From contig NZ_FMVQ01000012.1 in NCBI RefSeq assembly GCF_900102495.1, positions 1 to 64,000 on the forward strand: a stretch of DNA of 64,000 nt, read 5' to 3'. The notes under the pieces were generated by a model, which made no database searches, had not been told where the DNA came from, and saw only the letters and a program-made list of their open reading frames with translations. Positions 1 through 64,000 of the stretch are shown piece after piece. Origin of the DNA: Nitrosospira sp. Nl5. Lineage in GTDB: Bacteria > Pseudomonadota > Gammaproteobacteria > Burkholderiales > Nitrosomonadaceae. How positions within the stretch are numbered: the first letter of the stretch is position 1; each line of letters begins with the position of its first letter. The translations under genes and the position numbers were made by a program.

Positions 1-143
1 GCAACGAAGTCGTGCGGCTAATCTTGAGTGTTTAGAGATGCCCTAAAGAGCGAAGGCTGGGCAACTATACAGCTTAAATTTATACCTGTCCATGCTAAAT
101 CGCGCTCATATGGGCATGACGACAAAAGGGTTTTTCATCGCAA
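1..143. other. left edge, no gene recognised
   Basis: This stretch lies downstream of pstB on the minus strand. I see no open frame with a recognisable product; the only frame crossing it runs antisense into pstB. A pst operon often continues with phoU, but no PhoU-like sequence is visible here, and the window ends too soon to say what follows. Confidence 0.4.
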
Positions 144-1034
144 TCACCCTCTCGCGCCATTCACGTACGCGGCAGTAAGGGCATGCGCGGGTGATTCAAA
201 AATTTGGCGGCAATGGCCAAATTCAACCAGGCGGCCGACATGGCCCTTGATCCAGAAAAATGCCGCATAGTTAGCGATGCGGCGCGCCTGCGCCAGATTA
301 TGGGTAACAATGACGATGGTATAATGTCCGCGCAATCGGCTGATCAGGTCCTCGACCACGCCCGAGGCGATGGGATCAAGTGCGCTGCATGGTTCGTCCA
401 TTAGCAGAATCTGAGGGTTCAACGCCAACGCGCGAGCAATGCAAAGCCGCTGCTGCTGGCCGCCTGACAGACCCAGCGCGGAAGCATTCAACCGATCGCG
501 CACTTCATCCCATAACCCGACATCTTGCAGCACTTGCTCGATAATGATGTCTGTGTCGGCGCGCCGCGTGATGCCATGCTCTTGCAAGGGCAGTTCGATA
601 TTGCGATGGATTGAAAGCGGGAACGGTGTGGGTTTCTGGAACACCATGCCAATCTGGCGTCGCAATGCCTGCACACTGACACCGGGACGGTGAATGTCTT
701 TGCCGCCGATGCGAACGCTGCCAGCGGTCCGGCAACCGGGAATCAGGTCAGTAAGCCGATTGATCGACGACAGGAAACTGGTCTTTCCACAGCCGGAAGG
801 ACCAATCAGGGCGGTGATGCAGCCACGATAAATATCCAGTGTAATGTTATCCAGCGCGGTCTTGGCACCGTAGCAAAGAGAGAAGTTCTCGACCTGGATC
901 AAAGGCTGCGGGTCACAACATGCCGGCCCCGCCTGTATTGGCCCAAGAGTATAAGTGTTGTTGTCCTGGTCCATTGATCGCACTGATTTCCCAGGCTCTG
1001 GCGTATTGGAACCGGAGCTCTTTTTTGGGTTCAT
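144..1034 (-). CDS. pstB: phosphate-type ABC transporter ATP-binding protein PstB
   Basis: Cytoplasmic ATPase that powers phosphate import through PstC/PstA. The 296-residue protein has Walker A GPSGCGKTS near residue 80, the signature LSGGQQQRLCIARAL near 190 and Walker B ILLMDEP near 210, followed by the switch histidine in VTHN. It carries about 45 extra N-terminal residues before the ABC domain (first motif LIQVENFSLCYG), so a later start is possible, although none is clearly better. The start overlaps the pstA stop by 4 bp, which suggests translational coupling. It is the last of nine minus-strand genes that begin with arsenic-modification enzymes, so the transported anion could be phosphate or arsenate. 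The family assignment is firm; the substrate is inferred. Confidence 0.9.
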   Translation of the reverse strand: MNPKKSSGSNTPEPGKSVRSMDQDNNTYTLGPIQAGPACCDPQPLIQVENFSLCYGAKTALDNITLDIYRGCITALIGPSGCGKTSFLSSINRLTDLIPGCRTAGSVRIGGKDIHRPGVSVQALRRQIGMVFQKPTPFPLSIHRNIELPLQEHGITRRADTDIIIEQVLQDVGLWDEVRDRLNASALGLSGGQQQRLCIARALALNPQILLMDEPCSALDPIASGVVEDLISRLRGHYTIVIVTHNLAQARRIANYAAFFWIKGHVGRLVEFGHCRQIFESPAHALTAAYVNGARG

Positions 1035-1900
1035 TCTGATACCATCTTTCTACGTTGCCAGCCGGCGGCAAGCCGCATGGCAACCACGTTGATGAGCAGC
1101 AGCGCAATTATCAGCACCAACGCCGATGCGTGAGCCGGGACGTCGCCACCGGAAACATTCATGGACAAATCGAAGATATGTACCGCCAGTGTGCGCCCTG
1201 AATCCAGCAGCGAATCTGGCATGCGGTCGACATAACCGCTAGTAAACAACAGCGCGGCGGTTTCCGCAATGGCGCGCCCGACTCCCAGTAGCAGACCCGC
1301 CGCCAGCGCCGGCGCGGCAGCTGGCAATAGCAAATGAAGCAACGTTGCTGTACGCGATATGCCCAACGCCGCGGCGGAGAGGCGATATGCATCGGGCACA
1401 GCGCGTAAACCCGCGTCCGCGGTACTGATGAGAATAGGCAAAAGCATGCAGGCCAGGGTGAGGCCGCCAGACAGGATGGAAAATCCCATACCCAGATAAA
1501 TGCTGAAAAAGGCATTGCCAAACAGGCCAAACACGATGGAAGGCACACCCGCAAGCACCTGTATGCTATAACGTACGGCGAGTCCAAAACTACTGTCAGC
1601 GGGTACGTATTCGGCAAGCAGCGCAGCCGTCGCCCATCCGAGCGGCAGCGCCACCATCAGGGCAACCGCCAGGATAAGGACAGTGGAAACCAGAACGGAG
1701 CCGATGCCGCCCGCACGGCCGGCATCCCGCGGCGAATCGACAAGAAAATCCCAGGAAAGATGCGCGATACCGCCGCGTACGAGATCACCCGCTATCCACA
1801 CAAACGTGGCGCAAACCAGAAACGCGACCGAGTAAACAGTCCATTCCACCAGCCGGTCTCGCCGGAAGTGTATTAATTTCCCCGGAACCGTTTCAGACAT
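1031..1900 (-). CDS. pstA: phosphate-type ABC transporter permease PstA
   Basis: Inner-membrane permease, one half of the PstCA channel. The protein has 289 residues with about six hydrophobic segments, the first near residues 18-40. The cytoplasmic coupling loop typical of this family lies around residues 175-220 (segment starting SAAALGISRTATL). The start overlaps the end of pstC by 8 bp and the stop overlaps pstB by 4 bp, so pstC, pstA and pstB are a tightly coupled unit. The usual family length is about 280-300 residues, so the gene looks intact. Confidence 0.9.
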   Translation of the reverse strand: MSETVPGKLIHFRRDRLVEWTVYSVAFLVCATFVWIAGDLVRGGIAHLSWDFLVDSPRDAGRAGGIGSVLVSTVLILAVALMVALPLGWATAALLAEYVPADSSFGLAVRYSIQVLAGVPSIVFGLFGNAFFSIYLGMGFSILSGGLTLACMLLPILISTADAGLRAVPDAYRLSAAALGISRTATLLHLLLPAAAPALAAGLLLGVGRAIAETAALLFTSGYVDRMPDSLLDSGRTLAVHIFDLSMNVSGGDVPAHASALVLIIALLLINVVAMRLAAGWQRRKMVSE

Positions 1901-2729
1901 GGCGGCTCCTCCCCAACCACCCCGCCATTCCCGAGAGGGCCATCACCAGCAGCATTAGCGTCAACCCTGATACGAACAGTGCGGCACGGTGATTATCCAT
2001 GGCATAGGCCATCTCCAGCGCGATGTTGGCAGCGAGGGTGCGCACCGGGTCGAACAGGCTGCCGGCATGCTGTACGACATTGCCTGTAACCATCAACACG
2101 GCCATGGTTTCGCCGATAGCGCGGCCTGCCGCGAGCATTACGCCTGCCACGATGCCGGTTTTTGCACTGGGCAAGGCCACGCCGCGAATGATGCCCCAAC
2201 GTGATATGCCCAACGCGGCCGCACCGCGCAGGTATTCACCAGGCACGCCCAGCAACGCCGCATGCGCGGTTAGCGCAATGGTGGGCAGGATCATTAGTGT
2301 CAGAATCAGGATTCCTGCCAGCAGACTGGCGCCGGGCGGGTGTAACTGATTAATTAGCGGCACCAGTGTGGTAAGTCCCCAAAAACCGAAGACTACGGAG
2401 GGAATGCCCGCCAGCAACTCAACCAGTCGCCGGTAAATGCCGGCAGTTCGGGGTGATGCGTAATAAGCGATAAACAGCGCCGAGGCGACGCCAAGCGGCG
2501 TCGCCAGCAGCAGCGCCCCGCTCGCGGCAGAGAGCGTCCCCGACAACATTGGCGCAAGGTTGTACATACCTTCAACGGGATGCCACGAAGGGTCGGTGAA
2601 AAAGCGCGCGAGCGATATATGCCGCAAGGCTGGCCATGACTCGAACGCCAGGAACAGGAGGATCAGCAGCACGACAGTCGCTGAAAGGCCTGCCGCAGTA
2701 CGCAGCAGGTAGTGCATGAGCGTATCCAT
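1893..2729 (-). CDS. pstC: phosphate-type ABC transporter permease PstC
   Basis: Inner-membrane permease that pairs with PstA. I place the start at the ATG at 2729 (MDTLMHYLL), 10 bp after the pstS stop. The open frame extends to 2807, but that part would overlap the pstS coding end and has no family-like sequence. From 2729 the protein has 278 residues with about six membrane segments and the permease loop around GISRWGII. It sits between pstS and pstA, in the usual pstSCA order. Confidence 0.9.
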   Translation of the reverse strand: MDTLMHYLLRTAAGLSATVVLLILLFLAFESWPALRHISLARFFTDPSWHPVEGMYNLAPMLSGTLSAASGALLLATPLGVASALFIAYYASPRTAGIYRRLVELLAGIPSVVFGFWGLTTLVPLINQLHPPGASLLAGILILTLMILPTIALTAHAALLGVPGEYLRGAAALGISRWGIIRGVALPSAKTGIVAGVMLAAGRAIGETMAVLMVTGNVVQHAGSLFDPVRTLAANIALEMAYAMDNHRAALFVSGLTLMLLVMALSGMAGWLGRSRHV

Positions 2730-2739
2730 GGATACTGTT

Positions 2740-3573
2740 TCAGCGGACGCTGATGGGGACGAAATATTGCGCTTTGACCAGATCATGCACCTGCTCCGAG
2801 CGAGCAAATTTGATGAAATCCCGGACCAATCCCTTCGGCATCCCCCGCGTTACCAAATTGAGCGGCCGTGACAGCGGAAATGTGCCGTTGCGCACACTCG
2901 CTACCGAAGCTGTGATGCTATCGAGCGGCAGCAGTTTGATGGGCGTGCCGTGCCCTGTTTCGTATTCGGCAGTGCCTATCGAAACGTAGCCGATGGCATT
3001 CGTGTTGCCGGCCACCGTCTTTATGCCCTGTACGTTGTCACCAATAATCACGTGCGGCCTGATATCGCTATTCTTCAATTTTAAATAACTCAGAAACAGC
3101 TCAAGTGTGGAGCGGCCTTCCGCTTTGTTGACGACAGTAATGCGCGCGTCTTGCCCACCCACATCCTTCCAGTTAACGATTTTGCCAGTATAAATGTCGA
3201 TGATCTGCTGCCGCCTTAGCGCCGCGATCGGGTTGCTCCCATGCAGAATAATTCCGACACCGTCCAGGGCGATCGCGTGCGCATGCAAACCCCGCTCTTC
3301 GGGTTTCAAAGCACGCGATACCATACCGATGTCGGCAACTCCATTGCGGACATCGTTAATGCCGCGTGCGGAACCACCAGTCTGCACATCTATCCGCGTG
3401 GCGGGATGCAACGACTCGAAGCGCCGGGCGAGCTCGCCGGCCAACGGAGCGATCGTGCTGGCGCCCGTTAAAACCAGTTTTTGTGAAGCCCCATGGCCGG
3501 ATGGACTCCAGCCGGATCCCAGCAATAAGGCTGTAGCAAACATCACGTAATGCGTTGCCGATAATATTTTCAC
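2740..3573 (-). CDS. pstS: periplasmic phosphate-type binding protein PstS
   Basis: Periplasmic solute-binding protein delivering phosphate, or an analogue such as arsenate, to PstCA. I choose the GTG at 3573, 5 bp after the upstream stop. It has a GAGG motif 8 nt away and gives a normal signal peptide (KILSATHYVMFATALLLG, then cleavage near GHGA). An ATG at 3597 would overlap the upstream gene by 20 bp. The mature part starts with LVLTGASTIAPL and contains GGSARGINDV, the anion-binding loops expected of the PBP-like family. About 277 residues, shorter than E. coli PstS and closer to the small PstS-like type. It is embedded in an arsenic-related cluster. Confidence 0.87.
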   Translation of the reverse strand: MKILSATHYVMFATALLLGSGWSPSGHGASQKLVLTGASTIAPLAGELARRFESLHPATRIDVQTGGSARGINDVRNGVADIGMVSRALKPEERGLHAHAIALDGVGIILHGSNPIAALRRQQIIDIYTGKIVNWKDVGGQDARITVVNKAEGRSTLELFLSYLKLKNSDIRPHVIIGDNVQGIKTVAGNTNAIGYVSIGTAEYETGHGTPIKLLPLDSITASVASVRNGTFPLSRPLNLVTRGMPKGLVRDFIKFARSEQVHDLVKAQYFVPISVR

Positions 3574-3577
3574 GCTC

Positions 3578-5716
3578 TTAGCCTCGCCGCCAGGCATGAT
3601 ATTTTTCCACCCAGTCAAGCAGGCGATATGGCACATGTGCGCGTCGCCATTCACCTGCAGCATATTTATTCGCTTCCGACCAAGTGGGATAGGTATGGAT
3701 GGTGCCGAGTATCTTGTTCAGGCCAAGCCCATGTTTCATTGCCAGCACGAATTCCGCCAGCAGGTCGCTGGCATGCTCGCCAACGATCGTCACACCCAGA
3801 ATGCGGTCTTTACCCGGTACGGTGAGCACTTTGACGAAGCCGCGTGCTGCTTCATCAGTCATGGCGCGGTCCAGATCCTCCAGTCCGTAGCGTGTCACCT
3901 CGCAGGAGATGCCCCGCTTCTTTGCTTCATCTTCCGATAATCCGACCCGGGCAACTTCGGGGCTGGTAAACGTGGCCCAGGGAATCACCGAATAGTCCAC
4001 TTTGAAGCGCTTCACGACGCCAAACAGCGCGTTGACCGACGCGTACCAGCCCTGATGCCCGGCAACGTGGGTAAACTGGTATGGTCCAGTTACGTCGCCG
4101 CAGGCATAAATATTGGGATACAATGTTTGCAGCCAGTCATCCGTTTCGATAGTGCGTTTTGGCGAAATGCGGACTCCCAATTCCTCCAGGCCAAAACCTT
4201 CGATCCGGGCTGTTCTTCCCACCGCGCACAACATGGCGTCGAACGGAAGCGCTTCTTCGATTCCGTCTTCGCCGCGCACAATCAAACGTTGCTTACCGGA
4301 TTCGCGTTCACAGCGTATGGCGCCGGTTTGCGTCAGCACACGCACGCCATCGGCGCGCAGCGCAGCTTCAACCAATTTCACCGCATCGGCATCCTCTCGC
4401 CCCATCAATCCTGTTCTCGCCACTTGCGTAACCTGACAGCCAAGACACGCAAATGCCTGCGCCAGCTCGCAGCCAATGGGCCCGCCACCCAGCACAACGA
4501 GCCGTTCGGGACGTTCAGTAAGCGACCAGATAGTGTCGGACGTATAGTAGCGCACCTGCTCCAGTCCCGGAATCGGCGGAATGGTGGGAGAGGCACCGGT
4601 GGCTATGACAATCGCGCGGGTGGTCATGGTCTGCCCGTTGACTTCCACCGTCCAGGGTGAGGTAATGCGGGCATTACCATGAATCACCTCCACCCCTAGC
4701 TTTGTGTAGCGTTCCTCCGAGTCGTGGGGCGCAACCGCGCTTATGATTCGATGCACACGTGCCATCACATCACTGAAATTGTAATCCACGGTTGCGCGGG
4801 TGATGCCCAATTCCGGGGCATGACGCACCTGCCGCAGGAAAGCCGCCGAACGGATCAGGGTCTTGGAGGGCACGCAACCGAAATTGAGACAATCCCCGCC
4901 CATCTTGTGGCCTTCGATCAAAGTTACCTTGGCGCGAGTGCTAGCCGCTATATAGGATGTCATCAGGCCCGCCGCGCCGGCGCCAATCACCACGAGATTG
5001 CGGTCGAACCGCCTCGGCCTGGACGAACCGGCCCAATGTCCCTGGGCTCTCCTCACCTTGATGCGCTCCAATCCCCACCGTGCCAACCACGGAAATGCAG
5101 CCAGTAGAACAAACGATCCGATCAGCGACGGCGATAGAATGCCGGACAGGCTGGTAAGTGCCGCTAACTGGGTCCCGGCATTGACATAAACCACGGTGCC
5201 GGCGAGCATGCCTGACAGGCTGACCCAAAAGAAGGTGCTGGTCCGGATGGCGGTGAGTCCCATCAGCAGATTGATGACGAAAAAAGGAAAAACCGGCACC
5301 AGGCGCAGGGTGAAGAGATAAAATGCACCGTCACGCTCAATGCCGGCATTGAGCGCCGCCATACGGTCGCCGAAGCGCTGATGTACGACATCACGAAACA
5401 AGTAGCGCGCCGTCCAGAAAGCCACGGTTGCGCCGATAGTGGCGGAGATAAGCGCCGCCGGAATACCCGCCCATAGCCCGAAGATAGCCCCGCCGGCTAA
5501 CGTCATCAGTGTCGCACCCGGCAAGGAAAGCGAAGTGATGACAATATAAATCGCGGCATAGAGGCCAATGCTTCGCACTGGCCGCGTCTGATAGGCTTGT
5601 TGCAGTGCGTCTCGGCTGTTCTTGAGCATTTCGAGACTGAGGAAACGTCCAAGATCGAAGGTAAAGAACAATCCGGCCAATAGCACCAGCAATATGAGCA
5701 ACCACCAATGTCTCAT
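3578..5716 (-). CDS. TVP38/TMEM64 membrane domain fused to a pyridine nucleotide-disulfide oxidoreductase
   Basis: A two-part protein of about 712 residues. Residues 1-220 form a TVP38/TMEM64 (SNARE-associated, DedA-like) membrane domain with several hydrophobic helices. From about residue 235 follows a flavoprotein of the dihydrolipoamide dehydrogenase/mercuric reductase family: FAD motif VVIGAGAAGL, redox-active pair GGDCLNFGCVPSKT, NAD motif LVVLGGGPIGCELA, second FAD motif YACGDVTG, and the C-terminal HTYPTWSE with the His-Glu pair of the dimer interface. It lacks the N-terminal HMA domain and C-terminal Cys pair of MerA, so mercury reduction is doubtful. I start at the ATG at 5716, just before the first helix; a GTG at 5773 is possible. 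Its substrate is unknown; the neighbours suggest an arsenic-related redox role. Confidence 0.82.
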   Translation of the reverse strand: MRHWWLLILLVLLAGLFFTFDLGRFLSLEMLKNSRDALQQAYQTRPVRSIGLYAAIYIVITSLSLPGATLMTLAGGAIFGLWAGIPAALISATIGATVAFWTARYLFRDVVHQRFGDRMAALNAGIERDGAFYLFTLRLVPVFPFFVINLLMGLTAIRTSTFFWVSLSGMLAGTVVYVNAGTQLAALTSLSGILSPSLIGSFVLLAAFPWLARWGLERIKVRRAQGHWAGSSRPRRFDRNLVVIGAGAAGLMTSYIAASTRAKVTLIEGHKMGGDCLNFGCVPSKTLIRSAAFLRQVRHAPELGITRATVDYNFSDVMARVHRIISAVAPHDSEERYTKLGVEVIHGNARITSPWTVEVNGQTMTTRAIVIATGASPTIPPIPGLEQVRYYTSDTIWSLTERPERLVVLGGGPIGCELAQAFACLGCQVTQVARTGLMGREDADAVKLVEAALRADGVRVLTQTGAIRCERESGKQRLIVRGEDGIEEALPFDAMLCAVGRTARIEGFGLEELGVRISPKRTIETDDWLQTLYPNIYACGDVTGPYQFTHVAGHQGWYASVNALFGVVKRFKVDYSVIPWATFTSPEVARVGLSEDEAKKRGISCEVTRYGLEDLDRAMTDEAARGFVKVLTVPGKDRILGVTIVGEHASDLLAEFVLAMKHGLGLNKILGTIHTYPTWSEANKYAAGEWRRAHVPYRLLDWVEKYHAWRRG

Positions 5717-5811
5717 CTCGGATTCGTATAAAAAATCAGAATTTGCGGGCGATGCCAAAGAATCCTTGAACACGTTCCTCGGGAGAAAGCAATGCTATCC
5801 AATCATGCGCT

Positions 5812-6759
5812 TCATTTTGTCGGCTTTATTTCGCTGCAGGTAGCGCCATACTTGAAGCAACTGTAACAACGGTGATGCTTCATACTCACGAATGCCTGCA
5901 AGGCTTCGGTAAGCGTTTCTCCAAGGATGTAATCCGGATCATCATCCACGAGGGTACACGCGTAGACCTGCATGCGGCCGCCGCTTTTTGCCACCATTTT
6001 GCTAAATGCGCACATAAAGGAGCGGCGCGTCTCCTCGGTCTGAAAGTCGGTCATACAGCGTTTGGTAATGCGGGGCGTTGGCACCTGCACCCCGGGGAGG
6101 TGGAATTCGGGGAATTCGACACGGGGCAGGTCCTGGGGTAAGCCGGCAGCGCGGAAAACTTCGGCAAAACGCGCTTCGACCACATCCGGCATGACGTCAG
6201 CCAGGAGTTGATTCGCCACCGACACGTGGAATCCCATGTCATGCAACCTCCGCAACCCTTCCAGTGCCTGGGCAAACATGCCTTCGCCGCGCCCGGCGTC
6301 ATGCCGTGCGGCATCGGGATAATCCAGGCTGACGCGAAAGCTCAGCGCCTGCGGCCGGTCACGTAATGAGTCCAACTGTCTCAGGCGCTTCATGAGCGGT
6401 TTGGTTGCATTGGTCAGCACCAGGGAAGGTCGGTGCAGTAACGCATAATCGAGGATACGCACGATGTCCTTGTTGATGAAAGGTTCGCCGCCAGTAAACG
6501 AAAATTGCTTGACGCCGAGACTGAGCGCTTCCTCCATCAGCGGCTGAGCGTCGTCAAATCGCAACATTTGCAAGCGATCATCTCCAGGTTTCGAACCTTC
6601 GAGACAGAAAGGACAGGCAAGGTTGCAGGCGGTGCCGGTGTGAAACCACAGCTCGTCCAACGCATGCGGCTGGATAAAACCGCCCGGTTCATCGTCCGGG
6701 GTATGACGCCAGTGTTGGGAGCGGTTTAGCTTTTCTACACTGATCGGAATCACCTTCAT
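5812..6759 (-). CDS. radical SAM protein of the arsenic cluster
   Basis: A radical SAM enzyme of 315 residues. The cluster-binding motif is CNLACPFC (Cys45, Cys49, Cys52), followed by a GGEP-type SAM-binding motif (FTGGEPF). The C-terminal third has extra cysteines (KRCMTD, SFMCAF, VYACTLV, HRCYSCFKYGATC) that could bind an auxiliary iron-sulfur cluster, as in SPASM-type proteins. I use the ATG at 6759, 4 bp after the arsM-like stop; the longer open frame overlaps that gene and has no radical SAM sequence. Arsenosugar clusters usually carry ArsS, but the first motif and flanks here do not look like ArsS, so I give no symbol. The reaction is unknown; radical chemistry on a methylated arsenical is an inference from context. 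Confidence 0.85.
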   Translation of the reverse strand: MKVIPISVEKLNRSQHWRHTPDDEPGGFIQPHALDELWFHTGTACNLACPFCLEGSKPGDDRLQMLRFDDAQPLMEEALSLGVKQFSFTGGEPFINKDIVRILDYALLHRPSLVLTNATKPLMKRLRQLDSLRDRPQALSFRVSLDYPDAARHDAGRGEGMFAQALEGLRRLHDMGFHVSVANQLLADVMPDVVEARFAEVFRAAGLPQDLPRVEFPEFHLPGVQVPTPRITKRCMTDFQTEETRRSFMCAFSKMVAKSGGRMQVYACTLVDDDPDYILGETLTEALQAFVSMKHHRCYSCFKYGATCSEIKPTK

Positions 6760-6763
6760 GGGG

Positions 6764-7819
6764 CTAGCAACATCCACCTGTACGATTGTCCGCGGTGTCG
6801 CTGGCGGTGTCGTTATATGGTAGTCCCATGCCGCAGCCGGCGAAAATCCCGTAGTGCCGCTCGAAGTTGCCGTAGAACGTAAAATGCGCCGCGAAGCGGG
6901 TATCGTGCAACATGCGCCAAGTGTTGCCACACACGGGGAAATGCTTTCCGGTTTCGATGCGGTGATGCTTGTCGAGTTCAAACAGGTGGGGATGATTGGG
7001 TATCGTGCCGCGATAAACCACGGACTGGCCGTAGTCCTCGCAGGCTGGCTCCAGATTATCCAGTTTGAACAACCGGTAGGTAGCGGAGTAGAAACGGATA
7101 TTCCCGGTACGGACTGCCAGTTCCGCGTTTCCAATAGTAATTCTGCGGTCGGCGATCAGGCGCGGATCGGCAAAACCATGTTTACGAGAAAGCTGCTGGA
7201 AATCATTCCAGTAGAGCGCGCCGCTGAGGCATTCACCATATAGTACCGAGTCCCCAGTGAGCGCGACCGGCACGCGCCGGTCGGTATAGACATCGGAAAA
7301 ATACAGCTCCCCGCCCGGCTTGAGGACACGCCAGGCTTCGCTTAATACAGCCGCTTTGTCCGGGACAAGGTTGAGCACGCAATTGGATACGATGACATCC
7401 ACGCTGTTGTCGGCCAGGTCGAGCTCGTCCATGCGCTCAATGTAGCCATGCAAAAAAAGTACATTAGCGGCGGCATGGCCAAATGCCTTGCGATGATATT
7501 CCTCATGCCGGCGTGCGACCGCGAGTTGTTCTTCGGTCATGTCCACACCGATTACCCTTCCATACTCCCCCACCAGTTTGGATATCACGTAAACGTCGCG
7601 TCCTGCCCCGCAGCCCAGATCGAGCACGGTCAAGCCTTCCAGCAATTCGGGCAGCACCAGTCCGCAACCGTAGTAGCGAGTCAACACCTCATTGTGTATC
7701 TGCGCCAATATCGGCTTCACATATTCTGGCAAGCCCGCGTCAGTCTTGCAGGCATTGGTCTGAAGATCGAGCGAACTGCTCAGGGTTCCGCCATAGTATT
7801 GCTGGACAGTATCATGCAT
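6764..7819 (-). CDS. arsM: ArsM-like arsenite methyltransferase
   Basis: SAM-dependent methyltransferase of 351 residues, best explained as an arsenite methyltransferase. It has the SAM-binding motif VLDLGCGAGRD near residue 66 and GVDMTEEQL near 91. Four cysteines (Cys24, Cys52, Cys147, Cys197) keep the 28- and 50-residue spacings of the known ArsM pairs (44/72 and 174/224 in the Cyanidioschyzon enzyme, from memory). The YGECLSGALYW segment is typical of the family. The long C-terminal part contains PVCGNTW and ends in Gly-Gly-Cys-Cys, which may bind more arsenic. It lies 21 bp after the glycosyltransferase gene and 4 bp before the radical SAM gene. Confidence 0.85.
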   Translation of the reverse strand: MHDTVQQYYGGTLSSSLDLQTNACKTDAGLPEYVKPILAQIHNEVLTRYYGCGLVLPELLEGLTVLDLGCGAGRDVYVISKLVGEYGRVIGVDMTEEQLAVARRHEEYHRKAFGHAAANVLFLHGYIERMDELDLADNSVDVIVSNCVLNLVPDKAAVLSEAWRVLKPGGELYFSDVYTDRRVPVALTGDSVLYGECLSGALYWNDFQQLSRKHGFADPRLIADRRITIGNAELAVRTGNIRFYSATYRLFKLDNLEPACEDYGQSVVYRGTIPNHPHLFELDKHHRIETGKHFPVCGNTWRMLHDTRFAAHFTFYGNFERHYGIFAGCGMGLPYNDTASDTADNRTGGCC

Positions 7820-7840
7820 GGTATCGCCTCGTGATGAAAA

Positions 7841-8527
7841 TCAGTTGGTTTTAGAGTAGTAGCGAGCCGCGAGTTTGTCAGGCGGGACACCGCGTGCAAA
7901 AGCCAGCGCGAGGTTGCGGTTTATCCAAGTACGCCGCCACCAGCCATCGCGATGCCAGCGCCGTGGATCGACGAAAAGCGGTTCGTGTAAAGCCAGAAAT
8001 CGTCCTTGGCGGCGCAGTCCGCGCACCAGGGATACCTCCTCGAACAAGGACAAGGGTGAATGGCCGCCGGCCGCGACATAAGCCTGATGCGTCATGAATA
8101 ACCCCTGGTCGCCATAGGGAACGCCAAACCGGCAGCGAAGTGCGATGGCTGATTCCAGCAGCAATGCTGGCCAGGCGCGCGGAGCATCAAAACAAAAACG
8201 GAAATAGCCGCCTACCGCACCTCGCTCGATAGCCAACCGCATTGCGGTTATCGGATCCGGCGGCAAGCGGGAATCGGCATGCAAAAACCATAGAGCGTCA
8301 CCTTGCGCCAACGCTGCCCCGGCTAGTAGCTGCCTTCCCCGGCAAGGCTCGCCAGCCAGCCAGCGAGCACTATGCCGATGGCAGATGTCGCGGCACGCCT
8401 GGTTGTCAGCTCCATCCACCACGACGACCTCCGCCGGTCGAAGCGGCAGGTTTCGCAATTGATCGAGCAAATTCGCCAACCTCGCTTCATCGTGGTAGCA
8501 GGGGATGATGACACTAAAACTAGACAT
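7841..8527 (-). CDS. TIGR04283-type arsenosugar biosynthesis glycosyltransferase
   Basis: Family 2 glycosyltransferase of 228 residues. It starts with SVIIPCYHDEARL and has the nucleotide-sugar-binding VVVVDGAD segment and the metal-binding LWFLHADSRLP (an HxD in place of DxD). A PYGDQGLFM motif follows near residue 140. This pattern matches the TIGR04283 family, first defined by its association with radical SAM/selenodomain proteins and later named after arsenosugar biosynthesis. The start overlaps the end of the neighbouring TIGR04282-type gene by 8 bp, so the two are coupled. The sugar donor and acceptor cannot be read from the sequence. Confidence 0.83.
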   Translation of the reverse strand: MSSFSVIIPCYHDEARLANLLDQLRNLPLRPAEVVVVDGADNQACRDICHRHSARWLAGEPCRGRQLLAGAALAQGDALWFLHADSRLPPDPITAMRLAIERGAVGGYFRFCFDAPRAWPALLLESAIALRCRFGVPYGDQGLFMTHQAYVAAGGHSPLSLFEEVSLVRGLRRQGRFLALHEPLFVDPRRWHRDGWWRRTWINRNLALAFARGVPPDKLAARYYSKTN

Positions 8528-9212
8528 GATCCGCTTGCCGTAATTGAACGAGGTCGCAAGCCAGCGCGTGCAATGCGCGCCGCGCCGGGCGGCGGTCCGC
8601 CCTCAGGGCTGCGGACAACCGAAAGAAGTCATCCCGTTCGTCCACATCGAAACTCTGGGTCAGCATGGCGACGGACTGCCCGATCGCACGGCAACAGTCG
8701 GCAAGCGCAGCACCCAGACGGGCAGTGCTCCATGGCAACGCGCCCAGCATCGGCCACTGGCGGCAGCTGGCCATCAGCACCACGCCGCCATCCTCCGCCG
8801 GGATCAGGACGGTATCATGGCGCAGCAAGGCGTCATTCACTGCGTCATAGTCAGCTGCCGCGAGAGCAGGTGCATCACTGCCGATGTAAACCAGCCGTTT
8901 CATCCCCGCGTCGCGCAACGCCTGATCCAGCCCATTCAACCGTAGCCCCAGATTGCCCGCCGTTGCTTGCGGCAGTATTCGCACTTTCGGCTGCAACTGC
9001 GGTAAAAGAGTGCCGGCCCAGGCACAATCCGAAGGATGCGCCGGAGCGATTACCACTGGGCCGGGCCATTCGCATGCATCTTCCAGCGCACAGGCGAGCA
9101 GCGCCTCGGCGATGCGAGTTGCGATTTCCGGCCCCAGGGTAGCGGCTAACCGCTGCTTGCCGATACCCGATGACGGGCGCTTGCATACTAATACCAAGGC
9201 GGTCTCAATCAT
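8520..9212 (-). CDS. TIGR04282-type arsenosugar biosynthesis glycosyltransferase
   Basis: A nucleotidyl/glycosyltransferase-like protein of 230 residues with the GT-A-like fold signature of the TIGR04282 family (formerly rSAM/selenodomain-associated transferase 1). Visible marks are the N-terminal KRPSSGIGKQRLA segment, the central VYIGSDAPAL metal-site motif and the EDGGVVLMA segment. It is the first gene of the minus-strand cluster, with an 8-bp overlap into the TIGR04283-type gene. The pair commonly occurs together with ArsM. Its exact reaction is not established by sequence alone. Confidence 0.82.
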   Translation of the reverse strand: MIETALVLVCKRPSSGIGKQRLAATLGPEIATRIAEALLACALEDACEWPGPVVIAPAHPSDCAWAGTLLPQLQPKVRILPQATAGNLGLRLNGLDQALRDAGMKRLVYIGSDAPALAAADYDAVNDALLRHDTVLIPAEDGGVVLMASCRQWPMLGALPWSTARLGAALADCCRAIGQSVAMLTQSFDVDERDDFFRLSAALRADRRPARRALHALACDLVQLRQADHV

Positions 9213-9607
9213 GCCGTGCCTGTTGACTTAGCATATGTAAAACCTGCTTGACGGGAAGCACAAAATCTCATAACGCTTCGTTGCAATGACCTGATCATCT
9301 TCGAAACCGTGAAACCATATCGGATCACAGTAATAAAACCCGGGGAACGCTATTTCTTTACATCATAGACAGCATTTGTTCGTGAAGCACGGAAATTTTC
9401 GTTAAAACCTGAATCGCCCACCAACTGAATGGGGGAAATACCCGGCTTTTAAGATGCAGGATGTAGACCGGATGAAAGCCGGTATTTTAGGGGGGAGCAC
9501 GATTGAATTGATCTCGGCGGCCGCCGAGGTGACAGAATGGAGTTGTGTATCGTTCGACCGAGGAGCTACAACGGGTTTCAGCTTTGGCTGAATGGCAGCA
9601 AAGAGTT
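9213..9607. other. intergenic region between the asparagine-synthase-like gene and the arsenic cluster
   Basis: 395 bp with no convincing gene. A short open frame at 9402-9650 runs into the end of the next coding region and looks like a shadow. The stretch should hold the promoter of the arsenic cluster near 9212-9350, but I cannot identify confident -35/-10, ArsR or Pho sites. It also contains the inverted repeat at 9437-9487. Confidence 0.5.
9437..9487. terminator. large imperfect inverted repeat, candidate transcription boundary
   Basis: AATACCCGGCTTT at 9437-9449 pairs with AAAGCCGGTATTT at 9475-9487 with one bulged base and a 25-nt loop. It lies about 120 bp after the stop of the asparagine-synthase-like gene and about 225 bp before the arsenic cluster start, so it may end the exopolysaccharide transcript. 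The loop is long for a simple terminator and the T run is short, so the function is not certain. Confidence 0.4.
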
Positions 9608-11446
9608 CTACCGCTGCCTGTACCACTGCTCCAGCATCATTAGCACCCAAACCATGGTGCCATGGTAACCCGCATGTTCCCCCAGATGATGCCCAAGTAG
9701 CTTGTCAATAAAGTCGCCACGTATGATATTTCGCGACCTGAGGTCACTCAGACTATCCGAAGCCAGGGTCTGCAACGGTTTGTGATGCTGAAGCCATACG
9801 CCAAAAGGCAAGCCGAAGCCGTGTTTTTGCTTGGCAATAATCTCTTCCGGCAGAAACCCGCGCAACGCTTCCTTAAAGAAATAACGTAATTTTGTGCCTT
9901 TAAGCTTAAGCCGGGGTTCAAGCCGCAAGGAAAAAGCCACGATCTCATCGCTGATAAGGGGAAAAGCGACGTCCATTCCTGCCAACTCACAAGCTTTTGC
10001 CACTTTGGGCAAGTCGTTATCGGCAAGCGTAAATTTACGATCAAATGCAAGCATGCGGTTTATCAGGCTGCCGGCATCGGCCTGGTGATAGACTTCATCC
10101 AGGAGGGCAGCGGGATGACCGGCATTAACAGTCATCAGGAACTCCCGAGTGAAAACCTCTCCATGGCCGTAACGCTCCAGCAGATTATAGGTTTCGGTAC
10201 GCGCGGGCATCGCGATTGATGCCTGTTCGATATAACTGCGGGCCTTGCTTATCAAGGGCAAGGAAGCGCCGCCAGGAATGCCAAAAACCAGCGGCTCGAT
10301 AATACCTTTACGCATTACGGAGGGCATGTGCTCATAAAGAGAGAACAGGTGTTGCTTGGCGTAGCGTACGTTGCCGCCGAATAACTCGTCTCCCCCATCT
10401 CCACCCAGCATCCTGCTCAGGCCATCCGCTTTCGCCATGCGCGCGCAATAGAAAGCAGGTATGGCGGAAGCGTTCCCAAAAGGCTGATCGAAAATTGCTG
10501 CGACCTGGGGAATCGCAGAGACTATGTCATCGGGACTAACATAGTATTCATGATGCCGGGTAGAAAAATGCCGCGCCGCAATGCGCGCGTATTCCATTTC
10601 GTCATAACCCGAGGCATCGAAACCGATGGAGTAGGTACGGGCTGGCTGCCCACTTACCTCTCCCAATAGTCCCGCTATCGTCGAGCTGTCGGTTCCGCCG
10701 CTGAGAAAAGCGCCAACCTCCTCGCCTCCGATTGCTTCCCGCACGCTTGAATGCAATACATCCAGAAAATCGTGCTTAAGTTCCGGGAAGGAACGCACCT
10801 CGTGTTCCACGAATCGCATTTCCCAATATCTGCGGGTCTCCGCACGTCCCCTCCGATAGATCAAGTATTCGCCAGGCAGAAGACGTTTCTGGCCCTGATA
10901 AATCGTATCCGGGCCGGGCACCATATGAAAATAGACATAGTTGTATAAGCTCTGCGGGGCGATCTCGGGCCTTGTCCGCGGGTGCAAAATGATGGCATCG
11001 GCCGATGAGCCAAAAACGAGACCCTCTCCCGATATCTGAAAGGAAAGCGGGTGAATGCCCATACGGTCAATTGCCAAAATGGCCTCATTGCTCCCTTCAT
11101 CCAGAATGCAAAGGGAAAATGCACCGGTCAGGTTCGCGAAGATTTTCTCACCGCTCTCCCGCCAGTGGTCGGCCAGCGTTTTTGCCACGCCTTCTGCCCG
11201 CGCAAGCTGGGACAGGCGAGGCTCCCTAAAGCCGGCTCGCCCCCACAGCGCCACGAGCAACCCATCTTTTTGATAAAAATGTCTGCTATCGTCATTTGCC
11301 GAAATCGCCAAGGCACTGTTCCATCCAGCCAGCGACTGAATCTCGCCACCATCAAAACGAGCAAGCGGTCCAGCCATGCGTTGGACAAGCTGCAAATTCT
11401 CGGGGACGGAAGTGCCCACGCCTATCCATCCGCACAAACCGCTCAA
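9608..11446 (-). CDS. asparagine-synthase-like amidotransferase of the XrtA cluster
   Basis: Two-domain protein of about 612 residues. The N-terminal part is a class II glutamine amidotransferase-like domain; the C-terminal part is an ATP-pyrophosphatase synthetase with PP-loop GAFLSGGTDSS near residue 250 and GDGGDELFGG near 345. It resembles exosortase-A-associated asparagine synthase relatives thought to modify exopolysaccharide precursors. The frame opens with TTG at 11446 (AAGGAG 5 nt upstream), giving an N-terminus of Ser-Gly-Leu-Cys-Gly. A second TTG at 11437 would place the cysteine at position 2, as glutaminase activity requires. A nine-codon leader ORF ends on the first TTG. It is the last gene of the cluster. 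Confidence 0.83.
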   Translation of the reverse strand: MSGLCGWIGVGTSVPENLQLVQRMAGPLARFDGGEIQSLAGWNSALAISANDDSRHFYQKDGLLVALWGRAGFREPRLSQLARAEGVAKTLADHWRESGEKIFANLTGAFSLCILDEGSNEAILAIDRMGIHPLSFQISGEGLVFGSSADAIILHPRTRPEIAPQSLYNYVYFHMVPGPDTIYQGQKRLLPGEYLIYRRGRAETRRYWEMRFVEHEVRSFPELKHDFLDVLHSSVREAIGGEEVGAFLSGGTDSSTIAGLLGEVSGQPARTYSIGFDASGYDEMEYARIAARHFSTRHHEYYVSPDDIVSAIPQVAAIFDQPFGNASAIPAFYCARMAKADGLSRMLGGDGGDELFGGNVRYAKQHLFSLYEHMPSVMRKGIIEPLVFGIPGGASLPLISKARSYIEQASIAMPARTETYNLLERYGHGEVFTREFLMTVNAGHPAALLDEVYHQADAGSLINRMLAFDRKFTLADNDLPKVAKACELAGMDVAFPLISDEIVAFSLRLEPRLKLKGTKLRYFFKEALRGFLPEEIIAKQKHGFGLPFGVWLQHHKPLQTLASDSLSDLRSRNIIRGDFIDKLLGHHLGEHAGYHGTMVWVLMMLEQWYRQR

Positions 11447-11566
11447 AACAGCTCCTTCGTTTTACCAGACATGAATATCCTATTATTTTTGCCAAATAAC
11501 TATCTGACCCAAATGCATGGCCCTGGGATGCGCATGGGCAGCACCAGTAAACGGATGTTCCGTTTA

Positions 11567-12802
11567 CTAAACCAGCACTTCAATGGGGGGAGGATGACTG
11601 AGGAATGCGGTCGGGCTCGCCGTGAAGCCGTAGGCGCCGGACTGAAAGACAACTATCAAGTCCCCCGCCTCGGCCTTGCTCATTTCCATCTGGTCTGCCA
11701 GCAGATCCAGCGGAGTGCAGAGCGGCCCCACTACCGAAACAATTTCCCTGTCGTTGCCATGGACCTTGTTACCGACAACGACAGGATAATTTTTACGGAT
11801 TACCTGGCCAAAATTTCCGGAAGCGGCGAGATGATGATGCAGGCCGCCATCCGTCACCAGGAACACCTGCCCCCTCGACTTCTTACGCTCCAGCACCCGG
11901 CACACATAGATCCCGGCCTCAGCTATCAAATACCGGCCAAGTTCGATTACCAACCGCGCCTCGGGGAGTTCCCGCTTTGCTTCAGGTAACAGGCGCTGCA
12001 AGTTTTGACCCACAGCTGCCATATCCAAAGCCTCGTCACCTGGAAAATAAGGAACTCCGAAGCCGCCGCCGATATTCAGCAAGCGAACCGCGCCAGGTGC
12101 ATAGCGAGCAAGGGAGATGCCAAGTCGCAGCGTTTTTTCATGGGACTCCTGGATGGCCGCTACCTTCAGGTTCTGAGAACCGCTGAAGATGTGGAATCCC
12201 TCAAAATCGAGTCCCAGTTTACCGATCCGGTTAAGCATGGCGGGAACGCGCTCGGCATCCACCCCAAACTGCTTTGGTCCTCCGCCCATTTTCATGCCGG
12301 AGGATTTGAGCTCGAAATCAGGGTTGACTCTAACCGCCACTTTCGGACGGATGCCAAGGTGAGTACCCAGACTGGCGATACGTTCCATTTCCTGCTCGGA
12401 TTCCATGTTCAGGACAATCCCGGCGGCAATTGCGCAGGAGAGTTCATCATCGCCTTTTCCCGGCCCGGCGAAGCTGACCAGTCCCGCGGGCATTGGCGTG
12501 TCGAGGGCAATCCTCATTTCGCCTCCTGACGCCACATCGATTCCATCCACCAAGCCGGACAGGTGCTGCACGACCGCAGGCATCGGATTCGCTTTCATGG
12601 CATAGTGAAGGTGGACCTCGGTTGGCAGATGCTGGCGCAGAAAGGCAACCCGCTCGGTTATCTGCTGCCGGTCGTATGCATAGAACGGTGTTCTGCCTAC
12701 CCGTTGCGCCAGTCGCATGAGGGACAAACCGCCAATCTGGAGGCAGTTGTCCTGAATCGGAAATTGAATCATGGAAGCATGCTTGGGGCGTGTATTGCTC
12801 AT
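11567..12802 (-). CDS. PLP-dependent decarboxylase, exosortase A system-associated (TIGR03099 type)
   Basis: Fold-type III PLP enzyme related to diaminopimelate/ornithine decarboxylases, 411 residues. The PLP lysine is in HYAMKANP near residue 70; the glycine-rich phosphate-binding segment is LNIGGGFGVPY near 240, and the C-terminal catalytic tyrosine is in FQSGAYGF. The adjoining ligase gene and the PrsK/PrsR genes identify it as the TIGR03099 type. The start overlaps the ligase gene by 4 bp (ATGA). It probably makes an amine precursor for an exopolysaccharide or lipid-linked product; the substrate is unknown. Confidence 0.88.
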   Translation of the reverse strand: MSNTRPKHASMIQFPIQDNCLQIGGLSLMRLAQRVGRTPFYAYDRQQITERVAFLRQHLPTEVHLHYAMKANPMPAVVQHLSGLVDGIDVASGGEMRIALDTPMPAGLVSFAGPGKGDDELSCAIAAGIVLNMESEQEMERIASLGTHLGIRPKVAVRVNPDFELKSSGMKMGGGPKQFGVDAERVPAMLNRIGKLGLDFEGFHIFSGSQNLKVAAIQESHEKTLRLGISLARYAPGAVRLLNIGGGFGVPYFPGDEALDMAAVGQNLQRLLPEAKRELPEARLVIELGRYLIAEAGIYVCRVLERKKSRGQVFLVTDGGLHHHLAASGNFGQVIRKNYPVVVGNKVHGNDREIVSVVGPLCTPLDLLADQMEMSKAEAGDLIVVFQSGAYGFTASPTAFLSHPPPIEVLV

Positions 12803-14385
12803 GCGCTCCCTTCCGGGAAGGTATTTTGCAACTCCTGGGCGAGCAGTTTACGGTCAATCTTGCCATTGGGATTGCGCGGCAAATTGCCTTCCCTGAACTC
12901 GATCCGGCTGGGCAGCATGAAAGCCGGGAGATGGAGCTTGCATGCTGCCAGCAATGCATCATGATCAACCCTCGCGCATTCCCGCGGCGTTACGATCACG
13001 ACGATGGCCTGACCCAATACCGGATGAGGTATTCCGATGGCGGCGGCTTCTCCCACCAGTGCCGTGGCATAAATCACTTCTTCGACTTCGGTGGGACTGA
13101 CACGATAACCCGATGTCTTGATCATTTCATCGCGGCGGCCGATAAAATACAGGAAGCCTTCTTCATCCATGCGCACCGTATCCCCCGACCACACCGCCAT
13201 TTCCGGTATGGTTAACCCGGGCTGGCGGGAAGGAACGGGTTTAAAACGTTCCGCCGTTTTTTCCCGGTCATTCCAGTACCCCATGGAAACCAGCGCCCCG
13301 CGATGCACCAGCTCTCCCGGCTCGCCGACTGCGCAGAGTGAGCCATCTTCCCGCAACACCAGCACTTCGGCATTGGGGATGGCCTTGCCTATGGAGTCAG
13401 GGCGGTCGTTCACTTGCTCCGGTGGTAAAAAGGTCGAGCGAAACGCTTCGGTGAGACCATACATCAGAAATATCCTGGTGTTGGAAAATGTACTGCGCAG
13501 CAAATCGAGAGTCGCCCGAGGCATTGCCCCACCGGAATTTGTAATATAACGCAATGAAATATTTCCTGGCCATTTCAACTGCGCCAGTTGAATCCACAGG
13601 GGAGGCACAGCGGCAAGACCGGTAATGCTCTCCTTCTCCACGGTATCGATGATATCCCGCGGCAGCAGATAATTCATCAGGACGCCCGTGGCCCCAACAT
13701 GAAAGGCCGTGGTAAGTTGGCTGAGTCCGTAGTCAAAACTCAGCGGCAATACCGACAAAATCCGGTCATCGGGTCTGTTTTCCAAGTATTGCGCAACGCT
13801 TGTCGCTCCCGCGACCAGGTTGCGGTGGGAAAGGACCACGCCCTTTGGCTTCCCGGTGCTGCCGGATGTGTACAGGATCGCGGCCATATCGCTGTCGATA
13901 CTATGGTGCGCGGTGACGCGTTCCCTCTTGGAAAGGGCGTTGTCCCAACTGATGACATTCAGGCCGGAAATGACCGGCAGAGTCTCAGCCGGGTTGACCA
14001 CCATCACCGTATGCAGATCATGGCACTGCGGCAGAACCGCTATCAGTAATTTCAACCGGTCGGCTGAAGTCACCAAGATCCTAACATTGCAATCGCGCAA
14101 AATATAGGCCACTTGTTCTGACTTGAGAATAGGATTGACAGGTACGAACACGCCCCCGGCGGTTGTGGCGCCAAACAGGGCTGTAACCGCCTCCGCCCGC
14201 TTTTCCAGATAAACCGCGACGCGCTCACTCCGGTCAAGCCCTAAAGCAAGCATGGCCGTCCCTACTGACTCGATCTCCTCCGCCAAGGCAGCGTAGGAGA
14301 TTCGATTTCCCTGATACACCAACGCGTCCTTGTCTGAAAAACGATCAGCGGAGGTGAAAATGAGCTTATGAATAAGATCTGACAC
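12799..14385 (-). CDS. acyl-CoA ligase (AMP-forming), exosortase A system-associated (TIGR03098 type)
   Basis: Adenylate-forming enzyme of 528 residues. It has the P-loop YTSGSTGKPKG near residue 175, the A5-like MYGLTEA near 310, the A7 segment WSGDTVRMDEEG near 400 and the C-terminal lysine motif PRNPNGKIDR. It activates a carboxylic or amino acid as an adenylate for transfer to a thiol. The 4-bp overlap with the downstream decarboxylase gene and its position after prsR place it in the XrtA exopolysaccharide set. No acyl carrier protein gene is visible nearby. Confidence 0.88.
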   Translation of the reverse strand: MSDLIHKLIFTSADRFSDKDALVYQGNRISYAALAEEIESVGTAMLALGLDRSERVAVYLEKRAEAVTALFGATTAGGVFVPVNPILKSEQVAYILRDCNVRILVTSADRLKLLIAVLPQCHDLHTVMVVNPAETLPVISGLNVISWDNALSKRERVTAHHSIDSDMAAILYTSGSTGKPKGVVLSHRNLVAGATSVAQYLENRPDDRILSVLPLSFDYGLSQLTTAFHVGATGVLMNYLLPRDIIDTVEKESITGLAAVPPLWIQLAQLKWPGNISLRYITNSGGAMPRATLDLLRSTFSNTRIFLMYGLTEAFRSTFLPPEQVNDRPDSIGKAIPNAEVLVLREDGSLCAVGEPGELVHRGALVSMGYWNDREKTAERFKPVPSRQPGLTIPEMAVWSGDTVRMDEEGFLYFIGRRDEMIKTSGYRVSPTEVEEVIYATALVGEAAAIGIPHPVLGQAIVVIVTPRECARVDHDALLAACKLHLPAFMLPSRIEFREGNLPRNPNGKIDRKLLAQELQNTFPEGSA

Positions 14386-14443
14386 GAAATACTACCTATT
14401 AAATAGTCATCAGGGATGAATAAGCCGGTCGCCGGAAAGCATC

Positions 14444-15802
14444 TTATTTTAGCCCATGCCGATTCATTAGATCATAAATTGTAGGACGGCTTACGCCCAG
14501 TAACTCAGCTGCCTTCACAACATTCCCGTCTACTCGCGCCAGCGCTTTCATCAAGGCATCACATTCCGCTTTATCCCGTATCTGCCGGAGGTTAATGGGT
14601 TCCGCCGAAGCAGTTGAAGCTTGTAGCCCGAGGTCTTCCGCGGTGATAAGGGGACCATCCGCCATGATAACGGCGCGCTTGATACAGTTCTCCATTTCTC
14701 GTACATTGCCCGGCCAGGAATGATTTTCAATCGCAGAGAGCGCCTCCTGAGTAAAATTCAGCGAGGAACGCCGTTCCTGGACGGAGAATTTGTTCTTGAA
14801 GTGATGTGCCAGGAGCGCAGCGTCGCCCGCCCGCTCTCGCAGGGGGGGAATGGTGATCACGATTTCGCTCAGGCGATAATAAAGGTCTTCACGAAAACGT
14901 CCTTCCTCGATCAGTTTTTTCAGATTCTGGTGTGTTGCACATACGATGCGCACATCCACTGGGATCTCCCTTCGGCCCCCGATTCTTTCAATTACCCTTT
15001 CCTGCAAGAAGCGAAGAAGTTTCGCCTGTAGCGGCATCGGCAAATCACCCACCTCATCAAGGAAAAAAGTTCCCTCATCGGCGAGTTCAATCTTGCCCAG
15101 AGTCTGTTTTGCCGCTCCAGTATACGCTCCCTTCTCGTAGCCAAATAACTCGCTCTCTAAAAGCGATTCGGGAATCGCTGCGCAGTTGATTGCCATAAAG
15201 CGCTTCCCTTGCCTGGCGCTCGATTGATGGAGAGTTCTTGCCAGAATTTCCTTACCTGTACCACTCTCGCCAAGCAGTATTACCGTCGCGTCTGATGGGG
15301 CGACTTTCTCTACGCTACGGCATACCTTGATCAGTCCGGGGTCACGCGTGACAATTCCGCTAACGAGCGAGGGGGCCTGGGTTTGCAATAGCCGGCGGTT
15401 CTCCTGCTGCAATGCATGCAGGTAAAATGCTCTCTCCACCACTAAGCCCAGCATCTCCGGATCAAAAGGCTTTTGATGAAAATCGTAGGCCCCCATATCG
15501 ATCGCCTTTAACGCGTTCCCATGGTCCTGGTTGCCCGTAAGAACGATCAACTTGGTATCCGGTGCGAGCTCAAGTATCTGTTCCAAGGTGGCCAGACCTT
15601 CCGAAGCGCCATCTGGATCAGGTGGAAGCCCCAGATCCATAGTGATGACCGCCGGCTCATGCCGCCTGACCAGGGTCAGTGCGCTTTCACGGTCCCGTGC
15701 CACCAATACTTCATAAGCGTCAAAGCTCCAGCGCAACTGTTTCTGCAACCCGGGGTCGTCTTCGATGATTAGCAGATTTTTTTTATCCTGACTCACTTGC
15801 AT
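14444..15802 (-). CDS. prsR: PEP-CTERM-box response regulator PrsR
   Basis: Sigma-54-dependent response regulator of 452 residues. Residues 1-125 form a receiver with IIEDD acid pair, phospho-acceptor in ITMDLGLP and the conserved lysine in HQKPF. Residues about 150-380 form an AAA+ domain with Walker A GESGTGKE and a GAYTGA sigma-54 contact loop (usual form GAFTGA). A Fis-type helix-turn-helix ends the protein (VVKAAELLGVSRPTIYDLM). It matches the TIGR02915 type. The sensor kinase gene prsK is 65 bp upstream. It is expected to activate genes of the exosortase/PEP-CTERM system from -24/-12 promoters. Confidence 0.93.
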   Translation of the reverse strand: MQVSQDKKNLLIIEDDPGLQKQLRWSFDAYEVLVARDRESALTLVRRHEPAVITMDLGLPPDPDGASEGLATLEQILELAPDTKLIVLTGNQDHGNALKAIDMGAYDFHQKPFDPEMLGLVVERAFYLHALQQENRRLLQTQAPSLVSGIVTRDPGLIKVCRSVEKVAPSDATVILLGESGTGKEILARTLHQSSARQGKRFMAINCAAIPESLLESELFGYEKGAYTGAAKQTLGKIELADEGTFFLDEVGDLPMPLQAKLLRFLQERVIERIGGRREIPVDVRIVCATHQNLKKLIEEGRFREDLYYRLSEIVITIPPLRERAGDAALLAHHFKNKFSVQERRSSLNFTQEALSAIENHSWPGNVREMENCIKRAVIMADGPLITAEDLGLQASTASAEPINLRQIRDKAECDALMKALARVDGNVVKAAELLGVSRPTIYDLMNRHGLK

Positions 15803-15867
15803 TCCCTTTTCTTGGCTTACTTGGATATGGATTAATCCGGATTAACTTAGCCTGAACGATTTCAACC

Positions 15868-17952
15868 TCAGGTAACAGCTTCAACAGCACGGTCACTTTG
15901 ATAAAGAGGCAGGATTACACGAAAAATCGTCCCGTCCGCCTCGCTACTGGTAACCTCCAGTTCCCCGCCTAGTTCACACACATATTCCCTGCTTTCAAAC
16001 ACGCCTATCCCCATACCTGCCGATTTGGTTGTTTCGAAAGGCTTGAATAGCCTCTCACGGATAAACTCTTCGCTCATGCCGTGCCCGGTATCCTTGATTT
16101 CCACTATTGCGAAACCTTTCTCTCCTTCCAGCCGGACGCGGACCTGCCCGTCTCGGGAGGTCGCCTCTATCGCATTCTGAATGAGGTGGCCCATGACACG
16201 CTCGAGACGCGACGAATTGGCATATACAGCGAGGCCTGGGTCCAATATTTCGAGGATTGGCCTTGGTTCGACAACGGATTTACTCTTTACCGCCTCCTGT
16301 AATAACTGGGCTATGAAAATGGGAGCTGGCTTTTCCGATGCATCACCACCGCTTAATTTCTCTAAAAGTCGTTTCATCTTTTGAACGGAGAGATACACTG
16401 TTTCAACCATGTCCCGCTGAAAATCCGGATTCTTTTTATGCTTTTCTGCGTTGGAAAGCAAGAGCGATAACTGGGATACCAGGTTTTTCAAGTCATGCAC
16501 GACAAAGGTTGACATGCGGTTAAATGATTCAAACTGGCGCGCCACCAGAAGCGCGTTGGCCGCTTCATATTGCGCAAGGTAACTTGCCGCCTGGTTACCA
16601 GCCACTTTAAGCAGATCACTCACCTCCCAATTCAGCTTTACTTTGCTTCTGGGCTGCGCCAGCACCGCAAAACCAAATAACTTCCGGTGCTGAATCAGCG
16701 GTACCACCAGCCAGGCTTTGGGGATGGCTTGCAACCATTGGGGCAGCGTGACCGCTGAGTATTTTTCGGGATTTGCCGCATATTCCTGCAGATCTATTAC
16801 CCATTCCTTATGCTCCAGGAACTTGCAAAAGGGGCTGTTAACGGCTTCAAACCCAGCCGCCGAAGGCATGTTCCAATGTGCTACAGGTTCGCAGTTACCC
16901 GATTCCCGGCTAATCCACAGATGCCCGCCGGGGCTCTCCACCAGTTGCGCCAAAGCCTGAATGACGCGCTCTCCCAAGCCGTGCTCCCCCTCTGAAAGTG
17001 AAAGGGTACGCGTAAAACGCAGCCATTCTTCGCGATAGTCATAGTTGTAGCTAAAGAAATGCTTACTGATAGAGACTCTGAGCCAAGAGCGCAAAGTACC
17101 AGAGAACAGCATGGCCAATAAAAGGACCACGGCACCGAACAGGAAAGTCACCTGCATGACCGTGCCCCAGCTTCCGCCAAAAAAACGGAGATAGTAGCCG
17201 GCGGCAGCCATCGTCAGTAAATACATGGCGGCACCGAACAAGGCGGCCGAATAGAAGAGAATATGGCGCGATACAGTGATACCCAACGACCATTGAGGAT
17301 TACGCGCGGCTGACACGGCAATAAGCGGAATAATCAACGCATTAATTATCCCGCGTGCCGTCCAGATCTCCGGGTTTATGTGCCTGAGGAGAAGGGCGTC
17401 ACTGTATAGGTAGAAATCATAAGCAAAGATTCCACCTATACCAAGGCAGGCGAATTTTATTCCCCAGCGCTGCTTGATTGGCGTGTTCCTGTAAAGCTGC
17501 TCCACCAAAACCATGCCAACGATTGCCATTGCCAGGCTTCCGACAATGCTATTCATAAAATCCGTGGTTTTACGGGCCAAAAAGTCGAGATTCCCGTGCG
17601 CATGGACGGCAACGGCAAGGCATGCAATGTACAGCATCGCGATAGCCACTACGGCCGGCCTGACTCTTAGTGCCGAAGACGAGCCGTCACGGTAAGGCCC
17701 CAGCAACATTATGAGAAAAGCGGACCAACCTGCATTTCTGAGGATTTCCAGAACATCCGTGAGGAGCGAGAGGTGAGAGGCCTGAGTAGCCTGATAAGCA
17801 AGCGTTGCTGCCCAAAGTGCGGATAACAGGCAAGCGACGGGTAGCACTACTCCGTGCAGACGGCCCCGCCAACTCGTCAACAAAAATACGGTTAAAAGAC
17901 AATGCGCGACGGCGGCCATGGTGTAGCTGGCTGTCGCGATGCTTGTCAGCAT
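15868..17952 (-). CDS. prsK: XrtA/PEP-CTERM system histidine kinase PrsK
   Basis: Membrane sensor kinase of 694 residues. The N-terminal 300 residues contain about eight to ten hydrophobic helices, followed by a GAF-like region (about 310-460). The phospho-accepting histidine is in FVVHDLKNLVSQL near residue 485, and the ATPase domain has IQNAIEAT (N box) and KDTGHGMS (G1 box). This architecture matches TIGR02916. It is the partner of PrsR encoded directly downstream and lies 22 bp after the sugar transferase gene. The signal sensed is not known. Confidence 0.93.
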   Translation of the reverse strand: MLTSIATASYTMAAVAHCLLTVFLLTSWRGRLHGVVLPVACLLSALWAATLAYQATQASHLSLLTDVLEILRNAGWSAFLIMLLGPYRDGSSSALRVRPAVVAIAMLYIACLAVAVHAHGNLDFLARKTTDFMNSIVGSLAMAIVGMVLVEQLYRNTPIKQRWGIKFACLGIGGIFAYDFYLYSDALLLRHINPEIWTARGIINALIIPLIAVSAARNPQWSLGITVSRHILFYSAALFGAAMYLLTMAAAGYYLRFFGGSWGTVMQVTFLFGAVVLLLAMLFSGTLRSWLRVSISKHFFSYNYDYREEWLRFTRTLSLSEGEHGLGERVIQALAQLVESPGGHLWISRESGNCEPVAHWNMPSAAGFEAVNSPFCKFLEHKEWVIDLQEYAANPEKYSAVTLPQWLQAIPKAWLVVPLIQHRKLFGFAVLAQPRSKVKLNWEVSDLLKVAGNQAASYLAQYEAANALLVARQFESFNRMSTFVVHDLKNLVSQLSLLLSNAEKHKKNPDFQRDMVETVYLSVQKMKRLLEKLSGGDASEKPAPIFIAQLLQEAVKSKSVVEPRPILEILDPGLAVYANSSRLERVMGHLIQNAIEATSRDGQVRVRLEGEKGFAIVEIKDTGHGMSEEFIRERLFKPFETTKSAGMGIGVFESREYVCELGGELEVTSSEADGTIFRVILPLYQSDRAVEAVT

Positions 17953-17974
17953 GGCGTGCGGCAGCGCCCGGAGG

Positions 17975-19363
17975 TCATCTCCCGCCCTTGCCTAGCACAA
18001 CGACTTCGACAGTATCGATCAGGATAATGACGTCAAGGAACAAACTGTGGTTCTTCACATAGTACAAATCATATTGAAGCTTTTCGATGGCATCCTCCAG
18101 CGAGGCGCCATAGCCGTAACGAACTTGCGCCCATCCGGTTATTCCCGGCTTGATGCTGTGCCTCACGTTATAATAAGGAACCTCCATGCAAAGCTGGTTG
18201 ACAAAATAGGGCCTTTCCGGACGGGGACCGACAAAACTCATTTCTCCATTCAGGACATTGAATATTTGAGGAAGCTCGTCAATTCTCAACTTCCGGATAA
18301 TCCTGCCTACGCGGGTTGTCCGAGGATCGTCCGCCGCCGCCCACGTGGGCTTTCCGCCTATCTCGGCATCACTTCTCATACTGCGGAACTTTAGGACCGT
18401 AAAAGTTTTTCCTCCTTTTCCTACTCTTTCCTGCTTATAAAAAATTGGGGCGCCGTCCTCGATAAGAATACAGAGCGCCGTTATAAGCATGACGGGGAAC
18501 GTAGCAACCAGAAGAATTCCGCTCGCGGCCAGGTCAAAAACTCGCTTGATGCTCGATCGGAGAAGACTTTGATCGAAACCTCCGCCAAAAACCAACCAGC
18601 TGGGATAAAGGGAGTTCACCCTGATCTGGCCTCGTTCACGCTCGAAAAATGCTGCCGAATCGGTCACTTTTATCCCGTTCAGCTTGCATTCCAGCAAATC
18701 CTGAATGGGAAAACAACCGCCCCGTCGTTCCTGGATTGCGATAATGATTTCTCCCGCGCCATACCGGTTAACCAGCGACATTAGAGATTCCACCTTTGGC
18801 AGGACGGCTGAAGATGGGACATGAAGTTCCTCATCCGGCAATGGGACGAAACCGATGATCTTGAATCCTCCATGGCGAGGCGCGTTTTTTGCCTGATCAA
18901 TGAATTCCTTTGCCTTGCCCCCTATCCCTAGAACGATGGCCTGGGACTCCAGAATTCCCAGGCTGGACCAGTTAAGAAAAGCTGCTCGTGTCAGAAGGAT
19001 CCCCAGCAGAGCGAAAAGCATCGCTAGCCCTAAGATGCCCCGACCCGAATACAGATCAGGCAGGACATAAAAAATCAGTGTCATGATTCCGAATCCGAGC
19101 ATCATGGAGGGCATCAGACGGTATAAGGTATCTTTAATATCCGGCCGGGATTCCAGCTGATACATTCCCATCGCCGCCATGCTCAGGACCATGACAAAAG
19201 TGAAGGTGGCGGCGACCGGGAACAAAGACGGGAGAGAGAAAGGAAGCGGCTCGGCAAAACGAAGACCCACTCCAAGATAAAACACGACCATCAACACAAA
19301 TACTTCCACGCCAATAAGCAAGAGCTTGGTTCTGGAAATGTAATGATTAGAAATACGAAGCAA
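17975..19363 (-). CDS. epsB: EpsB-type sugar transferase, PEP-CTERM/XrtA system (TIGR03013 type)
   Basis: Inner-membrane polyprenyl-phosphate sugar transferase that starts assembly of an exopolysaccharide repeat. The 462-residue protein has about four N-terminal membrane helices (residues 10-120), a central nucleotide-binding-like region with AIVLGIGGKAKEFI, and a C-terminal bacterial sugar transferase domain from about 265 (KRVFDLAASG, YKQERVGKGG, VLKFRSMRSDAE, SFVGPRPERP). It is the first gene of the colinear XrtA block, with 930 bp of non-coding DNA upstream, so its promoter probably drives the block. Gene symbol use varies between genomes. Confidence 0.9.
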   Translation of the reverse strand: MLRISNHYISRTKLLLIGVEVFVLMVVFYLGVGLRFAEPLPFSLPSLFPVAATFTFVMVLSMAAMGMYQLESRPDIKDTLYRLMPSMMLGFGIMTLIFYVLPDLYSGRGILGLAMLFALLGILLTRAAFLNWSSLGILESQAIVLGIGGKAKEFIDQAKNAPRHGGFKIIGFVPLPDEELHVPSSAVLPKVESLMSLVNRYGAGEIIIAIQERRGGCFPIQDLLECKLNGIKVTDSAAFFERERGQIRVNSLYPSWLVFGGGFDQSLLRSSIKRVFDLAASGILLVATFPVMLITALCILIEDGAPIFYKQERVGKGGKTFTVLKFRSMRSDAEIGGKPTWAAADDPRTTRVGRIIRKLRIDELPQIFNVLNGEMSFVGPRPERPYFVNQLCMEVPYYNVRHSIKPGITGWAQVRYGYGASLEDAIEKLQYDLYYVKNHSLFLDVIILIDTVEVVVLGKGGR

Positions 19364-20293
19364 TTTTGGTCCCTCAAAGTGCCTCTAAGCGATACGACTT
19401 CGCCGCCTGTTCTTCTTGTTGCCGAGCCCCAAATCAAACGTCCGCCGCCCGACCTGTGAATATCGGCGCATGCATAAGGTCTTTCTTGATAATGCCCACT
19501 GCCCTCGATTCAGAAATCTATGCATCCTGCTAATATGGCCGATGCATTGATGAATTCTCAAAAAGAATAATTGAAGGCACACTATGGGTTATACAATCTG
19601 AGCGCTTTTGTCCCTTGATGGGGATGATTTAACCGCGGTAAACGTAGCTGACGGGCCCACGGGTTAAGCTATACAGCGATACAGCGCTCTCAAATGTTAC
19701 GCCGGTATCAGTTACAGCGTGCGGAACTTTGATTTCCTGATAAAGTCGCTTGTATAAAAAAGCATATAGACCGACCCTTCTAATAAGTAGGCATTTTTGC
19801 GTTAAGCGTTATATTCGCATCATATCAATTTCGCCAGCAAGAACAATTGGACCTTGGTACGCTAATCCAGCGGTCGGGAATAAGGAATTTGTTCCTCGTT
19901 TCCCAAGCGCTTGGCTCGTAAGATCACTAAGAAAGCGATCACAGCTTCCGTACTGTATAGAAAGCAAAAGCAAAATAGAAAGGAGAAGTTTACGACAAAG
20001 GCAGGGCGGGCTGTTGTGCAAAGTGAACTGCCTCAACCACTACGGGTTATCAGAGTCGGGTTACGGCCAAATAAAGTCGGGTCCAGCGCAGAGCGGGGAC
20101 GTCTGGTACACGCTATAGCAAATCTGGCCTGGAATCTAAATTGCTGCTTCAAGCCGTAGAATATTTTCGATTATGGGGCCTTGCCGATCGCTGCCATCTT
20201 CTAGATTGAGACATTGCGGACGAATTGCAACTGCAGGACAGCAGACAAAAATCTCTCAGGTACTCGAGATAGCCAGAAAGGCAAAAACGGAAA
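19364..20293. other. 930-bp non-coding region upstream of the exopolysaccharide operon
   Basis: I see no convincing gene. Short frames exist on both strands (for example 19750-20118 plus and 19809-20036 minus), but they have no family features and overlap one another. The DNA is AT-richer than its surroundings and includes a tandem ATACAGCG ATACAGCG at 19671-19686. It is a likely regulatory region for epsB, but I found no clear sigma-54 -24/-12 element with the right spacing. Confidence 0.5.
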
Positions 20294-20959
20294 TTAGTGC
20301 TCTATTCTTGTCGAGTTGGGAGGGCTCACGGAGCCTTTCACGATTAATGCCAGTTTGAGCCGGTCAGCAACATCCAGCTTGCGAAAAACCTCGGTCAGAT
20401 GCGCTTTTACTGTGCGCTCGGTAATATCCAGCCGTCGCGCGATTTGCTTGTTGCTTTCACCGTTTCCAACAAGGGTCGCAATTTCATATTCGCGCCGGGT
20501 AAGATTTGCAAGCAACTCGCTAACCACTTGCTTGATTTTATTCTTTTCCTGCGTAATCATAACCAGTTCGTTCAGCAAGTGCCAGCTAAGCGCTCGTCGA
20601 ATCCACAATTCACCCTGCTGAACAGCCTCGACCACATTCTTGATCTGCTCGGGTTCGATATCGCCTCTGCAACACCCTCTCACACCCGTCCTGAACAATC
20701 CCCATTCGATTTCGTCAGAAATGGCGCGGCTCAAAACAATGACTTTGGTTTCGGGGTTCAATTTCATCAGGCCCGAGATTCCGTTCGGCCCATCCAGCTT
20801 CGGCAAATCGTGATCAAGCAGGAGAATACTTGGTTTTATCCGTACCAATTCACCTCTGACCGAGTCCAAGTTGGTTGAGCAAAAAATAGGAGCAAGACCG
20901 CGCACCCCCTGCTCCCAGCGGAATAGATCATCCTGAGACGAACTCGCTAGCAAGATCAA
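20294..20959 (-). CDS. NarL/LuxR-type response regulator with atypical receiver
   Basis: DNA-binding regulator of 221 residues. Residues 1-120 are receiver-like and residues 150-210 are a LuxR-type helix-turn-helix (LTRREYEIATLVGNGESNKQ followed by the recognition helix). The putative phospho-acceptor is in LLLDHDLP, but the N-terminal acid pair is replaced by serines (LLASSSQDD) and the conserved lysine by arginine (GCCRGD). Phosphorylation control is therefore uncertain. It lies 27 bp downstream of a second receiver-like gene, and both precede the exopolysaccharide operon on the same strand. The targets are unknown. Confidence 0.85.
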   Translation of the reverse strand: MILLASSSQDDLFRWEQGVRGLAPIFCSTNLDSVRGELVRIKPSILLLDHDLPKLDGPNGISGLMKLNPETKVIVLSRAISDEIEWGLFRTGVRGCCRGDIEPEQIKNVVEAVQQGELWIRRALSWHLLNELVMITQEKNKIKQVVSELLANLTRREYEIATLVGNGESNKQIARRLDITERTVKAHLTEVFRKLDVADRLKLALIVKGSVSPPNSTRIEH

Positions 20960-20986
20960 GAATGTCTCCTGTCAATATTCATGGCA

Positions 20987-21481
20987 TTAATGCAATACCT
21001 TATCCATAATTTTAGCCAACATTCTGCGTGTCACCCAGACCTCGCCCCGATCAACCATATGCGCGGCCTTCGAAAAATAAAACGGATCCGATTCATGGCT
21101 CAGGCAGCCACGTGCGCCGTTAGCCAATGCCTCGATTATCCGGTCGTCCCCGGCAGATTTATCGGTTAGCAAAACCACCAACGTCTCGGGGCATTCACAG
21201 CGTAAAGCTTCCAGCAACGCGAAATCCTCGTCTGCAGACTGGTCCAGATTGACAAAAAGTATACGGGGGTTGAGGCGGGCGACACGGGCGATCATGTCTT
21301 CAATTGCTGTCATGTTCGTACGAGATTTATGTCGGCGGTCGACGGATGCGTCGCTTCCGTTTGACATAACGTTTGTCAGCACTTTGATGCCTTCCCCACT
21401 CCGCAAAGATTGCTCCAGTTTTGTGCGCCTCCCCGGATCCGCATCGGCTATTGCTACGGTAACCGTTTGCATAGTTTTCAT
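20987..21481 (-). CDS. stand-alone pseudo-receiver protein
   Basis: A 164-residue receiver-like protein with no output domain. The fold marks are VTVAIADAD (beta 1), ILFVNLDQ (beta 3), LVVLLTDKS (beta 4) and GARGCLSHESD (beta 5). The usual phospho-acceptor aspartate is replaced by asparagine (VNLD) and the beta-5 lysine by histidine. There is an insert of about 25 residues after beta 2. It ends where a LuxR-type DNA-binding domain would start in its relatives, so it may be a truncated NarL-type regulator kept as a protein-protein partner. The adjoining full-length regulator is a plausible partner. Confidence 0.72.
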   Translation of the reverse strand: MKTMQTVTVAIADADPGRRTKLEQSLRSGEGIKVLTNVMSNGSDASVDRRHKSRTNMTAIEDMIARVARLNPRILFVNLDQSADEDFALLEALRCECPETLVVLLTDKSAGDDRIIEALANGARGCLSHESDPFYFSKAAHMVDRGEVWVTRRMLAKIMDKVLH

Positions 21482-21657
21482 CCCAACGTCCCTATTTGGC
21501 TATGAAGGCAATCAAGCCCGCTTCGTTACAATGCCGTTATGCCAGTTAACTTCCAGCTATTCCACACCCGGACTATAAAAAATTATCCAGGTCTTCAAAG
21601 TTTTCGACGATGATTCCCAGTTCGGGATGAAATACGCGAGTCGACGCCATATCCTGA

Positions 21658-22497
21658 TTAATTCATGAAGGAGTTATTCAAACCAGGCGACTTCTCATCA
21701 TTTTTAATTATTTTGCGCCGCAGCAGTTCACGGATGTAGTTACCGGGAATGGCATAGGTGATGCCGCTTGGATTGCTGAGCGCCGCTTCCTTCTTACCTT
21801 TCACAAACACCATATTGACAACACCATATACGAGCCCGGTTTCGGGATCATAGAGAGGGCTTCCGCTGCTGCCAGGATACGCGGTACCGTCGAGCTGAAA
21901 TACAGCATACGCGGACTTCTGCAGTTGGCCGATCACTTTTGCATTAAGTTGCCTTGAATTGCGCGCGGGCATTACGATCGGTGTAATCGCGGAAACCATG
22001 GCCCGATGCGTGACTGGATAAAATCCCAAAATCATGCCGATTGGGAATCCTGTAAAAATCAGGGTCTGTCCTTCCCGAACCTTGCCTGCATCCCCAATCT
22101 CCATGGCAGGTAAAGCCATCCCACTGATTTTAAGGAGGGCCAGATCATGCTCCTTGTCGATAGCGACGATCGTTGCAGATCTGAGCTCCGGCTCTTTACC
22201 CTTGCCGGTAATGACGGTGTAAGATTCTTTGTTGGTAATGTCCAGCATCTCGGGAACGACATGTGCGCTGGTGATTACGTGAAGGCCGTCATCCAGCACA
22301 AAACCGGTGCCGAGAATATTAACGGGCGGCGATCGTGTCCTTTGAACTGTTCCCACCCCAACAATCGACGGCTTGATCTGTTCGATAGTTTTGACGAGTT
22401 CGCTGCTCCACACCGGGGAAACAAGCATTAGCCCTAACACGGGAAGACCTTTGACACAGCCGGGGAAGAGGGTCCGGAAGATACGCCGGGCACTCAT
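21658..22497 (-). CDS. secreted trypsin-like serine protease
   Basis: S1-type serine protease of 279 residues with an N-terminal signal sequence ending near WSSEL. The triad can be read: His in ITSAHVV, Asp in EHDLALL and Ser in YPGSSGSPLY. There is no PDZ domain, unlike DegP/DegQ, so it is a short single-domain periplasmic or exported protease. It is probably a housekeeping or stress protease; the substrate is unknown. It follows a DUF2024 gene on the same strand after 72 bp. Confidence 0.82.
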   Translation of the reverse strand: MSARRIFRTLFPGCVKGLPVLGLMLVSPVWSSELVKTIEQIKPSIVGVGTVQRTRSPPVNILGTGFVLDDGLHVITSAHVVPEMLDITNKESYTVITGKGKEPELRSATIVAIDKEHDLALLKISGMALPAMEIGDAGKVREGQTLIFTGFPIGMILGFYPVTHRAMVSAITPIVMPARNSRQLNAKVIGQLQKSAYAVFQLDGTAYPGSSGSPLYDPETGLVYGVVNMVFVKGKKEAALSNPSGITYAIPGNYIRELLRRKIIKNDEKSPGLNNSFMN

Positions 22498-22569
22498 GAT
22501 ACTTTGAAGCTCATTTCCTCTTCCAGCACAATTTTCCCTGGTTCTACTTTCTTGAATGCCGGACCAACA

Positions 22570-22827
22570 TTACCTGCAGCCTTCCATCTTGTAGATAAAA
22601 TATCCGTCCTTGTTAATTGCGTCGGCAACATTTGCGGGAGCGCTTTGGCTGTGGCAGAAACTACATTCCTTGCTCGTCACCGCCGCGTCGCCTTCACCGA
22701 TTGAAGTCAACCACTGTTTCGCATATTCGATCGCTTTCTTATCGTCTTTTGTCGGCATAAATACATCAAAATGCATCGTGTGGCCGTCTTTCGCTTTGAC
22801 ATAAGTGTCATATACGTGAATTTCCAT
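22570..22827 (-). CDS. DUF2024 family protein
   Basis: Small cytoplasmic protein of 85 residues. The start MEIHVYDTYVKAKDG and the cysteine-histidine motif ECSFCHSQ are typical of DUF2024 proteins, whose function is not known. Two cysteines and a histidine could bind a metal. The length matches the family. It is followed on the same strand by the protease gene. Confidence 0.8.
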   Translation of the reverse strand: MEIHVYDTYVKAKDGHTMHFDVFMPTKDDKKAIEYAKQWLTSIGEGDAAVTSKECSFCHSQSAPANVADAINKDGYFIYKMEGCR

Positions 22828-23140
22828 AACTGCTCCTCTTGATGGTTACGGGATAGCGTGAATTAAAGCAGCTCGCAATAATTGAACAATTTCAACGTAT
22901 AGACTATCACGGCGGCGAAAAAAGTGGAATGCGAACGCATCCAGTCGGAACGGACCCTTGGAAACGTTGCCGGTCCGCCGGGGGACGAGCCAGAATTGAA
23001 GCTGTTCGAACCGTTGGAATCATACAATCAAATTCACTATGTTTGTCATAAAACGGTGACAAAACTGCAATAAAAACGACATTTCTTTGCCCTATTCTCG
23101 CATTAGTTTTTTGATAAACAGCCGAGAAGAGAGCGAATTA
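22828..23140. other. divergent promoter region of the DUF2024 and porin genes
   Basis: 313 bp between divergently transcribed genes. No gene is visible. The right part contains the Pho-box-like site at 23043-23061, about 80 bp before the porin start. Confidence 0.6.
23043..23061 (+). promoter_or_regulatory. candidate Pho box upstream of the porin gene
   Basis: TTGTCAT, then AAAA, then CGGTGACA. The E. coli consensus is two CTGTCAT-like repeats 11 bp apart with an AT-rich spacer. The first half differs at one base and the second at two or three, and the spacer is all A. It lies 79 bp upstream of the start of an OprP/OprO-type porin, a family induced by phosphate starvation. PhoB binding is inferred. 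Confidence 0.6.
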
Positions 23141-24814
23141 ATGAAATTATCCAAAATCACATTAGCCATTACTGCCGTTCTGGGCGCAGGCGTACCAGCC
23201 GGAGCCTTTGCAATTGATCTTTATGTCGATACGAAAACCGAACAGATTTATGCAAAACCCGGACCTGGACGGGTGCACATGGGTTCTTTCACAAAAGAAG
23301 AAACCGCAAAGAAAGAGAAAGCAGCGAGCAAGACGGCGGATGTGCCGGCAGACAAAACGGATGTGACGGAATCCATCCCAATCCGTAGAGATCGAGCGGC
23401 GGAGATAAGAGAGAAGATGGCAGGCGCACGTCTTGTCAGCGATGTCGCATCTCTCAACGAACGGGTCAAGGAAGCGGAGAAAGTTCACATCGGCTTTCAT
23501 GATGGAGCTCCACATTTTTCAACCAAGGACGGCAATTTTACGTTTGCGGTGAACGGACGCATGCAGGTCGGTTCACAGTACAATTTTATCAACGATGTGT
23601 TACCCCCTACAGGTACTAACCTGCCGAACGAATTGAATAGTGGCGTGACGCTGCGTCGCGCCCGTCTTGGTGTTGAAGGTACTTTTCTCAAGATATGGGA
23701 TTACAAATTCGAGTATGACTTCAGCCGAGGCAACGGTACAGTGGAATCCGGAATAACCGACGCCTTCGTCCGCCTGAATGTCACCAACCCTTTTTCGGTT
23801 AAAGTCGGTTCGTTCAAGGAGCCTTTCAGCTTGGAAGAAGCTGCCAGCAACCGCTTCCTCACATTCATCGAACGTCACATGTCGGTCAATTCATTCGTTG
23901 ACAATCCCAATACCTACAAGACCGGTATAGGCGCCAACTATGCGGTTCCGCGTTTTCAGTTCGGCGTCGCTTTTCAAACTGAACCGGTCGGATCCTGGTC
24001 TTCCGCTTCTACCACGGTGAATACCGCGGGTAACAACAGCCGCAACAATGGGGCCGGAGACACCAGCTGGGAAGGCATCGGCCGCGTCACAGGCAGACCA
24101 TGGATGGTGGATGACACTAAATTCTGGCATGTCGGGATTTCCGCTGGGCATACTGTCGTCAACACCCAATACAATGCCGCCGGCATGATCGGCGGCACCC
24201 CGTCCGCACAGGGCGGCGGTGGCGGCGGAATGGCATTCTTTGCTTTTCCAGGAACGAACGTGGATCGTAGCAACATGTTAAACACCGGCAACTTGAGCAC
24301 CGGGGACAGGGGGGCGCCGGGGTCGCGCCGGATAGACAGCTATGATCGCTATGGTGCGGAGACCTGGCTGGTGCACGGCCCGCTCGCGATTCAAGGGGAG
24401 TATCTGCGAACAAATATAAATGGCCTGGGTTATGACGATGAACACCTGACAGGTTACTATGGTTTCGCGAGTTACTTTTTAACCGGCGAGTCCAAAACGT
24501 ATCATGTCAGGAATGGTGCGGCAAATCGAATAAAACCCAGGCAGAATTTTCAGCTGAACGGGTCAGGCTGGGGAGCGTGGGAAGTCGCCGCCGGATATGA
24601 TTATATCAACTTGAACAGCGGAGTAATCAGGGGAGGAAAAGCGGATATGGTCAGGTTTGGTTTAAACTGGTACCCGTATTCGCATGTCAAAATCCAGAAC
24701 AATATTACTTACGTGCTGGATGTCAATACCGCAGGGTCGACAATTCCTCGTACCGCTGGCTTCAATAATGCCGATTTAGCCTCTTTCCTGACACAAGTTC
24801 AAGTCGATTTTTGA
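23141..24814 (+). CDS. OprO/OprP-type phosphate-selective porin
   Basis: Outer-membrane beta-barrel porin of 557 residues. I start at the ATG at 23141 (MKLSKITLAI), which gives a clean signal peptide ending at AGAFA; an upstream frame to 23087 adds no signal-like sequence. A lysine/glutamate-rich segment (residues 45-120) resembles the coiled-coil N-terminus of such porins. The barrel starts near residue 130, with VNGRMQVGSQYNF and GVTLRRARLGVEGTF, which is typical of the phosphate-selective porin O/P family, and ends with a C-terminal aromatic residue (QVDF). The upstream Pho-box-like site supports phosphate-linked expression. Other oxyanions could also be substrates. Confidence 0.87.
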   Translation: MKLSKITLAITAVLGAGVPAGAFAIDLYVDTKTEQIYAKPGPGRVHMGSFTKEETAKKEKAASKTADVPADKTDVTESIPIRRDRAAEIREKMAGARLVSDVASLNERVKEAEKVHIGFHDGAPHFSTKDGNFTFAVNGRMQVGSQYNFINDVLPPTGTNLPNELNSGVTLRRARLGVEGTFLKIWDYKFEYDFSRGNGTVESGITDAFVRLNVTNPFSVKVGSFKEPFSLEEAASNRFLTFIERHMSVNSFVDNPNTYKTGIGANYAVPRFQFGVAFQTEPVGSWSSASTTVNTAGNNSRNNGAGDTSWEGIGRVTGRPWMVDDTKFWHVGISAGHTVVNTQYNAAGMIGGTPSAQGGGGGGMAFFAFPGTNVDRSNMLNTGNLSTGDRGAPGSRRIDSYDRYGAETWLVHGPLAIQGEYLRTNINGLGYDDEHLTGYYGFASYFLTGESKTYHVRNGAANRIKPRQNFQLNGSGWGAWEVAAGYDYINLNSGVIRGGKADMVRFGLNWYPYSHVKIQNNITYVLDVNTAGSTIPRTAGFNNADLASFLTQVQVDF

Positions 24815-24841
24815 GCATATCGAGGGGATACAGGTCAAGCT

Positions 24842-24881
24842 TTGCCAGGGATTTCCGGATAATTCCGGAAATCCCTGGCAA
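24842..24881. terminator. perfect 18-bp inverted repeat between convergent genes
   Basis: TTGCCAGGGATTTCCGGA (24842-24859), TAAT loop, then its exact complement (24864-24881). It sits between the porin stop (24814) and the DUF748 gene stop (24896), so it can serve both transcripts. There is no long T run on either side, so it may act as a hairpin boundary or a 3'-end stabiliser rather than a classic intrinsic terminator. Confidence 0.75.
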
Positions 24882-24895
24882 GCCAGACAGGTTGT

Positions 24896-27800
24896 TTACC
24901 TGAGCGAAAACTCCGCCCGGCGGGCCGATTTCCCGCTGGCGGCTTCCACTTCGACTCTCGGCTCAAGTACAAACACGCGGTCGCTCGAGATGCCGCCCTG
25001 CTCGACCAGCCAGTCCCGTGCCGCTGTAGCGCGAAGGCCGGCAAGTTGCCGCATTTCGCTGTCGCCGGCATTGATGTTAGCCAGCATCAGCTGCTCCATT
25101 TCCGGCGCTGGCAAGCTTTTCGTAAGACCTACCACGTTTTTTGGCTTCGCAAATTTTTCTTCTTTATAGGCAACAGTCAGATATTTGGGATATTCCTCAG
25201 GCGTCAGTTCGACATCGTCAAGCGAGCTGCCCCCTTCTCCTTTTTTTACGCTTTCCGACAGCTTCTGGGCCTTGATCTTGCGCTCAAGCATCTTGCGTTT
25301 CAGAGCCTCCGGATCATGCGCCTGGTCGGCCCAACCCATAATCTCAAGCTTGAGTGCCGGGCGGTCGGTCAATGCCTTGGATAACGCTTGAAGACGTTTT
25401 TCGGCTTCCGGCGTAATCCGTGCATGGCCGGCTAAAAAGCTTATCTCGGACAACTCTTCGTCGCCAAAGAGCGAGCCTAGCAGCGCGAAAGGCGCGGTCG
25501 CCGCCTTTGTCAGCAGATTAACGATGACTTTGACAATCAGTCCGCCTATGCTGAATTGCGGATCGTTGAGAGAACCGCTGATGGGCAGATGAACATCAAT
25601 TTCACCGTGCCGGTTCTTTAGTAATGCCAAGGCAAGGTTGACTGGGATCGACAATGCGTCCGGGCTTTCAATTTCTTCGCCTAATGTCAATTGGTCAAGG
25701 AAAACGTTATTTTCGGCCGTTAGTTCACCTTTTTCGACGTGGTAATGAACATTGACCGATAACTTGCCCTTCTCGATAGCGTAGCCGACGTATTTGCCAG
25801 AGTATGGGCTGAAGGCCGGCATATCGATGCCCTTCGCCGTCGCCGTGACGTCGAGGTAGAGCTCTCTGCCCAACGTATCGATCTTGCCCGCAATTTTCAA
25901 CGGTGCGGTTTTATCCACCGCCCCGTGAATATCGATTTCTCCTGGCTTTCGCGGGTCCAGGGGCCCTACGCGTCCGGCAAGGCCCGTCAAGTTTGCCCGA
26001 TAATTGGGGGTGATGAATTGGTCGTTGAAATTGATGTTCCCACCCTGCATCACCACCCGACCGATATGAACAGGCAGGGGTTTGCGTGCGGGGGCCGGGG
26101 AAGAACTTGTGCCAATAGCCGCTGGCAAGGTGGGGGAAACGATGGCCTGACTTGTTGCGGGGGATTTAGCCGAAGCTGTTTTTGCGGATGGCTTCCCATT
26201 ATCGTCTTGCCGGACGATGTCCTGAAGGTTGAATCGCCCTTCGGGGGAAATTATTACATAGGCAAAAAAATCAGCAATCGCGACCGAGGCAACATTCGCG
26301 CGCAATGGCTCGCTAACAAAGTCGATGCCGTTAATGTCAAGACTTCGCCAGCGCAGGAGATCCCTCGCATTTACCTTGTCAAGAACATTGAAGTTGGTAA
26401 ATCGGCCCTCACCGTTCAATGCCACTTTCAGTGGCGCTCCATCCGCCTTGACCTTGCCCCGGAAAGAAGCTGCACCACGCGTGAGGAGTGCGTTCAGCCT
26501 GTCACCGGCCCAACCCTGCAGCGAGACAAGATCAATATCCTTGGCATCCACGGCAAGATCAATCGCCAATGGCGCCCACGCAAGGGAGCCATTCGTTTCG
26601 AGACTGCCGCGTTGATTTACGGTGGCCTGTAGCGCCAGCTTGAGCGGAGTAATGCCGCTGAAGTCGATATCATTGACGCTTAAATCGAGTGGTTCGACCA
26701 CCATTGGCGCCACTTTTGTCAGTGTACGGTCTTCAAAGCGCAATGCCGCAGCCACCAGTTTCAAACTGCCAAGCCGAGCGGCCCATGGTTTATCAGTTTC
26801 CCCGTCCGCGGGGCTCGTTGCCGTTACGGGTGCCGCCTTGCCTGGAGACGGAGCAAAAAGCTTAACAAGATCGAGGCTGCCGTCAGTTTCGCGGCGCATC
26901 GACGTCTTGAACCGGTCGAGTGTTACCGCGCCTAGCGTAGCATTCTGCTTCATGGGGTCGATCGCGATTTCATCCACACTTAACTTTTGCAGGCTTAGTG
27001 CCGGTTCCGGCTCGCTCCTGCGCAGCACTGCCGCATCGGTCAGAACCAGTCCCGCATGTGATGACTTCTGACCGTTGAGATTGATTTCAGTCAATATGAC
27101 GTCGAGCCGGTCGAATTTCGCCGTATATGGCGTTTCCACCGCCTCATTCTTGATCTCCAGCTTCCGTAACGTGGCGCGGCCTGTCAGAATCATGCTTGGC
27201 AATTCGCCGGCAACCTGTGTAAACGTCAGCAACAAATCACTATCAAAATATCCCGAGAGCAGGTCAATACCGACCGGAATCGGAGAATACTCGTCGATTC
27301 GTGTCAGATCGACGTCATTGAGCTTGAGCTCAAGCGTTGCCTCGCGGTTACTGGTGAAAGGGCGTAGTTTGCCGTCGAGAGCGAGTGGGGCGCCATTTAC
27401 CCTGGCGCTGAAATGCGGCTCAACCCAAGCCTCCTCAGTGCTTTCAAAGTTGGCAATGAAGGGTACGCCGATGCGGATTTCGGAAATTTCCTGATGGCTG
27501 TTCTTGAGCCGGTCGACAAATTCAAAACGGCCATCTTCAATGATGATGTTACTTACGGAAAATATCGATTTACCGCCCTCGTCCGGACGTTTCATGAAAT
27601 CTTCTATCAAATCCGTGATATTGAAATGTTGCTCGCTTTCACGGACTAGGCGCACCGCCGGTCCGCGCACCGATAACGCACTGATTACCGGTGCCCGCCG
27701 GGCAATGGAGGCGATGCTAAGATTGGTATACAGTTCGTCGACAGAGAGCAACGCTTTGCCGGCTTCAGCACTTGCGGCTTTTTCACCGACGCGAAAACCC

Positions 27801-28024
27801 CGTACCGTCAGTTCGAGGGTGTATGGCTGAATGTCAATTGATTGTATCGAGACGGGACGCTGCACAGCTTCCGACAGTAATGTTTCGAGCTTGGTCTTGG
27901 CATAACCCGGCAACCAGAAATAACCGAGCAGGCCAAAGAGAGCAATGGCGGCAGCCAGAATGCCGAGGCCGAGACTTAGGCGTTTGCGGGAAGTGAAGCG
28001 ACGAAGTTGCGAAGTGGGAGACAT
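24896..28024 (-). CDS. AsmA-like DUF748 domain protein
   Basis: Large envelope protein of about 1042 residues. I start at the ATG at 28024 (MSPTSQLRRF); the open frame reaches 28147, but the added part does not look conserved. One membrane helix lies near residues 20-42, followed by repeated beta-rich AsmA/DUF748-type segments (for example SIDIQPYTLELTVRGFRV and related units across the protein). The last 200 residues resemble an OmpA-like peptidoglycan-binding region (GWADQAHDPEAL, LAGLRATAARDWLVEQGGI). Such proteins are thought to affect outer-membrane lipid transport or assembly. The function here is inferred. Confidence 0.85.
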   Translation of the reverse strand: MSPTSQLRRFTSRKRLSLGLGILAAAIALFGLLGYFWLPGYAKTKLETLLSEAVQRPVSIQSIDIQPYTLELTVRGFRVGEKAASAEAGKALLSVDELYTNLSIASIARRAPVISALSVRGPAVRLVRESEQHFNITDLIEDFMKRPDEGGKSIFSVSNIIIEDGRFEFVDRLKNSHQEISEIRIGVPFIANFESTEEAWVEPHFSARVNGAPLALDGKLRPFTSNREATLELKLNDVDLTRIDEYSPIPVGIDLLSGYFDSDLLLTFTQVAGELPSMILTGRATLRKLEIKNEAVETPYTAKFDRLDVILTEINLNGQKSSHAGLVLTDAAVLRRSEPEPALSLQKLSVDEIAIDPMKQNATLGAVTLDRFKTSMRRETDGSLDLVKLFAPSPGKAAPVTATSPADGETDKPWAARLGSLKLVAAALRFEDRTLTKVAPMVVEPLDLSVNDIDFSGITPLKLALQATVNQRGSLETNGSLAWAPLAIDLAVDAKDIDLVSLQGWAGDRLNALLTRGAASFRGKVKADGAPLKVALNGEGRFTNFNVLDKVNARDLLRWRSLDINGIDFVSEPLRANVASVAIADFFAYVIISPEGRFNLQDIVRQDDNGKPSAKTASAKSPATSQAIVSPTLPAAIGTSSSPAPARKPLPVHIGRVVMQGGNINFNDQFITPNYRANLTGLAGRVGPLDPRKPGEIDIHGAVDKTAPLKIAGKIDTLGRELYLDVTATAKGIDMPAFSPYSGKYVGYAIEKGKLSVNVHYHVEKGELTAENNVFLDQLTLGEEIESPDALSIPVNLALALLKNRHGEIDVHLPISGSLNDPQFSIGGLIVKVIVNLLTKAATAPFALLGSLFGDEELSEISFLAGHARITPEAEKRLQALSKALTDRPALKLEIMGWADQAHDPEALKRKMLERKIKAQKLSESVKKGEGGSSLDDVELTPEEYPKYLTVAYKEEKFAKPKNVVGLTKSLPAPEMEQLMLANINAGDSEMRQLAGLRATAARDWLVEQGGISSDRVFVLEPRVEVEAASGKSARRAEFSLR

Positions 28025-28180
28025 GGACAGGTAGTTTCTTGGAATGGTAATTCCATCAATTTTAACCGAAAAGCGGCATTTGAGCGGTTTGCGTGCGCAA
28101 TCCGCTACATTAGCGAGACCAATAAAAGCGGACGCACTCAAGATCACGTGGGCGGGCTGGCACCGGCTTCAAACCAGAAA

Positions 28181-28558
28181 TCAGCGGTGCGGGTTGCGAT
28201 GATGCGGTGGAAATAACCGGAAAGTAATAGCAACCAGGAGCGCGAACAGCACGTAAACTGTCGTCAACACCCATTCTGCAACATCGTAGAATAGAATGCG
28301 ATGCAGCCAGCGCTGGACGAAATTACCCCCGGGTTCCACTTGGCGCAACGCGTCTTCCCACACAGTCAGCGGACATGCCATGCCAACGAGGGATTCGCCA
28401 ACGACGAACAGGATGGCGGCCAAGTGCGCCAGCCGGAACCGAAGATTTCGCACAAAATCCAATCCCATCCACCCACCGATCCAGATTACCGGCAGGCTGC
28501 CGACAACAAACAGCACAAACAGGAAATGAATAATAAGTATCAGGTCGGCGAGTAGCAT
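28181..28558 (-). CDS. DUF2784 membrane protein
   Basis: Small integral membrane protein of 125 residues with three to four helices (residues 3-25, 40-62, 90-112) and a conserved WIGGWMGL-type segment after the first helix. It matches the DUF2784 family. The function is unknown. It precedes the DUF748 gene on the same strand with a 156-bp gap. Confidence 0.8.
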   Translation of the reverse strand: MLLADLILIIHFLFVLFVVGSLPVIWIGGWMGLDFVRNLRFRLAHLAAILFVVGESLVGMACPLTVWEDALRQVEPGGNFVQRWLHRILFYDVAEWVLTTVYVLFALLVAITFRLFPPHHRNPHR

Positions 28559-28955
28559 AACTATCTATGGCCTCAATATCAATGCATCCTGGAGTACAGC
28601 CCTCACACTACCAGCCCGTCGGACTGCCGATAGCATAATCCCTGAAAGGTACCTCTAACAGGGTTTAGACCGAATTTTCCGTGCCTTTTTTGATTCCATC
28701 CTTACTTCCGGCTTTTCTGGTAATCCCCTCAAGTAACAAACGAAAAGAATAAACATATTCTAATAGGTTATTTCGGGTTGTTTGCGCGTATGGGTATAGT
28801 GTCCCGCAACGAAAAAGGCATGGATCAAAGAGACGGACCCAAACCCGGAGTTTGATTGCTTATTTTCCCGGTTTAGAGCCGTGGCCCATAAAGAAGATTT
28901 CTTGCCTCACTTGAACGTCACCTTTTGGTGAGTTCGCTACCCCGCCGGAATCAGG
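28559..28955. other. divergent intergenic region before the TauE gene
   Basis: 397 bp without a recognisable gene. A short hairpin (CCCTG at 28640-28644, CAGGG at 28659-28663, with the palindrome AGGTACCT between) is the only structured sequence I see. It should hold promoters for both flanking genes, but no confident boxes are visible. Confidence 0.45.
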
Positions 28956-29933
28956 ATGAAAATTCGCAACCTCGATCTGACCCGCAATCCTATCAACGTG
29001 GAACACCAGGAACTGGGGCTTCCCCCCATTGAGGAACCGGTTTCTCATCCGGGAACGCACCCGCTGCTCCGGGCCGCAATGTGGTTCATCGTTCTGGTAT
29101 TGATTGTATTGATTCTATTTCTGACGGGACGTTTTTTTCTTTCCAATAACTGGCTTGGCGGTTGGCAAATTATTGGCGAGACACTCAGCGGCAAGATCTT
29201 CTGGAGTGCGGTGATAGTGGGGTTCTTTGCACAAGTAGTGGACGGCGCATTGGGCATGGCTTATGGCGTTACGGCAACCACATTCCTGCTGGCAACAGGC
29301 GCCAGTCCGGGGGCAGCAAGCGCTAGCGTCCATATCGCGGAAATTTTCACTACCGGCGTTTCGGGTATTTCGCACGCCAAATTCGGTAACGTGAATAAAC
29401 AGCTATTTGTGCGTCTGCTGATACCGGGTATTCTGGGCGGGATATTGGGTGCAATGCTGGTGACGCAAATCGATGGTGCCATATTCAAGCCGTACATCTC
29501 CACTTATCTGCTGCTGCTGGGAATCTATATCCTCAGCAAGGCATTTCGCCCACTGCGTTTGCGCACACAAGCCCCAAGGCATGTTGGAAAACTCGCTCTG
29601 TTTGGCGGATTCGTCGATTCGGCGGGAGGCGGCGGCTGGGGACCGGTTGTGACTTCAACTTTGGTGGGTTCGGGGAACGACCCGCGCACTACCATCGGTT
29701 CGGTCAATTTCGCTGAGTTTTTTCTGACATTAACGAGCGCCGCGGTTTTTTCATTGCTGATGGAAACCGATACCTGGCCTATCATCGTCGGCCTGGTATT
29801 TGGTGGACTCTTTGCCGCTCCGTTCGCCGCGGTGCTATGCAAGAAACTCCACGCACGAACGTTGCTGATACTGGTAGGAGCGCTGATCATCATAATCAGC
29901 TTTTACAACCTTTACCGGGCGCTTGCCACGTAA
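28956..29933 (+). CDS. TauE/SafE family anion exporter
   Basis: Membrane protein of 325 residues with about eight helices. The conserved internal-repeat motifs are visible: FFAQVVDGALGMAYG near residue 90 and GGFVDSAGGGGWGPV near 215, as in TauE/SafE (sulfite/organosulfonate exporter) proteins. A longer N-terminus of about 40 residues precedes the first helix. The start has only a weak ribosome-binding site (AGG next to the ATG). The substrate is probably a small anion; it cannot be assigned further. Confidence 0.87.
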   Translation: MKIRNLDLTRNPINVEHQELGLPPIEEPVSHPGTHPLLRAAMWFIVLVLIVLILFLTGRFFLSNNWLGGWQIIGETLSGKIFWSAVIVGFFAQVVDGALGMAYGVTATTFLLATGASPGAASASVHIAEIFTTGVSGISHAKFGNVNKQLFVRLLIPGILGGILGAMLVTQIDGAIFKPYISTYLLLLGIYILSKAFRPLRLRTQAPRHVGKLALFGGFVDSAGGGGWGPVVTSTLVGSGNDPRTTIGSVNFAEFFLTLTSAAVFSLLMETDTWPIIVGLVFGGLFAAPFAAVLCKKLHARTLLILVGALIIIISFYNLYRALAT

Positions 29934-30290
29934 CCGAAAGACGTTCCTCAATGCAGAGGGGCAATTGGAATCACTTATAAGGCCGATGACGACATACGAA
30001 AACGACGTTTTCTTCACAACAGTCCTGTCCCCTACGTGCAGCAAAATAAGCGTTATTGCCAAGACCACCTGTAGCGGCGGATCTCACATTTTTTCGCGCC
30101 AGGATCTGCGTGGTGGCTCTTATCCAATTGATACGGGAACCTGTTTATTTTTTAAATTTGCCGAAACGACAGCGCGTCCCTCACAAATTCCTCACATCTA
30201 CACAATGCTTTTTTGACAACAATGAGCGTAAAATGCTGTTCTACCATGCAAATTTTTTGATATCTATTTTCACAAGACAGGAAAAATCAA
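29934..30290. other. intergenic region before the DUF2490 gene
   Basis: 357 bp with no gene recognised. It contains the short palindrome GAAAACGACGTTTTC at 29998-30012. A TTGACA at about 30213 could be a -35 box, but no -10 box lies at the proper distance. Confidence 0.45.
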
Positions 30291-31019
30291 ATGCTAAATA
30301 AAAAGGGTATTTTTACGGCATTGACGCTATTCGGCCTGGCGCTTTCAGGGCCCGCCGCCGCTCAGTTTGCGGACGACGTGCAGGATTTCGGAACGTGGGG
30401 TGCCATTACCTCGACGGGCAATTTTGGGTTTGTCAATCCAAACAACCCAACCCTCGCGAAAGTCAAGTGGTGGATGGAAGGACAGGGACGTTTCGCTGAC
30501 GATTCATCGAAATTTTCCCAGGCCATTGTGCGTCCAGGTGTAGGTTATCAAGTTACCGACACTGTCAGTGTGTGGGCGGGATACGCTTGGACGCCGACCA
30601 CAACTCCCTATGTCGGGAATACGTACGACGAGCACCGCTCCTGGCAACAGCTCATATGGAGCGACAAATTCTCATGGGGGAGGCTTACCAGCCGCAGCCG
30701 TCTGGAGCAACGTTTTGTCCCTGAACACATAGGGAATGATATGGCTAACCGTTATCGGCACTTGCTAAAGGCAGCGATCCCCCTCTCATTTGCGCCGGGC
30801 TTCAGCTACATCATCCAGAGTGAAGCGTTTGTGGGCCTTAACGATACGGATTGGGTTCCCCGGCGAGGGTTCGATCAAAACCGGTTCTTTACGGGACTCG
30901 GCTACGCCTTCAACAAGAATATCTCAGCAGAAGTCGGTTATATGAATCAATATATTATTCGGCGCGGCGCTAATTATATGGGACATAATCTGGTGGTTAA
31001 CCTATTTATGAATTTTTAA
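30291..31019 (+). CDS. DUF2490 outer-membrane-like protein
   Basis: Secreted beta-rich protein of 242 residues with a signal peptide ending at PAAAQ. It has repeated aromatic strands (VKWWMEGQGRF, SVWAGYAWTPT, LEQRFVPEHIGNDMANRYRH) and a C-terminal phenylalanine, which fits an outer-membrane barrel. The pattern matches DUF2490. The function is unknown. A stem-loop with AAGAGAGAGAA/TTCTCTCTCTT follows it. Confidence 0.82.
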   Translation: MLNKKGIFTALTLFGLALSGPAAAQFADDVQDFGTWGAITSTGNFGFVNPNNPTLAKVKWWMEGQGRFADDSSKFSQAIVRPGVGYQVTDTVSVWAGYAWTPTTTPYVGNTYDEHRSWQQLIWSDKFSWGRLTSRSRLEQRFVPEHIGNDMANRYRHLLKAAIPLSFAPGFSYIIQSEAFVGLNDTDWVPRRGFDQNRFFTGLGYAFNKNISAEVGYMNQYIIRRGANYMGHNLVVNLFMNF

Positions 31020-31042
31020 GCATCGTTTCACTGGAGCACTTG

Positions 31043-31074
31043 AAGAGAGAGAAAGCTTATTCCTTCTCTCTCTT
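31043..31074 (+). terminator. stem-loop after the DUF2490 gene
   Basis: AAGAGAGAGAA at 31043-31053 pairs perfectly with TTCTCTCTCTT at 31064-31074 around a 10-nt loop, followed by T-rich sequence (TGTGTTT). It lies 24 bp after the stop codon, consistent with a transcription end. The stem has few G-C pairs at its base. Confidence 0.6.
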
Positions 31075-31231
31075 TGTGTTTATTGAACCGCCATCGCGCT
31101 GCCCTTTCCGTTTCCTCCAGGTCGCGCAGATTTTCCACAACTCGCTTCAGTCGGCGGTATCCGATTACGCCTGCCGCCCGAAAAACAAGCGTTTACGAGT
31201 TCGGGCGTAGCAGTTCTCGTTCAGAATAGAA

Positions 31232-31741
31232 ATGCAAATAAAAATTCCGGTAATACAAGTCCTTCTGGGTGGGGTTTCGTTGGTACTGATATCGCCCAGC
31301 CTGCCTGCCAGAAGCTTATCCGATCCCGGCAATTACGACCAGTGCGTGCTCGAGTCCATGAAGGGGATCACCAGCAATCGCGCTGCCGACCAGGCCAGGC
31401 AATTTTGCCGCGAGAAATTCTCGGAGATGAAACTCCATCAGGCCGACCTGCCGCCCGATGCTTTCGGAAAACTCATCATTCATGCCGGTTTTGGTTACGG
31501 AGTCTTCAGCGGGAACATTTACAATGGCAACAACGATTACACGGTCACGCGCATAACCGTTCTTCTCACGCCTGGGGGTAAAACGAAACCTGCCAAGGCA
31601 TCTTTGGACGGCAAGGAATACGATATTGATTTGACTGTACCGCCGCTCACTAAAAGCGCCCTGTCAATGCCGATCCTGTCGGATAATACTCAGGAATATT
31701 TGTGGAAGGTCACGAAAGCGAGCGGCTATAGAACCCGATAG
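31232..31741 (+). CDS. small secreted protein with paired cysteines
   Basis: Exported protein of 169 residues with a signal sequence (residues 1-27). The segment YDQCVLESMKGITSN, followed 19 residues later by a second cysteine (FCREKF), resembles a motif common in small bacterial secreted proteins; the two cysteines probably form a disulfide. The rest looks like a beta-sandwich (ITVLLTPGGKTKPAKA). I cannot assign a function. Confidence 0.65.
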   Translation: MQIKIPVIQVLLGGVSLVLISPSLPARSLSDPGNYDQCVLESMKGITSNRAADQARQFCREKFSEMKLHQADLPPDAFGKLIIHAGFGYGVFSGNIYNGNNDYTVTRITVLLTPGGKTKPAKASLDGKEYDIDLTVPPLTKSALSMPILSDNTQEYLWKVTKASGYRTR

Positions 31742-31773
31742 CTTTGCAAGTCCCGGTACTTGAATACGGCCTT

Positions 31774-32298
31774 CTACAGCAGAGGTTTTAACATGGATTC
31801 AAGCTTGCTCCGGCTGAGGCGACCCAAACGGGTATCCGTAATTTTTCCGCTACGGTCAATAACCACGGTAAAAGGTAGCGCCCCTTGGGGGTTTCCCGCC
31901 GCGCCGGCCAATCCCATGGCCCCCATGCCTCCCACCAGTACGGGATAATTGATACCGACCTCCTTACTGAAAGCGGCTACCTTTTCTTTCTGATCCACCG
32001 CAATGCCGACGAAAACCAGTTCTCGATCGCTGAATCGCTTCTGGAGTTCAATGAACTCGGGAATCTCCTCGCGGCACGGTTCGCACCAGGTTGCCCAGAA
32101 ATTAACCACCATTACTTTACCACGCCACTGTGAAATAGGCTGGTTTATGCCCTGCAGGTCCGGCAGGCTCGCCGCGAAGATGGTGTCCGCCCCGGACTGC
32201 GGAGTAGTACGCGTTAACTGGCCGCGCAGCAATAAACCGGCAGCCACTGCAAGTATTGCGATCCCTATATATAACAGTATCTGCTGTGATTTCGTCAT
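31774..32298 (-). CDS. TlpA/ResA-like membrane-anchored thioredoxin
   Basis: Periplasmic thiol-disulfide protein of 174 residues, held by an N-terminal helix (residues 8-25). The active site is WATWCEPC near residue 78 and the cis-proline motif is ALPFTVVID. It belongs to the TlpA/ResA/DsbE family, which reduces apocytochrome c or other periplasmic cysteines. It lies 158 bp downstream of dsbD on the same strand, and DsbD is the usual electron donor for such proteins. Confidence 0.9.
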   Translation of the reverse strand: MTKSQQILLYIGIAILAVAAGLLLRGQLTRTTPQSGADTIFAASLPDLQGINQPISQWRGKVMVVNFWATWCEPCREEIPEFIELQKRFSDRELVFVGIAVDQKEKVAAFSKEVGINYPVLVGGMGAMGLAGAAGNPQGALPFTVVIDRSGKITDTRLGRLSRSKLESMLKPLL

Positions 32299-32456
32299 TG
32301 TGTTTGCCTAAAAGCGCTATTTTCAAACAGCTGTCAGCAGGGTCCCCCGGCGTCGGCCTGGCGCCGCCCATCCCGTACCGTGGGAGCTCTACAGATCCGT
32401 TTGCCTGAGATTCCTCTGAAAGCGGAGATGCGGCTCTAAGCGTTATCCTCGGGACG

Positions 32457-34418
32457 CTAAATCAGCACCGCATTGAGTATGGCGAGAAAACTTTCTTTGT
32501 CCTGATATCCAATAAGCCTGACACGGGGAACTTCATGTCCCTGACGGTCGAGGAACAGGATGCCGGGAGGACCAAACAGTTTGAAGCGTTTGAGCAATGC
32601 CGCATCATCGGGCGTTCCGGCAGTGACGTCAACCTGAAGCAACACCACGTCTTTCAGCCGCGATTGCACTTTTGGATCGGTAAATGTGAAGCGCTCCATT
32701 TCCTTGCATGAAATGCACCAGTCCGCGTAAAAATCCAGCATTACATATTTATTCCGCGACTGGGCGATATGCTGTTCAAGTTCGGCTATCGACTTCACCC
32801 GCTGGAACGGGAGATGCCCGGCCGCCTGACTTTCGCTTCCCGCTTCCCCCACGTTCATACTGGAAATATTTATTCTTGAGAGTGGTTGCAGAATGTCACG
32901 GCTGCCGGATAAAACACCTACCAGTAGCGCAACACCGGTTAGCAGCGCGATCATGCCCAGCCCCTTCAGAAATTTCCGGAACCCCGAGGCGCCAGGCCGC
33001 AACGGGTCAACGGCGTGTAAATAAATGGCTGAGACGATCAGCAGGGCCGACCAGAGAAGCATATGCACCACGGCCGGAATTACTGGCGATATCAACCATA
33101 TCGCTACCCCGAGCAGCAATACGCCGAAAAATTGTTTGACCGACTCCATCCAGGGTCCTGCCTTGGGAAGAAGCGCGCCAGCGGAGGCGCCCAACAACAA
33201 TAGCGGCACCCCCATACCCAAGGCCATGACGAATAAAGCGGAACCGCCAAGCACGACATCCCGCGTCTGGCTGATATAAAGCAGCGCCCCCGCTAGCGGG
33301 GCGGCGACACATGGCCCAACGATCAAAGCGGACAGCGCTCCCATGCCAAATACGCCAGTCAGATGCCCGCCTTTCAAGTGCCCCGCCTCCTCGGAAAGCT
33401 TGCTTTGAAGGAAGCCTGGCAATTGCAATTCATAGAAGCCGAACATGGAAAAGGCCAGCGTTATAAAGATCAGTGCAAATGCCCCAAGCACCCAGGCATT
33501 TTGCAATACCGCGGACAGCATCGCGCCGGAAAGTCCCGCCGCCACCCCTGCTGCAGCGTAAGTGATCGCCATGCCGCTGACATAGGCTAGCGATAGGGTG
33601 AATCCATGTAGCTTGGTAATGCGTTCCCCCCGATTGGCAATGATGCCCGACAGGATAGGAAACATGGGAAACACGCACGGTGTGAATGAAAGGAGCAGGC
33701 CGATGCCAAAGAAACCGGTCAAAATCATCCAGAAACTACCGCTCTCGAACATTCGATCTATTTTGCTGGATTCCGTCTCGATGGCGGGGCCAGGCGACTG
33801 GAATAGTTCGGCAGCGGCATCCGGCTTTGCTGCTGAAAAAGCAGTTGCCGCCGCCGCGTTATTGCTTACCGCATTGGCAACGGCTCCCGCGGCCGCTTTC
33901 GCTACCGGCAGCGTCAGTTCGATCACTTTATTGATCGGCGCGTAGCAAACGCCTATCGGCTCATTGCAGCCCTGATAGGTCGCAACGAGGGTCAACTTGT
34001 TCGTTGGCGATGCTGCCCGTTTCAAGGAAATCACCGCTTCAAACGGTTTATGAAAAACCTCGACCTGACCAAAAGTCAAATCGCTTTTTACCGCCCCTGC
34101 GGGTAACGAGATTTTCTCGATTAATGTTTCGGTATTTTGGGGCTTGAACGCAACCTTGTCCCGATAAAGATAATAGTCTTTCGCCGGCTCGAATTGAGCT
34201 ACCAACGTATTCTCATCGCGCACTCTGACCGTCAGCTTGAAGGCCTGGTCCGGCGGCAGCAATTCCTGTTCGTTCTGATTAAAGCTTGCGCCAAGCTGCT
34301 GTAACTCAGAAAAGAAACCGGAAGATTTCCTCTCCTCCGCGAAGATATTTACGCTGGAAAAACAGAGAAATAGCAGAAAGTATCGGATCAGGTGCATGGG
34401 TAACCTGGCTTTATTCAT
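32457..34418 (-). CDS. dsbD: thiol:disulfide interchange protein DsbD
   Basis: Inner-membrane protein of 653 residues that carries electrons from cytoplasmic thioredoxin to periplasmic partners. A signal peptide (1-27) is followed by the N-terminal immunoglobulin-like domain with its two cysteines (YQGCNEPIGVCYAP), the eight-helix channel with LSFTPCVFPMFPIL and IVGPCVAAPLAG, and a C-terminal thioredoxin domain with DWCISCKE. All three cysteine pairs are present. The start overlaps the stop of cutA by 4 bp (ATGA). Confidence 0.95.
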   Translation of the reverse strand: MNKARLPMHLIRYFLLFLCFSSVNIFAEERKSSGFFSELQQLGASFNQNEQELLPPDQAFKLTVRVRDENTLVAQFEPAKDYYLYRDKVAFKPQNTETLIEKISLPAGAVKSDLTFGQVEVFHKPFEAVISLKRAASPTNKLTLVATYQGCNEPIGVCYAPINKVIELTLPVAKAAAGAVANAVSNNAAAATAFSAAKPDAAAELFQSPGPAIETESSKIDRMFESGSFWMILTGFFGIGLLLSFTPCVFPMFPILSGIIANRGERITKLHGFTLSLAYVSGMAITYAAAGVAAGLSGAMLSAVLQNAWVLGAFALIFITLAFSMFGFYELQLPGFLQSKLSEEAGHLKGGHLTGVFGMGALSALIVGPCVAAPLAGALLYISQTRDVVLGGSALFVMALGMGVPLLLLGASAGALLPKAGPWMESVKQFFGVLLLGVAIWLISPVIPAVVHMLLWSALLIVSAIYLHAVDPLRPGASGFRKFLKGLGMIALLTGVALLVGVLSGSRDILQPLSRINISSMNVGEAGSESQAAGHLPFQRVKSIAELEQHIAQSRNKYVMLDFYADWCISCKEMERFTFTDPKVQSRLKDVVLLQVDVTAGTPDDAALLKRFKLFGPPGILFLDRQGHEVPRVRLIGYQDKESFLAILNAVLI

Positions 34419-34744
34419 TTTTTGTCTGAGGGCAACGTTTCATCGGCAATCCACTTCAAATAAGCCGGCCAGCCGTTGCTTATTGGGACAGCAATGATCT
34501 CCGGTAGTTCGTAGGGGTGAATCGACGTTATCAGCTGTTCCAAGCGGGAGTAATGCTTTGCCAGGGTTTTAATGAATACTGGCACCTCGCTGACGGTTTC
34601 GTTTTTTCCCTGCCAATGGTAGACAGAGACACAGTCAGCCAGCACATTAACGCAGGCCGCCAACCGCTCATCGATCAGCTTGTTGGCAAGGGCCATGGCC
34701 GTGGCTCTGTCGGGCAAGTTGGTAATAACGAGTATGGGGTCCAT
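34415..34744 (-). CDS. cutA: divalent cation tolerance protein CutA
   Basis: Cytoplasmic protein of 109 residues that forms trimers in known members. The family marks are the RLAACVNV segment near residue 30, the YHWQGKNE segment near 45 and SIHPYELPEI near 80. The length is normal for CutA1. It overlaps dsbD by 4 bp, an order often seen in proteobacteria. Confidence 0.93.
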   Translation of the reverse strand: MDPILVITNLPDRATAMALANKLIDERLAACVNVLADCVSVYHWQGKNETVSEVPVFIKTLAKHYSRLEQLITSIHPYELPEIIAVPISNGWPAYLKWIADETLPSDKK

Positions 34745-34783
34745 CGAAGTGGATCACATTATTTAGAATCCGCAGGCGAAATT

Positions 34784-35689
34784 TTACCCATTTTCCACAG
34801 TAATTGCTGCGCCCTTCGCCATACATTCGATCACGGTCGGGTAACGCAGATTTACGTGCAACTCACGCTTTATGCGGGAGTTGGCGAGCCGTCGCGACTC
34901 CTGCATGAACGACAACATGCCGGGCGATATACGCCCCTCGGCATCGGCGCGCGCGATACGGACCGGCCGTGGCAGGTTAAATCGGTCCGCAATCAAATCA
35001 AAATATTCACCCATTTTCAGGCTCGAGTCGTCACAGGCATGATAGATCCTGCCGGGTCGCGCGTGGCGCAAGGCGGCAAAAACAATGCCCGCAAGATCGT
35101 CAGCATGGATGTGGTTGGTATAGCTGTCCTCTTCCGGCAGCAGCGCCGGGGTACATTGGCGCAGGCGGGCAAGCGGCAAACGGTCGGACGCGTAAATTCC
35201 TGGTACACGCAGAATTGAAACGCTCACGCGATTGCGCAACCCCCACCTGCGCACCTGTTTCTCTGCATCGACGCGGCGCCATGCGCGGCCGGTTTGGGGA
35301 TTGAGCACGCGGGTTTCATCCACCAAAGCACCATTACAATCTCCGTAGACTCCACTGGTACTGATGTAGATAAGCCGTTGTGGTAACATTGCTCCCTTCA
35401 TCTTTGGCCGCTTTGTTAACGCGGCCAGGAGATTCATGGTGCGCGTATCGCGCTTGCCATGATCGGGTGGCGGCGCCAGATGCAGCACTGCATTGGCCAC
35501 TCCTGCGAGCTTCCCGAGACTGCCAGGTACGTCGAGATCTCCGAATACGGGAGTAATGCCGCGCAAACGCAACAGAGTCCGGTTCTCCGGGCTTCGATAC
35601 AAGCCCAGCAGCCGGTAGTGCGCCTGCAACAGAGGCGCCGCCCGTAAGGCTACGTCGCCGCAACCAATAATTAAAAGCGTTCGTTTCAT
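34784..35689 (-). CDS. NAD-dependent epimerase/dehydratase family (SDR) protein
   Basis: Extended short-chain dehydrogenase-like protein of 301 residues, of the YeeZ/GalE-related type. It has an N-terminal dinucleotide-binding motif LIIGCGDVALRAAPLL, ISTSGVYGD near residue 115 and NHIHADDLAGI near 195. The motif GxGxxG is altered to GCGDVA, typical of the YeeZ subfamily. The substrate is unknown. It is transcribed away from the ferredoxin-reductase gene. Confidence 0.8.
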   Translation of the reverse strand: MKRTLLIIGCGDVALRAAPLLQAHYRLLGLYRSPENRTLLRLRGITPVFGDLDVPGSLGKLAGVANAVLHLAPPPDHGKRDTRTMNLLAALTKRPKMKGAMLPQRLIYISTSGVYGDCNGALVDETRVLNPQTGRAWRRVDAEKQVRRWGLRNRVSVSILRVPGIYASDRLPLARLRQCTPALLPEEDSYTNHIHADDLAGIVFAALRHARPGRIYHACDDSSLKMGEYFDLIADRFNLPRPVRIARADAEGRISPGMLSFMQESRRLANSRIKRELHVNLRYPTVIECMAKGAAITVENG

Positions 35690-35748
35690 GGTATTTATTT
35701 CATTTGCCGCCAGTTATTTCTTAATTTTGTTAATTCGTTCATAACCGG

Positions 35749-36789
35749 ATGTCACATCAAATCACCATTAAGCCCAGCGGGCACGTCTTTTCCGCCGAAC
35801 CCGGCGAAACTGTATTGCAAGCCGCGTTACGTGAAGGTTTTCCGCTTCCCTATGGTTGCCGTAATGGCGCTTGTGGTACTTGCAAGGGCAAAATCATACA
35901 GGGAACGGTCGATTTCGGCAGCCATAATGAAGAGACGCTGACGGAAATGGAAAAGAAAGCGGGCATGGCGTTGTTTTGCTGCGCTTTACCCCTATCGGAA
36001 CTAGTCATTGAATGTCGTGAAATCGGGGAAATCAAGGATATTCATGTTAAAACTTTGCCATGCCGCGTCCATAAGCTGGAACGGGTCGCACCCAACGTAA
36101 TGGTTATTTCCCTGAAGCTTCCCGCCAACGAACGATTGCAGTTTCTGGCTGGGCAATATATCGATGTTTTCATGAAAAATGGCAAGCGTCGAAGTTTCTC
36201 GCTGGCTAACGCGCCGCATGACGATGAATTGTTGCAACTGCATGTGCGCCACTATCTTGGCGGCACATTTGCCGAGCATGTGTTCACACGCATGAAGGAG
36301 AGGGATATTCTGCGCTTTGAGGGACCGCTCGGCACGTTTTTCCTGCGCGAAGACTCAGACAAACCGATTATATTCGTAGCCAGCGGCACTGGCTTTGCGC
36401 CGGTTAAAAGCATACTCGAGCATGCCTTTCACGTACGGGATCTGCGTGGCGGTGAACGGCAAATGGTGCTCTATTGGGGCAACCGCACTAAAACCGATCT
36501 ATATCTTGCGGATCTGGTGGGAAGCTGGCAACAGAAGTACGATAATTTTACCTTTATCCCAGTGCTATCCGAGGCGTTGCCGGCGGATAATTGGAGCGGA
36601 AGGACCGGCCTGGTGCACCAAGCCGTGCTGGAAGACTTCAATGATCTCGCCGGATATCAGGTTTATGCCTGCGGCACGCCAGCGATGGTCGAAGCTGCGC
36701 ATAGGGATTTCACTACATTGCGACGCCTGCCTGAAGATGAATTTTTCTCCGACGCGTTTACTGTTTCTCCCAGCGAGCCAAAATCGTAG
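35749..36789 (+). CDS. 2Fe-2S ferredoxin-flavin reductase (CDP-6-deoxyglucoseen reductase-like)
   Basis: Electron-transfer flavoprotein of 346 residues. The N-terminal plant-type ferredoxin domain has the cluster motif YGCRNGACGTCKGK plus a fourth cysteine in ALFCCALPL. It is followed by an FAD domain (RRSFSLANAPH) and an NAD domain (IFVASGTGFAPVKSIL, YACGTPAMVEA). Betaproteobacterial homologues are often named CDP-6-deoxy-delta-3,4-glucoseen reductase, but the true partner is usually unknown; I see no dehydratase gene nearby. Confidence 0.85.
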   Translation: MSHQITIKPSGHVFSAEPGETVLQAALREGFPLPYGCRNGACGTCKGKIIQGTVDFGSHNEETLTEMEKKAGMALFCCALPLSELVIECREIGEIKDIHVKTLPCRVHKLERVAPNVMVISLKLPANERLQFLAGQYIDVFMKNGKRRSFSLANAPHDDELLQLHVRHYLGGTFAEHVFTRMKERDILRFEGPLGTFFLREDSDKPIIFVASGTGFAPVKSILEHAFHVRDLRGGERQMVLYWGNRTKTDLYLADLVGSWQQKYDNFTFIPVLSEALPADNWSGRTGLVHQAVLEDFNDLAGYQVYACGTPAMVEAAHRDFTTLRRLPEDEFFSDAFTVSPSEPKS

Positions 36790-36878
36790 ACTCTTAACCT
36801 CCATCTCGGATGCAAGATGAGAACAGCCTGGGCCTTAAACTGGCAGAATTTGCCCTCACCACCCGCTGCCTCAATGCT

Positions 36879-38081
36879 TCAACCGGCTTCCAGCCGCTTT
36901 AATGCAAGTTCCAGTCCTTTGCTGTAGTGAGTCTTTGCCAGCTCGTGTCTGCCAATTTTCTCGTTTAACTGCGCCAACAAGAGATGGGAGGGATGGCCGG
37001 GTTCCAGCGACAAACTGGCTTCCAGATAGTTTTGTGCCTTGCCCCACAACTCCCCATGGATGCAGAGTTTGCCGAGGGCCAGCAGCAGGGAAGCATCGTT
37101 AGGGTGAAACTTGAGCCATGCTTCGGCACGTTCAATTTGCCTGACTGCATCATTCCCAAGACATTCCGCATACAGTTCCACCAATTCGGAATCCCATTGT
37201 CCGTCCAGGCTTTGCTCAATGATCTGATGTGCTGTTACACCGTCACCTACCGCCATGCAAGCACGGGCGGCGGCGGCAGCCAATTTGCTGTCTTTTTTGT
37301 CCGCCGAAGATATCGTTTGCCAATACCCCTTGAACGTCTGTGGAGTGGATATCTTGCTTTTGAGATTTTCCACATGAGCATTGCATCGTAATTGCCTTAC
37401 CAGAGCCTTATCGAAGGCGTTACGTTGCTCCAGTTGTCCGAGCAGATCAAGTACCGCGTCCCAGTTTTCCAACTGATACTGCGCTTTCAATTCCAGCCGC
37501 AGTACGGCGGTATGCTGACGTGCTTCCGTGGCGCCAAGGGATTGCAATACCTTCAGCGCTTCTTCCGGCCGGCGTTCATCGAGCAACAGCTCGGCTTGTG
37601 TTACAAGACGTAGCGCTATTTCTTTCGGCGCGTCATTTTCCGCGATGGCAATAAACGCATCGCGTTGAGAATACTTTCTCAGTTCGTGCGCCGAGCGGGC
37701 AGCGATGACGGCATTAATCGCGCTGACCGCGGAAGACTCTCTCAATTTCAGGGCGGCAGCGGAAGCTTTCTCGGCCTTGGCGTAACGACCTTCGAAGAAT
37801 GCCTTAAGTCCGTCCAGCATCATCCTTCGCGCCCTTTGGCGGCGGCGGCGCAGGCGGAATTCGCTTACTTCCGTTGGCAATCGCAGGGTGATGACCGCGA
37901 GCCGCACCACAAAGTAGGCGATAAAAAATGCCACTACCAGCAGCACCGCCAGCAAGTTAAGTGATAGCTCGACGCGATAAGGATGCGCCACCACCAGCAC
38001 ATAACCGTTGTTGTATCTCGCCGCAAGCGTCACCGCCACTGCAACCGCAAACAGCGCCAACAGCCAGAACGCTCCTTTCAT
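36879..38081 (-). CDS. hemY: HemY-like heme biosynthesis-associated TPR protein
   Basis: Inner-membrane protein of 400 residues with two N-terminal helices (4-20 and 40-65) and a C-terminal TPR-like region (repeats near 115-400, ending in LEPGHPSHLLLAQLNEKIGR). It is the HemY_N family found downstream of hemX in betaproteobacteria, not the protoporphyrinogen oxidase of the same name. Its exact role is unsettled. It is the last gene of hemC-hemD-hemX-hemY; the gap to hemX is 117 bp, wider than the others. Confidence 0.88.
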   Translation of the reverse strand: MKGAFWLLALFAVAVAVTLAARYNNGYVLVVAHPYRVELSLNLLAVLLVVAFFIAYFVVRLAVITLRLPTEVSEFRLRRRRQRARRMMLDGLKAFFEGRYAKAEKASAAALKLRESSAVSAINAVIAARSAHELRKYSQRDAFIAIAENDAPKEIALRLVTQAELLLDERRPEEALKVLQSLGATEARQHTAVLRLELKAQYQLENWDAVLDLLGQLEQRNAFDKALVRQLRCNAHVENLKSKISTPQTFKGYWQTISSADKKDSKLAAAAARACMAVGDGVTAHQIIEQSLDGQWDSELVELYAECLGNDAVRQIERAEAWLKFHPNDASLLLALGKLCIHGELWGKAQNYLEASLSLEPGHPSHLLLAQLNEKIGRHELAKTHYSKGLELALKRLEAG

Positions 38082-38198
38082 GTTAAACCCGGCAGATGGG
38101 ACGTACTCATCATGAAGATGAAACTTGATTGAGGTAGAGAATCATTGCAAGTCATCGTGCGACCCTGAAAATAAGCGTCGACCCGCCGGACGCGAGTG

Positions 38199-39272
38199 TC
38201 ATCGATTTCCCCGGTCGTGGGCCAGACGGTAATTGCGTACCGCGTCGAGACTGGCGGAAATACGAGGCAATTCAACGCCAATTTCGCTGTCTTGCAACTG
38301 ATGCAATGCTTCAAGCATATTAGCGACAGACTCTGATCCGGTGTCATAATACCGGTTGATCCAATCCATGGATGCATTGATATCAGCCTTGAAGCTGGGT
38401 CCGTCGCGGGCATGTAGCGCATGCCGGGCCGATAGCAGGCGCAACTTTAAGTTCTCACGCAGAAAATACGCCTGTGAGGGTGATAACAGGGCGACATCCG
38501 GCTTGTCCATGTTCTGGATACGTACCAACCGCTTCACATCCTCCCAAGCCTCTCGTGCGAATTTGAGCCATACATTTTCTGTCGCTGAAATTTGACTCGG
38601 AGAAGGGCGGGTTTCCGGAGGACGGAATTCCATCGCCAACGGTAACCTATCGACAGCGGCTGCGAGACTATCCAGGCGCATGCTGATTCCCACCGTATCG
38701 ACATATGGCGCAGCTTTCAGGATGTCCATATCCTTTGCCAGGATTTTACGTAATGGCGACAATTGCGGGCGATCGATACGCTGTAATCGCGCATCGGCCT
38801 CTTGCATCGCTATCAGGGCAGCCTTGACATTACTTGCCAGCTGTAGCTGTTGATTGGCAATAAGCAGCAGTTGCTCCACTTCTTCCAATGTTGCTTCATC
38901 CCTGTTTCGCGTAAGCTCCTGGTAGAGCGCCTCCAACGCCAATTGCTGGCTCTGGGATTCAGCCAGCTTGGCTTCGAGCAGGCTGAGTTTTGTTTCTGTC
39001 CGGCGACCTGCCTCGGTAGCCTCGGTTGAAAGGTTGCGTGATTCTTTACCCGCTGCATCCGCCTCGGCCAGCCGTTTAGCCAATTCATGTTGCAAGCCTG
39101 CAATCTGATTACGGGTGTCGTACCACTGCCACGCTATAATGAGTGAAAAGATGAGGGTAGAAATTATGACAAAAATTAAAACAGGACTGATGCGCTGATG
39201 CAATTTCGGGCGCGGCTCGGGGCGTAATCCTCCCGGTTGATCGGTATCGACATGTTGAATGTCCGCACTCAT
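38199..39272 (-). CDS. hemX: HemX-like membrane protein
   Basis: Inner-membrane protein of 357 residues with one N-terminal helix (about 30-48) followed by a long coiled coil (residues 52-115, rich in Ala/Glu/Leu). It belongs to the HemX family often annotated as uroporphyrinogen-III C-methyltransferase, but it has no methyltransferase motif. It overlaps hemD by 4 bp. The function in tetrapyrrole synthesis is not clear. Confidence 0.88.
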   Translation of the reverse strand: MSADIQHVDTDQPGGLRPEPRPKLHQRISPVLIFVIISTLIFSLIIAWQWYDTRNQIAGLQHELAKRLAEADAAGKESRNLSTEATEAGRRTETKLSLLEAKLAESQSQQLALEALYQELTRNRDEATLEEVEQLLLIANQQLQLASNVKAALIAMQEADARLQRIDRPQLSPLRKILAKDMDILKAAPYVDTVGISMRLDSLAAAVDRLPLAMEFRPPETRPSPSQISATENVWLKFAREAWEDVKRLVRIQNMDKPDVALLSPSQAYFLRENLKLRLLSARHALHARDGPSFKADINASMDWINRYYDTGSESVANMLEALHQLQDSEIGVELPRISASLDAVRNYRLAHDRGNR

Positions 39273-40069
39273 GGTTTCCCTGAAACGCAGTCCTCGCTGG
39301 TCTCCGGCTGGAAATAACTGAACAGGCCTTGCAGCAAGCCTTCATCCCCAGCAGGGGTAAGAATCACGTGAGTAAGTCCGAGTTCCGTTGCGGTTTGCGC
39401 GATGCGCGCATGGGAGACGAACAACGGAGTTGTCTTGAGCCATGCTTGCCCCGACTTGCCAACCATATCGAATAAATTGCGCAGCCCTTCACTGCTGGTT
39501 ATGGTAATTGCGCTCATCTCGTTGTTTGCCCAGGCTCTCAGTAGCGGCGCCGTATCGGTATTCGGTTTGACACGACGGTAACACTCCGCATATTCGAGCA
39601 CGGCACCCCGTTTCAGCAACTCATCTCCCAGCAATTCACGCCCGCTGTCGCCACGAAAAACCACCACGCGCTTGCCCCCGACCTGCTGCAAGTCGTCCAT
39701 GTCCAGCAATGCCTCGCTGTCGAATCGCAGAGCTGGCGCAATCACCTCGTCGACGCCTAAATTCCTCAGCTCCCTGGCGGTACCCTGGCCAACGGCTGCG
39801 ACTTTCAGCTTCCGCGGCCATGGTCGTTTTGTACGTATCAGGCTCATGGCCTTGTTCACCGCGTTGGGACTGATAAAAATTGCCAGATCGAATTCATCGA
39901 GCCTCGCCACGATAGTCAGCAACGAGCCCTGATCCTTTGTGTCCAGGATTTCCAATACCGGAAACAAAAATGGAATTCCGCCCGCTGCACGAACTTTGCC
40001 AGCAAGGCTGCCCGCCTGGTGCGCCGGCCGCGTAATCAGTATATGGGTCCCGGCCAGAGGTTTCGTCAC
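39269..40069 (-). CDS. hemD: uroporphyrinogen-III synthase
   Basis: Cyclises hydroxymethylbilane to uroporphyrinogen III in heme synthesis. It has 266 residues with the two-lobed HemD pattern: [20 protein letters not shown] at the start, [11 protein letters not shown] near residue 90, [10 protein letters not shown] near 115 and the second-lobe [11 protein letters not shown] near 200. HemD is poorly conserved, but these marks and the 4-bp overlap with hemC make the call safe. Confidence 0.92.
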
Positions 40070-41031
40070 GGATGACTTATGGATGCGGCCGGCATTGATT
40101 CCAGCGCTGCCAGAATTGCCCCCGCGCCCTGCATTCTTAAATTTCGTGCCAACTGTGCGCCCATAACCGTTCCCGTTCCGGGCTCGCCACTCAGTTCATC
40201 ACTTATCATGCGCGTTCCATCGGGGCTGGCGACAAACCCGCGCAGTCGCAGCACCTCTCCGGTAATTTCCGCGAAACCACCCAGAGGTACCTGACAGCTT
40301 CCACCCAGCGCTCGACTCATGGCGCGTTCAGCCTCCACACACTGAGCGGTTTCACGATGATGCAATGGTTGCATAAGTTTTACCAAATCTGACCGGTCGG
40401 CTCGGCATTCGATTCCCAACGCTCCCTGTCCCACCGCCGGCAAACTCAGCTCCGGACTCAGCAGTGCGGTAATACGATCCGCCAGTCCCAGCCGCTTTAA
40501 TCCCGCAGCTGCCAGAATAATCGCCGCAAACTGTCCTTCATCCAGCTTGCGCAAACGGGTCTGCACGTTGCCACGCAGCGGCTGCACCTGTAAATGCGGA
40601 AAGCGGGCACGCAACTGGCTTTCGCGCCGCAAGCTGGAGGTCCCCACCACGCTGCCGGCAGGAAGCGCCTTGAGCTCGGCATATTGATTGGAAACAAAAG
40701 CGTCGCGGGGATCTTCACGTTCGACTATGGCCGCCAGTGCGAACCCCTCCGGCATATTCATCGGCACGTCCTTCATCGAATGCACCGCGATATCCGCGCT
40801 TCCATCCTCCAGCGCCTGCTCCAGCTCCTTAACAAACAGTCCCTTGCCGCCAATTTTGGAGAGCGACGTGTCGAGGATCTGATCGCCGCGCGTCGTCATA
40901 CCAAATATGCTGAGTTCGGTTTGCGGGTATAATTCCGACAGCCGTTCCCGAATGAAGTTTGCCTGCCACAAGGCAAGCGCGCTTTCCCGTGTAGCAATAA
41001 CAATTTTTGCGGGCATGGATGAATTAAGCAT
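40066..41031 (-). CDS. hemC: porphobilinogen deaminase (hydroxymethylbilane synthase)
   Basis: Joins four porphobilinogen molecules into hydroxymethylbilane. The 321-residue enzyme has [13 protein letters not shown] at the start, the substrate-binding HSMKDVPM near residue 85, GTSSLRR near 135 and the dipyrromethane cofactor cysteine in [12 protein letters not shown] near 250. The ATG at 41031 (MLNSSMPAK) is used; a second ATG five codons later is equally possible. It is transcribed away from ppc, with 128 bp between the starts. Confidence 0.95.
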
Positions 41032-41159
41032 TATTATTACAATGACAATGAGAAAATTACGGAATTACCGTTGATGTTTATTTTAGCATGCCAGGCGCCC
41101 AACTGGATTGAAGTGCACGAGGCATCGGATCGCCGGTGCATTGCAAAAAAGGTTGCGTT

Positions 41160-43973
41160 ATGAGCTCCCTCGCTTCCCGGAATGAAAGTTTCGACAAAAA
41201 TAATACTGACCATAAAGACAGACCGGTGAAGGATGATCCTTTACGGGAGGACATCCGCCTGCTGGGGCGCCTGCTGGGCGATACTTTGCGCGAGCAGGAA
41301 GGGGACTCCACTTTCGAGCTGGTTGAAAACATTCGTCAAACCGCAATTCGCTTTCGGCGCGAGCAGGATCCAAAGGCGCGCCACGAACTTGATATGATCC
41401 TCAATCAATTGAGCAACAAGGCAACTGTTGCGGTGGTGCGCGCATTCAGCCATTTTTCGCAACTTTCCAACATTGCCGAGGATATGCATCACAATCGCCG
41501 TCGCCGCACCCATCTCCGGGCAGGGTCGTCACCCCAAGCGGGTAGCGTGGCGCTGGCGCTGGATCGGGTTCTGTCCAGCGGAACCGATGGCGCAGCATTA
41601 ACCAGATTTTTCGCTAAAGCGGTCGTTTCACCGGTATTGACCGCTCATCCAACCGAAGTGCAGCGCAGAAGCATTCTCGATTGCCAGTTGACCATTGCAC
41701 ACCTGTTGAATGAGCGTGATCGCATGCAGCTGACGCCCGAGGAGTTACGCAACAACGAGGAGGGATTGCGCTGTGCCATCCAGATACTGTGGCAGACGCG
41801 CATGCTGCGTCCCGAGCGCCTGTCTGTTTATGACGAGATCAAAAACGGCCTGGCGTATTACCGTTATACTTTTCTTACCGAGGTGCCCCGCCTTTATGCG
41901 GAAATTGAAGATTTTCTTGAACGCCGCATGGGAGCGCGCGCACCGCTTATTCCCCCATTTCTACGCATTGGCAGCTGGATAGGTAGCGACCGCGACGGCA
42001 ATCCCTTCGTTACCCATGAGGTAATGCTGCACGCGGCCGAGCGCCAATCGGCGCTGGCGCTGGATTATTACATGGGTGAAGTACACCAGATAGGCCGCAG
42101 GCTAAGTTTGACGGAGCGCCTGGTAGAAGTGGATGACGAATTGGCGGAATTGGCCGAGGCTTCCCCCGATCGCGCCCCCAGTCGTGCGGATGAGCCTTAC
42201 CGGCGTGCACTGATTGGTATTTATGCGCGCCTTGCCGCTACCAGCCAGGGGCTCGGTCACGTGATCAGACAACGGCGTCCGGTCGGCCTTGCCGCGCCTT
42301 ATGCGGAAAGCATGGAATTTGTGCATGATCTCGATATCGTCATCCGCTCGCTTAAGCATCACAAATCGGATTTACTGGCACGCGGGGAGCTACGCCACTT
42401 GCGACGCGCGGGGGAAGTATTCGGCTTTCATCTCGCCCCGCTGGATATGCGCCAGCACAGCAATGTCCATGAACGGGTCGTCACGGAATTGTTCGAGTAT
42501 GGCGCACATCGAAAGGGGTATGCCGCACTGACCGAAGTGGAGCGCTTGGAGTGGCTGCTGACCGAGATTAGCAGCCCGCGTCCCCTGCGCTCGCCTTATC
42601 TGGATTATTCCGAGCTCGTCCAGAGCGAACTGTGCATTTTACAGGCAGCGGCGGAAATTCAGCGGCGCTTTGGGCGTGCTGCGCTGCCAAATTACATCAT
42701 TTCCAAAACCGATGGCGTTTCCGACATGCTGGAGGTTGCACTGTTGCTGAAGGAAGTCGGGCTGTTGCAAGCGGGAGAAATGCCGCGTCTGCACGTCAAC
42801 ATCATCCCATTGTTCGAGACCATCGCAGACTTGCGCGGCTGCGGTCCCGTTATGGATGCGCTGTTCTCGCTGCCATATTATCGCAAGCTGCTGGATTCAC
42901 GCGGCAATGTTCAGGAAGTAATGCTGGGTTATTCGGATAGCAACAAGGACGGCGGCTTTCTTGCCGCCAACTGGGAACTCTACAAGGCGGAAACCGAACT
43001 GACGAAAATATTCGCCAAGCATAAAGTCGACTTGCGCCTGTTTCATGGACGCGGCGGAACGGTTGGACGAGGTGGCGGTCCGAGCTACCAGGCGATACTG
43101 GCTCAGCCTCCCGCTAGTGTTAACGGTCAGATACGTATTACCGAGCAGGGCGAAGTCATCGGCAGTAAATACGCCGACCCGGAGATTGGGCGGCGTAATC
43201 TGGAAACGCTGGTCGCCGCCACGGTCGAGGCGACGTTGTTGAGCCGCGATCCCCTGGGTGAACGCGCCGTCGACTATTATCAAGTTATGGAAGTGCTGGC
43301 ACGCGATGCGCTCGCATCCTATCGCAATCTCGTATACGAAACCCCGGGGTTTAAACGCTATTTTCAGGAGTCCACCCCGATAAGGGAAATTGCCGGACTT
43401 AATATTGGCAGCCGGCCGCCGTCGCGCCAGCAATCCGACCTGATAGAGGATTTACGCGCCATTCCCTGGGTATTCAGCTGGGGGGTTAATCGCGCCATGA
43501 TTCCAGGCTGGTACGGTTTCGGCACCGCGGTAGAAGCGTTTGTCGAGCGCGAAGGCCAAGGCGAAAAGGGATTGGGATTTCTGCAGGAAATGCACCGCAC
43601 TTGGCCATTCATGCAAACGCTGCTGTCCAATATGGACATGGTGCTGGCAAAAACCGATATGGGTATCGCGTCGCGCTACGCTGAACTCGTTAGCGATGTT
43701 GATTTACGTGAGAAAATTTTCGGGCGCATCCAGGCGGAATGGGATTGCAGCGTAAAATGGTTATTCGCGGTGACAGGCCGCACGGAATTGCTGCAGGACA
43801 ATCCTACGCTTGCTCGCAGCATTCGTAACCGCACCCCTTATATCGATCCGCTCAATCATTTGCAAGTCGAGCTGCTGCGCCGCTATCGCTCCGGCGATGC
43901 CGCCGACGCGGTAAAGCGCGCGATACAGCTCACCATTAATGGCGTAGCGGCGGGACTGAGAAACAGCGGATGA
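41160..43973 (+). CDS. ppc: phosphoenolpyruvate carboxylase
   Basis: Fixes bicarbonate onto phosphoenolpyruvate to give oxaloacetate, feeding the citric acid cycle. I start at the ATG at 41160 (MSSLASRN), which has AAAGG 7 nt upstream; the frame also opens at a GTG at 41136. The 937-residue protein has the catalytic histidine region LTAHPTEVQRRS near residue 165, FHGRGGTVGRGGG near 620 and SRPPSRQQ near 750. The length is typical. Such an enzyme suits an autotroph that must refill the cycle. Confidence 0.96.
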   Translation: MSSLASRNESFDKNNTDHKDRPVKDDPLREDIRLLGRLLGDTLREQEGDSTFELVENIRQTAIRFRREQDPKARHELDMILNQLSNKATVAVVRAFSHFSQLSNIAEDMHHNRRRRTHLRAGSSPQAGSVALALDRVLSSGTDGAALTRFFAKAVVSPVLTAHPTEVQRRSILDCQLTIAHLLNERDRMQLTPEELRNNEEGLRCAIQILWQTRMLRPERLSVYDEIKNGLAYYRYTFLTEVPRLYAEIEDFLERRMGARAPLIPPFLRIGSWIGSDRDGNPFVTHEVMLHAAERQSALALDYYMGEVHQIGRRLSLTERLVEVDDELAELAEASPDRAPSRADEPYRRALIGIYARLAATSQGLGHVIRQRRPVGLAAPYAESMEFVHDLDIVIRSLKHHKSDLLARGELRHLRRAGEVFGFHLAPLDMRQHSNVHERVVTELFEYGAHRKGYAALTEVERLEWLLTEISSPRPLRSPYLDYSELVQSELCILQAAAEIQRRFGRAALPNYIISKTDGVSDMLEVALLLKEVGLLQAGEMPRLHVNIIPLFETIADLRGCGPVMDALFSLPYYRKLLDSRGNVQEVMLGYSDSNKDGGFLAANWELYKAETELTKIFAKHKVDLRLFHGRGGTVGRGGGPSYQAILAQPPASVNGQIRITEQGEVIGSKYADPEIGRRNLETLVAATVEATLLSRDPLGERAVDYYQVMEVLARDALASYRNLVYETPGFKRYFQESTPIREIAGLNIGSRPPSRQQSDLIEDLRAIPWVFSWGVNRAMIPGWYGFGTAVEAFVEREGQGEKGLGFLQEMHRTWPFMQTLLSNMDMVLAKTDMGIASRYAELVSDVDLREKIFGRIQAEWDCSVKWLFAVTGRTELLQDNPTLARSIRNRTPYIDPLNHLQVELLRRYRSGDAADAVKRAIQLTINGVAAGLRNSG

Positions 43974-44067
43974 ACATTTCGTGGTTCACCGGCTTTTGGC
44001 ATGGTTGACGGGAACAACAACAATAATATTCCCGGGATGATCCGGCCGCGGCACTTTCGGTACGATT

Positions 44068-45450
44068 GTGGTTAAAAAACTGTATATTAAAACTTTCGGC
44101 TGCCAGATGAACGAGTATGACTCGGATAAAATGGCGGATGTGCTTCATGCCGCGCACGGCATGGAGAAAACCGATAATCCCGCCGAGGCGGACGTCATTC
44201 TGTTCAACACCTGCTCCGTACGAGAGAAGGCTCAGGAAAAAGTATTTCACGATCTGGGTCGCGTCAGACACTTGAAAAAGTCCAACCCCAATCTGCTGAT
44301 TGGCGTGGGCGGGTGTGTTGCCAGCCAGGAAGGCGTGGAAATTGTGAAGCGGGCACCCTACGTGGATCTGGTATTTGGTCCGCAGACGCTGCACCGGTTA
44401 CCGCAGCTGATTTCAGCACGTCGGGGTACCGGTCGATCGCAGGTGGATATCTCCTTTCCTGAAATCGAGAAATTCGACCACCTGCCGCTCGCACGCACCG
44501 AAGGTGTGACTGCATTCGTTTCCATCATGGAAGGGTGCAGCAAATATTGCAGTTTTTGCGTCGTGCCCTATACACGCGGCGAGGAAATCTCGCGTCCGTT
44601 GAGCGACGTGTTGGTGGAAGTCGCAGAACTGGCGAGCCAGGGAATCAAGGAAGTGACGTTGCTGGGGCAGAACGTCAATGCTTATCGCGGCGCGATGGAG
44701 CATGGAGAAGAAGGTGAAATCGCGGATTTGGCGCTGCTGCTCGAATATATCAGTGAAATTCCCGGCATCGAGCGCATCCGCTACACGACCTCTCATCCCC
44801 GGGAGGTCACCGCACGGCTGATCGAAGCTTACATAAAATTGCCGAAGCTGGTAAGTCATTTGCATTTGCCGGTTCAGTCGGGCTCGGACCGGATATTGGT
44901 AGCCATGAAGCGGGGTTATACCTCGCTGGAATACAAATCCATTATCCGCAGGCTGCGAGCCGCTCGCCCCGATATTTCACTGACGTCCGATTTCATCATC
45001 GGTTTCCCCGGTGAAACCGAAACCGATTTCGAGGCTACTATGAAACTGATTGAGGTGGTACATTTCGATGATTCCTTCAGCTTCATTTATAGCCCACGCC
45101 CTGGTACGCCCGCCGCGGGACTGCTCGACGATACTCCCCATAAAATCAAGCTGGAGCGGTTGCAGCGCTTGCAGGAGAAAATCAATCAGCAGGCGCAGGC
45201 GATCAGTCAATGCATGATCGGGTCGATGCAGCGTATCCTGGTGGAGGGCGTATCCAAAAGAAATGCCGGCGAACTTTGCGGGCGTACCGACAACAATCGC
45301 ATGGTGAATTTCGTCGGTAATCCAGCACAAATCGGCTATTTCATTGACGTTAAAATCACCGCCGCGCTGTCACATTCATTGCGCGGTGAAATCGTGGCTG
45401 ACGAACGCCGGGCAATTTCCGGATCAGTTCCACGCAATATGCCTTGCTGA
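44068..45450 (+). CDS. miaB: tRNA-2-methylthio-N6-dimethylallyladenosine synthase MiaB
   Basis: Radical SAM methylthiotransferase acting on A37 of tRNAs. It has the N-terminal cluster cysteines ([32 protein letters not shown]), the radical SAM motif CSKYCSFC with VVPYTRGEE, and a C-terminal TRAM domain. The start is GTG at 44068 with no clear ribosome-binding site; a 12-codon leader ORF beginning at 44038 ends within the second and third codons of miaB. The 460 residues match the family. The downstream order phoH-ybeY-corC is the usual one. Confidence 0.95.
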
Positions 45451-45752
45451 CAAGTCCGGGGGCAAATTCCAAGGCTCCCCGTCTTCATTTCTTGCAAAGT
45501 GTCCCTGTCGCTGCGAGAATTAAGCCCTTACAGCTGCTTGCCGCGCCTTTGTGCGCGGTTTTGGATACATGGCGTGACACAATGAGGTGGAATTGTTTTC
45601 TGTCAAAGGCGTTGCGAAAAACACAGCCATGCAACGCAAACCGTGCAATCCGTCCTGCCGAGAACTTGCCATAGGTAAAGAGCAAGTATCGGAAGAACTA
45701 TTTGTAAATCAGATCGTTAAAGGAAAATGAGCAATCCACTGCCGGATTTAGG
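45451..45752. other. gap between miaB and phoH
   Basis: 302 bp with no gene recognised. It includes a ten-codon open frame from the ATG at 45727 (AAAGGAAA upstream) to the TGA at 45754-45756 that overlaps the TTG start of phoH. Confidence 0.5.
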
Positions 45753-46727
45753 TTGAAACCACAGCCTGTCGAGATTTCATTTTCTCCAGTCGATAATCAG
45801 CGTCTTGCCAATCTATGCGGGGCACTGGACGAGAACCTCAAGCAGATCGAAACCGTGCTTGATGTCACCATCGCACGGCGAGGAGAACATTTCAGCTTAC
45901 GCGGTAAGTCGGCCCAAACCTTACTGGCTGCAGAAGCACTGCGAAATTTTTATAGCCAGGCACAACATCATCTGAGTATCGAGCAGATTCAACTGGGCTT
46001 GATCGAGGTGATGAACCCCTCGCATGCGAGAAAACATGCTGCTGACGGTCCTTCGGAAACGACAGCGCCAGTGCTAATTACCCGGCGCGGCGATTTACGT
46101 GGCCGCACACCTCGTCAAGCACAGTATCTGCAACAAATCCAGAAACACGACATCACGTTTTCCATCGGCCCGGCAGGAACCGGGAAAACATATCTTGCTG
46201 TGGCAAGCGCGGTAGATGCGCTTGAACGCGACATGGTAGCCCGCATCGTGCTGGTGCGACCGGCAGTGGAAGCCGGCGAGCGTCTTGGTTTTCTACCCGG
46301 TGATATCGTCCAGAAGGTGGATCCTTATTTGCGCCCATTGTACGACGCACTATATGACCTGATGGGGTTTGATAAAACCAGCAAGCAGTTTGAACGCAGC
46401 GCAATTGAAATTGCGCCGTTGGCTTTCATGCGCGGCCGAACGCTGAACCAATCTTTTATCATCCTTGACGAAGCGCAAAATACGACACCCGAACAAATGA
46501 AAATGTTCCTGACTCGAATCGGCTTCGGCTCCAAGGCGGTGGTAACAGGTGATGTGACGCAAATTGATCTGGCCAAGCACCAGAAAAGTGGCCTGGTAGA
46601 GGCTCAACAGATTCTGGGAAAAGTACGCGGCATTGCTTTCACGCATTTTGGCGCTGAAGATGTCGTGCGGCATCCGCTGGTACAAAGAATTGTCAACGCT
46701 TACCAAAAGTATGAAAAAAAGGGATAG
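45753..46727 (+). CDS. phoH: PhoH-like ATPase
   Basis: Cytoplasmic nucleotide-binding protein of 324 residues linked to RNA metabolism, often next to ybeY. The N-terminal part is an RNA-binding-like domain; Walker A GPAGTGKTYLA is near residue 140 and Walker B FIILDEAQN near 240. The frame starts at TTG (45753), whose last bases are shared with the stop of a short upstream ORF that has a good ribosome-binding site. Translation may be coupled through that leader. The C-terminus overlaps the longest possible ybeY frame. Confidence 0.9.
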   Translation: MKPQPVEISFSPVDNQRLANLCGALDENLKQIETVLDVTIARRGEHFSLRGKSAQTLLAAEALRNFYSQAQHHLSIEQIQLGLIEVMNPSHARKHAADGPSETTAPVLITRRGDLRGRTPRQAQYLQQIQKHDITFSIGPAGTGKTYLAVASAVDALERDMVARIVLVRPAVEAGERLGFLPGDIVQKVDPYLRPLYDALYDLMGFDKTSKQFERSAIEIAPLAFMRGRTLNQSFIILDEAQNTTPEQMKMFLTRIGFGSKAVVTGDVTQIDLAKHQKSGLVEAQQILGKVRGIAFTHFGAEDVVRHPLVQRIVNAYQKYEKKG

Positions 46728-46770
46728 CGTTTCCGGGTTTTCCGAAAGAGCTATCCGTAAGGAAGCGAAA

Positions 46771-47220
46771 TTGAAATTGGCAACACAATATGCGGGTCAT
46801 GCCGGGAATACCCCCACTCGGCCTCAATTTCGCAAATGGGTCGAAGCAGCGCTGATGCAGGACGCGGAGATTGGGTTGCGTATTGTGGATGAAGCCGAAG
46901 GCCGCCGCCTCAACCGTGATTTTCGCGGAAGAGATTACGCCACCAACGTGCTGACTTTCGTTTACAGCAGTGCTCGGCCTCTGTCTGGCGATATCGTGCT
47001 GTGCGCACCGGTGGTGGAAGAGGAAGCGAGACAGCAGCATAAGAATCTGGCAGCGCACTATGCACATCTCACCGTGCATGGCGCCTTGCACCTTCAGGGT
47101 TACGATCACGAAGATGACGCCGCCGCAGCGGCTATGGAACAACTGGAGACCGAAATCGTGATGAAACTGGGGCACGATGATCCTTACAAGGAATACCGGC
47201 CGGGTATCGAAGAATCCTGA
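46771..47220 (+). CDS. ybeY: endoribonuclease YbeY (rRNA maturation factor)
   Basis: Zinc-dependent single-strand RNase used in 16S rRNA maturation and ribosome quality control. The metal motif HGALHLQGYDHEDD (three His) is near residue 115. I choose the TTG at 46771 because it has AAGGA 7 nt upstream and gives a protein of 149 residues, the usual length, starting LKLATQYAGHAG. The frame also opens earlier, for example an ATG at 46711 overlapping the end of phoH by 17 bp; that would add 20 residues without family similarity. Confidence 0.88.
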   Translation: MKLATQYAGHAGNTPTRPQFRKWVEAALMQDAEIGLRIVDEAEGRRLNRDFRGRDYATNVLTFVYSSARPLSGDIVLCAPVVEEEARQQHKNLAAHYAHLTVHGALHLQGYDHEDDAAAAAMEQLETEIVMKLGHDDPYKEYRPGIEES

Positions 47221-47293
47221 TTCCGGCCCGAGTGGCTCGCTATCATGGCGCCCCCGGCTAACTGACTTCTTACCTACGAACTGGCACATCAAT

Positions 47294-48124
47294 ATGGATG
47301 ATCCTCCCAAACCTAGCTGGCTCGAACGCGTCGGTGCCTTGGTCCTGCGCGAGCCGGGAGACCGTGAGCAGCTGATTGCACTGCTGCATTCCGCGTTTGA
47401 GCGCAATTTGTTCGATTCCGATGCGCTGAGCATGATCGAAGGAGTAATCCAGGTATCCGAAATGCAGGCCCGCGATATCATGGTCCCCCGTTCGCAGATG
47501 GATGTGATCGACATCGGTGAACCGCCGGACAAGTTCATCCCGATGATTATCGAAACTGCACACTCGCGCTTTCCAGTCACCGAAAACGATAAAAATAACG
47601 TGATCGGCATCCTGCTGGCAAAAGATTTACTGCGCTACTACGCCGGAGAGGAGGAGTTCAACGTGCGCGAGATGCTGCGACCGGTGGTATTTATTCCCGA
47701 ATCGAAGCGGCTCAACGTATTACTTAAGGATTTTCGCAGCAACCGTAATCATATCGCTATTGTGGTGGATGAATACGGCGGCGTGGCGGGACTGGTGACC
47801 ATTGAAGACGTGCTGGAACAAATCGTCGGTGAAATCGAGGATGAGCACGACTTCGACGAGATAGAAGACAACATCATGCAGGATCCGAATGGCCATTACC
47901 GCGTCAAGGCGGTCACCGAGATTGAGGATTTTAATGCGAGGCTTGGAGCGGAGTTAAGTAACGAGGATTACGATACCATCGGTGGTCTGGTGCTTAACAA
48001 ATTCGGACGGCTACCCAAGCGTGGCGAGTCGGTCGTCGTCGGCAACTTCAAATTCACGGTGCTGCGCGCCGACAGTCGCAGGTTGTATACGCTGCTGGTT
48101 GAAACAAGCAGGGGTGGCGTTTGA
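47294..48124 (+). CDS. corC: CorC/HlyC-family CBS domain transporter-associated protein
   Basis: Cytoplasmic protein of 276 residues with two CBS domains (IMVPRSQMDVIDIGE and NHIAIVVDEYGGVAGLVTIEDV) and a C-terminal CorC_HlyC domain (GGLVLNKFGRLPKRGESV). It is named after the magnesium/cobalt efflux factor CorC and normally follows ybeY. I start at the ATG at 47294 (MDDPPKPSW); the longer frame to 47177 overlaps ybeY. No transmembrane part is present, as usual for this short form. Confidence 0.92.
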   Translation: MDDPPKPSWLERVGALVLREPGDREQLIALLHSAFERNLFDSDALSMIEGVIQVSEMQARDIMVPRSQMDVIDIGEPPDKFIPMIIETAHSRFPVTENDKNNVIGILLAKDLLRYYAGEEEFNVREMLRPVVFIPESKRLNVLLKDFRSNRNHIAIVVDEYGGVAGLVTIEDVLEQIVGEIEDEHDFDEIEDNIMQDPNGHYRVKAVTEIEDFNARLGAELSNEDYDTIGGLVLNKFGRLPKRGESVVVGNFKFTVLRADSRRLYTLLVETSRGGV

Positions 48125-48242
48125 GCAGGAGTACATCCTGGACACGGTGGAAAATGCTTACCGCCATGAGCATCCTCTACATGCTGGAAGCGCATCGCGT
48201 GGTCTCCGAGAAATCAATTGGACTGGTGAGGCAGCCCCGGCT

Positions 48243-48755
48243 GTGAACGAGGTGTATTTCCACCAATACCGGGATCAGGAAGCGTTGTCCGATCCGCCAG
48301 TAGTAGAAGTGCTGATTGAGGTTCCGCGAGGCAGCTTTCTTAAACGCGGATCTACCGGTGAAGTCGATTTCGTCTCACCTCTGCCCTGTCCATTCAACTA
48401 CGGCTCGGTACCGGACTATCTTGGCCTTGAAGGTGATCTGCTGGATGCTCTGGTACTCGGCCCGCGCTTGCCGTTCGGCACGCGGATAAGAGTCAAGGCG
48501 TGGGGAGCCGTAACGCTGACAGACCGCGGCATGAGCGATGACAAGCTTGTCTGCAGCGATCATTCCCCGAGCCCGTTGGAACGGCAAAAGGTACTGCAAT
48601 TCTTCCATTTCTACGCGAAGTGCAAAGGGATGCTGAATATCTGGCGATGCCGTCCCGGACGCAACGCGTGCGAGGGCTGGTGTGAAGCAATTCAGGCGCT
48701 CGCTCGTGCACGGCGGCGAGATGCCAGCTGGCAGGGCCCCCCGCTTGGCTTCTGA
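48243..48755 (+). CDS. divergent inorganic pyrophosphatase-like protein
   Basis: Relative of family I inorganic pyrophosphatases, about 170 residues from the GTG at 48243 (a GTG at 48114 would add 43 residues and overlap corC by 11 bp). It keeps VLIEVPRG, the FNYGSVPDYL segment, GDLLDALVLGP with two of the three metal-binding aspartates, and LTDRGMSDDKL with the later Asp/Lys pair. By comparison with E. coli Ppa, several active-site residues are changed: the first Asp of the triad is Glu, the Glu after TD is Arg, and the Tyr-Lys near the end is Tyr-Ala. It may hydrolyse another phosphoanhydride or be inactive. The start is uncertain. Confidence 0.7.
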   Translation: MNEVYFHQYRDQEALSDPPVVEVLIEVPRGSFLKRGSTGEVDFVSPLPCPFNYGSVPDYLGLEGDLLDALVLGPRLPFGTRIRVKAWGAVTLTDRGMSDDKLVCSDHSPSPLERQKVLQFFHFYAKCKGMLNIWRCRPGRNACEGWCEAIQALARARRRDASWQGPPLGF

Positions 48756-48886
48756 TAGACGTTGTCCCCTCACGGTCGACTCGGCAGGTTATCCTGCGGA
48801 ATCCGGAGGGCGAATTTTTTGCCAACGCTTATCAGGCATGTCAGAATTGCGCCCCTGTTAATTATGTTGCCGTAGCATTCTCTGTC

Positions 48887-50812
48887 ATGCCACTTCTCAC
48901 GCTCGAAAAAATCTGTCTCGCCTTTGGACATCATACGCTGCTCGATAAGGTGGATTTGCAGCTTGATTCCGGCGAACGCATCGGCCTGATCGGCAGGAAT
49001 GGCGGCGGCAAATCAAGCCTTCTGCGCATTCTGGCGGGCGAAATCAAACCGGACGATGGCAAGGTCTGGCGCGCGCCGGCGCTAAGACTGGCTTATGTGC
49101 CGCAGGAACCGGAACTGGATGCGGCTCTCACGGTATTTCAGGAAGTATCGAAAGGATTGGGCGCAGTCAGTCAAGTGCTGCTCGATTATCACGAGGTTTC
49201 TCACGCTTTGAGCGATAGCGCCGGAGACACCGAAGCACTCCTTTCCCGCTTGCAGGATCTGCAAGGCGAGCTGGAAGCCCAGGATGGTTGGCGCATCCAG
49301 GGAAGGGTGGAAACCGCCATTGATAAACTTAGTCTTCCCATAGATGCCTTGATCGGACAGCTTTCCGGCGGGCTAAAAAAGCGGGTTGCACTGGCCCGCG
49401 CGCTAGTGGTTTCTCCCGATGTGCTGCTGCTGGATGAACCGACCAACCATCTCGATTTTTTCTCTATCGAATGGCTGGAGGGATTACTACGAGACTTCTC
49501 TGGCAGCGTGCTATTCGTCACGCATGACCGCCGCTTCCTGAACAATATAGCAACACGCATTATCGAACTCGATCGCGGTCATTTAACGGCCTTCCCGGGC
49601 AATTTTGCTGAGTACCAGCAAAAGAAAATGGAGTTGCTGGAAGTGGAGGCAGTCCATAATCAAAAGTTCGATAAGGTGCTGGCGCAAGAGGAGGTCTGGA
49701 TACGCAAAGGAATACAAGCACGCCGTACCCGCAATGAGGGCAGGGTACGACAACTGGAGGCACTACGGCTGGAGCGGGCGGAGCGCCGCGACCGCGTCGG
49801 GAAGGTTAGCCTTAACGTGGACGAGGGAGTGAGATCCGGACGCTTGGTGGCTGAGCTGGAGCATGTCGTTAAAAAATACGGCGATAAAACCGTCATCAAA
49901 GATTTTTCGTGCCGCATCATGCGCGGCGACCGGGTGGGATTGCTGGGGCCCAATGGTGCCGGGAAATCAACGTTGCTGAAACTGATATTGGGCGAATTGC
50001 AGCCCGACAGCGGCAATGTGCGGCATGGGACCAAGCTCGCCGTCGCCTATTTTGACCAGATGCGGGAACAACTGGATGAGGAAGCAACGCTGATGGAGAC
50101 TATCAGCCAGGGTTCCGACTTTATCGAGATCGGCGGGGCGAGGAAACATGTCATCAGCTACCTGGAAGATTTCTTGTTTGCGCCCGAGCGGACACGCTCT
50201 CCGGTCAAGTCTCTCTCGGGCGGAGAGCGCAACCGGCTGTTGCTGGCACGTTTGCTCACCCGCCCCGCTAATGTATTGGTTCTGGATGAGCCGACCAACG
50301 ATCTGGATATTGAAACCCTGGAACTGCTTGAAGTACTGCTGCAAAACTATTCCGGCACACTATTTCTGGTCAGCCACGATCGGGCGTTTCTCGATAATGT
50401 AGTCACCCAGGTTATCGCATTCGAAGGCGACGGCGTACTGCGTGAGTACGTTGGAGGTTACGAGGATTGGGTGCGGGCAAAAAGTTTCTTAAAAGCAGAG
50501 GAAAAACCGCGGGTGGCCAGGCAGCAGTCCCCGGTCCCGGCGGAGAAATTACGGGAACCGGCGGCTCGCGTCAAACTGGGTTACAATGAAGCGCGCGAAC
50601 TCGACGAGCTGCCATCAAAAATCGAAATTCTGGAGCGTGAACAGGTGGACATTACCCACCGGTTATGCTCTCCGGCTATTTACCATGATTGCCCGGATGA
50701 AGCCAGATCACTGCAAGAACGTCTTGCCATCATTGAAACCGAACTCATGAACCATCTCGCCCGATGGGAGGAATTAGAAGCTAAATGCTCGGCGCGAGGA
50801 CAGAAAATATAA
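48887..50812 (+). CDS. uup: ABC-F ATPase Uup
   Basis: Cytoplasmic ABC-F protein of 641 residues acting on ribosomes or DNA-linked processes. Two ABC cassettes are visible: Walker A GRNGGGKSSLL with signature LSGGLKKRVALARAL, and GPNGAGKSTLL with LSGGERNRLLLARLL; Walker B is LLLDEPTNHLDF and LVLDEPTNDLDI. A linker with basic helices lies between them, and a C-terminal coiled coil (about 560-641) is typical of Uup. No membrane segment is present. Confidence 0.93.
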   Translation: MPLLTLEKICLAFGHHTLLDKVDLQLDSGERIGLIGRNGGGKSSLLRILAGEIKPDDGKVWRAPALRLAYVPQEPELDAALTVFQEVSKGLGAVSQVLLDYHEVSHALSDSAGDTEALLSRLQDLQGELEAQDGWRIQGRVETAIDKLSLPIDALIGQLSGGLKKRVALARALVVSPDVLLLDEPTNHLDFFSIEWLEGLLRDFSGSVLFVTHDRRFLNNIATRIIELDRGHLTAFPGNFAEYQQKKMELLEVEAVHNQKFDKVLAQEEVWIRKGIQARRTRNEGRVRQLEALRLERAERRDRVGKVSLNVDEGVRSGRLVAELEHVVKKYGDKTVIKDFSCRIMRGDRVGLLGPNGAGKSTLLKLILGELQPDSGNVRHGTKLAVAYFDQMREQLDEEATLMETISQGSDFIEIGGARKHVISYLEDFLFAPERTRSPVKSLSGGERNRLLLARLLTRPANVLVLDEPTNDLDIETLELLEVLLQNYSGTLFLVSHDRAFLDNVVTQVIAFEGDGVLREYVGGYEDWVRAKSFLKAEEKPRVARQQSPVPAEKLREPAARVKLGYNEARELDELPSKIEILEREQVDITHRLCSPAIYHDCPDEARSLQERLAIIETELMNHLARWEELEAKCSARGQKI

Positions 50813-50901
50813 CGATAAGTTCCCATATGTCCTGCTACTTTATTCGTTGACCGGGAATGGCACATCGTTTAGAGTCGCTCTTTTTGAAAAGAGGGCTCAC
50901 A

Positions 50902-51231
50902 ATGAAACAACCAATAATTACTTTACTTTCGTGGGGTTTGCTACTGGCATTAGCCGGCACGGCCCAGGCGGCCGGCGATCCGGTTGCAGGGAAGCAGAAA
51001 AATGCCATGTGCATCGGTTGTCATGGAATAGAAGGATACCGGACATCTTATCCCTCAGTGTATAACGTGCCAAGGCTGGGCGGCCAGCACGCCGAGTACA
51101 TTGTCAAGGCGCTTCAGGCATATAAGACCGATGCCCGCAACCATCCCAGCATGAAAGGTATCTCAGCCACGCTTTCCGATCAGGATATGGAAGACCTGGC
51201 TGCCTATTACGCCGGTTCCGGCGGTAAATAA
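50902..51231 (+). CDS. small class I cytochrome c
   Basis: Periplasmic monoheme cytochrome of 109 residues. The ATG at 50902 gives a signal peptide ending at AQAAG; the heme site is CIGCH near residue 37, and a likely methionine ligand is in HPSMKGIS near 83. It resembles half of a cytochrome c4 or a c553. It is followed 25 bp later by a second gene of the same type, so the two may act together in electron transfer. Confidence 0.9.
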   Translation: MKQPIITLLSWGLLLALAGTAQAAGDPVAGKQKNAMCIGCHGIEGYRTSYPSVYNVPRLGGQHAEYIVKALQAYKTDARNHPSMKGISATLSDQDMEDLAAYYAGSGGK

Positions 51232-51256
51232 TTTATTCACTACGCAAGGAAGTCCC

Positions 51257-51583
51257 ATGAAAAATTTCGTTATCGCTGCGGTGAGCGGCGCATTGCTGCT
51301 GGTTTCCGGCCAGGGAATGGCAGCCAACATTGAAGCTGGAAAGAAAAAAGCGGCCGAGGTGTGTGCCGCATGTCACGGCCCCGATGGTAATAGCCCTGCT
51401 CCGGCTTTCCCAAAGATTGCCGGGCAGCATGCAAGTTACTTGGAAAAATCCCTGAATGAATATAAATCAGGCGTCCGGAAGGATCCGATAATGGCCGGCA
51501 TGGCTGCGGCCCTGAGCAAAGAAGATATCGAAAATTTGTCGGCCTATTTCGCCAGCCAGTCAGGTCTGAAAACCAAATATTGA
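51257..51583 (+). CDS. small class I cytochrome c
   Basis: Second periplasmic monoheme cytochrome in the pair, 108 residues, with a signal peptide ending at GMAAN. The heme motif is CAACH near residue 36 and the likely methionine ligand is in DPIMAGMAA. It shares layout with the preceding cytochrome (GQHASYLEKSLNEYKSG against GQHAEYIVKALQAYKT), so the two probably arose by duplication. Confidence 0.9.
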   Translation: MKNFVIAAVSGALLLVSGQGMAANIEAGKKKAAEVCAACHGPDGNSPAPAFPKIAGQHASYLEKSLNEYKSGVRKDPIMAGMAAALSKEDIENLSAYFASQSGLKTKY

Positions 51584-51985
51584 TTAGGCAACGTCCGATT
51601 CAGTCCTGCACAGGCGCGACAACAGCTTTGAGGGATGGGAGGCTCATAGGCAGGGGAACTGACAACACGAGTAGTCTACCCCCTCGCTAGGACTAGGAGC
51701 CTGGCAAAAGAGACTGCCTCCAAAGTGAAAGCTACCGTCCTCTCGCTCAGTTGAGAAATAGCGGCAAAACCGGCGCTCACCGCGTTACGCTCCCTGGCTC
51801 GCCATCTCACGTAAAAGTACCAACTACGATCTATACTATTGCGAGCTTTGGGAGATACCTGCGAGGATGCCGATTTTGCCGTAACACGCCCGGCTGAGGA
51901 TCTGCCCAGAGCTTCCTTGGCGGATGGGAAAATCTTCCTTGTCTGCTTGTCCAGATTCCGGATAAACCGAATGACAGCTTATAGA
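51584..51985. other. unexplained 400-bp gap between cytochrome and DUF1841 genes
   Basis: No gene with a normal start is visible. On the minus strand a frame of about 100 codons stays open from just after the DUF1841 stop down to about 51680, rich in Ser, Arg and Lys, but it has no ATG, GTG or TTG near its beginning. It could be a gene remnant or chance. No terminal repeats of a mobile element were found. Confidence 0.45.
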
Positions 51986-52414
51986 TCAATTTTCTTGTCG
52001 ATCCAGGCATTCGAAATAAACCGTAGCGTCCAGCGCTGATTGATGGCGTTGCGCTTGCCAGATCATTTCGGCAAGACATTCCATGATTTGATGCATAACG
52101 ACGTGCTCGTCGCCGGTTTTCTTCAACAGTCGTTCATACCGCTGGCGAATCCCCGCAGGCTGGTCTATCGAAAGTTGTTCTTTTATGGCGATATGCATGC
52201 CCATGTGCAGAAAAGGATTGGTATCGCCCATTTCAGGCAGATAATCCTTGTCATGGTAGCGCTCGGGATCGTCGAGAATACGCTGATACTCCGGATGCAG
52301 CAAAATGATCCCAAGCGCCATGTCTTCCATAGCGGAAAGCATTTCCCGCTGGCGGTATTTATGCCAAGTGTCAAAGAAGAATTGACGCGCCTGTTCTCGA
52401 GAGGGATTAAACAT
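51986..52414 (-). CDS. DUF1841 family protein
   Basis: Cytoplasmic protein of 142 residues matching DUF1841. It starts MFNPSREQARQFFFDTWHKY and contains NPFLHMGMHIAIKEQL and the C-terminal HQIMECLAEMIWQAQR, the conserved segments of the family. The function is unknown; homologues are common in beta- and gammaproteobacteria. It is encoded 44 bp downstream of nth on the same strand. Confidence 0.88.
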   Translation of the reverse strand: MFNPSREQARQFFFDTWHKYRQREMLSAMEDMALGIILLHPEYQRILDDPERYHDKDYLPEMGDTNPFLHMGMHIAIKEQLSIDQPAGIRQRYERLLKKTGDEHVVMHQIMECLAEMIWQAQRHQSALDATVYFECLDRQEN

Positions 52415-52458
52415 TCAAGACGTAACCGAAATCGAAGTATTTTTTTTCAAAGTTTTCC

Positions 52459-53091
52459 TTAAAGGTTTTTTTCCTGGTACTCGCACAAATCATTAATCAT
52501 GCATATCGCGCATTTCGGTTTCCTCGCCACGCATACATAGCGTCCATGCAAAATTAGCCAGTGGTGAGCGTCGTGGCGGAATTCTTTCGGGACGCAGTTT
52601 AGAAGTTTCCGCTCCACTTCCAGCACGGTTTTCCCACGTGCAATTCCGGTACGGTTAGCAACACGAAAAATATGTGTATCCACAGCTATCGTGGGTTCGC
52701 CGAATGCGGTATTCAATATCACGTTGGCGGTCTTGCGCCCCACGCCGGGCAATTTTTCCAACTGTTCCCGGGTGTGCGGCACTTTGCTGTCGTGATGCGC
52801 AATAAGCAGAGCGCAAGTCGCCAGAATGTTCTTTGCTTTGGTCTTATATAGCCCAATGCTCTTGATGGCATCTCGCAAACCAGCCTCGCCCAGGGCGAGA
52901 ATTTCTTCCGGCGTATTGGCCCTGGGAAAAAGTTTTCGAGTTGCCAGGTTCACGCCCTTGTCGGTAGCCTGGGCGGAGAGTACCACCGCCACCAGCAATT
53001 CGAATGGTGAGCTGTATTCCAGCTCGGTAGTAGGATGAGGGTTAGCCGCCTTGAAGCGGGTAAAAATCTCATGGCGTATGGTTGAATTCAT
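52459..53091 (-). CDS. nth: endonuclease III
   Basis: DNA glycosylase/AP lyase that removes oxidised pyrimidines. The 210-residue enzyme has the helix-hairpin-helix LEKLPGVGRKTANVIL with the catalytic lysine near residue 118, the catalytic aspartate in VDTHIFRVANR, and the C-terminal iron-sulfur loop with cysteines in CVARKPKCAICMINDLC. Normal length. It lies 37 bp after rsxB. Confidence 0.95.
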   Translation of the reverse strand: MNSTIRHEIFTRFKAANPHPTTELEYSSPFELLVAVVLSAQATDKGVNLATRKLFPRANTPEEILALGEAGLRDAIKSIGLYKTKAKNILATCALLIAHHDSKVPHTREQLEKLPGVGRKTANVILNTAFGEPTIAVDTHIFRVANRTGIARGKTVLEVERKLLNCVPKEFRHDAHHWLILHGRYVCVARKPKCAICMINDLCEYQEKNL

Positions 53092-53128
53092 GAAGTAGGA
53101 AGAGAATGTTAATGATGGACAAAGGCTC

Positions 53129-53833
53129 TTATTTTCCTTCGGTTATCTTGGACCGGCCAGCCTTGGCACGTTCCAGCGCAACCTGTATGGCGGCCTTCTT
53201 GAGATCACCGTTTGCGGCGGTTCCCGGGGGAATGCTTACGGATGTTCCCGCTCCGGCTTTTTGTGCGAATCTTTCCGTCTGCTCCTGTTTCTCACGCTCA
53301 AGCCTGTGCAATCTGAAGCGATAACGCGCACGTGCCCGATCCGCCGTTTTCTTTGCGCCCTGGCGCAGCAAAAAATCATTGGCCGCGACATCGGGTTTAG
53401 CGTCGGCACTGCTGATTTTTTCCCCTGGTGGAATCATGCCGATGCAATCCACGGGGCAGGGGGCGACGCACAATTCACAGCCGGTGCATTCAGCAGTGAT
53501 TACAGTATGCATCTGCTTGGTTGCGCCAATGATGGCATCGACCGGACAGGCCAATACGCAAAGGGTACAGCCGATACAGGCTTGTTCGTCGATGAGCGCC
53601 ACCGCCTTCGCTTTTGGAGTGCCATGCGCAGGATTTAGCGGTATCTCTTTTACGCCCAGTAACTCGGCTAGTTTTCGGATACCCTGCTCGCCTCCGGGGG
53701 GACACTGATTAATGCCGGCACGCCCTTCCGCAATTGCTGTCGCATAAGGTTCGCAGCCGGGGAAGCCACATTGACGGCACTGCGTTTGCGGCAGGATGGC
53801 GTCGATTTCTGCTATTAGTGGATTCTCTCTCAT
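53129..53833 (-). CDS. rsxB: RnfB/RsxB-like iron-sulfur protein
   Basis: Ferredoxin-like electron carrier of 234 residues. It has an N-terminal cluster-binding motif [15 protein letters not shown], then two 4Fe-4S ferredoxin motifs ([14 protein letters not shown] and [14 protein letters not shown]), then a lysine/arginine-rich tail. Unlike gammaproteobacterial RnfB it has no N-terminal membrane helix, and no other rnf genes are present, so it may act alone. I use the ATG at 53833, overlapping the pyrD stop by 4 bp; a longer frame extends into pyrD. Confidence 0.88.
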
Positions 53834-54876
53834 CCTGAAGCCGGGGGCGAGAAATACGAGGCATCCGCTGCGCAAATCCCCCGGGCCACCTCGCGTACCA
53901 GGCAGGGACCGCGATAAACCAGGCCGCTGTAGATCTGCACCAGGCTTGCCCCAGCGTCGATTTTCTCCTTTGCGTCCGCCGCGCACATGATCCCGCCGAC
54001 GGCGATAATAGGTATTGTCCCTTGCAGCACGGCGTGCAAATGGCGGACGACTGCCGTGGCGCGCTGTGTGAGCGGAGCGCCGCTCAACCCGCCGGCCTCG
54101 CACGCGTGAGGCAGTGTTTCTACTCCGGCCCGCGAAAGGGTAGTATTCGTGGCGATAACTCCATCAATCCGGTGTTTCATCAACAGCGCTGCGATGGATT
54201 CGATCTGCGGCGGTTCAAGATCAGGAGCAATTTTTACCGCCAAAGGTACGTATTTATTATGTTCATCGGCGAGTTCCTTTTGTTTTGATTTGAGCACATC
54301 CAGTAAATGATCCAGCTCCTCGGTATTTTGCAGTTGACGCAGGTGGGGCGTGTTAGGCGAAGAAATGTTGACAACGACGTAATCGGCGTCGCGATAGACC
54401 TTGAGCAGACAAGTCAGATAATCATTGGCGGCTTGTTCCACCGGCGTATCGAAGTTTTTGCCAATGTTGATGCCGAGTATGCCGCGGTAGTTTGCATGCC
54501 TGACATTCGCCACCAACTTATCCACGCCGTGATTATTGAAGCCCAGCCGGTTGATAATGGCATTTGCCTGGGGGACACGAAACAGGCGCGGTCGGGGATT
54601 CCCCGGCTGGGGACGGGGCGTGACAGTGCCGATTTCGATAAAGCCAAAACCGAGTGCGGCAAGAGCCTGAAGATGCTCGCCATTCTTGTCCATTCCTGCG
54701 GCCATGCCGACGGGGTTGGGAAAATCAAGCCCCATGACCTTGCGGGATCGGCAAATGATCGGGTCGCCGCTAAGCAATCCCAGCCGTTGAACCTTCTCGA
54801 TCGCATTGAATGTAAGGCGGTGAGCTGTTTCAGGGTCGAGTTTAAATAATAACGGACGAAGTAAAGAATAAAGCAT
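53830..54876 (-). CDS. pyrD: dihydroorotate dehydrogenase (quinone), class 2
   Basis: Membrane-associated flavoenzyme oxidising dihydroorotate in pyrimidine synthesis with quinone as acceptor. It has 348 residues with the N-terminal amphipathic helix typical of class 2 ([19 protein letters not shown]), the catalytic serine region [15 protein letters not shown] near residue 175, IATNTTLSR near 240 and the FMN site [10 protein letters not shown] near 295. The start of rsxB overlaps its stop by 4 bp. Confidence 0.95.
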
Positions 54877-55112
54877 AGAGCTAATTTTAACCCGGATAAT
54901 GCGACGGGTCTGTTAAAACCATCTCCGGGATTTGATAGCGGCGACTTTGCGCGCAGTGGCGAGTAGACAACGAATCACGCGGGCTGCTTTATTTTGGTCC
55001 GGATATTTCTTGTTTAAAATGGAATTTATTAAGGTGACGATAATCCTAACCTCCGATAGCCGGATCTCGGATGGATTCGTTATCATCCAATTAATTGTTA
55101 GCAGGGGTATTT

Positions 55113-56048
55113 ATGAAACTGGCCGGTATTTCTCTCATTTTGGTTCTCACGACGTTGGTCGGGCACACTCACGCCGCTACCGAATGGGACAAGCTCAACG
55201 AGGAAGTGGAATCACTGTATCGGCAGGGTAACTATAATCGTGCTACCGCGGTGGCAAAAAAGGCGCTGCAAACGGCCGAGCAAACATTGAACCCGGATCA
55301 TCCCGATGTGGCCACAAGTTTGAACAGCCTCGCATTGTTGTATACCGCACAAGCGCAGTATGCGCAGGCGGAGCCGCCTCTTAAACGCGCGCTGGCAATT
55401 TTTGAGAAAGCGGTTGGCGCGGAAAGCCCCGAAGTGGCCGCGACGCTGAACAATCTTGCAATGCTATACAGAAACCAGGAGCAATATGCGCGGGCTGAGC
55501 CGCTTTATAAGCGTGCATTGACAATTGATGAGAAGGCTTTCGGATCGGATCATCCCAATGTGGCGATAAGCCTGAACAATTTGGCCCAGCTGTATGAAGC
55601 CCAGGAACAGTATGCGGAGGCCGAACCACTTCTCAAGCGCGCTCTGGCAATTTTAGAGAAGACCCGTGGTCCGGATCATCCCGATGTGGCGACGATTTTG
55701 AACAATCTTGCGCTGCTGCATAGCGCACAGAAACAGTATACGGAAGCTGAGCCGCTTTATAAACGCGTACTTGCAATCTCGAGGAAGGCCCTCGGTCCGG
55801 ACCATCCGAACGTGGCGCTGAGCCTGAATAACCTGGCGGGATTATATAGAGATCAGGGGAAGTACCCGAATGCCGAACCGCTTTTCAGGCGCGCACTGGC
55901 TATTTCCGAAAAATCGCTTGGGCCGCAGCATCCGAATGTTGCAACGAGCCTTGAGAATTTAGCGCAGCTATATCGAGATATAGGACACGCGGATAAGGCG
56001 GCTCCCTTGGAAAAACGTGCGGCAACCATACGAAAGATGCAGCGATAG
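55113..56048 (+). CDS. secreted TPR protein with 42-residue repeats
   Basis: Exported protein of 311 residues. The ATG at 55113 gives a signal peptide ending at HTHAA. After an N-terminal helix pair, six almost identical 42-residue units of the kinesin light-chain type follow, each with ALxLLYxxQxxYxxAEPLxKR and then LGPDHPxVA. Such repeats bind other proteins. The partner is unknown. It lies on the opposite strand between bpt and pyrD. Confidence 0.85.
   Translation: MKLAGISLILVLTTLVGHTHAATEWDKLNEEVESLYRQGNYNRATAVAKKALQTAEQTLNPDHPDVATSLNSLALLYTAQAQYAQAEPPLKRALAIFEKAVGAESPEVAATLNNLAMLYRNQEQYARAEPLYKRALTIDEKAFGSDHPNVAISLNNLAQLYEAQEQYAEAEPLLKRALAILEKTRGPDHPDVATILNNLALLHSAQKQYTEAEPLYKRVLAISRKALGPDHPNVALSLNNLAGLYRDQGKYPNAEPLFRRALAISEKSLGPQHPNVATSLENLAQLYRDIGHADKAAPLEKRAATIRKMQR
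55263..56018 (+). repeat. six tandem 126-bp coding repeats
   Basis: Six consecutive units of 126 bp inside the TPR gene, each encoding a 42-residue helical pair. The units are similar at protein level throughout and partly at DNA level, pointing to expansion by duplication. The number of units could vary between strains. Confidence 0.85.
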
Positions 56049-56083
56049 AGACCGGGTTGGCATTCGCAGAGGGTGGTGGTTCC

Positions 56084-56830
56084 CTACGTGCAATCTCTGC
56101 CTTGTATATTGCTCAGCGGCTTCCACCGCCCGTCAGTCAGGCCTTGCAGAGGCCCAAAGCCGGCTTTGTATGCCATTTTCCGGCTTTCCTTAATCCAATA
56201 GCCAAGATATAGATAAGGCAGCCTCAGGGCAAGACACTGCTGCACCTGCCACAGGATGTTGTAGGTACCGAAGCTTGCGCCCGGAACATCCGGGTCAAAA
56301 AAGGTATATACAGACGATATACCGTCAGGCAGCTTGTCAATAATGCTGACCATGCACAAGTGTCCATTTTCGCGGAACTCTACCAGCTTCGAGTTGACAT
56401 TGCTTGGCAGCAGAAAATGACGGTATTGTTCACGGCTGTCGCGATCCATGCCACCGCCGCAGTGGCGCTGCGCCTGGTAACGCAGGTAGAGCGCGTAGTG
56501 ATCGGGGTGATAATGCAAGTCATGCTGTGTCGCCACCAGATGCTGATGCCGTTTCCAGGAACGCCGTTGGGCGCGCCTCAAGGTCAATTCGTCAACAACA
56601 ATCCGTACGGGCACGCAAGCGCGGCAGTTGTCGCAATAAGGGCGATAGGTGAAGGCGCCACTACGGCGGAAGCCCGCCTGCACCAATTCGCCGTAGACAT
56701 CGGTATCGATCAGATGGCTGGGTGTCGCGACCTGCGACCGCGCCAATTTGTCCGGCAGATAGCTGCACGGGTAAGAAGCGGTCGTGTAGAACTGTAGCAC
56801 CGATGAAGGCAGGTCATTCAATTGACTCAT
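56084..56830 (-). CDS. bpt: aspartate/glutamate leucyltransferase Bpt
   Basis: Transfers leucine from Leu-tRNA to proteins with N-terminal Asp or Glu, marking them for ClpAP degradation. I start at the ATG at 56830 ([10 protein letters not shown]), overlapping aat by 17 bp. The 248-residue protein has the N-terminal cysteine-rich ATE motif [22 protein letters not shown] and the C-terminal [16 protein letters not shown]. It is adjacent to aat, the second transferase of the N-degron pathway. Confidence 0.94.
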
Positions 56831-57512
56831 GATCGAAGCACCATTTTTCAACTCGCTCGGGGTAGTTTACCAATTCTTTTAATCTTTGACTAAATTCCTT
56901 ACGGGGGACTTCGCGGCCACCGAGTGAAGCGAGATGGGCGGTTTTCATCTGGCAATCGATCATGCGGAAGCCCCGCCGCTCCAGTTGCTTTACCAAATGG
57001 ACGAATGCGATTTTGGAAGCGTCGGAAACGCGGGAAAACATTGATTCACCAAAAAACATCCGCCCTTGGGCAACACCGTACAAGCCTCCCATTAATTCGC
57101 CGCCTATCCACACCTCGACGGAATGGGCCAAGCCCATCTCATGCAGCGCAGCGTAGGCCGAAATCATGTGTGCATGGATCCACGTACCAGGACGCTCCTT
57201 GCGTGGCTGGGCGCATGCCTGCATAACTTCGCTGAAAGCGCTATCAACGCGAATTTCATAATTGCCTTTCTTTAGCTTTCTTCTTAGGGATCGAGAAATT
57301 TTAAGCTCGGCAGGAAACAGCACCATGCGTGGATCGGGACTCCACCACAGGACAGGCTCACCCTCGTTGAACCAGGGGAAAATTCCGCAGCGATAAGCCT
57401 CGATCAGACGTTGTGGCGAGAGATCGCCGCCGACAGCAAGCAGACCGTTTGGATTGATGAGTGCGGAGTTTAACGGCGGGAAAGAAGATTCAGGAGTGAG
57501 CCAGGGAATCAT
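56814..57512 (-). CDS. aat: leucyl/phenylalanyl-tRNA--protein transferase
   Basis: Adds Leu or Phe to proteins with N-terminal Lys or Arg. The 232-residue protein has [19 protein letters not shown], the active-site region [39 protein letters not shown] and the C-terminal [16 protein letters not shown]. Normal length and all main motifs. It precedes bpt on the same strand, so the two N-degron enzymes are probably co-expressed. Confidence 0.95.
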
Positions 57513-57655
57513 GCAGGACGAGGTGAGTTGTTGTCGAGGTTCTGATCAATATCCTTATGAACTCGCAGCTGACTGCTCATTTTTAGGGCCCATAAGCGGC
57601 AATGGTTGTTATATCACTTGACCTTCATCCTTCTGATGAGTTCGCTACAGAGCGA

Positions 57656-58330
57656 CTAGGATGATTTATAGCGTGTCGGATCAGGCACATTCGCTACTTC
57701 AAATCCCCCTCGACGTAAGCGGCACGCGTCGCACACCCCGCAAGCCAAGCCTGCTTCGTCCGCCTGGTAGCACGACACCGTCAGACTGTAGTCCACGCCC
57801 AGCAAAATTCCCTGCCGGATGATTTCAGCTTTGGACAAATTGATAAGCGGTGCATGGATACTCAGCCTGGCGCCTTCTATCGCCGCCTTGGTCGCGAGAT
57901 TCGCCATTTTTTCAAATGCCGCGATGTATTCGGGTCGGCAATCCGGATAGCCGGAATAGTCCACTGCATTAACGCCCACAAAAATATCACGGCTTTCGAG
58001 TACTTCGGCCCAGGCCAGCGCCAGCGACAACATGATCGTGTTGCGAGCCGGCACATACGTAGCAGGAATACCTGCTTTAGCTCCTTTGGCCGGTATGGCA
58101 ATGAACTTATTAGTGAGAGCCGATCCGCCGAAAACAGTCAAATCAACCTTAATGGTCTTATGCTCGTCAACGGCAAGGGATTGCGCCAATTTTGCAGCCG
58201 CTGCCAGTTCCGACGCATGGCGCTGGCCATAGTCGATACTTAATGCGTAGCACGCGTATCCGTTATTGCGGGCGATGGCAAGCGTGGTGACAGAGTCCAG
58301 TCCACCAGATAGAAGCACCACCGCCTTCAT
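57656..58330 (-). CDS. queC: 7-cyano-7-deazaguanine synthase QueC
   Basis: Makes preQ0 from 7-carboxy-7-deazaguanine in queuosine synthesis. The 224-residue enzyme has the PP-loop [11 protein letters not shown] at the start and the C-terminal zinc site with cysteines in SCYQADEAG and [11 protein letters not shown]. Length and motifs are normal. QueE is encoded 44 bp upstream on the same strand, so two successive steps of the pathway are linked. Confidence 0.96.
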
Positions 58331-58374
58331 TTAGGAAATTCGAAGAAAAGGTTTGCGACGCGTTCTTGCTCGCT

Positions 58375-59031
58375 TCATCGTCCCGGCCCCTCACCCCACA
58401 GTAATTTGTGTAGTTGGACCTGCACCCGCACCGGAAGGCGGTCGCGTAGCACCCACGCGGCCAGCGTTGCGGGGTCAAGCCTGTCATAAACTGGCGAAAG
58501 TAAAACGGGACAGACAAGATCCAGTTGATGCTCCCGCATTACTCCAGCCGCCCACTGATAATCCGCCTCATCGCACAACACAAATTTCAATTCGTCGTGA
58601 TACGTTAGATGGCTGAGATTGGACCAGAGGTTTTTTTCGGCTTCGCCCGAACCCGGAGTCTTGATGTCCAGAATTCTGGAAACACGCATATCCACGGCGG
58701 ATACATCCAGTGCGCCGCTGGTTTCGAGAGAAACCGAATAGCCCGCATCGCACAACAGCGTGAGCAACGTCAGGCATTCCTTTTGCGCCAGGGGTTCGCC
58801 GCCAGTGACCGTGACATAACGAGGCGCATAGTTGGCAACCTCCGCTAGAACGGCGGAAATTGGCATGCGTTTACCCCCGTGAAAAGCGTATTCGGTATCA
58901 CAATAACCGCAACGCAAAGGACATCCGGTGAGGCGCACAAATACCGTAGGCAGCCCCATGCGGCTGGTTTCCCCCTGCAAGGAGAAAAAAATTTCACTGA
59001 TGCGCAAATTACCCGCTTCAGAAGGATGCAT
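58375..59031 (-). CDS. queE: 7-carboxy-7-deazaguanine synthase QueE
   Basis: Radical SAM enzyme of 218 residues that contracts the pterin ring to 7-carboxy-7-deazaguanine. The motif GCPLRCGYCDTEY gives the three cluster cysteines, with the substrate-binding FSLQGE before it and TGGEPLAQ after it. It lies between cpoB and queC, a conserved betaproteobacterial order. Confidence 0.95.
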   Translation of the reverse strand: MHPSEAGNLRISEIFFSLQGETSRMGLPTVFVRLTGCPLRCGYCDTEYAFHGGKRMPISAVLAEVANYAPRYVTVTGGEPLAQKECLTLLTLLCDAGYSVSLETSGALDVSAVDMRVSRILDIKTPGSGEAEKNLWSNLSHLTYHDELKFVLCDEADYQWAAGVMREHQLDLVCPVLLSPVYDRLDPATLAAWVLRDRLPVRVQVQLHKLLWGEGPGR

Positions 59032-59114
59032 GATTCCGATATTGCAACGGAAATGATGTAAGAATATTTTGGAATGGATGCATCGCTACCGCAAGGTAAC
59101 TTGCCGCAATGGCG

Positions 59115-60008
59115 CTACTTTTTACCAGCCAGCCGCCGCTTGGCTTTTTCCGCCGCGTCGCTGCCGGGATATTTAGCGATGAGATTTTCCAGAGTTTTTT
59201 TGGCAGCGGGTTTTTTATTCATTTCCTGCTGGCTACTGGCAATGTTGAGCATTGCGTCGGGAGCCTTCGCGCTGTCGGGGAAAGTGCTGATCAGTTTTTC
59301 CTGAGTACCAATGGCGTTCTTGAAATCACGCAGCGCGTAATAGGAATTACCGATCCAGTAGTGCGCACTCGGTGAAAGACTGGATCCGGGATAGTTCTTG
59401 AGAAACTTCTTCAATTGAGAAATGGCTTCCTGATACCTGGCGGCCTTGAACAAGGTGTAGGCCGATTCATAGTCACGGCTCTCCGCGGTTTCCACTGGCG
59501 ACGCGGCACTTGCAGCGGGAGGGACCACAGCGGCAACTCTCGCCGCCGGTGCTTCCACGTCCGATTCCGTTCTGTCTGAAACCTCGGCATTTGATTCGGG
59601 TGCGTCGTCGGGTGCAATGGATGAAGCAGGAGATTCAGAGGCGGCGGAGCCGCCGGGCTGTTCCATGCGCCTTAACCGGTTATCCAGATCGATGTAAAAG
59701 TCTTTCTGCCGCTTCTGTGTCAACTCGTTTTCATTGACCAGCACTTCGATCTGACCCTGCAACTTATTCAGATCGAGCCTGAGGGCCTCGATCTGATTAT
59801 GGAGTTCCAGCAGCGGTTGATTGTTGAGCAGCTCTTCCAGCTTGACGACACGCGCTTCCAGCGTCTGCCCCTGGCTGCGCAAGTCTCCAATGAGTATCTG
59901 CTGTGCCGCGATCTGCTTGCGCGCTTCCTCGTCGTCGAACATTCCGGCGTAACTTGAATTACAACCGATCACGAACAATAACCAGAAAGCGCGCACCAAC
60001 ACTGTCAC
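59115..60008 (-). CDS. cpoB: Tol-Pal system protein CpoB (YbgF)
   Basis: Periplasmic coordinator of Tol-Pal and peptidoglycan synthesis, about 297 residues. I choose the GTG at 60008, which overlaps the pal stop by 4 bp (GTGA) and gives a signal sequence (LVRAFWLLFVIGCNSSYAG). A coiled coil covers about residues 25-110, then an Ala/Ser/Pro-rich linker, then TPRs from about 180 (YTLFKAARYQEAISQLKKF, SAHYWIGNSYYALRDFKNA). The longer frame to 60050 lies inside pal. Confidence 0.92.
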   Translation of the reverse strand: MTVLVRAFWLLFVIGCNSSYAGMFDDEEARKQIAAQQILIGDLRSQGQTLEARVVKLEELLNNQPLLELHNQIEALRLDLNKLQGQIEVLVNENELTQKRQKDFYIDLDNRLRRMEQPGGSAASESPASSIAPDDAPESNAEVSDRTESDVEAPAARVAAVVPPAASAASPVETAESRDYESAYTLFKAARYQEAISQLKKFLKNYPGSSLSPSAHYWIGNSYYALRDFKNAIGTQEKLISTFPDSAKAPDAMLNIASSQQEMNKKPAAKKTLENLIAKYPGSDAAEKAKRRLAGKK

Positions 60009-60517
60009 TCGCCCTGATAGCGAATATCCGTACGGCGATTCTCGGCCCACGAGGACTCATCGTGACCCGTTCCCCGCGGCTTCTCCTCGCCTAGACTGAC
60101 GGATTCGATTTGAGATTCCCTGGCCCCTGACAACGTCATAGCGTGTTTTACAGCATCAGCGCGCCGCTGACCCAGCGCAAGGTTATACTCCCGGCTGCCG
60201 CGCTCGTCGGTATTGCCTTGCAACAGTACTCTGGCATTAGGGTTGTCGCGCAGATACTGGGCGTGTGCCTGCACCAGAGATCTATATTCATCCTTTACCA
60301 CGTAACTGTCGAAATCAAAATAAACGCTGCGTTTGGATAGAATGTTGCCCGGATCGGTAAGAGGGTTAAGGGTGGGAGCGGCTTCCCGGGCTGTGGCACC
60401 GTTTTCGGCCGGCCTGGCACCCATGGATTTATCCTCCACTTCGGCGGTAGGTTGCGTGGTTTGGCTGGCGCAAGCCGACAACAAGCTGATCAATAACACG
60501 CCAAATATCTTTTTCAT
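60005..60517 (-). CDS. pal: peptidoglycan-associated lipoprotein Pal
   Basis: Outer-membrane lipoprotein of 170 residues linking the membrane to peptidoglycan. I use the ATG at 60517 (MKKIFGVLL), which has AAAGGA nearby and gives the lipobox LLSAC. The OmpA-like domain has VYFDFDSYVVKDEY, LLQGNTDERGSREYNLALGQ and RRTDIRYQ. It lies between tolB and cpoB, as usual. Confidence 0.95.
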   Translation of the reverse strand: MKKIFGVLLISLLSACASQTTQPTAEVEDKSMGARPAENGATAREAAPTLNPLTDPGNILSKRSVYFDFDSYVVKDEYRSLVQAHAQYLRDNPNARVLLQGNTDERGSREYNLALGQRRADAVKHAMTLSGARESQIESVSLGEEKPRGTGHDESSWAENRRTDIRYQGE

Positions 60518-60558
60518 TTTCATTCCTTTAAGGTTAGCTGAATATACCGGGTTCAAAA

Positions 60559-61851
60559 TTATTGCGGTCTCGGCAAGGGCCCCCAGGCCGGCTCTCTGAC
60601 ATCACCAGCTTGCGTTGAAAGCTGTTGCCTTGTTTTGCCATCACTTGTTACGGCAGATAATATACCACGGCCCTTTACCTCGGTTGCATATAAGATTATC
60701 CTGCCGTTGGGAGCAAAACTGGGAGATTCGTCGAATTTCGAATCAGTCAGCAATTGCACCTGGCGAGTAGCCAGATCCTGTATCGCGACATTGAATCTGT
60801 CCCCATTGCGATGGATGAAAGTGAAGCTTCTACCGTCCCGGCTGTAATCGGGGCTCACGTTATAGCTGCCTTCGAAAGTAAGGCGCTCCGCTGTTCCAGA
60901 TGCACGTCCTGTTATGGGCATGCGATAAATCTGAGGGCTGCCGCCCCTGTCGGAAGTAAAAATAATCGACTGGCCGTCGGGCGAAAAGCTGGGCTCTGTG
61001 TCGATTCCAGAGCTCTGGCTGAGCCTTTGCAAACCGCCGCCATCGGCATTGACCAAAAATATTTGCGAACCTCCCATCAGAGACAACACCACCGCCAGCT
61101 TCTTTCCATCCGGCGACCAGGCGGGCGCACTGTTGCTTCCCTTGAAATTGGCTACCGCTTTGCGTGTCCGCGTTGCGAGCGTTTGTACATAAACCACCGG
61201 TTTCTTGTTCTCGAAGGATACGTACGCTAGCTGGGTCCCGTCCGGCGACCACGCGGGTGAAATGATCGGCTCTGTATATTCGATCACCGATTGGGCATTA
61301 AAGCCGTCAGCATCCGCTACCTGTAGCGCATATTTTTTCCCCTCTTTCACCACATAGGCGATGCGGGTGCTAAACACGCCTACATCCCCTGTCAGCTTTT
61401 CATAAATCAAATCAGCGATTCGATGCGCGGCGGCGCGTAGTTGTCCGGCGGGGACGGTCTCGCTATAGCTGGCCAACTGCACTTGTTTAGCGACATCCAG
61501 CAGTCCCACGCGTACAGCCACGTTTCCACCCGGCAACGTGATAGTGCTGCCGATAACCAGCGCACCGGCACCGCGGCTGACCCATTCCGGATAGACCACT
61601 TCCATGGGTTCGTGCGGTGCAAGACCGCGCGGATCAACCAGTTTAAACAGGCCGCTGCGCTGTAAGTCGGCGCCCACCACCGACGTGATACTTTGACCAA
61701 GCTTTTCCTCATGGGCGAAGGGAACGATAGCGATGGGAATTTGCGTCGCACCGCCGCCGAAAATTTCGATGTCAAGCGCAGCTTGGACAGGTGCTGCGGC
61801 CAGCCACAGGAACAAGACGTAGAGGGGAAATTTTGGAAACCCAATTTGCAT
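60559..61851 (-). CDS. tolB: Tol-Pal system protein TolB
   Basis: Periplasmic beta-propeller protein of 430 residues that binds Pal. I start at the ATG at 61851, with AAGGG 8 nt upstream and a signal peptide ending PVQA; the frame extends to 61902 over the end of tolA. An N-terminal domain (25-165) precedes repeated propeller blades with ISPAWSPDGTQLAYVSF, SAPAWSPDGKKLAVVLS and EPSFSPDGQSIIFTSD. Confidence 0.94.
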   Translation of the reverse strand: MQIGFPKFPLYVLFLWLAAAPVQAALDIEIFGGGATQIPIAIVPFAHEEKLGQSITSVVGADLQRSGLFKLVDPRGLAPHEPMEVVYPEWVSRGAGALVIGSTITLPGGNVAVRVGLLDVAKQVQLASYSETVPAGQLRAAAHRIADLIYEKLTGDVGVFSTRIAYVVKEGKKYALQVADADGFNAQSVIEYTEPIISPAWSPDGTQLAYVSFENKKPVVYVQTLATRTRKAVANFKGSNSAPAWSPDGKKLAVVLSLMGGSQIFLVNADGGGLQRLSQSSGIDTEPSFSPDGQSIIFTSDRGGSPQIYRMPITGRASGTAERLTFEGSYNVSPDYSRDGRSFTFIHRNGDRFNVAIQDLATRQVQLLTDSKFDESPSFAPNGRIILYATEVKGRGILSAVTSDGKTRQQLSTQAGDVREPAWGPLPRPQ

Positions 61852-61898
61852 AGAAATAACCCTTGGAGGATTCGCAAAAATGTTATGAATTATAACAG

Positions 61899-62717
61899 TC
61901 ATTCGTGGTAATGCACCTTGAGGTTCAGATTACGGAATTTCGGAAACAACGTGGGATCCGGCGGAAGCGGAAGCGGTCTGGATAAGAAAATCGCACGCTC
62001 CACCGCATTGTCAAAAACGGCAAACCCGCTGCTTCTGCGCAGCTTCACATCAAGAATGTCGCCGCCCGGAAGCAGCGTGATATCGAACTCCGCAACCGGA
62101 TTTCCGGGCAGGTCGGGGGGCATGACAATGTTTCTCTTGATTTTGGCAAGAATTTTGGCCTTGTACTCGTCTATCTCGTTCGCCAGACGGGATTGTGCCG
62201 CTGCCAGCGCCTGGGCTTTGGCATTCGCTTCCTGCTGTTCTCGCTGAAGTTGCTCCACTTCGGCTGCCACCCTTGCTTGTTGATCCTTCAGTTCTTTTTC
62301 TTTTTGCGCTTTCAGTTCTTTTTCTTTCCGCTCTTTTTCTTTCTGTTCTTTCAGATCTTTCTGGACCGGCTGCTTTTTTTCCACCGGTTTCGGTTTCTCA
62401 ACTTTTTCCTTGAGCGCAATATCTGGCTTGGGGGGAGGCAGTGGCACCTGCGGCGTCTCCGGCCTCGGCGGCAGCGGCTTTACTTCGGCAGGCGGCTGAA
62501 CCGGCTGGAGCACCAGTGGCGCCGGCGCTGCTTTAATCACCGGCTGGGGCAGGCTGCTCCATAAATCCACCACCATACCTTCCGGTGGATATGTTTTCCA
62601 ATTGAGACCAAAAATCATAAAAACGAAAAAAATTATATGAACCAGTACCGCCAATATTCCTGCGGGCACCCGTCCTGGTTCGATGTGCGAAGAATCTCGC
62701 CATGCCATTGCGCTCAT
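61899..62717 (-). CDS. tolA: Tol-Pal system protein TolA
   Basis: Inner-membrane protein of 272 residues spanning the periplasm. One helix (about 18-38) is followed by a proline-rich stretch (70-105), a long Lys/Glu/Ala-rich helix (105-180) and a C-terminal TonB-like domain (MPPDLPGNPVAEFDITLLPG). This is the usual three-part TolA layout. The gap to tolR is 27 bp. Confidence 0.94.
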   Translation of the reverse strand: MSAMAWRDSSHIEPGRVPAGILAVLVHIIFFVFMIFGLNWKTYPPEGMVVDLWSSLPQPVIKAAPAPLVLQPVQPPAEVKPLPPRPETPQVPLPPPKPDIALKEKVEKPKPVEKKQPVQKDLKEQKEKERKEKELKAQKEKELKDQQARVAAEVEQLQREQQEANAKAQALAAAQSRLANEIDEYKAKILAKIKRNIVMPPDLPGNPVAEFDITLLPGGDILDVKLRRSSGFAVFDNAVERAIFLSRPLPLPPDPTLFPKFRNLNLKVHYHE

Positions 62718-62744
62718 CGTGGACTCATATGAGGTCGCCCCAGA

Positions 62745-63170
62745 TTACTTCGGCTCGTTCGGCCTAGCCAGCAGCCCCACTTTCTTCACCTGCTGCTGTT
62801 GCAGGATATCCATCACGTTTATCACTTCTTCGTAACGCACGCTCTTGTCCCCAGCGATTACCACCGGCTGCTCGGTGTTTTGCGCCTGCTTCTGTTTGAT
62901 TGCTTCGACCAGCTCGGTCCGGCTGACTTTCTGTTCGCCGCCCGGCTTGGTACGGTCGTGTAAGCTCAGACTGCCATCTGCCCGAATAACCACTTCCAGC
63001 GGTGCAACCGGGGGCGCGAGGGATTTGCCGATTTGCGGCAACTCGATCTGCCCGGGGCTGATAAGTGGTGCCGTAATCATGAAAATCACCAGCAACACCA
63101 GCATGACGTCAATATACGGCACGACGTTTATTTCATTCATCAGACGGCGTTTGGCGCGGCGTTCAGACAC
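62745..63170 (-). CDS. tolR: Tol-Pal system protein TolR
   Basis: ExbD/TolR-family inner-membrane protein of 141 residues, part of the TolQR proton-driven motor. The membrane helix NVVPYIDVMLVLLVIFMIT carries the conserved proton-path aspartate. The periplasmic part has VVIAGDKSVRYEEVINVMD. It is separated from tolQ by about 200 bp containing a MITE-like element, whereas these genes usually almost touch. Confidence 0.95.
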   Translation of the reverse strand: MSERRAKRRLMNEINVVPYIDVMLVLLVIFMITAPLISPGQIELPQIGKSLAPPVAPLEVVIRADGSLSLHDRTKPGGEQKVSRTELVEAIKQKQAQNTEQPVVIAGDKSVRYEEVINVMDILQQQQVKKVGLLARPNEPK

Positions 63171-63187
63171 AGTATCTGTTCCTTAAA

Positions 63188-63361
63188 CCCAGATAATTCA
63201 TTAGGCGGCTCTGAGTGCCTATCCGAGTGCTGATGGTCTGTTTGCGGCTATTTTCGCCGCTTGCTCGGCGTCTATAGACCAAGCTATGGTCTTCTCCCAA
63301 TCGACAAAACTGTCTCGCAATCTGCCTCGCCATCATCTCGCGTCCTAATAAATTATCTGGG
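63188..63361. mobile_element. MITE-like element between tolQ and tolR
   Basis: About 174 bp bounded by inverted repeats: cccagataattcattagg at 63188-63205 and cctaataaattatctggg at 63344-63361, complementary at 17 of 18 positions. The similarity continues weakly outside (ttaaa on the left, ttgaa on the right), which could be part of the repeats or an imperfect target duplication. Inside are hairpins (GCGGC/GCCGC at 63244-63260; AGACCA/TGGTCT at 63276-63292) but no gene. This fits a small non-autonomous transposable element. No transposase or second copy is in the window. Confidence 0.65.
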
Positions 63362-63373
63362 TTGAAATGATCT

Positions 63374-64000
63374 TCATCCGGTCGCCTGCCGCTGCAAGAC
63401 GTTGGACAGCTCTTCCATGAAACTCTCAAAACGGGTTGCCAGCCGATCTATGTTGTTAGCATAGCGATTATAAGCGATGACGGCGGGAATCGCAGCGAAC
63501 AACCCCATGGCAGTCGCTATCAACGCCTCCGCAATACCTGGCGCGACGTGAGCGATGGTGGCCTGGGTGACGTTGGACAATCCCCGGAAAGAATTCATGA
63601 TTCCCCAGACGGTACCGAACAAGCCGACATAAGGACTCACCGAGCCCACTGTTGCCAGAAAAGAAAGGTGCGATTCAAGGGTGTCCATTTCTCGTTGATA
63701 TGTGGCACGCATTGCCCGGCGCGTGCCATCCATCACGGTGCTGATGTCCATCCCCGGCTGGCGCTTGTGCTTCATGAACTCGCGAAACCCCGCCTCAAAA
63801 ATGCGTTCCATGCTCCCGGCGGTATGGCGCGCGCCGGCGGCGCTTTGAAAGAGTGCGTTGAGGTCCGGTCCTTTCCAGAAAACGTTCTCGAATTCGTCGC
63901 TCTGCCGCATTGCCTGCCGGATGACAAACAGTTTGCGAAAGATGAACCACCATGACAAAAATGAAGTCAGCAACAACAGCGCCATCACCAGCTGCACCGG
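63374..64000 (-). CDS. tolQ: Tol-Pal system protein TolQ, truncated by the window edge
   Basis: ExbB/TolQ-family motor protein; the first residues lie beyond 64000. The visible 208 residues include a first helix (MALLLLTSFLSWWFIF) and the conserved second and third helices (FLATVGSVSPYVGLFGTVWG and IAEALIATAMGLFAAIPAVI). It ends with the usual TolQ C-terminus and is followed by the MITE-like gap and tolR. Confidence 0.93.
   Translation of the reverse strand, partial: PVQLVMALLLLTSFLSWWFIFRKLFVIRQAMRQSDEFENVFWKGPDLNALFQSAAGARHTAGSMERIFEAGFREFMKHKRQPGMDISTVMDGTRRAMRATYQREMDTLESHLSFLATVGSVSPYVGLFGTVWGIMNSFRGLSNVTQATIAHVAPGIAEALIATAMGLFAAIPAVIAYNRYANNIDRLATRFESFMEELSNVLQRQATG

Follow-up and report, generated by a model that had tools for sequence, protein, structure and literature searches.

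A putative organoarsenical operon joined to an arsenic-associated PstSCAB importer in Nitrosospira

The ammonia-oxidising soil bacterium Nitrosospira sp. Nl5 carries a run of nine minus-strand genes, in the order GT82-GT83-ArsM-radical SAM-TVP38/FAD-PstS-PstC-PstA-PstB, with small gaps or overlaps. The reading we favour, at a probability of roughly 0.45, is that these nine genes form a single operon for organoarsenical synthesis, extended by a dedicated, arsenic-associated PstSCAB that most likely secures phosphate while arsenate competes. We favour it because (i) the cluster order and the pst genes behind it are kept in Nitrosospira-type loci (15/15 and 14/14, respectively), (ii) the same Pst family recurs at arsenic genes, and (iii) the genome retains a canonical PstB at another site.

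The nine-gene run and its products

The run lies at one end of its contig, which stops 143 bp past pstB, the end point of our view; the window (the whole 64,000-nucleotide stretch that was analysed) begins there. An earlier note on this DNA had described nine closely spaced minus-strand genes at 144-9212, and each of the nine was found at that place and on that strand. With the start codons judged likely, GT82 and GT83 overlap by 8 bp, as do PstC and PstA, and PstA and PstB overlap by 4 bp; the gaps are 21 bp (GT83-ArsM), 4 bp (ArsM-radical SAM, likely start ATG 6759), 4 bp (TVP38/FAD-PstS, GTG 3573), and 10 bp (PstS-PstC, ATG 2729). The largest gap, put at about 95 bp in the note, is indeed 95 bp between the radical SAM and TVP38/FAD genes with ATG 5716, or 38 bp with an alternative GTG start at 5773. 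The nine genes would presumably be transcribed together.

Upstream of the first gene, by ∼146 bp, lies a promoter-like element, ATGCTGTCTATGATGTAA (9358-9375, minus strand), which holds a -10-like TATGAT. It occurs once in the window, against 0.03 matches expected, and a whole-genome scan returned it as the sole match with up to two mismatches, along with four others with three. The element precedes GT82 in 14 of 15 Nitrosospira-type loci (it is missing in L021) and was not found before pstS. One simple PhoB-box pattern had no match in the 250 bp upstream of GT82 in 15 loci, and the Nitrosospira operon contains neither ArsR nor ArsC.

GT82 (8520-9212, minus strand, as are all nine genes) is a TIGR04282-like (CofC-like) nucleotidyl/glycosyl transferase, which exceeds the PF09837 cut-off and scores 101.8 bits with TIGR04282, its best-scoring family although the cut-off is 134. 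GT83 (7841-8527), a TIGR04283 family glycosyltransferase, passes that family's cut-off (193.7 versus 182 bits). ArsM (6764-7819), an As(III) S-adenosylmethionine methyltransferase by type, matches solved arsenite methyltransferases over nearly its full length (E 5e-106), although its best-scoring NCBIfam family, PRK11873, stays below cut-off (177.2 versus 263 bits), and AsSugarArsM reaches 88.6 bits against a cut-off of 400. Its Cys24, Cys52, Cys147, and Cys197 align with Cys44, Cys72, Cys174, and Cys224 of the solved algal ArsM 4kw7, which we take to be the arsenic-binding site, and are invariant in 18/18 aligned ArsM proteins; the note's ArsM-like methyltransferase thus keeps all four site cysteines. 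The TVP38/FAD protein (3578-5716) is a fusion of a TVP38/VTT membrane domain with a MerA/lipoamide-dehydrogenase-like FAD disulfide oxidoreductase (VTT_dom, Pyr_redox_2, and Pyr_redox_dim).

The radical SAM enzyme (5812-6759; PF04055) has a Cys-rich C-terminus, and its CX3CX2C motif and six further C-terminal cysteines are invariant in 27/27 sequences. We rejected its identification as ArsS: it scores 44 bits with TIGR04167 against a curated cut-off of 300, is 23% identical to one true ArsS over 155 positions, and lacks the C-terminal DUF3641, which is present at 181 bits in the ArsS of a same-genus genome (G018, locus L141). Judged by sequence, the enzyme belongs to another subfamily, standing in ArsS's place in the cluster, and our NCBIfam and Pfam searches turned up no dedicated model for this family. 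A partly reliable structural model (pLDDT 63, with the core alone reliable; top fold-search matches BlsE, SkfB, and MoaA) predicts a SPASM/MoaA-like fold, from which we derive no function. Since the radical SAM enzyme is not the arsenosugar enzyme ArsS, an arsenosugar cannot be taken as the established end product.

Among the importer genes, PstC (1893-2729) and PstA (1031-1900) exceed their NCBIfam cut-offs (TIGR02138, 243.3 versus 196.5 bits; TIGR00974, 222.6 versus 193.5 bits), whereas the periplasmic binding protein PstS (2740-3573; TIGR02136, 163.7 versus 206.6 bits) and the divergent ATPase PstB (144-1034; TIGR00972, 329.8 versus 343.2 bits) fall below theirs, though these are their best-scoring families. 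A canonical PstB (385.8 bits) is encoded elsewhere in the same genome (G000:C14:38594-39337); the window pst genes are a second, divergent set. PstS belongs to a KAEGRST subfamily: KAEGRST or KADGRST is present in 30 of 34 PstS rows, the remaining four having KAEGHST (three) or KAAGHST (one), and the pocket motif is invariant in 19/19 aligned proteins. In the alignment it departs from the RxxGSGT-type motif of the solved PstS proteins 4gd5 and 4q8r, which presumably contacts phosphate, so phosphate binding itself is only putative. The AlphaFold model of PstS (pLDDT 50) was too poor for use.

Conservation and recurrence of the arsenic-pst linkage

All 15 Nitrosospira-type loci that hold the radical SAM gene share the order GT82 to TVP38/FAD, which places the run beyond chance, and Pst follows the cluster in all 14 whose contig reaches that far. 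Nitrosomonas-type loci have pst in 9 of 38 evaluable cases, two looking broken, and radical SAM loci of Methylophilaceae (0/4) and of other, mostly gammaproteobacterial, lineages (0/16) have none. By ORF clusters, the 80 named radical SAM loci have GT83 in 70, GT82 in 68, ArsM in 65, and TVP38/FAD in 51. The position of pst varies, being after TVP38/FAD or directly after the radical SAM gene (L042, L085, L093, and L094), and two Nitrosomonas-type genomes (L139 and L140) have an unlinked copy of the arsenic-associated Pst. In eight named relatives with a longer contig, pstB is the last gene, followed by a gap and ORFs that, judged by eye, seem unrelated; no phoU was recognised by eye after pstB in these eight. 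In G018, which lacks the window-type radical SAM gene, the same Pst family accompanies a canonical ArsS cluster (TIGR04167, 456 bits). KAEGRST-type Pst was absent from 29 further ArsM loci (8 with ArsS, 4 with the window-type radical SAM gene, and none with both) and from 40 high-scoring ArsS loci of the class sample, in each case within the stretch read, which was sometimes short. The linkage between cluster and Pst is thus real but not obligatory, and the gene-order comparison proposed in the note bears it out as conserved in Nitrosospira-type loci and recurrent elsewhere. We discarded one candidate for an independent association, N. halophila L106, whose pst genes are canonical (83-85% to the canonical genes of Nl5) and stand divergent from GT82, possibly by chance.

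By PstS similarity alone, we found 22 PstS loci outside the family, comprising 12 from the class, 7 from the phylum, and 3 on plasmids (the plasmid loci at >50% identity, among the matches listed, 25 of 53). Twelve are near ArsM, ArsS, or ArsR, seven have none of these, and three are not evaluable. Seven of the 22 have ArsR, in six cases directly upstream of pstS and in two on cyanobacterial plasmids, from Nostoc and Pseudanabaena. The ArsR proteins have a C-terminal Cys-Cys pair in 7/7 and an N-terminal cysteine in the 6/6 that reach that far, and the six full-length pst-linked ones exceed the NF033788 cut-off. At L230, L233, and L252, ArsR directly precedes pstS and ArsM was not matched in at least 9 kb on both sides; two further ArsR-pstS loci (L228 and L232) are at contig ends. 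ArsM occurs with ArsC at L226 and L276, and with ArsR at L265. On the PstS tree, arsenic linkage of any kind did not cluster, whereas ArsM linkage alone did (5 of 500 shuffles as low). Such arsenic-gene neighbours, frequent in unrelated bacteria, suggest that the importer supplies phosphate and is adapted to arsenic stress. At L237, we recognised by eye an ArsC-like ORF (4325-4681) ∼5 kb from pstS, which was not counted as a link.

Securing phosphate or importing arsenic

In the favoured reading, ArsM would methylate As(III), for which its cysteines and family argue strongly, and the radical SAM enzyme, at the position that ArsS has in other clusters, would probably add a second carbon group to the methylated arsenic. 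GT83 and GT82 may next add a sugar-type group or activate one, the TVP38/FAD protein may supply redox or membrane functions, and Pst, made together with these enzymes, would sustain phosphate uptake in the face of arsenate competition at the general transporters. ArsR directly before pstS with no ArsM match, as at L230, L233, and L252, is easier to reconcile with a supply of phosphate under arsenic stress than with purposeful uptake of arsenate, although this argument is weakened by the genomes concerned, since G401 has an ArsS cluster elsewhere and G201 a weaker ArsS match. Also weighing against the favoured reading are the nonobligatory linkage, the unlinked copies, the seven PstS loci without the searched arsenic genes, the lack of ArsR and ArsC in the Nitrosospira operon, the atypical PstS motif, and the unclustered arsenic linkage on the tree.

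Alternatively, PstSCAB could bring in arsenate, with phosphate, as a substrate that a cellular reductase converts, the pathway then yielding glycosylated or lipid-like organoarsenicals, whose use would be as weapons or to spare phosphate. This is the kind of coherent pathway with uptake that the note had proposed, and the conserved linkage, the ArsM cysteines, and one distant genome lend it partial support. In that genome, G342, the order is TVP38/FAD-ArsM-ArsC-PstSCAB, and the ArsC-like protein between ArsM and pstS has CX5R and a second Cys pair, yet it reaches 73 bits where the cut-off is 174. Consistent with import, ArsM directly precedes pstS in G534, G716, G591, and G807 (and lies 2.9 kb away in G810). 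Of the 12 class genomes that lie outside the family and have KAEGRST-type PstS, 10 have ArsS over cut-off, versus 179 of 369 (p 0.014, with G201 and G386 entered as without ArsS), a weak, suggestive genome-level co-occurrence. A review likewise proposes As(V) import by the arsenic-island Pst1 and phosphate-sparing arsenolipids (PMC7533571). The Nl5 genome, moreover, gave no Acr3 or ArsB match. On the other hand, the ArsM substrate is As(III) and the Nitrosospira operon has no arsenate reductase, and at the three loci where Pst stands behind ArsR and ArsM is not close by, drawing in arsenate in response to arsenic could be toxic to the cell. Arsenate uptake feeding the pathway is the weaker of the two readings, and we rate it as less likely. 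In its broader form, a widespread arsenic-associated PstSCAB family, found as ArsR-pstSCAB and ArsM-pstSCAB across Pseudomonadota and cyanobacteria, would be dedicated to importing arsenate for organoarsenic synthesis, and in ammonia oxidisers it would feed a pathway in which a new radical SAM enzyme forms C-As bonds in place of ArsS. This is unlikely; were it true, arsenic would be taken up and used, not just expelled.

Pst might instead be a secondary phosphate transporter that inserted beside the cluster and was kept through a shared promoter, with no arsenic function. Such an origin would fit its variable position, its unlinked copies, and its absence from the majority of Nitrosomonas-type clusters and from every evaluable cluster of Methylophilaceae and gammaproteobacteria, but the arsenic genes near 12 of 19 evaluable outside-family loci, found by PstS similarity alone, make it quite improbable. 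Least probable of all, in our estimate, is an importer for another arsenic oxyanion or an organoarsenical (methylarsenate, dimethylarsenate, or an excreted product) destined for further modification. The invariant pocket motif, unlike that of solved PstS, would suit such a ligand, and the C-terminal Cys pair of the linked ArsR proteins resembles that of SpArsR, described as a methylarsenite-only sensor (PMC11868830); however, the motif also occurs in loci without arsenic genes, and the third, N-terminal cysteine of ArsR could form an As(III) site.

No Acr3 or ArsB relative was found in 52 Pst or cluster loci, where positive controls were found. Within the genus, Acr3 exceeds its cut-off in G012 and G017 only, both cluster-free, and full-length ArsB is present in three cluster-bearing genomes (G001, G011, and G014) and in the cluster-free G008, with ArsB pieces only in G003, G004, and G015. 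Mutual exclusion of efflux and cluster is unproven, intact efflux being present in 3 of 16 cluster-bearing genomes (including the ArsS-type G018) versus 3 of 7 cluster-free ones (one-sided p 0.24). The PF01451 and PF03960 matches in the Nl5 genome were indistinguishable from housekeeping phosphatase or ArsC-like proteins.

Relation to known arsenic gene clusters

Pst in arsenic islands is already known. In the available descriptions, aio-type islands have pst1 beside arsenic genes and a distant pst2 elsewhere (PMC3834237), and pstS1 is under ArsR control in Agrobacterium 5A (PMC3834237; PMC7533571). The arsenite-oxidase islands with pst1/phn1 therefore resemble our locus in having a second pstSCAB by arsenic genes and another pst elsewhere, but by their described gene content pst stands there with aioBA and ars efflux operons (PMC3834237), whereas here it stands with ArsM, GT82/GT83, and a radical SAM gene, and the 52 loci gave no Acr3/ArsB relative. 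For Pst attached to ArsM or arsenosugar clusters, we found no report in the accessible text of the literature searched. Arsenosugar clusters (ArsM with ArsS, TIGR04167) likewise combine ArsM, TIGR04282/TIGR04283 transferases, and TVP38/FAD in one run, and G018 and G534 carry ArsS in the same cluster type with the same Pst family; the window differs in its radical SAM enzyme, which is not ArsS, an enzyme described as adenosylating arsenic (PMC12159101). The arsinothricin cluster arsQML also sets ArsM by a radical SAM enzyme, one that forms a C-As bond, but its named genes in the available account are arsQ, arsM, and arsL, with no transferases or pst (PMC8552651). The arsRMC operon of Arsenicibacter rosenii brings ArsR, ArsM, and ArsC together, which recalls L226, L276, and L265, with no Pst in what is described of it (PMC11868830). 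Set against these systems, the Nitrosospira run ties a phosphate-type importer of cultured ammonia oxidisers to genes for carbon-arsenic synthesis and not to those for arsenic oxidation or efflux; it brings to light a second family of radical SAM enzymes that takes the place of ArsS in clusters of arsenic genes, and it makes testable whether an arsenic-linked Pst protects phosphate uptake or imports arsenate on purpose.

The nine-gene run and its enzymes

The earlier note described nine closely spaced genes on one strand, and this arrangement is borne out: on the minus strand, from 9212 to 144, the genes encode a TIGR04282-like transferase (GT82), a TIGR04283 glycosyltransferase (GT83), an As(III) methyltransferase (ArsM), a radical SAM enzyme (rSAM), a TVP38-flavoprotein fusion (TVP38/FAD), PstS, PstC, PstA, and PstB, with spacings from an 8 bp overlap to a 95 bp gap. 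The window covers the initial 64 kb of contig C29 (96,930 bp; genome 3.03 Mb), which ends 143 bp downstream of pstB; upstream of the run lie an asparagine-synthase-like gene and others. The adjoining same-strand region (9608-19363) holds an asparagine-synthase-like amidotransferase, a sigma-54 response regulator, a histidine kinase, a bacterial sugar transferase, and two ORFs judged by eye to be a decarboxylase and an acyl-CoA-ligase-like gene, a set resembling an XrtA/PEP-CTERM exopolysaccharide region. The amidotransferase, decarboxylase-like, and acyl-CoA-ligase-like ORFs, whole or partial, lie 5' of the cluster in most Nitrosospira-type loci.

Of the arsenosugar-cluster families named in the earlier note, TIGR04283 has a true member in GT83; GT82 scores under the TIGR04282 cut-off, and rSAM is not the arsenosugar enzyme ArsS (TIGR04167), since it reaches 44 bits against a cut-off of 300 and lacks DUF3641. 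ArsM aligns with solved arsenite methyltransferases along almost its entire length (E 5e-106), and its C24, C52, C147, and C197 correspond to C44, C72, C174, and C224 of algal ArsM, which are arsenic-binding cysteines. The best NCBIfam model for rSAM is the Rv1681 family (108 against a cut-off of 380), a CX3CX2C motif and six invariant C-terminal cysteines are present in 27 of 27 aligned sequences, and its predicted structure, a partly reliable model, suggests likeness to BlsE, SkfB, and MoaA. Excerpts of published work describe C-As bond formation by radical SAM enzymes, namely ArsS in arsenosugar synthesis (PMC12159101) and ArsL in arsinothricin synthesis (PMC8552651), and an AS3MT/ArsM tree that already includes a Nitrosospira briensis sequence (PMC5398495).

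Among 29 ArsM loci, the window-type rSAM occurs in 4 (L270, L282, L290, L291), ArsS in 8 (L271, L273, L275, L276, L285, L286, L287, L292), and both together in none, a pattern of non-orthologous replacement; the libraries searched contain no dedicated model for this rSAM. At four Marinobacterium-type and Oceanospirillaceae loci (L113, L120, L123, L127), GT82 and a distant GT83 (31-35%) lie on either side of rSAM, and no ArsM match was found in the stretch around it; ArsM may lie elsewhere in these genomes, or the substrate may differ. In two pst-bearing ArsS-type clusters, ArsM and GT82 are separated by a DUF3047-type protein (L141:5712-6455 and L262:11680-12417), and DUF547-type proteins recur at L139, L141, L182, and L267; both are candidate parts of arsenosugar-type clusters.

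Conservation and transcription of the run

The same gene order was found elsewhere, as the earlier note had proposed to check. Of 23 genomes in the genus, 15 carry the rSAM gene (at least 66% identity), as do 12 genomes of the sister genus Nitrosomonas. The order from GT82 to TVP38/FAD is intact at 15 of 15 genus loci, and pst follows the cluster at all 14 that can be judged, 13 being complete and one cut by a contig end; in the sister genus, pst is found at 3 of 13 loci (12 genomes). Among 80 named rSAM loci, which overlap partly with the same genomes, the window-type Pst accompanies 8/8 evaluable Nitrosospira/Nitrosovibrio loci (9 total), 9/38 Nitrosomonas-type or unassigned loci (47 total; two of the nine, L056 and L065, look broken), 0/4 Methylophilaceae loci (6 total), and 0/16 others, mostly gammaproteobacterial (18 total). 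A locus counts as evaluable here if it has pst or if its contig continues for 1.2 kb or more. Its position varies, with pst between rSAM and TVP38/FAD at L042 and L085 and directly 3' of rSAM at L093 and L094. On this distribution, the arsenic enzymes are the old core and pst an addition, stable in Nitrosospira.

An OvoA-type gene and a PatB-type C-S lyase adjoin the arsenic cluster at 14 of the 80 named loci (representatives scanned): divergent and upstream of GT82 at 13 Nitrosomonas-type loci (L066, L069, L072, L074, L076, L077, L078, L085, L090, L091, L096, L105, L108), and downstream of the cluster in Methylotenera locus L082. An ovothiol-type thiol may be functionally linked to trivalent-arsenic chemistry.

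Upstream of GT82, 14 of 15 Nitrosospira-type loci share an element of 18 bp that includes a -10-like TATGAT. It has one match in the window, against 0.03 expected, and a single genome-wide match at up to 2 mismatches; a search before pstS did not find it. At L023, L024, L026, and L027, the TVP38/FAD-pstS spacing is ∼200 bp, so a second promoter before pstS is possible there. Co-transcription of the nine genes is something we only infer.

Arsenic genes beside the divergent Pst

The Pst of the run is a second set, distinct from the canonical one. Canonical PstB is present in 22 of 23 genus genomes (the exception, G002, is 80% complete) and scores 384-389 bits, versus 321-336 for the copies in arsenic clusters. 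PstS carries KAEGRST in place of the RxxGSGT-type motif of solved relatives; KAEGRST or KADGRST occurs in 30 of 34 PstS-family rows and a GHST form in four, and two other PstS-like proteins of the source genome have GAGADSGT.

With PstS alone as query, blind to neighbouring genes, we obtained (i) 14 matches at 1e-60 in a class sample of 369 genomes, 12 outside the Nitrosospira/Nitrosomonas family; (ii) 9 in a phylum sample of 398 genomes, 7 outside it; and (iii) three plasmid matches above 50% identity, all cyanobacterial, among the 25 listed of 53. Co-occurrence elsewhere, which the earlier note had named as a test, was observed at 12 of these 22 outside loci (raw count). None of the arsenic genes sought was near PstS at seven (G181, G136, G306, G418, G152, G643, Gloeothece), and three stretches were too short to judge (G274, G138, G701). 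ArsM lies near PstS in G342 (where an ArsC-like gene separates ArsM from pstS), G534 (with a full ArsS cluster), G807, G810 (2.9 kb away, ArsR in between), G716, and G591. ArsR lies directly upstream of pstS in G386 (contig end 0.4 kb beyond the ArsR), G401, G201, G333 (ArsR truncated at the end of the contig), Nostoc pNe_5, and Pseudanabaena pPg_02. The last of these also has arsS, arsM, TVP38 genes, and a mercuric reductase at a distance of ∼4-10 kb. On the Nostoc plasmid, an annotated IS630 transposase (L252:15096-16094) separates pstS from pstA; behind the transposase, pstC is matched only partially and may therefore be broken.

The pst-linked ArsR proteins are relatives, with a C-terminal Cys pair in 7/7 and an N-terminal Cys in 6/6 that reach it; these cysteines recall AfArsR and the methylarsenite sensor SpArsR, as described in part of PMC11868830. 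In G018, of the same genus and without the window-type rSAM, the same Pst family is attached to a canonical ArsS cluster. Conversely, within the stretches read in the class sample, the window-type Pst was found at 0/29 further ArsM loci and 0/40 ArsS loci (179 genomes above the cut-off). No Acr3/ArsB relative was found at 52 Pst or cluster loci. In the PstS tree, rows linked to ArsM group more closely than under shuffling (5/500 shuffles as low), while rows with arsenic linkage of any kind do not.

Possible role and relation to known systems

The arsenic enzymes would yield an organoarsenical, the predicted product. The importer comes from a family that recurrently stands behind an arsenic-type sensor, at three loci (L230, L233, L252) without ArsM within reach. 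Our tentative reading, at a probability of roughly 0.45, is that the importer secures phosphate when arsenate competes. Its main rival, import of arsenate as feedstock, draws on the ArsM-ArsC-Pst order in G342, on the ArsS clusters that ArsR-pst genomes such as G401 carry at other sites, and on a proposal in part of PMC7533571 that an arsenic-island Pst1 imports As(V) for arsenolipids; we regard it as rather unlikely.

Excerpts of two community studies, which do not mention physical linkage, report that arsM and pstS rise together by qPCR (PMC13006510) and class pstSCAB as an arsenate-uptake gene (PMC12343739). That Pst occurs in arsenic islands is already known, as portions of PMC3834237 and PMC3954881 indicate, but the matches listed from literature outside subscription journals, as far as their excerpts extend, include no report of pst joined to ArsM/arsenosugar clusters; the attachment of pst to such a cluster therefore appears to be a new variation on the arsenic-island Pst.
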